In this document: piece after piece, positions 1 through 24,522 of the stretch
Layout of the letters: each line of letters starts with the position of its first letter
Position numbering within the stretch: the first letter of the stretch is position 1
Origin: a virus
IMG/VR virus record: IMGVR_UViG_3300034190_002949
Coordinates: 1-24,522 of that record
Length of the DNA: 24,522 nucleotides
Reading direction: 5' to 3' (one strand)
Notes under the pieces: generated by a model
What the model saw: the letters and a program-made list of their open reading frames with translations, nothing else
Told to the model about the DNA's origin: nothing
The model's database searches: none
Translations under genes and position numbers: made by a program

Positions 1-63
1 GCAGTACAAGAACTCTCAGCACAAGTTGAAGAATTAAAAGCACAAATAAACGAGGAAAAATAA
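1..63 (+). CDS. C-terminal end of a larger protein, probably tail fibre (partial)
   Basis: Only the last 20 codons and the TAA stop are present. The visible tail is glutamate/glutamine/leucine-rich (ending QVEELKAQINEEK) and would form a coiled coil. Such tails are common at the end of phage tail fibres carrying the self-cleaving S74 chaperone domain, and the position just before lysis genes fits that. This identity is inference from position and composition; the catalytic part of any such domain is outside the window. Confidence 0.6.
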   Translation, partial: AVQELSAQVEELKAQINEEK

Positions 64-64
64 A

Positions 65-358
65 ATGGCACAAACAGTAAGCGAATGTTTAACAGCAGCT
101 ACAGATAGCGTAACAGTAATTAATGATATTAACTCTAACGGACTTTCATCAACGCATATTGCAGCATCCGATCCATCTGCTGGAGTTACACAAGCCGATG
201 CAAACGCTAGAGTTAAAGCAAACGTAGATCATCTAACTACTATTCTTGCGTATGACGGAACTGGTGACACACCTGATGTAGCTGGTGCAAGTGATGATAA
301 GTCATCTTACACTACAGCGATTACTACTGGTAATACATATATTTCTAACAATAGCTAG
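65..358 (+). CDS. small hypothetical protein, possible virion decoration or tail protein
   Basis: A 97-residue protein starting one base after the preceding stop, with a GAGGA Shine-Dalgarno inside the end of the upstream gene. It is rich in Ser, Thr, Asp and Asn, has almost no basic residues and shows no membrane segment or signal peptide. The composition (MAQTVSECLTAA at the start, many T/S/D later) resembles small structural proteins of marine phages, but I do not recognise a family. Its place between a probable tail gene and the lysis genes makes a virion role plausible; that is inference only. Confidence 0.7.
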   Translation: MAQTVSECLTAATDSVTVINDINSNGLSSTHIAASDPSAGVTQADANARVKANVDHLTTILAYDGTGDTPDVAGASDDKSSYTTAITTGNTYISNNS

Positions 359-366
359 GAGATCAC

Positions 367-600
367 ATGGATCAGAAAAGCAATGTAGTTTCAATTAATG
401 GTCAAGAAATTCCAGAGCAAGATTTATCGGAAAATCAAAAGTATCTAATTATGCAGATTCGTGATCTAGAGACCCAGGTCAATGCCATTAAAATGCAACT
501 TGGCCAACGCGAGGTAGCAATGAGCACCTTCACTAATCTTTTAATTGATTCGGTTGAGAAGCCACAAATTATTGAGAAGAGTGATGGATCAAGAGACTAA
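367..600 (+). CDS. small coiled-coil hypothetical protein
   Basis: A 77-residue protein with a good AGGAG Shine-Dalgarno (about 356-361). Residues about 20-48 (ENQKYLIMQIRDLETQVNAI and onward) have heptad-like hydrophobic spacing and would form one alpha-helical coiled coil. There is no signal peptide or membrane segment. Its 3' end overlaps the start of the next holin-like gene in another frame. Small coiled-coil proteins in this position sometimes act as lysis accessory or tail assembly proteins; I cannot assign a role. Confidence 0.65.
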   Translation: MDQKSNVVSINGQEIPEQDLSENQKYLIMQIRDLETQVNAIKMQLGQREVAMSTFTNLLIDSVEKPQIIEKSDGSRD

Positions 601-763
601 AACAGCCATTGACGTTGTAGCCGTCTCAGCTACTACCGGGTCAGTGTTAGGCTGGCTGCCACCACTGGCAGCAGCACTAACTATTGTATGGACATTAATT
701 CGTATTTATGAAACAGACACCATTAAGGAACTAATCAAGAAATATGAAATTTTCAAACATTAA
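584..763 (+). CDS. small holin-like membrane protein
   Basis: I start this gene at ATG 584 rather than an upstream in-frame ATG at 545, because GAGAAGAG precedes 584 and the extra 13 residues are basic and uncharacteristic. The 59-residue product has one strong hydrophobic segment (about residues 17-40, GWLPPLAAALTIVWTLIRIY) followed by a short charged tail (ETDTIKELIKKYEIFKH). This pattern, with the WTLIRIYET ending, is typical of small phage holins encoded beside an endolysin. It overlaps the upstream gene by 17 bases and the next membrane protein by 20. Function is assigned from family resemblance, topology and context. Confidence 0.7.
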   Translation: MDQETKTAIDVVAVSATTGSVLGWLPPLAAALTIVWTLIRIYETDTIKELIKKYEIFKH

Positions 764-1223
764 AAATCTTATTGGCAGTATTGCACCGACATTAGGATCG
801 GCATTAGCCGGACCCATGGGTGGCACCGCAGCTACTATGATTGCAGAGGTGCTAGGTTGTGAAAGTACGCCCAAAGCAATCGAGAAAGCTGTTGCCGAAG
901 CAACCCCAGAACAATTACTAGAAGTTAAAAAAGTTGAGGCTGAATTTGAGATACAAATGCAAAAACTTGAGGTTGATGTTTTTAGCCTTGAAGTGAAAGA
1001 CGTACAGGATGCCAGAAACAAATTTAGTAAAGACTGGACCTCAAGAATTATGGCCTTATTTGTTGTGGGTGGTTTCATGGGATATATCTTCCTCGTTACT
1101 ATTCAGCCACCAGAACAAAACAGTGAGGCATTAATTAACCTGGTGCTTGGTTATTTAGGCGGTCTAGCAAGTGCTGTAATTAGTTTCTTTTTCGGTGCGT
1201 CACAAAAAAGCGACGACAAGTAG
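744..1223 (+). CDS. 3TM holin-family protein (GTA_holin_3TM-like)
   Basis: A 159-residue protein. Residues 1-37 form an apolar Gly/Ala-rich N-terminus, residues about 50-85 an acidic amphipathic helix (PEQLLEVKKVEAEFEIQMQ), then a DVQDARNKFSKDWTSR segment leads into two hydrophobic helices (about 101-120 and 130-152) and a short charged C-terminus. This order, including the DAR/W motif before paired membrane helices, matches the holin family first described for gene transfer agent release (Holin_3TM). It lies directly before the endolysin, so it probably forms or regulates the inner-membrane lesion that lets lysozyme reach the cell wall. Having two holin-type proteins in tandem suggests a holin/antiholin or holin/pinholin pair. 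Confidence 0.8.
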   Translation: MKFSNIKNLIGSIAPTLGSALAGPMGGTAATMIAEVLGCESTPKAIEKAVAEATPEQLLEVKKVEAEFEIQMQKLEVDVFSLEVKDVQDARNKFSKDWTSRIMALFVVGGFMGYIFLVTIQPPEQNSEALINLVLGYLGGLASAVISFFFGASQKSDDK

Positions 1224-1229
1224 GAAGTT

Positions 1230-1658
1230 ATGGAAAAGTTAATAAAAATGATCACCCGGCACGAAGGGGTGAGAAGTCACGTTTATAAATGTTCGGTTGG
1301 AATGGAAACAATCGGGATAGGCAGAGCGATTGGCGCTGGCGGGTTAGGGTTATCCGATGACGAGATAAGTATGCTTTTAGTTAATGACGTCCATCGGGTT
1401 ATTGATGAGTTATCTGCATCATTTCCTTGGTTCTTAGAATTAGACGAAGTAAGACGTGACGCCATTATTGATATTTGTTTTAACTTAGGTATCACTAAAC
1501 TATTGAATTTTAAGAACGCCTTAAATGCAATGGAGATAGAAGATTATAAAGCGGCATCTATGCATTTCTATGACAGCCGTTGGGCCAATCAAGTAGGCGA
1601 TCGTGCTGACGAGTTATGTGAAATGATCGAGACAGGAGAGTATCGAGTATGCCATTAG
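1230..1658 (+). CDS. phage lysozyme, GH24 (T4-type endolysin)
   Basis: A 142-residue muramidase expected to cleave the beta-1,4 bond between N-acetylmuramic acid and N-acetylglucosamine. The catalytic triad follows the GH24 pattern E-8-(D/C)-5-T: Glu12 (RHEG), Cys21 (YKC, where T4 lysozyme has Asp20) and Thr27 (TIGIG). Cys at the second position is a known natural variant. A later ARRDAIIDICFNLG-like helix (here RRDAIIDICFNLG, about residues 75-87) also matches the family. There is no signal peptide, so export should depend on the holins immediately upstream. TAGGAAG gives the ribosome binding site. The 3' end overlaps the next gene by 10 bases. Confidence 0.93.
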   Translation: MEKLIKMITRHEGVRSHVYKCSVGMETIGIGRAIGAGGLGLSDDEISMLLVNDVHRVIDELSASFPWFLELDEVRRDAIIDICFNLGITKLLNFKNALNAMEIEDYKAASMHFYDSRWANQVGDRADELCEMIETGEYRVCH

Positions 1659-3124
1659 TACCATTGACAATACCACCTGGCGTATTTAAGAACGGCACAG
1701 ACCTACAAAACTCAGGCCGTTGGAATGACAGTAATTTAGTAAGATGGTATGAGGGCGGTATGCAACCGGTTAATGGTTGGCGAGAACGTACTACCTCGGC
1801 ATTTACTGGTGTATGTCGTGCGTTATTGACTTGGACCAATAATGCCGGTGGCAGACAGACTGCCGCTGGCACACAATCAAAATTATATTTTGTAAATGAT
1901 TCAAATGTGATTACCGACATCACACCAACCAGTTTTACTACAGGCAATGCAGATGCCGTACAAAACTTAGGCTGGAATGCATTGACATACGGCGACAATG
2001 AATTTGGTACACCAAGACCAGACTCAGGAACTTACACACCAGCAACTACCTGGTCATTGCACCCTTGGGGCCAGTATTTATTAGCTTGCTCAAACGCCGA
2101 TGGCAAGATATATGAATGGCAATTAAACACCGGAGCAGTTGCCGCAGTATTAAGTAATGCACCGACAAGTAACACAGCAATATTCGTTACTGATGAGCGA
2201 TTTGTATTTGCACTAGGAGCGGGCGGTGTTGGCAACAAAGTGCAATGGTCGGATCAAGAAGATAACAATACCTGGTCAGCAGCGGCAACCAATCAAGCTG
2301 GTTCATTAGTGTTACAAACAGCCGGGAATCTAATTACGGCAATCAGTACAAGAGGGCAGACCCTTCTGTTTACCGATATTGATTGTCATGCAGCAACGTA
2401 TCAGGGTCCACCGTACGTTTATGGTATTAGTAAAGTCGGTGATGGATGTGGTATTGCGTCAGCCAATGCTGCCGCTACCACAGACACAGCAGCATTCTGG
2501 ATGGGTAAAAACTCATTCTTTTTATACGACGGCTCAGTGAGATCATTACCGAGTGATGTCGGTGATTATGTATTTAGTGATATCAATACTGCACAACGAT
2601 CAAAAGTGTATGCAGTTAAGAACTCAGGCCATCAAGAGATATGGTGGTTTTATCCATCATCGTCATCCACAGAAAACAATCGATACGTTTCATACAACTA
2701 TCGAGAGAATCATTGGTCAATCGGCTCATTAGCCAGAACAGCCGGAACAGACGCCGGGGTATTTATTTACCCGAACATGGTCGGTACTGATAGCAAGATA
2801 TATGAACATGAGGTTGGTTTTGATTATGACTCGGCCACTGTATTTGCAGAGAGTGGTCCAATAGAGATTGGTGCCGGTGATAGATTAATGGTTGCTAAAT
2901 CATTAATCCCAGATGAGAAAACACAAGGCGATGTAACCGCTAAATTTAAAACGCGATTGTATCCGAATGCCTCTGAGTCAACACATGGCCCATACACAAT
3001 GGCTAACCCGACATCAGTACGTTTTACTGGGCGTCAGGTAGAGATGCGTGTAGAGGGCAATATAGGCGCTGATTGGCGTGTTGGCACCATGAGATTAGAT
3101 GTCGCTCAAGGATCGAGAAGATGA
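1649..3124 (+). CDS. virion protein, probable P22 gp10-like tail hub/stabilisation protein
   Basis: A 491-residue protein with a strong AGGAGAG ribosome site inside the lysozyme gene. The N-terminus (LTIPPGVFKNGTDLQNSGRW) and repeated short beta-strand blocks with aromatic and Gly/Asp turns (LYFVNDSN, VQWSDQEDNNTW, FFLYDGS, IWWFYPSS) indicate a beta-propeller. The C-terminus (VRFTGRQVEMRVEG...WRVGTMRLDV) resembles the closing strands of P22 gp10, which plugs the portal after DNA packaging. No signal peptide. I recognise the N-terminal pattern as a common uncharacterised structural protein of short-tailed phages; the gp10 comparison is inference from architecture and from the ejection genes downstream. 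Confidence 0.7.
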   Translation: MPLVPLTIPPGVFKNGTDLQNSGRWNDSNLVRWYEGGMQPVNGWRERTTSAFTGVCRALLTWTNNAGGRQTAAGTQSKLYFVNDSNVITDITPTSFTTGNADAVQNLGWNALTYGDNEFGTPRPDSGTYTPATTWSLHPWGQYLLACSNADGKIYEWQLNTGAVAAVLSNAPTSNTAIFVTDERFVFALGAGGVGNKVQWSDQEDNNTWSAAATNQAGSLVLQTAGNLITAISTRGQTLLFTDIDCHAATYQGPPYVYGISKVGDGCGIASANAAATTDTAAFWMGKNSFFLYDGSVRSLPSDVGDYVFSDINTAQRSKVYAVKNSGHQEIWWFYPSSSSTENNRYVSYNYRENHWSIGSLARTAGTDAGVFIYPNMVGTDSKIYEHEVGFDYDSATVFAESGPIEIGAGDRLMVAKSLIPDEKTQGDVTAKFKTRLYPNASESTHGPYTMANPTSVRFTGRQVEMRVEGNIGADWRVGTMRLDVAQGSRR

Positions 3125-3327
3125 GGTTGCCTAATGTTGCAGAGCAATACGACGCACAAAATGAACGACAAAAGAATTTAACACTTGAACTCGCTGATGT
3201 GCAAAATCATAAGCGAGATCAAGACATAGAAGTAGGAGCAGCAAGGCTGATTATCAAGAGTCCAAACGGCACGAGATATGAAGTAAAAGTAAGCGACAGC
3301 GGTACGCTGTCAGCGAGTACAGTATGA
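3121..3327 (+). CDS. small conserved phage protein, unknown function
   Basis: I start at ATG 3121, which forms an ATGA overlap with the preceding stop, rather than at an in-frame ATG 48 bases upstream inside the previous gene. The 68-residue product has a charged helix (about residues 5-40, ending KRDQDIEVG) and then two or three beta strands (RLIIKSPNGTRYEVKVSDSG). This helix-then-strand pattern recurs in small genes next to the acetyltransferase-like gene of podoviruses. There is no membrane segment. Function is unknown; a small virion or assembly role is possible. Confidence 0.7.
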   Translation: MRLPNVAEQYDAQNERQKNLTLELADVQNHKRDQDIEVGAARLIIKSPNGTRYEVKVSDSGTLSASTV

Positions 3328-3695
3328 GTGATGTAAGGACGTTCTTAAAGCCATACAAGAAACTAATAGAGAAGGCATTAAAATACAATCCTGGTACTCA
3401 CACATACGAAGATGTAGTTAATGGAATCAGTAATCAGTCAATGATTTTCTGGCCAGGTAAGGACAGTTTCATTATTACTGAATTAAATAAGTTTCCACAG
3501 AAACGTTCGCTGCATTTATTTTTATCGGCTGGTAATTTAGATGAGTTAGGCAAGATGAGACCAGCTATTGAGGATTTTGCAAGTAAAGCAAAATGCGATT
3601 TTATAACGATTGCCGGACGTCCAGGTTGGGAACGTCTCGGAAAGAAATTTGGGTACAAAGCAGTTTGGACCTATTTATTTAAGGAAATAGCGTAA
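3324..3695 (+). CDS. GNAT-fold-like virion-associated protein (T7 gp13-like)
   Basis: A 123-residue protein joined to the previous gene by an ATGA overlap. It reads YNPGTHTYEDVVNGI, then FWPGKDSFIITELNKFPQ, LHLFLSAGNLDEL and GRPGWERLGKKFGYK. These blocks match a phage family with a GNAT acetyltransferase-like fold that includes T7 internal virion protein gp13 and many unnamed podoviral proteins. The typical acetyl-CoA loop (R/Q-x-x-G-x-G/A) is not evident, so enzyme activity is doubtful. Its position before the putative ejection proteins supports a role in virion assembly. Family assignment is by recall of motif order. Confidence 0.65.
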   Translation: MSDVRTFLKPYKKLIEKALKYNPGTHTYEDVVNGISNQSMIFWPGKDSFIITELNKFPQKRSLHLFLSAGNLDELGKMRPAIEDFASKAKCDFITIAGRPGWERLGKKFGYKAVWTYLFKEIA

Positions 3696-4297
3696 TGGCA
3701 TTAAGTGAAGGTGAGATAGAAAAATTAGGCAGTTTAAAATCTGAGGATAACCAGGTAAAAGATACCGGTTTACCGGAGGCGTCTTACGCGCCGAATACCG
3801 GTATGGATTATTCTCAATTTTATGGCTCCCCATTAATGGTGCAACAACCCGGAATGGATTATTACAAAAGTTTTGAGCCACAAGCACCTATGCCAAGTGC
3901 AGCAGCAAGTGCACCAGTAGCCGAGCAAGCAGTAGCGAGCTCCGGTACTGGACAACGCCCTGGATTCTATGGTGCCTATGAGGACGCTAAAGATATTCCA
4001 TATTCCAGTGAATTAGATTCCAATATGTATGACGCGCAAGGCAATCGCATTGAATTTGATTACGCCACTGGTGTATTACCTGGCACTGGTAATACACGAG
4101 ATGGCCAAGAAAGTATGTTTGGTGATTACACAATGTTTTTTAAACCAGCAAGAGAATCATTAATTGATTTGCCTTCACTATTGGGTAATGCACCAGCCGA
4201 TACATCCAGCTTAATCCCCGGTTTGATAACCGATAATACACCGCAAATTAATCAAGGGCGATCACGCTCTGGAACAACAGGAAGGAATAGAAAATAA
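3695..4297 (+). CDS. low-complexity hypothetical virion protein
   Basis: A 200-residue protein starting at a TAATG junction (one-base overlap). It is mostly disordered in appearance: rich in Pro, Gly, Ser, Tyr and Asp, with a near-repeat of GMDY (NTGMDYSQFYGSP and QPGMDYYKSFEP) and an Ala/Ser-rich linker (about residues 65-85). There is no transmembrane or catalytic motif. The tail is basic (RSRSGTTGRNRK). Translational coupling on both sides places it in the same unit as the structural genes. I do not recognise a family. Confidence 0.65.
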   Translation: MALSEGEIEKLGSLKSEDNQVKDTGLPEASYAPNTGMDYSQFYGSPLMVQQPGMDYYKSFEPQAPMPSAAASAPVAEQAVASSGTGQRPGFYGAYEDAKDIPYSSELDSNMYDAQGNRIEFDYATGVLPGTGNTRDGQESMFGDYTMFFKPARESLIDLPSLLGNAPADTSSLIPGLITDNTPQINQGRSRSGTTGRNRK

Positions 4298-5271
4298 TGG
4301 CATTTGGAAAAGATAGTTCAGCAGCAACAACTACAATGGACCCCGAAATTAAAGGGGCCTTATTTGATGTATTTGAAACCGGAAAACAAGTAGCGGCACA
4401 GCCGTATCAACCATATCAAGCACCGAGAGTCGCACCATTCTCACCGTTTCAATTACAAGGCCAACAAGCAACAGTAGATACTGCCAGAGGTGGCTTCGGT
4501 CAAAACGAAGTCAATCAAGCAGCTATGACGGCATTTAATGAATCTCAGTATCAACCGAATCAGGTTGCCTCAATGGGTCCAGGATCGGTAAATCAGGTTA
4601 ATCCCGGTTTATTTAGAAACACCGATATGGCTAATTACATGAATCCTTATACTACTGGCGCTATTGATGCGGCAATGAGCGACATAGAGAGACAACGCCA
4701 AATACAAGATACAAATATTGCTGCTTCGGCTCAAGCCGCAAACGCCTTCGGTGGAACTAGACAAGGCATACAAGAAGCCGAGAATGCGCGTAACGCATTA
4801 GATATTGGTGGCCGTATAGCCGCCGATATGCGTAACACTGGCTTTAATCAAGCAACTGGATTAGCGATGCAAGACATCGGTAATGAGATGAATGCACAGC
4901 GACTAAACCAGCAAGCGATGCTACAAGCACAACTATCTGGGATGGATGCCGATTTAAGAGCACAACAATTAAATCAAGCAGCCGGTTTACAGGGCTCTCA
5001 GAATCGTTTAGGTGCTGGAGGTATGTTAGCTGATTTAGGCGGCACGATGCGCGGTATGCGCTTCGGTGACGCCGCAGCATTAAGTGGAGTAGGTGATCTG
5101 CAACAAGCTCAAGGGCAACGAATTATGGATGACCAGTACGGACGATTTGCAGAGCAACGTGATTACCCAATCAGAATGTTGGATATATTACGCGGTGTTT
5201 CTGGATTGTTACCAAGTCCAGTTGGTCAAACTTCTAAATCTAAAGGATTTAATTTTGCGGGATCAGCATAA
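4297..5271 (+). CDS. putative internal/ejection virion protein
   Basis: A 324-residue, Gln/Ala/Met-rich helical protein. The central block NPYTTGAIDAAMSDIERQRQ, followed by AANAFGGTRQGIQEAE, is a pattern I know from many short-tailed phage proteins encoded beside DNA-ejection proteins. The following 100 residues are repetitive Q/A/L helices (MNAQRLNQQAML, DLRAQQLNQAAGL). No signal peptide or clear membrane span. By context it is probably carried in the particle and takes part in genome delivery. The one-base TAATG overlaps on both sides point to co-translation with its neighbours. Confidence 0.65.
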   Translation: MAFGKDSSAATTTMDPEIKGALFDVFETGKQVAAQPYQPYQAPRVAPFSPFQLQGQQATVDTARGGFGQNEVNQAAMTAFNESQYQPNQVASMGPGSVNQVNPGLFRNTDMANYMNPYTTGAIDAAMSDIERQRQIQDTNIAASAQAANAFGGTRQGIQEAENARNALDIGGRIAADMRNTGFNQATGLAMQDIGNEMNAQRLNQQAMLQAQLSGMDADLRAQQLNQAAGLQGSQNRLGAGGMLADLGGTMRGMRFGDAAALSGVGDLQQAQGQRIMDDQYGRFAEQRDYPIRMLDILRGVSGLLPSPVGQTSKSKGFNFAGSA

Positions 5272-5645
5272 TGGATATAATTAAATTACTGTCCTTGATG
5301 AAAGGTAGCGGCGCAAAAACACCAGAAAAAAAAGTAAAACCCAAAAGTGGATTATTTGGTGATCCTATGCAATTTGTAAAAGAAGGTATGCGTAAATCAT
5401 TCCAAAATTCAGATATAGGCGGTTTACTTGATGATCCAATGAATTTTGCAAGACAACAATTTCATAATAGTGATATTGGACGTTTAGCTGATTCACCAAA
5501 AAAGTTTTTGGAATATGATTTATTAGGCGGTGTTACAAAAACTCCCGCTGAGTTTCAGCGTTATAGAATGAAAGAATATTTGTTAGAACAAGGCATGACA
5601 TCCGATCAAGCAGATCAAATATTGGGTGCAATGCCACAAACTTAA
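5271..5645 (+). CDS. small repeat-containing hypothetical protein
   Basis: A 124-residue protein whose middle consists of an imperfect tandem repeat: GDPMQFVKEGMRKSFQNSDIGGL, then DDPMNFARQQFHNSDIGRL, then a degenerate DSPKKFLEYDLLGG. The shared core is D-P-M-x-F-x(n)-F-x-N-S-D-I-G. The N-terminus is strongly basic (KTPEKKVKPK). Starts at a TAATG junction with the preceding gene. No membrane segment or catalytic motif. Given its position among ejection-type genes it may be a minor virion protein; function unknown. Confidence 0.65.
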   Translation: MDIIKLLSLMKGSGAKTPEKKVKPKSGLFGDPMQFVKEGMRKSFQNSDIGGLLDDPMNFARQQFHNSDIGRLADSPKKFLEYDLLGGVTKTPAEFQRYRMKEYLLEQGMTSDQADQILGAMPQT

Positions 5646-5657
5646 ATGGAATAGAAA

Positions 5658-6992
5658 ATGGCAGAAGAACTTAATTTATTTCAACAAGCACTTACCAATA
5701 TACCGAGGAACTTTGGTAGGCGCTTGGGTGAAAGTATATATTTATATGACTCCCCGGAACGCCAAGCTGCAAAAGCCGAAGCTAGTTATTATCAGAGCCG
5801 TGCTCAATTACTGGATAATCAAAGAAAATTAATCGGTGAAACAAAAAGTGCTCAAGATGTTTTATTGAAAGGATTCGATCCAGTACAAAAAGCACAAATA
5901 CAAAGTATGCGTGATGCCGATGGAAGGTTGACTCAAGATGCAGTTAATTTAGCTAAGAGCATACAACAAGGTAATACTATTTATGAATCGATGTTGTTAA
6001 ATCCAGAAAACAATCAATACAGAAATTTAATTCAAAATACTCCAAAAAATGAATTAATGAATTTAAGTGTTGATCTAAGCCCAGAAGAAGCGGTATTTGC
6101 TGGCAGACCAGCTAATGCTAATCTCAAAAGAAATTTATACACAGGTGAAATCATAACAGAAACCCCTGGTGCTTTTACTGAGGCCGAACAGAAATTACGC
6201 AGAAAACGTGAAACTGATCCAAACGCACAATACACCGATGTTTTGGCTGATGAAGCTGCAAGAGAAGCAGTAAAACTCAATAAAGCGAAAGATAGAACTA
6301 TTGAAACAGATAAAGAACGCCAGATGTTAGCGGGTGCAAATACAGGTTGGATAGAAACAGATAAGTTGTTCGCAAAACAACTAAATGACTGGTACAACGG
6401 TGATCGTATTGCTTCTCTTGATAGTAAAAATAAATTAAAACGCGCTGCCGAAGCATTGAAAAGCGGTGACAATAAAATCTCTGGAAGATTTGTAGGGCTT
6501 TTACCAAATTATTTATTGCCAGACGAAACACTTAATACTCGCCAAGAAATAGAAGGCGTTATTCAAAAATCATTACGCTTAACATTAGGTGCGGCGTTTA
6601 CCGAGGATGAAGCCAAAATGTTAATGGCGCGTGGTTTTAATCCATTACTTGATGAAAGTCAAAACTTAGCCAGGGTAAATGATTTGATTGATCAAGTTAA
6701 TGCCTTGGAATCAAGCATGGCTTCAAGAGAAAAGTATTGGATTGCACATAACCAATCCTTGAGGGGTTATGAAGGTATGACCCCCGAAGAAGAAAAAGAA
6801 ACTTTATTAACGACGTTTGGTACCAGTACCGAAGAGATGAAAAAGTCGTCTGTAGAAGATTTAATGGCTCAAAGAAGAAGCGCGGTTGATAATAGCGATC
6901 GGATTATGATTGAAGTGGTAGAACAAGAATTACAACGTCGTGCCAAAAATAATGATCCAGAATTAATGAAATTTATGAATGAGAATAAATAA
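5658..6992 (+). CDS. putative DNA ejection/internal virion protein, all-helical
   Basis: A 444-residue, charged, almost wholly alpha-helical protein without a signal peptide or membrane span. The segment about residues 300-345 (IQKSLRLTLGAAFTEDEAK, then ARGFNPLLDESQNLARV) matches a motif I associate with putative DNA ejection proteins of podoviruses (a 'SLR-LGA-FTE-E' helix followed by a 'NP-L-EE-N' helix). Gene order, following the Q-rich protein and before the amphipathic 559-residue protein, resembles the three-protein ejection cassettes of P22-like phages. Start is an ATG 12 bases after the previous stop. Enzymatic function is not indicated. Confidence 0.65.
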   Translation: MAEELNLFQQALTNIPRNFGRRLGESIYLYDSPERQAAKAEASYYQSRAQLLDNQRKLIGETKSAQDVLLKGFDPVQKAQIQSMRDADGRLTQDAVNLAKSIQQGNTIYESMLLNPENNQYRNLIQNTPKNELMNLSVDLSPEEAVFAGRPANANLKRNLYTGEIITETPGAFTEAEQKLRRKRETDPNAQYTDVLADEAAREAVKLNKAKDRTIETDKERQMLAGANTGWIETDKLFAKQLNDWYNGDRIASLDSKNKLKRAAEALKSGDNKISGRFVGLLPNYLLPDETLNTRQEIEGVIQKSLRLTLGAAFTEDEAKMLMARGFNPLLDESQNLARVNDLIDQVNALESSMASREKYWIAHNQSLRGYEGMTPEEEKETLLTTFGTSTEEMKKSSVEDLMAQRRSAVDNSDRIMIEVVEQELQRRAKNNDPELMKFMNENK

Positions 6993-8671
6993 TGGCTGTC
7001 GATCAATTAAGTCAATTTTTAGCAGAGCAAGATAGATTAGCTGCACAACCACAACAACCAAGCACTGACGCATCAGCAGTACAAACTGCTGTCGCGTCAG
7101 ATCCATTTAAACTATTAAGCCCAGAATATGTGTATGAAAATCGAGAGGCTTTAGGTTCTACTTCACCCAAGATGGATACTATGCTTGGTAATGTGCCTGG
7201 CAGTACAGTAGATTTAGCTGATGCAGTTACTTATCCCATTAGACACCCAATTGATTTTACTAGCTCTATGATTGAGTTAGGTAGTGGCATTATTAACCTA
7301 GCAACACCCGGTGAACAGCCAAGTGAAGCCACAGCCAAGGCAGTAGGCCAATACATAGCTAATCGGTATGGCTCATTAAACGCTGCTCAAGAGGCATTGA
7401 TTAACGATCCAATGGGAGTAATAGCAGACGCTACTGCTATTCTTACGTTAGGTGGCACAGGATTAGCTAGGATGAGCGGTAAAGCCGGTCAGATAGCTAA
7501 AGACACAGCTAATATTGCTACTAAGGTTGATCCAGTTGTACAAGGTATACAAGGCATACAATCTGCTTTTAATGTTGCAGCACCAGTAACTAATCGTTTT
7601 GTTTCTCGCGTACAAAGTATGTTGCAAGGTACTGGCCAATTAGATAATTACAACGCATTTATGGCTGCTAAAAGAGGTGGTCAAGCCGAGGCAGCGTTAT
7701 TAGATAATATGCGTGGCAATGTAGAGCCAAAAGTCGTGGTTGAGGCTGTTATGTCTAAGTTAAAAGATGAATCACGCCGTCGTGCCGGTGAATACCAAAC
7801 TGGTATGAGACAACTTGAGCAAACTAAAATGGTTGATATGCAACCTATTATCGATGAGTTAGCGGCTTTAAAAGCAGATGCTTATGCTAAAGGTACAAGC
7901 AAAGCGACTTTAGAAACGCCTATTATGGTTCCTGGTTCTATTGATTTATTAACAGATATGGAAAAAATGATAAATCAATGGAAAGCTAACCCAGAATTAC
8001 AAACAGTCACTAATATGGATGGATTAAAAATATTAATTGACGATATGTATAAAATGGATATGCCCAAAACTTCAAAACGCCTTGTTGCCAGTATGCGATC
8101 CAAAGTGTATGACGAGATCGTTAAACAAGTACCAGAATACGCTGATATTATGAAAGCGTATGAGCAATCAATAACTCTACAAAGTGATTTAGAAAAAGTA
8201 TTTTCTGCTAGTGGTAAAGCAATGCCAGAAACAACATTAAGAAAATTACAAGGTGCACTTCGAGATAATGTAAATACCAGTTTTAATGCACGAGCATCTA
8301 GTTTAAAGCAATTAGATAATCTGGGCAGTGAAGCGAATATCTTAGAATCTTTGACCGGGCAATCATTAAGAACAGCCATGCCACGAGGTTTACCAAGATT
8401 ATCGGCAGTACCACTTATCGGTACAAGCGCCACATTAAATCCAGCTATGGCTGCCTTACTTGCAGCCGGTAGCTCACCTAGATTGACTGGTGAAATTTCA
8501 ATGGCTATGGGTAGAGCACAACGCAACCTAGCACCAGCAATGTCGGCTTTACCAGAGGCATCCAGAATATCCAGAGTAGCGGGTGATGTTTCACAGGCAT
8601 CTCAAATGCGTCCAGAGCAACCCGGTTTAAACGATGAAGAAAAACAATTCTTGCGTATGCTAGGGAACTAA
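6992..8671 (+). CDS. putative large ejection protein, amphipathic
   Basis: A 559-residue protein with a TAATG start junction. It opens with a Gln/Ala-rich linker, then a block about residues 65-165 with semi-hydrophobic helices (VDLADAVTYPIRHPIDFTSS, NDPMGVIADATAILTLGGTG), a long charged helical middle (about 200-440), and an Ala/Gly/Leu-rich C-terminal region (LNPAMAALLAAGSS). The mix of soluble helices and marginally hydrophobic stretches is typical of phage proteins that leave the capsid and form a conduit across the envelope. No catalytic motif seen. Assigned by composition and position, so the role is inference. Confidence 0.6.
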   Translation: MAVDQLSQFLAEQDRLAAQPQQPSTDASAVQTAVASDPFKLLSPEYVYENREALGSTSPKMDTMLGNVPGSTVDLADAVTYPIRHPIDFTSSMIELGSGIINLATPGEQPSEATAKAVGQYIANRYGSLNAAQEALINDPMGVIADATAILTLGGTGLARMSGKAGQIAKDTANIATKVDPVVQGIQGIQSAFNVAAPVTNRFVSRVQSMLQGTGQLDNYNAFMAAKRGGQAEAALLDNMRGNVEPKVVVEAVMSKLKDESRRRAGEYQTGMRQLEQTKMVDMQPIIDELAALKADAYAKGTSKATLETPIMVPGSIDLLTDMEKMINQWKANPELQTVTNMDGLKILIDDMYKMDMPKTSKRLVASMRSKVYDEIVKQVPEYADIMKAYEQSITLQSDLEKVFSASGKAMPETTLRKLQGALRDNVNTSFNARASSLKQLDNLGSEANILESLTGQSLRTAMPRGLPRLSAVPLIGTSATLNPAMAALLAAGSSPRLTGEISMAMGRAQRNLAPAMSALPEASRISRVAGDVSQASQMRPEQPGLNDEEKQFLRMLGN

Positions 8672-8672
8672 T

Positions 8673-9968
8673 ATGCCTTACAGATCACCGTATCGCCGCA
8701 GACCCTCAAGTGATTTAGCAGCCGACCCTGAGTTTCTCAAAGGAAGGGCGGCTGGTCTACTCGGTATACCCGGAGATATGATTAACTTGGTTGGCCGTGA
8801 TCTACCGGCAGCAATGACGCAAGATATGCCAGCAGATCGTCCTTCACTGATTGGTGGTCCGTACCAAGCTGGACCACCAATAAAAAGAGACAATACGCCA
8901 TTACCACCATTCTCTGAGCGTGTTGGTACCAGTGACTATATTGCAAAACAAATGGGCGCTGACCCTAATTCATTAAAGACTCAAGCTGGAATATTAGCCG
9001 GGTTAAATCCAGCATCGTTATTAAAGGCTGCACCATTATTAGCTACAAAATTAAGTAAAGGCTCTGGATTGCTAGATGATGCAACTCGGCTAAAAAGAGC
9101 AAAAGACATGGGATTTAATGTAGATCAAACTCAATATCATGGCACTCATGCAAAAAATATAAATAAGTTTGATGATAGTTATATCGGCAACCGCGATGAA
9201 GGGTTTTTTGGTAGAGGTCATTATTTTACAACCGAGTCTGGTGAAGCATCGTATTATGGTCCTAATGTTGGTGAATACTTTACTAGAGGTAAAATATTAG
9301 ATTTATCCCCAAATAAAACAAATTCTGATTTTTTGTTAGAAGACAAAAAATATTTTAAATTTTGGACAAAAGAATTAGACAAGTTAGATATGTTAGACGA
9401 GCCTACACAAAAAGGTTTAAAAACAATTAACAAGATAGATGACTATGTGGACACAAATGTAAAAGTAATGAAAGGAAAGAACTCTAATGGCACCGATGGA
9501 TTTACCGCCAGTGTAAAACACCCAACAAGAAAACCGTATGTATTTAAAGATGCTAACGGTAAAAAAAGAAGTATTGATGAAACTTTGGACTCACCCTTAT
9601 TTAACAGAGGTGACGGCGTGGAGTTTTACGAAACAAAAGAAAAGGCAATAAAAGCATTAAAAAATAGAATTATTTATGAGGCTGAACACTTTGGTGAATT
9701 AAAAACAGTTTATCCGGATGTAGGAAATATTTTATACAGCTTGTCCGATTACATTAGAGTAGGTGGTAAAGGTGCTGCTGAACTTACAAAACAAGCAAAA
9801 AAAGCTGGTTATGATGGAATTAGGGTTGGCGATGAAACCGTTATATTTGATCCAAAAAACATTCGATCTAAAGATGCTGTATTTGATCCTAAAAAAACAG
9901 ATTCATCAGATTTAACGTCAAATCTTTTAGGCCAAAGTAAACCACCAATGAGATCATTATTGGCCTAG
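8673..9968 (+). CDS. ejection-type protein with C-terminal ADP-ribosyltransferase domain (ART-PolyVal-like)
   Basis: A 431-residue protein. Residues 1-115 resemble the N-termini of phage internal proteins (RAAGLLGIPGDMINLVGRDLP). The remainder looks like an ADP-ribosyltransferase of the H-Y-E class: YHGTHAKNINKFD with His156, FFGRGHYFTT with Tyr184, and a final block YDGIRVGDETVIFDP with Glu388 as candidate catalytic acid, followed by the KNIRS..A.FDP ending familiar from the polyvalent-protein ART family. The gap between Tyr184 and Glu388 is long and AT-rich (about residues 205-345), suggesting an insertion. It would transfer ADP-ribose from NAD+ to a host target, perhaps on entry as T4 Alt does. 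Activity and target are not shown. Confidence 0.72.
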   Translation: MPYRSPYRRRPSSDLAADPEFLKGRAAGLLGIPGDMINLVGRDLPAAMTQDMPADRPSLIGGPYQAGPPIKRDNTPLPPFSERVGTSDYIAKQMGADPNSLKTQAGILAGLNPASLLKAAPLLATKLSKGSGLLDDATRLKRAKDMGFNVDQTQYHGTHAKNINKFDDSYIGNRDEGFFGRGHYFTTESGEASYYGPNVGEYFTRGKILDLSPNKTNSDFLLEDKKYFKFWTKELDKLDMLDEPTQKGLKTINKIDDYVDTNVKVMKGKNSNGTDGFTASVKHPTRKPYVFKDANGKKRSIDETLDSPLFNRGDGVEFYETKEKAIKALKNRIIYEAEHFGELKTVYPDVGNILYSLSDYIRVGGKGAAELTKQAKKAGYDGIRVGDETVIFDPKNIRSKDAVFDPKKTDSSDLTSNLLGQSKPPMRSLLA

Positions 9969-9971
9969 TCA

Positions 9972-10322
9972 ATGGATGACATAATCAACCTAATCAACCA
10001 GGTGGGTTTTCCAGTAGCTTCCGCACTGGGCCTTGGATTCTTTATCTGGAAACTTATAAACCGAATTATTGATGGTATGGAAGCCAAGATTGATGTCGTT
10101 GACGAAAAGGTTGACGCATCACTTAATGCTATGGAGGAGCGTTTATCATCTAAGTTAGACAGTCAATACGGCATTATCGTCAGTTTAATAGATAGATGTC
10201 GCCAGATAGACCAATCGTTAATAAGAAACGATGTCATGCTTAAAACACTTTTAAAAGTACCAGAACTGATAGATACCTATGACATTACAAAAGCAGAAAA
10301 GAAAGATCAGAGACACGATTAG
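9972..10322 (+). CDS. single-span membrane protein, holin-like (UviB/BhlA-like topology)
   Basis: A 116-residue protein with one hydrophobic helix near the N-terminus (about residues 10-30, VGFPVASALGLGFFIWKLI) followed by a long charged coiled coil (about 34-70) and a mostly helical tail. The VGFPVA opening and helix-plus-coil layout recall UviB/BhlA-type bacteriocin-release holins. It starts three bases after the ART gene and its end overlaps the csgF start by 44 bases, so it belongs to the same transcript. It could be a further lysis factor or an inner-membrane partner of the curli genes. I considered CsgE and rejected it, since CsgE is a secreted soluble protein. Confidence 0.6.
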   Translation: MDDIINLINQVGFPVASALGLGFFIWKLINRIIDGMEAKIDVVDEKVDASLNAMEERLSSKLDSQYGIIVSLIDRCRQIDQSLIRNDVMLKTLLKVPELIDTYDITKAEKKDQRHD

Positions 10323-10749
10323 ATTAATCGCATTTCTGCTGTTAGCAAACAGCAGTAATGCCGATGAATTATTATTCAAATTTAAAAGCCCAAGTTTCTC
10401 AGGAGTAAACAGCAGCAGTCATTACCTAACAATCGAGAATCAAGAAAACACCAGAAAGAACGCCATACGAGAAAAGATTGAATCCGATGCTGATGATTTA
10501 GCAAGAGCACAGCAGAATACAACACTAGCTCGGTTTATTCGTAATTTTGAATCAAGAGTTTATGCACAACTATCAAGGCAATTAGTAGATCAGTTATTTG
10601 GTGAGAATCCGAGCACGGAAGGTAAATTAGAGTTAGAAGGCAATTTAATAGAATACATAGCAGAAGCAGATAAAATTACATTGACAATTACTGATGAGAA
10701 TGGCGACACAACAACTATTACGGTTCCTACTGCTTCTTTCACTTTCTAG
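10279..10749 (+). CDS. csgF: CsgF-like curli assembly protein
   Basis: A 156-residue protein. An N-terminal signal peptide (basic KQKRKIRDTIR, then LIAFLLLANSSNA) precedes a mature start ELLFKFKSPSFSG that aligns well with E. coli CsgF (MTFQFRNPNFGG), the part that inserts into the CsgG pore. The middle (TLARFIRNFESRVYAQLSRQ) and the end (LTITDENGDTTTITVP) match CsgF's helix and C-terminal strands. CsgF works at the outer membrane, where it binds the CsgG channel and helps anchor nucleation of curli amyloid. The ATG at 10279 lies within the preceding gene; no closer ATG exists. The 3' end overlaps csgG by 56 bases. Confidence 0.85.
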   Translation: MTLQKQKRKIRDTIRLIAFLLLANSSNADELLFKFKSPSFSGVNSSSHYLTIENQENTRKNAIREKIESDADDLARAQQNTTLARFIRNFESRVYAQLSRQLVDQLFGENPSTEGKLELEGNLIEYIAEADKITLTITDENGDTTTITVPTASFTF

Positions 10750-11503
10750 TTGTGCAGTTAATTATAGTGATCTACAAAAAGATGGATTACCATATATTGT
10801 AATAAACGAAGCATCGGTGATTCAGCTTCAATCCGAAGAATTGAAGGCTGTACCACCAGCCAAAAGAAAACCAGTCATCGCCGTTTATGCGAACAGTCTG
10901 CAAGACCTAACCGGGCAAAGAAAATCCAATGGCCAGTTTGCATTGTTCTCGACAGCAATCACACAAGCGCCAGAGGCGTACTTAATTAGAGCCTTAAAAC
11001 ACACTGCTAATGGAAAATTCTATCAAGTAGTAGAGAGAGTCGGTTTAGACAGTTTAACCAAGGAAAGGCAATTAATACGCTCTACAAGGGATAACTTTGA
11101 CGAGGAGAGCAAGGTACAACCTCTTTTGTTGGCTGGACTGTTAATTCAAGGAGGCGTGTTATCTCTAGATACTAGCGTAAAGAGCGGGGGTCTTGGCGGC
11201 AGAATATTAGGTATCTCGTCAAGCAAGCAATGGCGAGAAGATACGATCACCGTGTCATTGAGGCTGGTATCGGTTTCTACTGGTGAAGTGTTGATTGAGA
11301 CATTAACCAGTAAAACCGTTTTATCGGTTTCGTTATCACAGGATGTGTTTCGCTTTATTAGCCAGGGCAGTCAACTATTGGAACTTGAGGGTGGGGTAAC
11401 TGAGAACGAGAGCACTTCAATTGCTCTACAAAGAGCAATTGAAAGTGCGGTACATGAAATAACTTTAATCGGTGTAGATAGAGGATACTGGGAGTATGAA
11501 TAA
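10694..11503 (+). CDS. csgG: CsgG-family outer-membrane secretion channel lipoprotein
   Basis: A 269-residue protein with a lipoprotein signal (LLRFLLLLSLSSC, lipobox Cys20). The body follows CsgG closely: TGQ...FSTA, then VKSGGLGGRILGISSSKQWR, VSLRLVSVSTGEVL, SKTVLS, DVFRFI, and the ending IGVDRGYWEYE (E. coli: DGIDRGLWDLQ). CsgG forms a nonameric beta-barrel that exports unfolded curlin subunits. In the constriction loop the phenylalanine equivalent to E. coli Phe56 is kept (ALFSTA), but Asn55 is replaced by Leu and the Tyr51 region is altered and one residue longer. A second possible start is ATG 10700. No CsgE gene is present in the window, so gating may differ. Confidence 0.93.
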   Translation: MRMATQQLLRFLLLLSLSSCAVNYSDLQKDGLPYIVINEASVIQLQSEELKAVPPAKRKPVIAVYANSLQDLTGQRKSNGQFALFSTAITQAPEAYLIRALKHTANGKFYQVVERVGLDSLTKERQLIRSTRDNFDEESKVQPLLLAGLLIQGGVLSLDTSVKSGGLGGRILGISSSKQWREDTITVSLRLVSVSTGEVLIETLTSKTVLSVSLSQDVFRFISQGSQLLELEGGVTENESTSIALQRAIESAVHEITLIGVDRGYWEYE

Positions 11504-12212
11504 ATTATTTTTAGGTATATTTTTAATATTGATAATATCGTTAGCCTACGCTGACGATAACGAGATATTCGTAGATCAAGTAGGTGCTACAGCAAATATT
11601 GATCTTGAGCAATTGGGATCAGGAAATATTATTGGTGGTATTAATGCACAAGCCGGGAACATGACGGCGTTAGATTTAGACGGAACGTCCATGACGTTAG
11701 ATATAAATCAGATCGGTAACAGTAATAAATTCTTTGGCGATATGTATGCTGACAGTTATACAGGTTTCTTTGAGTTTGATGGCGACTCAAATACATTCAC
11801 ATCGAAGATGGATCCAACGAATGCGTTTGGTGCTGATAACTCAAACGTAAACGTTGATATTACAGGTGGAAGTAATACGTTCACTTTGGATTTAGCAACA
11901 ACAGCATTAGCCAGTAGTACCGATTTAGATTGGATTGTGCAAGGTGACAGCAATCAAATTGATGCAGACATCAATTATGATAGCGGCACCAATTACATGA
12001 ACGTAGACGGTGATTCTAATAATATTAATTTTGTAGGATCAGGTGCAGCACAAGGATATTTTCACATAGAGCATGACGGCGACTCAAGGACATTTGACAT
12101 TGATCAAATTACAACATTGGATAGTAGCTATCTCAAGATTCTGTCTAACGGCAATAATGGTACTTTCTGTATCCAGCAAGACGATGCCTCAGGAACTTCC
12201 CTTGGATGTTGA
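11496..12212 (+). CDS. curlin-repeat secreted protein (CsgA/CsgB-like)
   Basis: A 238-residue protein with a clear signal peptide (MNKLFLGIFLILIISLAYA). The mature part is acidic and built of about eight curlin-type units of roughly 20-28 residues around the core hydrophobic-x-hydrophobic-x-G-x-S-N-x-hydrophobic-x-hydrophobic, for example LDINQIGNSNKFFGDM, FEFDGDSNTFTSKM, VDITGGSNTFTLDL, WIVQGDSNQIDADI and MNVDGDSNNINFVG. Such units stack as a beta-solenoid in curli amyloid. The C-terminus contains two cysteines (FCIQQDDASGTSLGC). It overlaps csgG by 8 bases, so it is the probable CsgG substrate. Whether it acts as fibre subunit, nucleator or soluble adhesin cannot be told from sequence. Confidence 0.82.
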   Translation: MNKLFLGIFLILIISLAYADDNEIFVDQVGATANIDLEQLGSGNIIGGINAQAGNMTALDLDGTSMTLDINQIGNSNKFFGDMYADSYTGFFEFDGDSNTFTSKMDPTNAFGADNSNVNVDITGGSNTFTLDLATTALASSTDLDWIVQGDSNQIDADINYDSGTNYMNVDGDSNNINFVGSGAAQGYFHIEHDGDSRTFDIDQITTLDSSYLKILSNGNNGTFCIQQDDASGTSLGC

Positions 12213-13230
12213 TATTGGAAGTATCACAGAGTTAAGAGGGAACACCAGAGTAGTAAGAGATAAGCCCTATGAGAGCGTTATAGACTTCTCTCTTAACTCT
12301 ATGGATCGCTTAGAGACGGCTAATGGACGAATGGGCGTTACGTTCCGGGATGAGACAACTATAAGACTCACACAGCATAGTGAGGTTGTTGTAGATGAAT
12401 TTGTATTCGATCCTGACCCAAGCAAGTCATCAATGGCTCTTAATTTTATTAAAGGCACTGGACGGTTTATATCCAGCAAAAAACCACGCATACCAAAAGA
12501 TAATATCTCGATACGCACTAATGCAGCCACGATCGGTATTCGTGGTACCGATTTTACTTTAACTGTAAAAGAGACCGGAGAGACGCTTGTAATACTTTTA
12601 CCGGATGAAACCGGTGAAGCAAGTGGCGAAATAACTGTCAATACGGCTCTGGGCCAAGTTATTTTAAATAAACCTTATGAATCTACGACAGTAATGAATT
12701 TTGAGTCTACCCCAACGCCATCGGTAATATTAGACCTTACTCTGAGCATGATTGATAACATGCTCATAGTAAATCCACCTCAAGAAAAAGAATCTACTGT
12801 TAATGAAACTAATACGAATGCAGTCAATATATTAGATGTTGATTTTTTAGAGTTTGACGAATTAGAGCAAGACGAATTAAAAGAAGATGACCTGGAATAT
12901 ACCGAGTTAGATATTAACTATTTGGATGTTAATTTTTTAGAAGATTTATTGGATGTAATTGTAGATGTAGATGAATTAAAAAAAGCTGAAAAATCATTAG
13001 CTTCTGATGGAGTAAGAGGTACCGCAATCGGTTTTGATTCAGAAACTCAGATTAATACTTTTGTTAATGATAATGAGGTAAAATTAATTCGCCAGGTACA
13101 AGATACAATTCAAATAACAAATAGTAAAAGTGATTCAGTATCGATTACAATGGAGCAAGAAGGGAAAATTAATAAGATAGATATTAATGGTGGGTCATCA
13201 TCCACTATTAATATCAAACAAGGGAGCTAA
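12073..13230 (+). CDS. FecR-domain secreted protein with 5-residue leucine repeats and curlin-like tail
   Basis: A 385-residue reading frame. Residues about 49-163 are a FecR domain (GSITELRGNTRVVR, MGVTFRDETTIRLT, NAATIGIRGTDF). Residues 254-293 carry leucine every fifth position in an acidic setting. The last 40 residues (SITMEQEGKINKIDI, then STINIKQGS) resemble curlin repeats. The start is uncertain: ATG 12073, ATG 12157 and ATG 12184 are in frame, and TTG 12100 has AAGGA nine bases upstream and would give a signal peptide (IKLQHWIVAISRFCLTAIMVLSV). Any of these overlaps the curlin gene. FecR domains usually serve as periplasmic sensors or peptidoglycan/surface modules; here an anchoring or nucleating role for the amyloid is my inference. 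Confidence 0.75.
   Translation: MTATQGHLTLIKLQHWIVAISRFCLTAIMVLSVSSKTMPQELPLDVDIGSITELRGNTRVVRDKPYESVIDFSLNSMDRLETANGRMGVTFRDETTIRLTQHSEVVVDEFVFDPDPSKSSMALNFIKGTGRFISSKKPRIPKDNISIRTNAATIGIRGTDFTLTVKETGETLVILLPDETGEASGEITVNTALGQVILNKPYESTTVMNFESTPTPSVILDLTLSMIDNMLIVNPPQEKESTVNETNTNAVNILDVDFLEFDELEQDELKEDDLEYTELDINYLDVNFLEDLLDVIVDVDELKKAEKSLASDGVRGTAIGFDSETQINTFVNDNEVKLIRQVQDTIQITNSKSDSVSITMEQEGKINKIDINGGSSSTINIKQGS
12832..12951 (+). repeat. eight-unit 5-residue leucine repeat within the FecR protein
   Basis: Leucines occur at residues 254, 259, 264, 269, 274, 279, 284 and 289, exactly five apart. The unit is roughly L-(D/E)-x-(D/N)-(F/E/Y), for example LEFDE, LEQDE, LDINY, LDVNF. The period matches that of pentapeptide-repeat beta-helices, though the usual A-(D/N)-L-x-x register is not followed exactly. 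Confidence 0.75.
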
Positions 13231-13233
13231 AAG

Positions 13234-13250
13234 TTATACAAAAGTTATAC
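13234..13250 (+). repeat. left arm-type repeat (candidate integrase arm site)
   Basis: The 17-mer TTATACAAAAGTTATAC is identical to one at 13514-13530 on the other side of the tRNA-like core. Here it is part of a tandem 11-bp repeat AAGTTATACAA (13231-13241 and 13242-13252). Direct repeats flanking the core of attP are the usual arm-binding sites of tyrosine integrases. Confidence 0.65.
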
Positions 13251-13370
13251 AAATTTTTCCTTTTTTTTACAATAATGCATCATATTTATATTATTTTATA
13301 ATACTCAAGATACTCTATAAGCCCCTAGATAAGCTAATATAACTAATATGATTACGCTATACTCATAAAA

Positions 13371-13433
13371 GACATGGACTTAAAATCCGTTGTCCGAAAG
13401 GACGTGCCGGTTCGAGTCCGGCTCTGGGCACCA
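13371..13433 (+). other. attP core: 3' half of tRNA-Leu(UAA)
   Basis: From the anticodon arm to CCA the sequence folds as a class II tRNA: anticodon stem ATGGA/TCCGT (13374-13378 and 13386-13390) with loop CTTAAAA and anticodon TAA at 13381-13383, a variable-arm hairpin GTCC-GAAA-GGAC, T-arm GCCGG-TTCGAGT-CCGGC (13406-13422), acceptor 3' strand TCTGGGC, discriminator A and CCA. No D-arm or matching acceptor 5' strand (GCCCAGA) is present upstream, so it is not a complete gene. Phages that integrate into the 3' end of a tRNA carry exactly such a segment to restore the gene after insertion. The true crossover boundaries cannot be read without attB. Confidence 0.85.
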
Positions 13434-13459
13434 TGATAAGTAGTTGATTTAATTATATT

Positions 13460-13507
13460 AAACCTCTTTGTTGATTTTCTTTGGAAGATTAGGGAAGGGG
13501 TTTTTTT
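13460..13507 (+). terminator. candidate intrinsic terminator downstream of the tRNA segment
   Basis: A 9-bp stem AAACCTCTT (13460-13468) with AAGGGGTTT (13495-13503), one G-U pair, encloses 26 bases that can form a small inner hairpin (TTTTC-TTTG-GAAGA), and is followed by a T-run. In the integrated state it would terminate the restored host tRNA; in the free phage it would separate the FecR transcript from int. Confidence 0.5.
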
Positions 13508-13513
13508 GTGGAA

Positions 13514-13530
13514 TTATACAAAAGTTATAC
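13514..13530 (+). repeat. right arm-type repeat (candidate integrase arm site)
   Basis: Exact second copy of the 17-mer found at 13234-13250, about 80 bases downstream of the tRNA core and 58 bases before the integrase start. Confidence 0.65.
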
Positions 13531-13588
13531 ACTTTTTTTGATGTTTAGTTTATATTTATGATAATAATATTATTTTTATGGGGCAATT

Positions 13589-14722
13589 ATGAATATAAAA
13601 CCGAAAAAAGTTGTGATAAGAAAACAAACTTATTATTTAGTAAGGTGCAACAAGAAAAAAATTGGTTTGAAAATACATAAATATTTCAAAACTTCACGCG
13701 AAGCAAAAAAATATATTGAAGAATTAAAAATTAAGATAAGAGATAACAAGCCAATACCAGAAAAGCTAAAAAACAACGTAACTTTTAATCAAGCCGTTAA
13801 TTGGATTATTAAGAATCCAAAATCATTAAACGTTAATGGTGAAAAATCAGAATACCAAATCAATCGGTATTTAGCTGGATATCGTATTTTATTAGATTAT
13901 CATTGGGGTGGTATTCCGATAAAAACATTTACCACTGATGATGTTACTAATCGTTTATATGAAATAGGGCAAGAACGTAATTGGAGCAGTAAAACCAAAT
14001 ACGATTATCAAACGTTTTTAGATGTACTGTTTAAAATTGCATTACAGCAAAAATGGTGTCTGATAAATCCTATTGATGACATGAATCGTAGTCGTTCAAT
14101 CAATCAACGTAAGCGATTAATTACGCACAATGAATTTGATGCTCTGCTCCAAGCTGCGCATCAAATAGCAAAAGATAAAGAACATTTAGAAACTAAAGGT
14201 TGGGTCTGGCAGTTTACGCCATTGTACTTAGAAATCTTATGGCAGACAGGTGCCAGAAGAAATGAGATTGCTATGCTTACCTGGGATCGAATTGCATTTG
14301 ACGATGACGGTGCTGAGATATTCTTAAAAGATACAAAGAATAATGAGGACCGATATATTTATGTATCTAAAAAAACAGCATTAAAACTAAAAACACAACA
14401 GGCATTGTTCCCTGGTTCAAGAGTATTTCCTCCAGCACCTAGAGCAAAAGAATGGGCAAATAGTTTTACTGGCAAATTTGAAATGATAAAGAGGGCGGCT
14501 GGATTAGATAAACCTGACCCAGTATTTAACGAAAAGATTGTATTGCATCATTTTCGTCATGCCTGGGCCACATATATATTTGAGAAGGGCGCTAATGTTG
14601 ATGAAGTCAAATCTTTTGGCGGTTGGAAAAATACCAATATGCTTGATCGGTATATGAAACCACAACAGAAAAGAGCCAAGAGTTTATCTAAAAAAATGTT
14701 TAGTCAGAGCCCAACCACATAA
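13589..14722 (+). CDS. int: tyrosine-family site-specific integrase
   Basis: A 377-residue recombinase. The basic, Lys-rich N-terminus (residues 1-60) would bind arm sites, a SAM-like core-binding domain spans about 65-165, and the catalytic domain follows. The active-site set is visible: Arg223 (TGARRNEI), a Lys in the beta-hairpin (KDTKN, about 248-250), His320/Arg323 (HHFRHAWAT), Trp346 (FGGW) and the nucleophile Tyr355 (MLDRYM). It lies directly beside a tRNA-Leu attP segment, so it should integrate the phage into that tRNA gene. Its 3' end overlaps the convergent gene by 23 bases. The 5' part is more AT-rich than neighbouring structural genes. Confidence 0.96.
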   Translation: MNIKPKKVVIRKQTYYLVRCNKKKIGLKIHKYFKTSREAKKYIEELKIKIRDNKPIPEKLKNNVTFNQAVNWIIKNPKSLNVNGEKSEYQINRYLAGYRILLDYHWGGIPIKTFTTDDVTNRLYEIGQERNWSSKTKYDYQTFLDVLFKIALQQKWCLINPIDDMNRSRSINQRKRLITHNEFDALLQAAHQIAKDKEHLETKGWVWQFTPLYLEILWQTGARRNEIAMLTWDRIAFDDDGAEIFLKDTKNNEDRYIYVSKKTALKLKTQQALFPGSRVFPPAPRAKEWANSFTGKFEMIKRAAGLDKPDPVFNEKIVLHHFRHAWATYIFEKGANVDEVKSFGGWKNTNMLDRYMKPQQKRAKSLSKKMFSQSPTT

Positions 14723-15014
14723 AGTAACGTGATGGACTAATCAATAAAGCCGATCGCGCCTCTGGATCGCTCCCAGATCGTTTTTCCATAATAACATTCG
14801 ATTCCATCAATCCATTCTCATAGCGTCGTCTTGCTTCGTTTCGCAACGAAGGAAGCGATGCATGAAGATTGGGATATTTTTCATAAAACTTTCTTAGTGT
14901 CATGAGGTCTTGAGGTATTTCTTGCATATCTTTTCCCTTAATTAGTTTTTGGTTTATTCCGTTAAAATGCTTATCAAATTTAGCAATCCAGTTTTTTATA
15001 ATTGGGGTATCCAT
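14700..15014 (-). CDS. hypothetical protein at the end of the early leftward operon
   Basis: A 104-residue protein, basic overall, with helical segments (IKNWIAKFDKHFNGINQKL, DLMTLRKFYEKYPNLHASL, NEARRRYENG). It overlaps the 54-residue gene upstream by 35 bases and the integrase end by 23 bases. The ribosome site is weak, so expression would rely on coupling. No recognised family. The position next to int could suit an excisionase, but it has no clear winged-helix or MerR-like motif and that idea is not supported by sequence. Confidence 0.5.
   Translation of the reverse strand: MDTPIIKNWIAKFDKHFNGINQKLIKGKDMQEIPQDLMTLRKFYEKYPNLHASLPSLRNEARRRYENGLMESNVIMEKRSGSDPEARSALLISPSRYFMWLGSD
14761..14785 (+). 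terminator. weak candidate terminator downstream of int
   Basis: A short stem TCTGG (14761-14765) with CCAGA (14773-14777), loop of seven, is followed after TCG by five T. It lies inside the convergent 104-codon gene, so it may be chance. Confidence 0.3.
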
Positions 15015-15144
15015 CGTTCACCATTTCGCAGTAATGTATTTTATTTTTCATGTAATCTTTGTAATCTTCGTTAGACGCCCACATATATATCGCCAACACT
15101 GTAACCAGCATCAAAGACATTTTTAAATTATTAAATCTATCCAT
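14980..15144 (-). CDS. small membrane-anchored phage protein (54 residues)
   Basis: A 54-residue frame beginning with an ATGGATAG overlap on the stop of the nuclease gene, with GGAG upstream. An N-terminal hydrophobic segment (SLMLVTVLAIYMWA) is followed by a charged region and the ending HYCEMVNDGYPNYKKLDC. The YC-x-M-V...Y-P-x-Y...C pattern is one I recognise from small conserved phage proteins encoded beside recombination nucleases. One N-terminal inner-membrane anchor with the Cys-containing tail outside is likely. Function unknown. Confidence 0.65.
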   Translation of the reverse strand: MDRFNNLKMSLMLVTVLAIYMWASNEDYKDYMKNKIHYCEMVNDGYPNYKKLDC

Positions 15145-16246
15145 TTTTCGGCTCCACTTTTAGATTCTTTGCTTCAAATGTTGTTCTGATGTTTACTAAG
15201 TTTTCGTTTGAATCGAAATCAAATTCATTGCGGCATAAGAACGCAATCTCACTTGATGTATAACTGTTATCGTTTTCCATTGGATCATTGGCACCGACGT
15301 TATAAAAAACAACGTCATTCTTCTCAAATTTATTACCGCCAAGATGTTTCGCCGGAACTAACTCCGGTATCCATTGATGGTCCAAGCAGCCAGCTAACTG
15401 CTGCTTGTAATCAATGATCTTTTTAGTACGAGTACATCCCCATTGACCGCGATTCTTTCGATCAGTAAGGTTTGGGCGTGAAAACTTACAAGTACGGCAT
15501 ACAGGATTCAGAGGCGTGTATTCACCTAAGTAAATACCACGCTCCTCATCCGACATAAAATTCTTTACCTGGTAGGCCGACTTCGAGTAAGCGCCTTGTG
15601 GCGGTGCTTTTAAATTCAGCAACCACCACGCTTTATCCTTTAATTGATTGTAAATGATGGGATCGAAGTCCATCTGCTCCGAATAGATGGCACTCGTGTT
15701 CTTGTCATAAACAGTCACATAAGCGCCTTTCAATTCTTCTTCCGGGTATTGCTCGTTCATAGCGCCACCATAGAAATGCACTTGAGCGCCGTAAACTTCA
15801 TCCCAATCGTCATAAGCAAGGTTCTTTGTTTTACCTTCTTCTCTTGCTTGAGTACCGAGTTTATTTAAACGATTAAAGCGTTTTGAATTGGCTGATTTAC
15901 ATTCCCAGAGGAATGTACCATCAGCACAATCCAATAAGCCATCAATATGATAAGACAAGTGCCCACCGAAGAACGATCCGCCAATTTGCTCAGATCGTTC
16001 ATGGGTGCGTAGTTTTACATTAGGAGCCTTACGGATAAACTCAGCTATGTTATCCTCAAGCTGATGCCCTAATGCAAAAATACGAGCTAATCTGGCACCC
16101 TCAAGCGGCGGCATGCACCAACGCCATTCGAGCCATAGCTGCCTTGGACAAGGTTTGCCAAGGGATGATCCACCGAGATAGCCACGTCTTGACATGGGTT
16201 TTCCCATCTTCTCATCCACTGATTCCATTATTGATTCAATAGACAT
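15137..16246 (-). CDS. Cas4/RecB-like PD-(D/E)XK exonuclease with probable Fe-S cluster
   Basis: A 369-residue nuclease. The active site reads HQLED (His61, Glu64), YHIDG (Asp102), LWECKS (Glu115, Lys117) and a QVHFY motif (Gln155), the order seen in RecB-family PD-(D/E)XK enzymes. Cys33 (PCPRQLW) plus Cys250, Cys253 (CRTC), Cys271 (WGC) and Cys287 (AGC) supply the one-plus-three cysteine layout of Cas4/AddB Fe-S nucleases. Together with the upstream SSB-like and Sak4 genes it probably makes 3' single strands for phage recombination. Start at 16246 overlaps the previous stop by one base. Confidence 0.82.
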   Translation of the reverse strand: MSIESIMESVDEKMGKPMSRRGYLGGSSLGKPCPRQLWLEWRWCMPPLEGARLARIFALGHQLEDNIAEFIRKAPNVKLRTHERSEQIGGSFFGGHLSYHIDGLLDCADGTFLWECKSANSKRFNRLNKLGTQAREEGKTKNLAYDDWDEVYGAQVHFYGGAMNEQYPEEELKGAYVTVYDKNTSAIYSEQMDFDPIIYNQLKDKAWWLLNLKAPPQGAYSKSAYQVKNFMSDEERGIYLGEYTPLNPVCRTCKFSRPNLTDRKNRGQWGCTRTKKIIDYKQQLAGCLDHQWIPELVPAKHLGGNKFEKNDVVFYNVGANDPMENDNSYTSSEIAFLCRNEFDFDSNENLVNIRTTFEAKNLKVEPKNG

Positions 16247-16785
16247 TAGTCAGAATCCGCTAACCATGATGGCTCTTCGCCGATCTCTTCAACTCCGTCA
16301 TCCAAGAATTCTTCGACAGTTTTCTTTTCTGCAACCTTCGCTTTAGGTGCGGCAGTAGTTGTCGTAGATTCCTTTAGAAAACGATGGACTCGGTTAGATG
16401 CTGGTTTACCGCTTTTTGGCTCATAAACATAAGTTTGAACGGTACCCATCTTATTGATGAGTTGGCCCAAGCCATCTTCATCAATAGAGTCAGGTATATC
16501 AACACCGAAACAATCGAAGGCAAACTTCAAGATAAGTAATTTATCTCTTTGTGGTACGCCTTCTTTTTCTACTTCAATCCAACTTACGATCTCTGCTCCG
16601 GAGTCTAATTCTTCCATTGCAATAAGGACTGTTTTGTAATCTTGCTTATCAAGCAATCTTGCTTTACTGACAGTCACTTTATATTGACCGGCATCCAAGA
16701 TTTTTGGTGGTGGAAATTCACCCGGTCCGAGAACCGGCATATCTTGTAACTCTGTTCCGAATGCTACGCTAACTGCTTCACTCAT
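16246..16785 (-). CDS. probable single-stranded DNA-binding protein (phage SSB-like)
   Basis: A 179-residue protein. Residues about 30-130 look like an OB-type beta-rich domain (GQYKVTVSKARLLDKQDYKT, EIVSWIEVEKEG, TVQTYVYEP), followed by a Thr/Ala/Lys linker and a very acidic tail ending EEPSWLADSD. The acidic tail is typical of SSB proteins, where it recruits partners. It sits between Sak4 and the Cas4-like nuclease with a 4-base overlap upstream and one base downstream, the usual place for a phage SSB. No exact family recalled; assignment rests on architecture and neighbours. Confidence 0.6.
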   Translation of the reverse strand: MSEAVSVAFGTELQDMPVLGPGEFPPPKILDAGQYKVTVSKARLLDKQDYKTVLIAMEELDSGAEIVSWIEVEKEGVPQRDKLLILKFAFDCFGVDIPDSIDEDGLGQLINKMGTVQTYVYEPKSGKPASNRVHRFLKESTTTTAAPKAKVAEKKTVEEFLDDGVEEIGEEPSWLADSD

Positions 16786-17561
16786 TGTTTTGTTTCCTCT
16801 GCTTTAAAAGCATTGTTATATGATTTAATAAAAGCACCGAAATCTAATGCGATCTGATGCTTACCGTTGTCGTTAACAATAGGTCGTCGTGATTTCGCAT
16901 CGAAACCAGTTGAACCTCTTGTAAATAAAACGCGACTGTCGTCGCCTATGGCGACAGTGCGTTTGTTAAACCCTTCACCACGAGATACCGTGCGTACTTC
17001 GTAATTTGCAAACAGCAAGAACGATGTCCACTCTTTAACGAGCGAGGCTGCCTTTGTATGCAGTTTCAACTCGATCTTCTGGTATGGCTCAAGAAGGGGA
17101 TCCTGGCGGGTGACAGTGTGGGTGTGGCAAATAATGCAAACGTTCATGCCACTCTCAATCACCTTGTCAAAAATACCCAATGTATGCCGCATCTTTTTAA
17201 GAGCATGAGAGTAACCACGCCCATACTCAATATCTGAAATGTCCTCGATGCCTTCTTTCTTGCGACTAAACTCAGCAACCACTGACCGATGAATTAAAGC
17301 CTCATAGAAATCCAGACTGTCTAAAACGACACTCTTGTATGGATGTTTTGAATCGATTAATTCTTGCAATATTTCTAATACTTGCGTATCGGATTCTGCA
17401 TATACACGATTCACATCCAAATGATGCGTGCCTTTCTCTAAGTCTATAAATAATGGTTTTGGCATTTGACTGGCAAATGTTGATTTACCGACACCGTTGA
17501 CCCCTGAGACCAATATGTTTAAGGGCGTCTCTACTCTTCCCTTTACCAATTTGATTGGCAT
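16782..17561 (-). CDS. Sak4-like RecA-fold single-strand annealing recombinase
   Basis: A 259-residue P-loop ATPase. Walker A is GVNGVGKST (residues 20-28), Walker B is SVVLDSLDF (Asp81), and a later CIICHTHT block matches the RecA-core sensor region. Size and lack of an N-terminal extension match the phage Sak4 group (Rad51-like annealing proteins). It would act with the neighbouring SSB and nuclease in recombination-dependent replication or repair. AAAGGAG seven bases before ATG 17561 is a strong ribosome site. The gene is first of the closely overlapping trio. Confidence 0.85.
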   Translation of the reverse strand: MPIKLVKGRVETPLNILVSGVNGVGKSTFASQMPKPLFIDLEKGTHHLDVNRVYAESDTQVLEILQELIDSKHPYKSVVLDSLDFYEALIHRSVVAEFSRKKEGIEDISDIEYGRGYSHALKKMRHTLGIFDKVIESGMNVCIICHTHTVTRQDPLLEPYQKIELKLHTKAASLVKEWTSFLLFANYEVRTVSRGEGFNKRTVAIGDDSRVLFTRGSTGFDAKSRRPIVNDNGKHQIALDFGAFIKSYNNAFKAEETKQ

Positions 17562-17584
17562 AGTTTTACTCCTTTAGTTGTGTG

Positions 17585-17794
17585 TTATTCGTTACAAGTA
17601 GGGCAATACGCCTCACTGTTTTGTTGCATAGCGTTCATTAACCGGCCATATAAATCCGGGTAATCGTGTTTAAATGCGTTCAATGCTTCTGGGGATTTGA
17701 TTTGCCACTGTCTAGTAAATGGGAATGCAGCGTCACCGATCTGTTCTCTAATTTCTGTCGAAATCTCTGAAACTGCCTCATGCAAATTTTCCAT
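17585..17794 (-). CDS. small early protein with CxxC motif
   Basis: I start at ATG 17794: the GTG two codons upstream abuts the AAGGGGG ribosome site, whereas the ATG has normal spacing. The 69-residue product is helical and acidic at first (MENLHEAVSEISTEIREQI) and ends YCPTCNE. A single CxxC is too little for a zinc site by itself. It is the first gene of the leftward early operon, directly after an operator-controlled promoter. Family not recognised. Confidence 0.6.
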   Translation of the reverse strand: MENLHEAVSEISTEIREQIGDAAFPFTRQWQIKSPEALNAFKHDYPDLYGRLMNAMQQNSEAYCPTCNE

Positions 17795-17821
17795 ATTCAC
17801 CCCCTTAATTGAGTGTTAAAA

Positions 17822-17850
17822 AATATATATGAAAAATGTTATTTTTGCAA
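17822..17850 (-). promoter_or_regulatory. leftward early promoter for the Sak4 operon
   Basis: On the minus strand TTGCAA (17850-17845) and TATATT (17827-17822) are separated by 17 bases, a good sigma-70 pattern. The -35 box overlaps a GTTACC-type operator. The ATG of the first gene is about 30 bases downstream. Confidence 0.6.
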
Positions 17851-17863
17851 CCTTTAAGGTAAC
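17847..17863 (-). promoter_or_regulatory. candidate repressor operator at the Sak4 operon promoter
   Basis: Minus-strand GTTACC-TTAAA-GGTTGC, an imperfect inverted repeat with core ACCTT-A-AAGGT. It has the same 17-bp length and first half as the sites at 19090 and 19217. Confidence 0.6.
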
Positions 17864-17885
17864 AGAATGTTTTTAGGACAAAAAA

Positions 17886-17907
17886 AACCACCCAGAATAG
17901 GGTGGTT
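17886..17907 (-). terminator. intrinsic terminator, probably bidirectional
   Basis: Perfect 8-bp stem AACCACCC (17886-17893) and GGGTGGTT (17900-17907), loop of six. Leftward transcription meets a run of U right after it (seven A at 17881-17887 on the plus strand). The plus strand also has a T-rich end. It closes the repressor operon 20 bases after its last stop. Confidence 0.85.
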
Positions 17908-17928
17908 ATTTTTGCGTAAAGTAGTTAA

Positions 17929-18678
17929 TTATATATGATGAATCTCAGGTCGCATCATTATGTTTAATTGTTTATCACGTTCACTTGTGTATTCAACATC
18001 AGGAATGATATAGCATTCTGGATCCAGTGATTTCGCAATAAGATGCTCGGCCATATTAAGCAATACTTCTCCGCGGCTTTTTGCGTTTCGGACCATTGCT
18101 GGTATTTCTACTGATTCCAAATGTATTTTATCAAATTTTTCTGGTAAATGATCTATATCAACCGGTTTGAATCTCAACCATGCTCTGCAAATTTCGCCAT
18201 GTTGACTGTTTTGTTTGCACTCGAAGAAACGATTTGCCAGTTTAAAATATTTTGTTATTGGCATAACCATATCTGCTTCAATTTGCCATACATAGCTCTC
18301 TGATAAATTAATCAAATAACCATAGGTACCTGATAATTCACTCCATACCAATACATTCATAATCTCACCAGCCGGATAATCTACATCTTGATCGTATGCT
18401 GGTAATGTGGTTAACCAATGTTGCACCATTTTATGTAATGCTGGCCTTGTCATGTGTTTCATAAAATTAGGGATTGATATGTTACGATTTTTTAGACTTT
18501 GCTCTAGTATTGGGCAAACCAATAGTTGTCTGCGCAGTATGCTGTTATTTGTAACGTGCTCAAAGTCATAACTATCGCCATTATGGTCACAATATGCGTC
18601 AACAATTTTTCGTATGTACTGCTCGCATTGTACTTTTAGGTTCGTCAATCTTGCTGCTTTTTCGTACTCTCTATCCAT
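17929..18678 (-). CDS. unrecognised protein co-transcribed with the repressor
   Basis: I choose ATG 18678, which overlaps the repressor stop (ATGGATAG) and has GGAG seven bases upstream; an in-frame ATG at 18708 is less likely. The 249-residue product is helical and soluble, with motifs RRQLLVCPILEQSL, FMKHMTRPALHKMVQHWL and RAWLRFKPVDID. There is no membrane segment, P-loop or recognised catalytic pattern. It shares a transcript with the repressor and ends before a strong terminator, so it should be made in lysogens. A lysogeny or exclusion role is conceivable but unsupported. Confidence 0.75.
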   Translation of the reverse strand: MDREYEKAARLTNLKVQCEQYIRKIVDAYCDHNGDSYDFEHVTNNSILRRQLLVCPILEQSLKNRNISIPNFMKHMTRPALHKMVQHWLTTLPAYDQDVDYPAGEIMNVLVWSELSGTYGYLINLSESYVWQIEADMVMPITKYFKLANRFFECKQNSQHGEICRAWLRFKPVDIDHLPEKFDKIHLESVEIPAMVRNAKSRGEVLLNMAEHLIAKSLDPECYIIPDVEYTSERDKQLNIMMRPEIHHI

Positions 18679-19060
18679 TGGCATCTCCATTTTCACCGGC
18701 AAATACATCCTCCCCTTTAGGACTCTCTAACAGTGCAGTCATTAATGTAACAACTTGTTGTTGATTTGATTTAGTCAAACATTGAAATATATCGACAGCT
18801 ACTTTAGTCAGGGGATCAGCTAACGGATTCGCTATTTGATCGCCTATACCAAACATTAAATACGCTGGACTAACATTAAAAACTTTACTTAGTTTTTTAA
18901 TGTTAGCTCTTTTCGGTACCAGGTCGCCGTCACACCATTTCTTTATCGTATTGTGTGAAACACCAACTAATGCACCTAAAGTACGTTGAGTGTATTTATT
19001 TTTTGCTCGTAACTGTGATATGCGTTTTGATATTGCGTGTTTGTGGCGCATTTTAGTCAC
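18671..19060 (-). CDS. XRE-family helix-turn-helix repressor (CI-like)
   Basis: A 129-residue protein starting at GTG 19060, which has AGGAGG five bases upstream; an internal ATG at 19051 is poorly spaced. Residues about 12-68 are an XRE helix-turn-helix (YTQRTLGALVGVSHNTIKKW, then KRANIKKLSKVFNVSPAYLM). The C-terminal 55 residues are helical and may dimerise; there is no LexA-like peptidase, so induction is not by RecA-stimulated self-cleavage. It is divergent from a Cro-like gene across a 224-bp region holding two GTTACC-type operators. It is the best candidate for the phage repressor. Confidence 0.88.
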   Translation of the reverse strand: MTKMRHKHAISKRISQLRAKNKYTQRTLGALVGVSHNTIKKWCDGDLVPKRANIKKLSKVFNVSPAYLMFGIGDQIANPLADPLTKVAVDIFQCLTKSNQQQVVTLMTALLESPKGEDVFAGENGDANG

Positions 19061-19089
19061 TATATCCTCCTCTTGGTTTAATTTAAAAA

Positions 19090-19106
19090 GTTACCCCTCA
19101 GGTAAC
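19090..19106. promoter_or_regulatory. operator: perfect inverted repeat GTTACC-N5-GGTAAC
   Basis: GTTACC (19090-19095), spacer CCTCA, GGTAAC (19101-19106). It lies between the repressor's likely start of transcription and its ribosome site, a place suited to autoregulation. Confidence 0.7.
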
Positions 19107-19121
19107 ACATTAAACTAAAAT

Positions 19122-19150
19122 ATAATACTTTGCAATAATCATATTATTAA
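19122..19150 (-). promoter_or_regulatory. possible leftward repressor promoter
   Basis: Minus-strand TTAATA (19150-19145), 17 bases, TATTAT (19127-19122). The region is so AT-rich that other pairings exist, for example TTGCAA (19135-19130) with TAATGT. Confidence 0.35.
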
Positions 19151-19216
19151 TAATTATTTATATTATAAATACCAAATATTTTTTCGTGCCTTGTGAAAAA
19201 TAATCTTGGTTAACTT

Positions 19217-19233
19217 GTTACCTAAAGATTGAC
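19217..19233 (+). promoter_or_regulatory. operator overlapping the rightward early promoter
   Basis: GTTACC-TAAAG-ATTGAC: first half identical to the 19090 site, second half degenerate. It covers most of the TTGACA box, as the 17847 site does for the leftward promoter. Confidence 0.55.
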
Positions 19234-19256
19234 ATAATTAAACCATCTGTTATCTT
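19229..19256 (+). promoter_or_regulatory. rightward early promoter
   Basis: Consensus TTGACA (19229-19234), 16-bp spacer, TATCTT (19251-19256). It precedes the Cro-like gene and replication genes. Confidence 0.65.
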
Positions 19257-19284
19257 CATTAAAAAATGAAAACAGGGGATTAAT

Positions 19285-19470
19285 GTGACACCAGAAAACA
19301 TTTGGAAAGAAATCAAAGTGTACGATCTAGCAAAAAAGATCGGCATTTCACCGAAATCAATTTATTCATGGAAGAAAAGAAAGAACGGCATACCGCCGTT
19401 GAGGGCGATTGAGGTAGAGCAAATCACAGGAATACCAAGATCAGAGTTGAGACCTGATCTATGGGATTGA
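19285..19470 (+). CDS. Cro-like small DNA-binding protein (YdaS-type HTH)
   Basis: A 61-residue protein starting at GTG 19285, preceded by AGGGGA; the overlapping ATG at 19283 meets TGA at once. The helix-turn-helix reads VYDLAKKIGISPKSIYSWKK, followed by PPLRAIEVEQITGIPRSELRPDLW. The ending is characteristic of YdaS/Cro-like proteins. As the first gene of the rightward early transcript and divergent from the XRE repressor, it is the likely lytic-switch partner acting on the same operators. Confidence 0.88.
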   Translation: MTPENIWKEIKVYDLAKKIGISPKSIYSWKKRKNGIPPLRAIEVEQITGIPRSELRPDLWD

Positions 19471-21224
19471 TGCTCTTAGACAAACCGAAAACTCAAGAGG
19501 ACGTCCAAGACGCCATCCTTGAGTTATCTCGTGAGCTTGATGTCCATGTCATTCCTTGCGGTAAAGATAAGCGGCCACTCGTGCCCTGGAAGCATTATCA
19601 AGAGAACAAACCAACCGAACAAGACATTGAGAAATGGATAAAGCAGCACCCGGATTGTATGTGGGGTGCTATTACCGGTCCAAAATCTTTTGGCGTCGTT
19701 GACCTTGATACTTATCAAGACGATTCGCTGATACCTTGGGCCAAGGAGAATCTACCTTGGACTCCTTTAAAAGCCACCACAAAATCTGGTGGGCAACATT
19801 GGATTTACTCAAAAATGCCAGAGGATACTACCGTCAGTGCTGGCTCTGGAATTGATCTAAGGAACAAGGGCGGTTATGTCATTTTCTCTGGACCAGGTTA
19901 CGAATGGAATTGGCAAGACCCGACTGAGGACTTTTTTAATTTCAGAGAATTGCCGGAGCTAGAGCCACAACATATAGAGAAAATTGAAAGGCGTCGCGGC
20001 AAAAATAAAGTCACTAATATATTAAGTGATGAGAGTTGGCATGATAACGCACTACGTTGGGTTGGCAGTTGCGTTGCCAGAGGACTCGGTGACGACACGA
20101 TATTAAGGGAGTGTGAGAAATTAACTCAAGCCGGTTACTCACACTCACAAACCAGAGAAGAAATCCGGGTGATGATAAAAGGCGCCAGACTGAAAGGCTG
20201 GACTCCACCTATTGATGATCGCCCAATCGAAGTATTGAGAATAGATGACGCATTTGATTTAGAGCATCGTAAACCACCGGAGTTTCTAGGTGAGGGATTC
20301 ATCGCCGCCGGGTTTAGGGTATTTGTAGTCGGTGCTCCGAAGATCGGTAAATCACAATTGGTATTAGAGGCTCTAACAACTGCCGCAGTTGGCGGCAAGT
20401 GGTTAGATATGAAATGGGATAAGCCACATAAGACATTGTGGTTACAGGCAGAGATCAGAGGTGCCTATGTTGGCTCTCGGTTACGTCCATTATTTGAGTC
20501 ATTTAATGACGATGAAAAGGAACTCATCAGAGAGAATTTCTTTTGGACTGAGAGAGGCGATCTTGATTTAGCCTCTAACTTTAATCGTCTTAAAGCATTA
20601 ATAAAACGAATACAGCCATCTATCGTTTGTATAGATCCATTGGCTAACTACTTTGTAGGCGATGAGAACTCTAACGCCGAAGTTGCTGTTTTCTTTAAGA
20701 AACTGAATGAGCTATTTGCCAGTGAGACATTAGGGATGGACGCACCACCTTGTGTGTTCTTAGTGCATCACACCAGAAAAGGTGCCACTACCCAAGACGG
20801 ATTTGATGGTGCTCGTGGAGCATCATCACTCACCGGGTGGATGGACTCAGGTATTTTAATGACGGCAGCTAATACCAGTGCGATTAATTTAAGTTTCTTA
20901 ACTAGGAACGGACCTTGGCCAGAAGAACGCCTCGTTAAATTAAATCCAGATTCAATGCGGTTAGAAAACTTTGTAGATGCTGTCGAGCATCCACAAATGC
21001 TACCGGAGATTATGAAGAGCATGGCCCATAGAGATTGGGTGAGTGCATACGATGTGAACAGTTTAATTGCGGAGCAATGTCATCGCCTTGGCTTAGAGGT
21101 GGATGGCGAGATTGCCAGAGAGATCAGATTGACAGTCGTGAATCATAAACATATTGAGCATCAAGGTACTGGGCAGAATACCGAGTATCGATTAAAACCG
21201 AAGGTGAGGAGAGGGTATCAATGA
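19461..21224 (+). CDS. primase-polymerase / replicative helicase fusion
   Basis: A 587-residue protein. Residues about 15-165 form a Prim-Pol domain: VVDLDTY (Asp81, Asp83), KSGGQHWIY (His113) and GIDLRNKGGYVI give the metal and nucleotide site. Residues about 280-480 are a RecA-like ATPase of the RepA/AAA_25 type: Walker A GAPKIGKSQ (291-299), Walker B SIVCIDPL (Asp392) and FLVHHTRKG (His437). The C-terminal 90 residues may be a winged-helix or origin-binding part. It probably primes and unwinds the phage origin. The start overlaps the cro-like stop; ATG 19470 in a TGATG junction is an alternative start. Confidence 0.9.
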   Translation: MGLMLLDKPKTQEDVQDAILELSRELDVHVIPCGKDKRPLVPWKHYQENKPTEQDIEKWIKQHPDCMWGAITGPKSFGVVDLDTYQDDSLIPWAKENLPWTPLKATTKSGGQHWIYSKMPEDTTVSAGSGIDLRNKGGYVIFSGPGYEWNWQDPTEDFFNFRELPELEPQHIEKIERRRGKNKVTNILSDESWHDNALRWVGSCVARGLGDDTILRECEKLTQAGYSHSQTREEIRVMIKGARLKGWTPPIDDRPIEVLRIDDAFDLEHRKPPEFLGEGFIAAGFRVFVVGAPKIGKSQLVLEALTTAAVGGKWLDMKWDKPHKTLWLQAEIRGAYVGSRLRPLFESFNDDEKELIRENFFWTERGDLDLASNFNRLKALIKRIQPSIVCIDPLANYFVGDENSNAEVAVFFKKLNELFASETLGMDAPPCVFLVHHTRKGATTQDGFDGARGASSLTGWMDSGILMTAANTSAINLSFLTRNGPWPEERLVKLNPDSMRLENFVDAVEHPQMLPEIMKSMAHRDWVSAYDVNSLIAEQCHRLGLEVDGEIAREIRLTVVNHKHIEHQGTGQNTEYRLKPKVRRGYQ

Positions 21225-21727
21225 TAAGAGTATTTGATATTTGCTCTGGCATCGGTGGATTCAGCCTTGGGCTGCATGCCACCGGTGGCTATAAGACTGT
21301 CGGTTTCTGTGAGTTTGATGAGTATTGTCAAACAATTTTAAAGAAGAATTTTCCTGATGTACCTATTTTCAAAGATTTAAAGGAGTTAGCTAAAGATGAA
21401 GATACAATCCGATCTATTCCCGACCATGACCTCATCTGTGGGGGAGTGCCATGTCAAAGTTGGAGTGCCGCCGGTAAACAAAAAGGCACAGAAGATGACA
21501 GGCACCTCTGGCCGTCAATGTTTGAAATTATTAAAGGCAAAAGACCCACTTATGTTGTTGTCGAAAACGTTAATGGTTTCGTCACCCTGGGAGGGGCCGA
21601 CCTCGTATCAAATGACTTGGAAGCCGAAGGCTACGCTACGGCGGCGTTTATTATTCCAGCTTTATCCACAAAAGCTCCCCACCGAAGGGATCGAGTCTGG
21701 ATCATCGGGAAAAAAATCCAAAAGTGA
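21221..21727 (+). CDS. C5 cytosine methyltransferase, catalytic N-terminal half (motifs I-VIII)
   Basis: A 168-residue protein with an ATGA overlap on the Prim-Pol stop. Motif I FDICSGIGGFSLGL binds S-adenosylmethionine, motif IV GGVPCQSW carries the nucleophile Cys78, motif VI is VVVENVN (Glu115) and motif VIII is HRRDRVWIIG. It stops right after motif VIII (GKKIQK, TGA at 21725). The target recognition region and motifs IX-X, needed for a full enzyme, are in the next gene in another frame. So this is either the alpha subunit of a two-chain methyltransferase or the front part of a frameshifted one. It may protect phage DNA from restriction. Confidence 0.88.
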   Translation: MIRVFDICSGIGGFSLGLHATGGYKTVGFCEFDEYCQTILKKNFPDVPIFKDLKELAKDEDTIRSIPDHDLICGGVPCQSWSAAGKQKGTEDDRHLWPSMFEIIKGKRPTYVVVENVNGFVTLGGADLVSNDLEAEGYATAAFIIPALSTKAPHRRDRVWIIGKKIQK

Positions 21728-22736
21728 TACTTGGGCAACTCCAACCACACAAGAGATTGAACATCCTAATGCTGAACTTACTGCCACTGGCAGAAGAAAA
21801 TCTAAAGATGGAAAGAGCAGCCACAGTTTAAATTTAGCCGATCAAGTGAATATGTGGCCAACTCCAAGAGTATCCGATACTGAGGGTGGTGTTGTTAAGA
21901 ATGTTGAAAAGAAAAATGACTCATATTCCAGAGTCAATAAAAAAGGTGTCAGATTCGGAGTCAAACTAAAAGATGCTGTTGGCTATGAAGAAGAAAAACT
22001 ATGGCCAACACCGATAGCATCATCCAGTCAATCAGCATCAATGGAAGCCAGTAAAAAAGAAGCCGAGAGATTACATCCAAAAGGACAAAATCATTTAGCT
22101 GCTGAAATGGCGAGTAGATTATGGGAAACACCAACTGCCGGAATGGGTAAAGTTGACACGCCCAATATTGAATACCATAAACGTAGGAAATCACTTGGTA
22201 AGCAAGTTGGCTTGCCCGGACAAGTACAGTTAGAAGAAGCAACATGGCCAACACCAACAGTACAAGATTCAAATAAAGCTACTAAAAAATGGCGAGAGAA
22301 ACATCAAAATAATTTAACTGCTGCTGTATTTAATCCAGAGCAAATATTACCTACTCCTACCTCAAGAGATTGGAAAGGTGGTTATCGTACTGAGTCATTA
22401 ATTAGAAATGATGGTAAAAGCCGAGCGATGGATCAATTACCTAACGCAGCTATTGGCGGTGTTGGTACTGAGAAAGTTGTAGGTCATCTCAATCCTGATT
22501 GGGTGGAATGGCTAATGGGATATGCAACAGGCTATACCGATCCTGAGTATACCGAGCCAATGCAATTACAAGATCATTTAGGTTTTGAAAGTGAACCAGA
22601 CATACCCAGAGTAACCACCAGAAAAGAACATCGAGTAAACCGATTGAAGTGTTTAGGCAATTCAATTGTGCCACAAATAATGCATGAGATTGGGAAGGCA
22701 ATCTTGAAGGATAAAGAGGCAGAAGGGGTTAAATAA
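21396..22736 (+). CDS. C5 methyltransferase target-recognition/C-terminal half, overlapping in +1 frame
   Basis: A 446-residue frame starting at ATG 21396 inside the catalytic gene, with AAGGAG about ten bases upstream. Residues 1-110 are dual-coded with motifs IV-VIII of the neighbour; part of this (QMTWKPKATLRRRLLFQLYP...PTEGIESG) matches an N-terminal pattern I recall from stand-alone phage proteins. Then come six W-x-T-P blocks (TWATPT, MWPTPR, LWPTPI, LWETPT, TWPTPT, LPTPTS) over about 230 residues, NPDWVEWLMGYATGY, and motif X-like RLKCLGNSIVPQI. It would supply DNA target recognition. Alternatively its 5' part is unused and the gene is read by a shift at the A7 run 21710-21716. Confidence 0.75.
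   Translation: MKIQSDLFPTMTSSVGECHVKVGVPPVNKKAQKMTGTSGRQCLKLLKAKDPLMLLSKTLMVSSPWEGPTSYQMTWKPKATLRRRLLFQLYPQKLPTEGIESGSSGKKSKSDTWATPTTQEIEHPNAELTATGRRKSKDGKSSHSLNLADQVNMWPTPRVSDTEGGVVKNVEKKNDSYSRVNKKGVRFGVKLKDAVGYEEEKLWPTPIASSSQSASMEASKKEAERLHPKGQNHLAAEMASRLWETPTAGMGKVDTPNIEYHKRRKSLGKQVGLPGQVQLEEATWPTPTVQDSNKATKKWREKHQNNLTAAVFNPEQILPTPTSRDWKGGYRTESLIRNDGKSRAMDQLPNAAIGGVGTEKVVGHLNPDWVEWLMGYATGYTDPEYTEPMQLQDHLGFESEPDIPRVTTRKEHRVNRLKCLGNSIVPQIMHEIGKAILKDKEAEGVK
21710..21716 (+). other. A7 run at the frame junction of the methyltransferase
   Basis: Seven A occur just before the catalytic half ends. Reading six A instead would join WIIGKK directly to SKSDTWATPT and give a continuous 504-residue methyltransferase. 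Such runs are also sites of polymerase slippage and sequencing error. Confidence 0.6.
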
Positions 22737-22791
22737 GGCTTTTAAGCTACAAAACGCATCAAAGCGTGTTTGAGCTTAAAAGTTAAAAGCC
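22737..22791 (+). promoter_or_regulatory. competing inverted repeats after the methyltransferase
   Basis: The 5' arm at 22737-22748 can pair in two exclusive ways: CTTTTAAGCT (22739-22748) with AGCTTAAAAG (22773-22782), ten perfect pairs extended inside by CAAA/TTTG and CGC/GCG, or GGCTTTTAA (22737-22745) with TTAAAAGCC (22783-22791), nine perfect pairs. There is no U-tract, so it is not a standard terminator. Confidence 0.55.
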
Positions 22792-22800
22792 CTGTTGTAA

Positions 22801-22817
22801 ATACCCTAAAGGGTAAC
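22801..22817. promoter_or_regulatory. candidate operator before the PD-(D/E)XK gene
   Basis: A perfect 14-bp inverted repeat TACCCT-AA-AGGGTA (22802-22815), extended on the minus strand to GTTACCC. It is related to the GTTACC sites near the repressor. No convincing promoter box is attached. Confidence 0.45.
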
Positions 22818-22873
22818 AAAGAGAAAATAAATGTTTTTAATAATCTCGGTAAAACCGGAAAAGGATAGAAATT

Positions 22874-23347
22874 ATGGGAGTTAAGAGTCGTCGTAAAGGA
22901 GCCAACGGAGAACTGGAATTTATCAAACTTCTCTCTGATTCGTTCCCTTCTTATGAATTCCAGCGCAATTACGATCAAGCAGCTAAATCGGGTTTTGATG
23001 TAAAAGGATTACCAGGGTTCGGTATTGAAGTTAAACGATATAAGCGTGGTCGGTTATACCAATTAGATTGGTGGGAACAGGTGGTCGAGGCGGTTAAGCC
23101 TACTCGGCTACTGCCGATGTTGGCTTACCGCTTTGATCGGACTGAATGGAATATTTTAATACCGGCTCAATGGGTGGTCGGTAACGAGGTCGATAGGCAC
23201 GATATTACTTGTCACATGCCTTATAAAGATTTCGTTAATCTCTATGAGAAGCACGACGAGATCAAGAAGAACTTTGATGAACAAAAAGATGAACTGGAAG
23301 AGGCCAAGAAACAGTACCAGGCATTCATGCAGTCAATGGCAGATTAA
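22874..23347 (+). CDS. PD-(D/E)XK endonuclease, Holliday-junction-resolvase-like
   Basis: A 157-residue protein with AAGGA before ATG 22874. The N-terminus RRKGANGELEFIKLL (Glu13), then GFDVKG (Asp42) and FGIEVKRYKRG (Glu52, Lys54) gives the E-D-ExK active site of Hjc-type resolvases and related small nucleases. WWEQVVEAVKPTRLLPMLAYR follows as in the family. The last 35 residues are an acidic/basic coiled coil (DEIKKNFDEQKDELEEAKKQ). It probably processes branched DNA before packaging. Lies behind a possible operator, so may have its own expression control. Confidence 0.8.
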   Translation: MGVKSRRKGANGELEFIKLLSDSFPSYEFQRNYDQAAKSGFDVKGLPGFGIEVKRYKRGRLYQLDWWEQVVEAVKPTRLLPMLAYRFDRTEWNILIPAQWVVGNEVDRHDITCHMPYKDFVNLYEKHDEIKKNFDEQKDELEEAKKQYQAFMQSMAD

Positions 23348-23523
23348 TGATCCTCTATACCGAAAAACAATTGCAGAAGGCATACAACATAGATCGTAAA
23401 GTACGGATGAAGCTCAATATTGAGACGACGACGCTAGAGCAGTACCGACCGATATACGAAAAGATTGTGATGGCGGTGTTCGAGGACTCGTTTGAATTTG
23501 GACCGGACACTGAGCATGAGTAA
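23347..23523 (+). CDS. small conserved phage protein (58 residues)
   Basis: Starts at a TAATG junction with the nuclease and ends inside the HNH gene. The product MILYTEKQLQKAYNIDRKVR... continues with a YRPIYEKIVMAVFEDS helix. The LYTEKQL-x-x-AY-x-ID opening is a pattern I recall from small early genes of many phages. It is acidic at the end (FGPDTEHE) and wholly helical. No function known. Confidence 0.7.
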   Translation: MILYTEKQLQKAYNIDRKVRMKLNIETTTLEQYRPIYEKIVMAVFEDSFEFGPDTEHE

Positions 23524-23878
23524 ACGCATCTCAAACTTATGCACCATTGAGACGTACTTCACCAGAAAGACGGCGAACTTAAAACACGCGAGAAGTAAAT
23601 TGAATCCAGAAATGAAATGGAAGATCACATCGGCTGACGTATTGGATCTCTGGCATCGGCAAGAAGGGCGTTGTGCCGTGACTAACTTATTTATGAATCA
23701 CCATGGCGACGTGAATGATCTAAAGAATGCCAGTATCGATCGGGTAGACAACGATGAAGGGTACACCAAAAATAATATTCGTTTGGTTTGCTCTGCGGTG
23801 AACAAGATGCGTGGCTCTCTAACTGAGTCGGAATTCCATTGGTGGGTTAAACAGATTAATACAGGAGAGTTGTTATGA
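23516..23878 (+). CDS. HNH-type nuclease-like protein
   Basis: I start at ATG 23516, which overlaps the preceding stop (ATGAGTAA), rather than at the ATG eight codons upstream. The 120-residue product has a helical N-terminus and then a His-Me finger-like core: GRCAVTNLFMNHH, NASIDRVDNDEGYTKNNIRLVCSAVNKMRG. The D-R-x-D/N-x-x-x-G-Y-x-x-x-N-x-x-L-V pattern is the HNH core; a second Cys pair is lacking, and the usual first His of the motif is replaced by a Ser-Ile-Asp block. Could be a homing, packaging-linked or repair nuclease. Placed among replication genes. Confidence 0.7.
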   Translation: MSKRISNLCTIETYFTRKTANLKHARSKLNPEMKWKITSADVLDLWHRQEGRCAVTNLFMNHHGDVNDLKNASIDRVDNDEGYTKNNIRLVCSAVNKMRGSLTESEFHWWVKQINTGELL

Positions 23879-24135
23879 AGCTACCGGATAACATCAAGAT
23901 TAAAGATGATGTGAATGAGCCAGAACATTACACCAAAAAGCGATCGAATGACGTCGATTGTATCGATGCTATTCGTTCATCGTTATCTGACGAGGCATAC
24001 GCCGGGTATCTGAAAGGCTCGGTAATGAAATACATGTATCGGTATGAGAATAAGGGTGGCGTTGAGTCACTCAAGAAGGCACAAGTATTTTTATGTTGGC
24101 TCGTTAAGTTTGAGAATGAGGTGATCAGGCGATGA
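23875..24135 (+). CDS. DUF3310-family protein (T7 gp1.7-related)
   Basis: An 86-residue protein with ATGA overlap. The sequence EPEHYTKKRSNDVDCIDAI, then YLKGSVMKYMYRYENKGGVE and SLKKAQVFLCWLVKFE follows the DUF3310 consensus (HY...D.I......Y..GN..KY..R...K.....DL.KA..YL). T7 gp1.7, a nucleotide kinase, belongs to this wider group, but the short form here lacks the rest of gp1.7, so kinase activity should not be assumed. It lies in an overlapping chain of small early genes. Confidence 0.8.
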   Translation: MKLPDNIKIKDDVNEPEHYTKKRSNDVDCIDAIRSSLSDEAYAGYLKGSVMKYMYRYENKGGVESLKKAQVFLCWLVKFENEVIRR

Positions 24136-24419
24136 GGTGCCCGAAGTGTAAAGCGAACTCGCAAGTATTGGAGAGTTTAAAGCGAAAGACTGAGGTTATT
24201 CGCAAAAGGCGCTGTAAAAGAGATAGCTGCCAGCATCGATGGAAGACAGTTGAGCGGTTTTATCATGAGGATAAGAAGAAGCCGGTCACTAAGCGATACA
24301 CAGAAAAGACAGATAAGTACCATGACGATCGGTTATGGGAGCCGTTAGGCGACCGTGACCGGAGTGAGGCTCGTTCCATTGTGAGAGAACTCGGAACGTT
24401 TATTGATAAGAAAATATAG
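24132..24419 (+). CDS. zinc-binding protein, Ogr/Delta-like candidate late activator
   Basis: A 95-residue basic protein with ATGA overlap. Four cysteines are spaced C3-x2-C6-x21-C28-x4-C33, followed by QHRWKTVERFY. P2 Ogr and P4 Delta, which turn on late promoters through the RNA polymerase alpha subunit, have C-x2-C-x22-C-x4-C and a similar following strand. NrdR's zinc ribbon (C-x2-C at both ends) fits less well. The C-terminal half is charged and helical. Position at the end of the early genes, apparently just before the late block, supports a late-gene switch. Inference from motif spacing. Confidence 0.6.
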   Translation: MRCPKCKANSQVLESLKRKTEVIRKRRCKRDSCQHRWKTVERFYHEDKKKPVTKRYTEKTDKYHDDRLWEPLGDRDRSEARSIVRELGTFIDKKI

Positions 24420-24429
24420 AGGTAATGAC

Positions 24430-24522
24430 GTGGCTGGACAAAAGATATTAAGTGCACAAGTGAGGTACTTGAATGAGGTGGGTGAGGATAAGGTATTCGA
24501 ACTCAAAACCACCGGATCAACC
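24430..24522 (+). CDS. start of a further gene, possibly terminase small subunit (partial)
   Basis: GTG 24430 has GAGGT about six bases upstream; the ATG at 24425 is closed after eight codons. The 31 visible residues (AGQKILSAQVRYLNEVGEDK, FELKTTGST) look like the start of a helical DNA-binding protein. Terminase small subunits often follow such early genes and have similar openings, but too little is visible to decide. Confidence 0.45.
   Translation, partial: MAGQKILSAQVRYLNEVGEDKVFELKTTGST

What the first reader, a model, noticed from the sequence alone, without database searches (positions are those of the whole stretch)
9972..13230. Reduced curli secretion locus carried by a temperate phage
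CsgF, CsgG, a curlin-repeat protein and a FecR-domain protein with a curlin-like tail are encoded in overlapping order between virion genes and attP. Seen directly: CsgG lipobox and body motifs, CsgF mature N-terminus, curlin repeats, signal peptides. Known: in E. coli CsgG/CsgF export and anchor curli with CsgE, CsgB and CsgA. CsgE, CsgC and CsgD are absent here. Inference: either a lysogenic conversion module that coats the lysogen with amyloid or adhesin, or a late outer-membrane pore aiding release or surface exclusion. I have an uncertain memory that curli-type genes were noted in some marine phages; the FecR/curlin fusion and this order may still be new.
Basis: partly seen in the sequence, partly recalled or inferred. 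Interest (0 to 1): 0.85.

Follow-up and report, generated by a model that had tools for sequence, protein, structure and literature searches.

The report
Curli export genes in integrating phage
A virus that can settle into its bacterial host's chromosome carries a compact set of genes for exporting a curli-like surface protein; this gene set is already known from other ocean viruses, but the integrating carrier, its likely host group and the swapping of the set between related viruses are new detail.

Summary
CsgF, CsgG, a curlin-type repeat protein and a FecR-domain protein lie in overlapping order between virion genes and attP-integrase, led by a small membrane protein gene. The kind is known: the same order is published for pelagiphages (PMC9599517), and csgGF was reported for sediment temperate viruses (PMC9636769).

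New detail:
(1) Temperate carriage: the module adjoins integrase in the window and 4 of 5 informative integrase relatives. attP is a tRNA-Leu(UAA) end found exactly in five small gammaproteobacterial genomes; one holds a prophage remnant (FecR end plus attR) 97.8% identical to a sister phage.
(2) The csgF-to-FecR block behaves as an exchangeable cassette: about 70% identical between two phages with 87-98% identical flanks.
(3) All partners are kept wherever contigs reach (75/75, 73/73, 71/71, 55/55), pointing to export, not a bare pore.
(4) The leading "histidine kinase" has no kinase domain; FecR is probably an exported partner, not a regulator.

The FecR tail is conserved (25/25) but unproven as a curlin repeat. 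The module ends a gap-free operon of virion and lysis genes without a visible promoter, so late lytic expression is likelier than lysogenic conversion. Function remains inferred.

The parts
9972..10322 (+). Small membrane protein (116 aa, one hydrophobic segment then coiled coil, by eye), relatives published as 'histidine kinase'; no kinase domain found
   Evidence: phrog_18771 E 2.4e-13; 17 relatives scanned, no HisKA/HATPase match, weak YvrJ in 3; relative present in 73 of 73 testable csgG contigs
10279..10749 (+). CsgF
   Evidence: PF10614 6.7e-21; phrog_35372 3.6e-40; mature N-terminus F-x-F-x-x-P-x-F-x-G aligns with E. coli CsgF, weakly on its own, E 0.041
10694..11503 (+). CsgG, outer-membrane lipoprotein pore subunit
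   Evidence: PF03783 3.3e-45; E. coli CsgG structures 2.3e-37
11496..12212 (+). Curlin-type repeat protein, 238 aa, signal peptide-like start (by eye), two C-terminal cysteines
   Evidence: Invariant G/N columns; profile hits bacterial csg-linked ORFs, 0 in reversed control, 7 of 7 checked are Pfam curlins; AF2 pLDDT 75.4, strand-rich, solenoid-like; Cys pair 25 of 25
12073..13230 (+). FecR-domain protein ORF (true start unresolved); acidic Leu-rich linker; conserved C-terminal motif
   Evidence: PF04773 4.3e-11; phrog_37870 3.1e-64; fold of PupR/4m0h FecR-type domains, E 1.2e-6 to 6.5e-6; tail motif 25 of 25; no conserved start codon
13231..13375 (+). attP left arm
   Evidence: Similar sequence between a FecR end and a tRNA-Leu 3' end in bacterial locus L091
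13376..13434 (+). attP core = 3' end of tRNA-Leu(UAA)
   Evidence: Exact 45-mer in five bacterial genomes: inside complete tRNA-Leu genes in 4 (L089, L090, L092, L093), at the prophage remnant's attR in L091
13435..13576 (+). attP right arm / tRNA terminator-like region
   Evidence: 86% match over 13376-13576 downstream of tRNA-Leu in L093, 89% over 13376-13538 in L091
13589..14722 (+). Tyrosine integrase
   Evidence: PF00589 9.6e-21, phrog_1 7.3e-37

Best explanation
This is a phage-borne type VIII secretion (curli-type) module on a temperate, tRNA-Leu-integrating phage (podovirus-like, inferred) of a small-genome gammaproteobacterium. It is most likely transcribed late in lytic growth as the end of the virion/lysis operon. 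A CsgG ring in the outer membrane, with CsgF seated in it, exports the curlin-type repeat protein and the FecR-domain protein to the surface of the infected cell, where they form a solenoid or amyloid-like coat or fibre. That coat most likely changes contacts of the dying cell and its debris: excluding rival phages, or holding sibling cells and progeny together. The block is exchanged as an allelic cassette between related phages, as expected of an exposed, diversifying surface factor. Shown: gene identities, order, conservation, attP, a prophage remnant, a diverged block between similar flanks. Inferred: late timing, pore assembly, export of both partners, the coat and its benefit.
For: Families. 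Partners retained wherever contigs reach: CsgF 75/75, small membrane protein 73/73, curlin 71/71, FecR 55/55. Curlin homology with empty reversed control and 7 of 7 checked hits being Pfam curlins. Conserved CsgF N-terminus, the part that sits in the pore in solved CsgG-CsgF complexes (recalled). Window ORFs from 65 to 13230 on one strand, largest gap between those I take as genes 12 nt; first module gene within 60 nt of an upstream co-oriented ORF (mechanical ORFs) in 62 of 70 contigs; a relative of the window's lysozyme or putative holin within 3.5 kb upstream in 36 of 55, the lysozyme alone in 30 of 55. Purifying selection in L082-L083: dN/dS about 0.1-0.24 in csgF, csgG, curlin, FecR 0.009/0.056. 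Diverged block. Integrase, repressor-like gene and attP; prophage remnant.
Against: No expression, microscopy or protein data. The FecR start, and hence its signal peptide, is unresolved: no FecR-frame start codon is conserved and no synonymous constraint marks an overlapping start, so its export is inferred. The curlin model had no significant Foldseek match; the second aligner showed beta-helices in general and no curli entry. No clumping was seen in cultures of phage Melnitz (PMC9004378, passages read). CsgE was not found, so substrate gating is unexplained. In 19 of 55 contigs no lysis-gene relative was found near the module. The 3' edge of the diverged block is gradual, so the exchange is less clear there.
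Confidence: 0.5

Rival explanations
1. Lysogenic conversion: the prophage expresses the module from its edge beside attR and coats the lysogen with an adhesin or amyloid.
For: Position beside attP in the window, L082 and L083, hence at the attR edge once integrated, as the remnant in bacterial locus L091 shows; the same slot holds other genes in L084; a paper states that csgGF is enriched in sediment temperate viruses.
Against: 3-nt gap to the virion-side gene upstream; no + strand promoter-like site between 8600 and 10770, and 12 sites in the region against 18.6 (sd 5.3) in shuffles (sigma-70 consensus only); 0 of 46 csg records tested match an integrase (records mostly partial), so the module does not depend on lysogeny; a single bacterial remnant was found and that genome has no CsgG match.
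Confidence: 0.22
2. Lysis or release aid: CsgG serves as an outer-membrane pore timed with the lysis genes, as proposed for Melnitz.
For: Relative of the window's lysozyme or putative holin within 3.5 kb upstream in 36 of 55 contigs; gap-free operon; the leading small membrane protein has a weak, 18-residue match to a holin family (phrog_4898 E 0.01).
Against: A pore alone does not need curlin (71/71) or FecR (55/55) partners; the window has its own endolysin and a putative holin (my label; phrog_1544 is of unknown function) 8-9 kb upstream.
Confidence: 0.15
3. Import or regulation: an ungated pore for nutrients, with FecR as iron-dependent regulator and the first gene as sensor kinase.
For: FecR domain fold close to anti-sigma signalling domains; proposed in PMC9599517 (passages read).
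Against: No kinase domain in 17 members; no anti-sigma domain in the FecR protein; of the 15 best cellular FecR matches after the remnant, 9 lie in open frames of over 1,000 aa (6 in frames of 346-534 aa); curlin retention unexplained.
Confidence: 0.05

Closest known systems
Pelagiphage T8SS module (HTVC023P-type podoviruses and pelagimyophages; PMC9599517, PMC7029224)
   Same: Same gene order: small 'HK' protein, CsgF, CsgG, CsgA/B repeat protein, FecR; no CsgE/C/D reported
   Different: The word integrase does not occur in the main text of PMC9599517; here attP and integrase follow FecR, where that paper often finds a second repeat gene and an adenylate cyclase; gammaproteobacterial rather than SAR11 host indicated; its 'HK' and 'regulator' readings are not supported here
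Melnitz (OM43) and HTVC008M csg clusters (PMC9004378; L094, L095)
   Same: Small membrane pair, CsgF, CsgG, curlin-type protein, FecR protein in order; CsgG 41-44% identical
   Different: Large Kyanoviridae (141-147 kb) with a second repeat protein and an adenylate cyclase; the paper states that csgA/csgB are lacking, although a Melnitz record annotates curlin-repeat proteins
Bacterial curli operons (E. coli csgBAC-csgDEFG and proteobacterial relatives)
   Same: CsgG, CsgF, curlin-type substrate
   Different: No CsgE found; relatives of the phage FecR protein and of the small membrane protein were near csgG in 0 of 15 bacterial regions examined, a small sample

Membership tests
Phage T8SS (curli) module of marine phages | CsgF-CsgG-curlin-FecR in order, small membrane gene first | tested here: met
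Phage T8SS (curli) module of marine phages | CsgG more closely related to phage than to bacterial CsgG | tested here: met
   Tree of 91 rows: the 84 phage rows lie on one side of a branch, 100/98; only 7 bacterial rows, and the tool flags long branches
Curli / type VIII secretion | CsgG pore and CsgF | tested here: met
Curli / type VIII secretion | Curlin-repeat substrate | tested here: met
   Profile of phage relatives hits bacterial csg-linked ORFs with empty reversed control, 7 of 7 checked are PF07012; but no direct Pfam curlin hit in the window protein, and in only 1 of 27 aligned relatives
Curli / type VIII secretion | CsgE adaptor | tested here: not met
   No PF10627 match in the record, which may be partial; PMC7029224 calls CsgE not essential (passage read)
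Curli / type VIII secretion | Amyloid fibre on the cell surface | not testable with these tools
   Needs experiment
Temperate phage | Integrase, repressor, attP matching a bacterial tRNA, prophage state | tested here: met
   the prophage state is seen only as a decayed remnant of a sister phage in L091
FecR/curlin fusion protein | C-terminal curlin repeat | tested here: inconclusive
   Motif conserved 25/25; weak trend only: hhalign E 0.09-0.11 against 0.27-0.71 in mixed-direction controls; tail HMM best E 0.013 in phage curlins against 0.5 reversed, but a reversed bacterial ORF reached 0.0084
FecR transmembrane signalling regulator | Cytoplasmic anti-sigma domain before the FecR domain | tested here: not met
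   Only PF04773 found at E<=1
Histidine kinase (published label of first gene) | HisKA / HATPase domains | tested here: not met
   0 of 17 members match at E<=0.1
Lysogenic conversion (moron) module | Own promoter, expression in lysogen | tested here: inconclusive
   No + strand promoter-like site upstream, gap-free operon; expression not testable

The most novel reading that the evidence does not exclude
The curli block is an exchangeable surface-antigen-like cassette of marine phages: late in infection the phage remakes the outside of its own dying host with an exported curlin plus an exported FecR protein acting as anchor or nucleator, and phages swap diverged alleles of it as they do tail fibres or exclusion genes, possibly to exclude or capture specific kin or rivals.
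Probability: 0.3. Interest if true: 0.72.

Novelty: new member of a known kind. Interest (0 to 1): 0.5.

Why it matters
Marine phages keep a whole bacterial export system whose purpose is unknown. This case ties it to a temperate phage with an identified integration site and a likely host group, which gives a way to separate lysogenic from late-lytic roles. It also speaks against three published readings (bare lysis pore, FecR regulator, histidine kinase), and the diverged block between similar flanks points to selection at the cell surface.

Tried and rejected
Misassembled host DNA: rejected, since other contigs repeat both junctions. FecR tail as curlin repeat: tail HMM and profile-profile alignment gave a weak trend above most reversed controls, never significant, and one reversed bacterial ORF scored better. 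A strict curlin motif count in the window curlin was only mildly above shuffles (3 against a mean of 0.86, 101 of 2000 as high); the looser GxxN count was stronger (7 of 5000). FecR signal peptide overlapping the curlin gene: hydrophobic in many relatives but not in L008 and L018 (by eye), no conserved start codon, no synonymous constraint; left unresolved. A frameshift fusion of curlin to FecR was considered and dropped because I saw no conserved slip site (by eye). Fold of the curlin model: no significant Foldseek match; the second aligner gave SufB/SufD and other beta-helices up to Z 16.9, taken only as 'beta-solenoid'; curli entries did not appear, which proves nothing. Complete csg prophage in cells: the FecR profile over 246 genomes of the order of the remnant's bearer found only that genome; the integrase search over the same 246 found nothing and had no positive control. 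The FecR rows used a wrong reading frame and are void; redone.

Limits of counts: of 145 csgG relatives found, the tool kept 80; L082 and L083 are not among them. One search covered 46 of these 80 records, many of them short. One search counts only contigs long enough by my length cut-offs. Of 7 integrase relatives, L085 and L088 stop at or before the module and were left out of '4 of 5' (L085 may hold the last few dozen bases of FecR by a blastn match); L086 and L087 show only its end. One search used 15 regions chosen by me from the matches, leaning to CsgG unlike the enteric type; in L136 the phage CsgG profile found nothing and in L130 and L132 it matched weakly. The curlin profile includes the proteins of the two cultured phages L094 and L095. 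PMC9599517 places viral FecR nearest to alphaproteobacterial ones in its tree; my sample of 398 genomes found no cellular full-length relative, and does not refute that.
Full report
What is there. The window is a 24,522-base virus record with virion genes, an endolysin, a repressor-like gene, recombination and primase genes and an integrase. The ORFs that I take as genes from 65 to 13230 run on one strand with gaps of at most 12 nt. At the end of this run lie a 116-aa membrane protein, CsgF, CsgG, a curlin-type repeat protein and a FecR-domain protein, each ORF overlapping the next. Behind them come attP and integrase.

Homology. CsgF and CsgG are beyond doubt. CsgG aligns with the solved E. 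coli pore from residue 49 to 268. CsgF keeps the FxFxxPxFxG mature N-terminus; the match to solved CsgF is weak by itself (E 0.041). The curlin-type protein misses Pfam, yet a profile of its phage relatives finds ORFs in regions around bacterial csgG, 33 against none in reversed controls (the two sets share some genomes), and 7 of 7 that I checked are Pfam curlins. Invariant glycine/asparagine columns recur every 22-33 residues and 25 of 25 aligned relatives end in a cysteine pair. The AF2 model is strand-rich (pLDDT 75.4) and similar to beta-helices in general.

FecR protein. The FecR domain is predicted with fair confidence and resembles PupR and 4m0h; the rest is low confidence. No anti-sigma domain was found. 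Among 398 sampled genomes of the phylum, 90 hold a match to the phage FecR profile at E 1e-10; of the 15 best after the remnant, 9 lie in open frames of over 1,000 aa (up to 7,792) and 6 in frames of 346-534 aa; of the listed matches only the remnant in G049 covers the C-terminal part, positions 212-384. The C-terminal motif is kept in 25 of 25 relatives, but its likeness to curlin is a weak trend, not significant. I therefore read it as an exported partner rather than a regulator; its start and signal peptide are unresolved.

First gene. Relatives are published as a histidine kinase (PMC9599517, passages read). None of 17 relatives of 85-116 aa matches a kinase domain; the weak leads are YvrJ and, over 18 residues, a holin family. 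It is nevertheless constant before CsgF (73 of 73), often as two adjacent copies.

Survey. In 50,697 deposited phage records, 7 match the CsgG. Of 145 relatives in IMG/VR, 80 were returned. Wherever contigs reach far enough, every partner is present. The first module gene follows an upstream co-oriented ORF within 60 nt in 62 of 70 contigs (mechanical ORFs). A relative of the window's lysozyme or putative holin lies within 3.5 kb upstream in 36 of 55, the lysozyme alone in 30 of 55. 'Holin' for window 744-1223 is my label; its PHROG is of unknown function. None of 46 of these records matches an integrase.

Temperate lineage. Seven relatives of the integrase were found. Two carry the whole module beside it, two its end, one (L084) has other genes in that place, two stop at or before it. 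In the CsgG tree the window, L002, L003, L082 and L083 form one supported set (98/93). attP holds the 3' end of tRNA-Leu(UAA); an exact 45-mer occurs in five genomes of 1.2-1.4 Mb whose titles say Legionellales, Woeseiaceae or Gammaproteobacteria. In four it lies in a complete tRNA-Leu gene; in L091 it lies at the attR of the remnant, and that contig's complete tRNA-Leu differs slightly. None of the five genomes has a CsgG match. That these bacteria are marine I take from some of the isolate names (recalled), not from a call. In L091, from a genome titled AG-313-J15 (a single-cell name, recalled), the FecR end, the attP left arm and the tRNA end adjoin host DNA, 97.8% identical to L082 over 726 bases and 81.5% to the window, with a right-arm copy beside the complete tRNA-Leu; the genes between match no window protein. 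This is what a decayed csg prophage would leave, although an assembly or amplification chimera cannot be excluded.

Cassette exchange. Between window and L082, identity in 100-base bins is 95-98% from 9972 to 10371, then 48-87% (mean about 69) to 13171, then 87, 90, 95 and 95% through attP. The 5' edge, in the csgF signal-peptide region, is sharp; the 3' edge near the FecR end is gradual. Within the close pair L082-L083 the genes are under purifying selection. Diverged alleles between similar flanks suggest exchange and selection for difference at the surface; that step is inference.

Function. Retention of the curlin and FecR partners speaks for secretion rather than a bare pore. The gap-free operon, the absence of a + strand promoter-like site upstream and the frequent lysis neighbours speak for late expression. 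Lysogenic conversion remains possible because of the attR-edge position. The published proposals are sibling capture, superinfection defence and import (PMC7029224, PMC9599517) and lysis control (PMC9004378), all read as passages. A further paper states that csgGF is enriched in sediment temperate viruses (PMC9636769, passage read).

Novelty. The module is known, and integrating carriers have been mentioned in bulk statistics. My searches listed no title or abstract start that describes the csg-attP-integrase arrangement, the tRNA-Leu site or the exchange; the library holds only open-licence papers and I read passages of six of them, not whole texts.

Noticed in passing
L091:286-4705: Three tRNA-Leu 3' ends in tandem with two short islands between them: an integration hot spot in a small gammaproteobacterial genome; L093 has a second copy of the core about 6 kb away too.
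   Followed up: partly
L084:761-7571: A phage with the same integrase and immunity region has five genes unlike the window's where the csg module would sit (383, 756, 336, 669, 135 aa; weak nidogen-like and tail-fibre hits).
   Followed up: partly
window 12073-12230: The FecR reading frame runs open into the curlin gene in the window and the IMG/VR relatives examined, but no FecR start codon is conserved; how its translation starts is unclear.
   Followed up: partly
window 21221-22736: DNA methyltransferase match in a 168-aa ORF overlapped by a 446-aa ORF in another frame; a similar pair occurs in L087.
   Followed up: no
window 8673-9968: Protein just upstream of the module weakly matches an ADP-ribosyltransferase domain of polyvalent proteins (PF18760, E 1.1e-06, below its cut-off).
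   Followed up: no
L095:6716-9510: A Melnitz record annotates two curlin-associated repeat proteins and a FecR protein although the Melnitz paper states that csgA and csgB are lacking.
   Followed up: partly
window 13231-13253 and about 13513-13533: ATACAAAAGTTATAC-type repeats on both sides of the attP core look like arm-type integrase sites (read).
   Followed up: no
phage record OR851715.1, 295-951: A 1,499-base record titled Salmonella phage S.Kent 1-2-1 holds a csgG match (38% identity); too short to tell whether it is phage or bacterial DNA.
   Followed up: no

Follow-up and report, generated by a model that had tools for sequence, protein, structure and literature searches.

Multispecific phage C5 methyltransferases of the M.SPRI type carry several recognition modules of about 40 residues within a single chain read in one frame, and the two-polypeptide enzyme M.EcoHK31I is encoded by two frames that overlap. 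Two-chain C5 methyltransferases have long been known through M.EcoHK31I and M.AquI, the nested arrangement from very few characterised enzymes, and it is provisionally the breadth of the family reported below that is new, as the literature search, in which no paper describing family-wide nesting, its pattern of selection or the move of motif X was found, was limited to open-licence papers. M.EcoHK31I (YGGCCR) has a large chain holding motifs I-VIII and X, in which its predicted recognition domain has also been placed, and a small chain holding motif IX (PMC3404938; described as a two-polypeptide enzyme also in PMC3439449). M.AquI (CYCGRG) likewise consists of two polypeptides, with motifs I-VIII in alpha and motifs IX and X in beta (PMC3404938).

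The locus under study lies in the window, by which is meant the whole stretch of DNA analysed, a linear virus record of 24.5 kb (classed as in IMG/VR). A C5 cytosine methyltransferase is read there from two frames of the same strand, termed frame 0 (alpha) and +1 (beta), with the following features:

21221..21727, plus strand: alpha chain, 168 aa, frame 0; C5 cytosine methyltransferase catalytic large domain with motifs I-VIII
21236..21265, plus strand: motif I (DICSGIGGFS), in alpha
21380..21385, plus strand: AAGGAG, candidate Shine-Dalgarno sequence of beta, ten bases 5' of the ATG at 21396
21396..22736, plus strand: beta chain, 446 aa, +1 frame; dual-coded N-terminal part, six WPTP cassettes, motifs IX and X
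21396..21727, plus strand: doubly read stretch (alpha/beta overlap), 332 nt; from ORF coordinates, a synonymous shuffle (P 0.002) and suppressed alpha third-position change in relatives
21443..21463, plus strand: motif IV (GVPCQSW) with the catalytic PCQ, in alpha
21554..21571, plus strand: motif VI (VVVENV), in alpha
21615..21662, plus strand: dual-coded core of beta (TWKPKAT..RRRLLFQL), kept across relatives (alignments A1 and A2); predicted beta-hairpin
21674..21703, plus strand: motif VIII (APHRRDRVWI), in alpha; its +1 reading is part of beta's conserved N-terminal stretch
21710..21716, plus strand: A7 run, not kept in the window clade; no sign of a slippage site
21728..22631, plus strand: frame 0 past the alpha stop, with about 34 in-frame stops ahead of motif X; coding lost
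21732..22487, plus strand: six recognition cassettes in beta, about 34-49 residues each, starting at 21732, 21855, 22002, 22122, 22245 and 22347
22488..22520, plus strand: motif IX (LNPDWVEWLMG), in beta; invariant or nearly invariant columns in alignments A1, A2 and A6
22632..22673, plus strand: motif X (RVNRLKCLGNSIVP), in beta; located in alpha in most relatives

Motifs I, IV (PCQ), VI (ENV), VIII, IX and X are all present, I-VIII in alpha and IX-X in beta; alpha stops 15 nt past the motif VIII match and every cassette lies in beta. A preliminary description of the DNA had placed motifs I-VIII in one frame and the recognition part and motif X in the +1 frame, with 332 shared bases, which the two ORFs (21221-21727 and 21396-22736) confirmed; motif IX, which it had left unnamed, was assigned to 22488-22520, and the AAGGAG and ATG that it had ascribed to the second frame were located at 21380-21385 and 21396. 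Alpha matched PF00145 (DNA_methylase) over positions 1-162 (E 2e-40) and phrog_363 (E 8e-58), and scored above the cutoff of TIGR00675. Full-length beta matched phrog_1008, 'DNA methyltransferase' (E 2e-29), as did its dual-coded stretch by itself (E 2e-7). The family of stand-alone phage proteins with such an N-terminus, to which the preliminary description had pointed, is therefore a real one. Both chains are thus already catalogued separately as 'DNA methyltransferase', under names that are silent on the shared two-frame gene.

Compared by published layout, the window resembles M.EcoHK31I in having two polypeptides and overlapping frames, but differs in that motif X is in beta and alpha ends after motif VIII; moreover, the recognition-type cassettes under selection here are in beta and not in the large chain. 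By the same comparison the division of motifs (I-VIII in alpha, IX-X in beta) is that of M.AquI, whose alpha, however, holds part of the variable region, whereas the corresponding region of the window is wholly in beta and 332 nt are dual-coded. The cassettes of the window, as candidate recognition modules of about 40 residues, resemble the modules of the M.SPRI type, but they are located in a second chain and another frame, and their multispecificity is putative. The window layout is also seen in a cultured phage, mycobacteriophage Scamp, where the two 'DNA methylase' genes gp79 and gp78 consist of an alpha that ends after motif VIII and a next gene in +1 with PTP cassettes, motif IX and a motif X-like end, although the annotated overlap is just 23 nt, with +1 open further upstream.

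The preferred reading, to which a probability of roughly 0.88 was given, is that the product of the locus is a single C5 cytosine DNA methyltransferase, of EcoHK31I-like ancestry and with motif X relocated, whose two chains are initiated separately on the same message. Alpha would provide AdoMet binding and the catalytic cysteine through motifs I-VIII, while beta, initiated in the +1 frame at an internal ATG of its own, would contribute the dual-coded N-terminal part (probably for docking), the row of target-recognition cassettes and motifs IX and X. The two chains would then assemble into the active enzyme, a probable shield of phage DNA against host restriction at several sequences.

Viral contigs were searched for relatives with each of the two chains, GTDB genomes with beta. 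Relatives were confirmed in 408 of 577 candidate genome stretches, and two scans of viral sequence yielded at least 584 and at least 596, those from GTDB genomes belonging to Bacillota, Pseudomonadota, Bacteroidota, Acidobacteriota, Verrucomicrobiota and others. An alpha domain was present at 241 loci. Of these, 227 had motif IX in +1 and one (L069) had it in frame 0, while in 13 it was not found; for motif X, counted before redundancy removal, the numbers were 189 (frame 0) and 13 (+1). A second sample, picked by alpha alone, had motif IX in +1 at all 70 loci where it was detected, and at four further loci with variant motifs it was placed in +1 by eye. After redundancy removal 172 loci were left, 164 with motif IX in +1 and motif X in frame 0 and eight with both in +1, so the published motif layout of M.EcoHK31I is the common layout here. 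At the 164 EcoHK31I-like loci, motifs I-VIII and X belong to alpha, which is uninterrupted between I and X in 162, and the recognition region and motif IX to beta. The beta frame opens about 320 nt (5-95%: 296-476) ahead of the point where motif VIII ends. The coding overlap of alpha and beta has a median of 801 nt (516-1548), and in 145 of 162 loci the beta ORF is nested entirely within alpha. An alignment of 80 rows mixing alpha and beta was poor.

Nested two-frame coding is the rule in a large and mostly unannotated family of phage and prophage methyltransferases. The earlier interpretation, a conserved two-chain enzyme, was supported, the +1 frame being open in each of the 172 loci that, after redundancy removal, had both motif IX and motif X placed, and the relatives were not merely single continuous genes with a broken second frame. 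The dual-coded region of 332 nt given in the preliminary description holds for the window but not for most relatives, where it is far longer and alpha is long and includes motif X. Two loci with early alpha stops were also noted: in L055 alpha stops 27 nt past motif VIII with motif X further on in frame 0 (an error, a pseudogene or a third layout), and in L268 it stops 114 nt past motif VIII, motif X is in +1 and motif IX was not found, probably a broken or deleted copy.

Between motifs VIII and IX, the stop counts of the 164 EcoHK31I-like loci (23,010 codons) are 16 for frame 0, 0 for +1 and 1613 for +2; those of the eight window-like loci are 155, 0 and 75. Frame 0 fills with stops once motif X need no longer be reached in it, and +1 stays open; the decay of frame 0 in window-like loci is a natural control for nested coding. 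In an alpha tree built by a quick method, the window clade (seven rows, SH-aLRT 97) fell within a group (100) that includes the EcoHK31I-like loci L079, L086, L183 and L191. As the clade is nested among EcoHK31I-like loci, its M.AquI-like layout is derived and descends from EcoHK31I-like relatives. L094, from a Bacillota MAG, has the window layout, yet grouped with the EcoHK31I-like L126 (94), which suggests a second independent origin. In the ancestral layout, kept in most relatives, alpha runs through a hydrophilic linker to motif X with beta nested inside it; in the window clade, DNA encoding motif X entered the beta frame, freeing frame 0, which then decayed past motif VIII. With motif X moved into beta and a long dual-coded overlap, the window enzyme is a new variant of the two-chain enzyme. 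Peptides of the type 'ANSK/ANTD' in the window's frame 0 were considered as a relic of the alpha linker and set aside, as they arise from beta WPTP codons.

On balance, we also lean towards a broader view, though with distinctly less assurance than for the locus itself: that this is a large and taxonomically broad phage and prophage class in which full nesting is obligate, in which +1 would hold the recognition half as an interchangeable, multi-specificity cassette array and the long alpha linker would be a passenger whose open frame serves solely to reach motif X, and in which a change of frame of motif X would have yielded an AquI-like pair at least twice independently.

Whether +1 could be open by chance was addressed by synonymous-codon shuffles of alpha. 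In the window overlap, +1 was open in 0.2% of 20,000 shuffles, with 4.0 stops expected; for 162 relatives a median of about 6.4 stops was expected against 0 observed, and in 141 of them +1 was open in 0 of 200 shuffles. Together with the stop counts, this ruled out a chance open frame. To examine selection, 46 independent pairs of relatives were compared; substitutions per site are given for positions 1/2/3 of the alpha codons, with ratios bootstrapped over pairs:

alpha-only zone 5' of beta:.086/.038/.272; pos3/pos1 3.17 (2.69-3.71)
overlap up to motif VIII:.061/.023/.111; pos3/pos1 1.82 (1.58-2.10)
recognition region:.173/.053/.035; pos3/pos1 0.20 (0.15-0.25)
around motif IX:.120/.032/.046; pos3/pos1 0.39 (0.30-0.49)
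past the beta stop:.042/.027/.227; pos3/pos1 5.37 (3.65-8.64)

As alpha position 1 is the wobble position of beta, the signature runs from alpha to both chains, to beta and back to alpha, and the dual and beta zones were well separated from the alpha-only zones in the bootstrap. Change at the alpha third position is unrestrained at first; suppression sets in about 210 nt ahead of the end of motif VIII and persists, an onset that coincides with the start of beta's conserved stretch (KARKMT...TSG...TWK...RLLFQL). Pair alignments were built on the alpha protein, so that their bias runs against the dual-frame result. Suppressed synonymous change in the overlap, which the preliminary description had proposed as a check, was therefore found, and in the recognition region the pattern was reversed. 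Within the window clade itself the comparison is partly confounded by recombination, alpha starts being mosaic: third-position change was 19/54 upstream vs 8/105 in the overlap for the pair L076-L077, and 31/54 vs 8/106 for the window and L007, where the upstream part is mosaic, as L007, L008 and L015 are nearly identical there.

An SD-like sequence ahead of a start codon was present in the first 45 beta codons at 155 of 172 loci, vs 65 (+2) and 3 (frame 0) in the controls, a count that depends on a loose motif. AAGGAG or AAGGAT is kept in L006-L008 and L015 and is weaker in L076 and L077. Conservation of both frames and of the Shine-Dalgarno sequence had been suggested earlier as a further check; the frames were kept at 172 of 172 loci, and the Shine-Dalgarno part held less completely, as SD-like starts at those 155. 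Internal initiation of beta is the best reading of these starts, and would be the route by which the second chain is made.

However, it was also conceivable that a programmed frameshift or transcript slippage at the alpha end produces an alpha-beta fusion, the internal beta start being unused, and an A-rich run does lie near the alpha stop of the window. This is considered improbable, since a fusion would need no conserved beta N-terminus, and it leaves both the suppressed alpha third-position change from -210 nt and the SD-like starts unexplained; in most relatives, furthermore, alpha reads through the entire region. L094 lacks the A7 run, and L076 and L077 lack it near their alpha ends; a programmed frameshift at that run was rejected on these grounds, and the run has no special role. 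Less probable again is that a single-chain gene was split by a frameshift (a mutation or an A7 homopolymer error), with the upstream +1 extension open by chance. The run at 21710-21716 does sit at the junction, and deleting one base joins the frames, but the same break occurs in five separate clade contigs and is followed by 15-35 frame-0 stops, L076, L077 and L094 share the layout with another junction, and upstream +1 is open and constrained across the whole family. This clade-wide conservation, with the 15-35 stops that follow in frame 0 of the five closest contigs, ruled out a homopolymer error or pseudogene. That +1 merely echoes motif VIII protein conservation and codon bias, beta not being made, is equally hard to sustain: frame-0 conservation of motif VIII alone forces some +1 similarity, but motif IX, a core enzyme motif, is located in +1 and not in frame 0, recognition-region substitutions track beta's wobble position, and in the window clade +1 is the sole open frame of that region.

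The beta genes contain 1-7 cassettes each (575 in 172 loci, median 41 residues), opening with a [W/L/F]xTP motif and sitting at differing positions from gene to gene. The window and its closest relatives, L006, L007, L008 and L015, have near-identical cassettes that differ in order and number, and the cassettes look interchangeable. When clustered at 55% identity, no cassette type was repeated within one gene, against 17.0 +- 3.8 expected by permutation. This threshold was used because single linkage at low identity collapsed the cassettes into one uninformative cluster; at 45% it joined most of them, and repeats showed a small deficit (127 vs 134.8). The absence of repeats suggests an array of distinct recognition domains in beta, the same pattern also being given by loss of repeats through recombination, and the likely role would be anti-restriction via methylation at several sequences. 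Some beta genes, those of L017, L037, L170 and L183, have a far longer cassette (TTMDxKxDSLKHATK...) plus extra sequence.

An AlphaFold model of the window beta alone had a mean pLDDT of 62.5, its quality being poor except at the hairpin and around motifs IX and X. In the dual-coded part, two helices (29-44 and 52-62) and one hairpin (71-93) were confident, as were helices at motif X; the beta of a compact relative gave the same helix-helix-hairpin, its remainder being of low confidence. Sequence and fold searches of the PDB with beta gave no match. The beta models neither prove nor contradict docking on alpha.

Both frames are annotated in Paenibacillus phage Tadhana, in phage Lily ('g62 internal gene') and in coliphage K1ind3, whose beta label, 'Mte8-like', was taken as a lead only for kinship with M.EcoHK31I. 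Alpha alone is annotated in epsilon15, BASEL phage Bas73, a plasmid and an E. coli prophage, in all of which +1 is open for 220-348 codons with motif IX in +1. As many of the phage, plasmid and prophage records examined annotate only alpha, annotation lacks one half of a common enzyme, and attempts to clone the annotated alpha gene alone would be expected to fail. Bas73, epsilon15 and mycobacteriophages are laboratory phages suitable for testing the prediction. Hundreds of long genes nested on the same strand are further available in this family as natural replicates, with the frame-0 control built in. In L331 (E. coli NZ_CP041110.1), PGAP calls the prophage methyltransferase as two incomplete pieces.

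Other genes of the window include, upstream of an integrase, a CsgG-domain protein (PF03783, E 3e-45; 10694-11503, plus strand) and a FecR-domain protein (PF04773, 4e-11; 12073-13230, plus strand). An ART-PolyVal ADP-ribosyltransferase (PF18760; 8673-9968, plus strand) was a weak match, just under the Pfam cutoff. A Cas4-domain exonuclease (15137-16246) and a Sak4-like annealing protein (16782-17561) are on the minus strand, and a primase-polymerase/AAA gene (19461-21224, plus strand) has a 4-nt overlap with the start of the methyltransferase.
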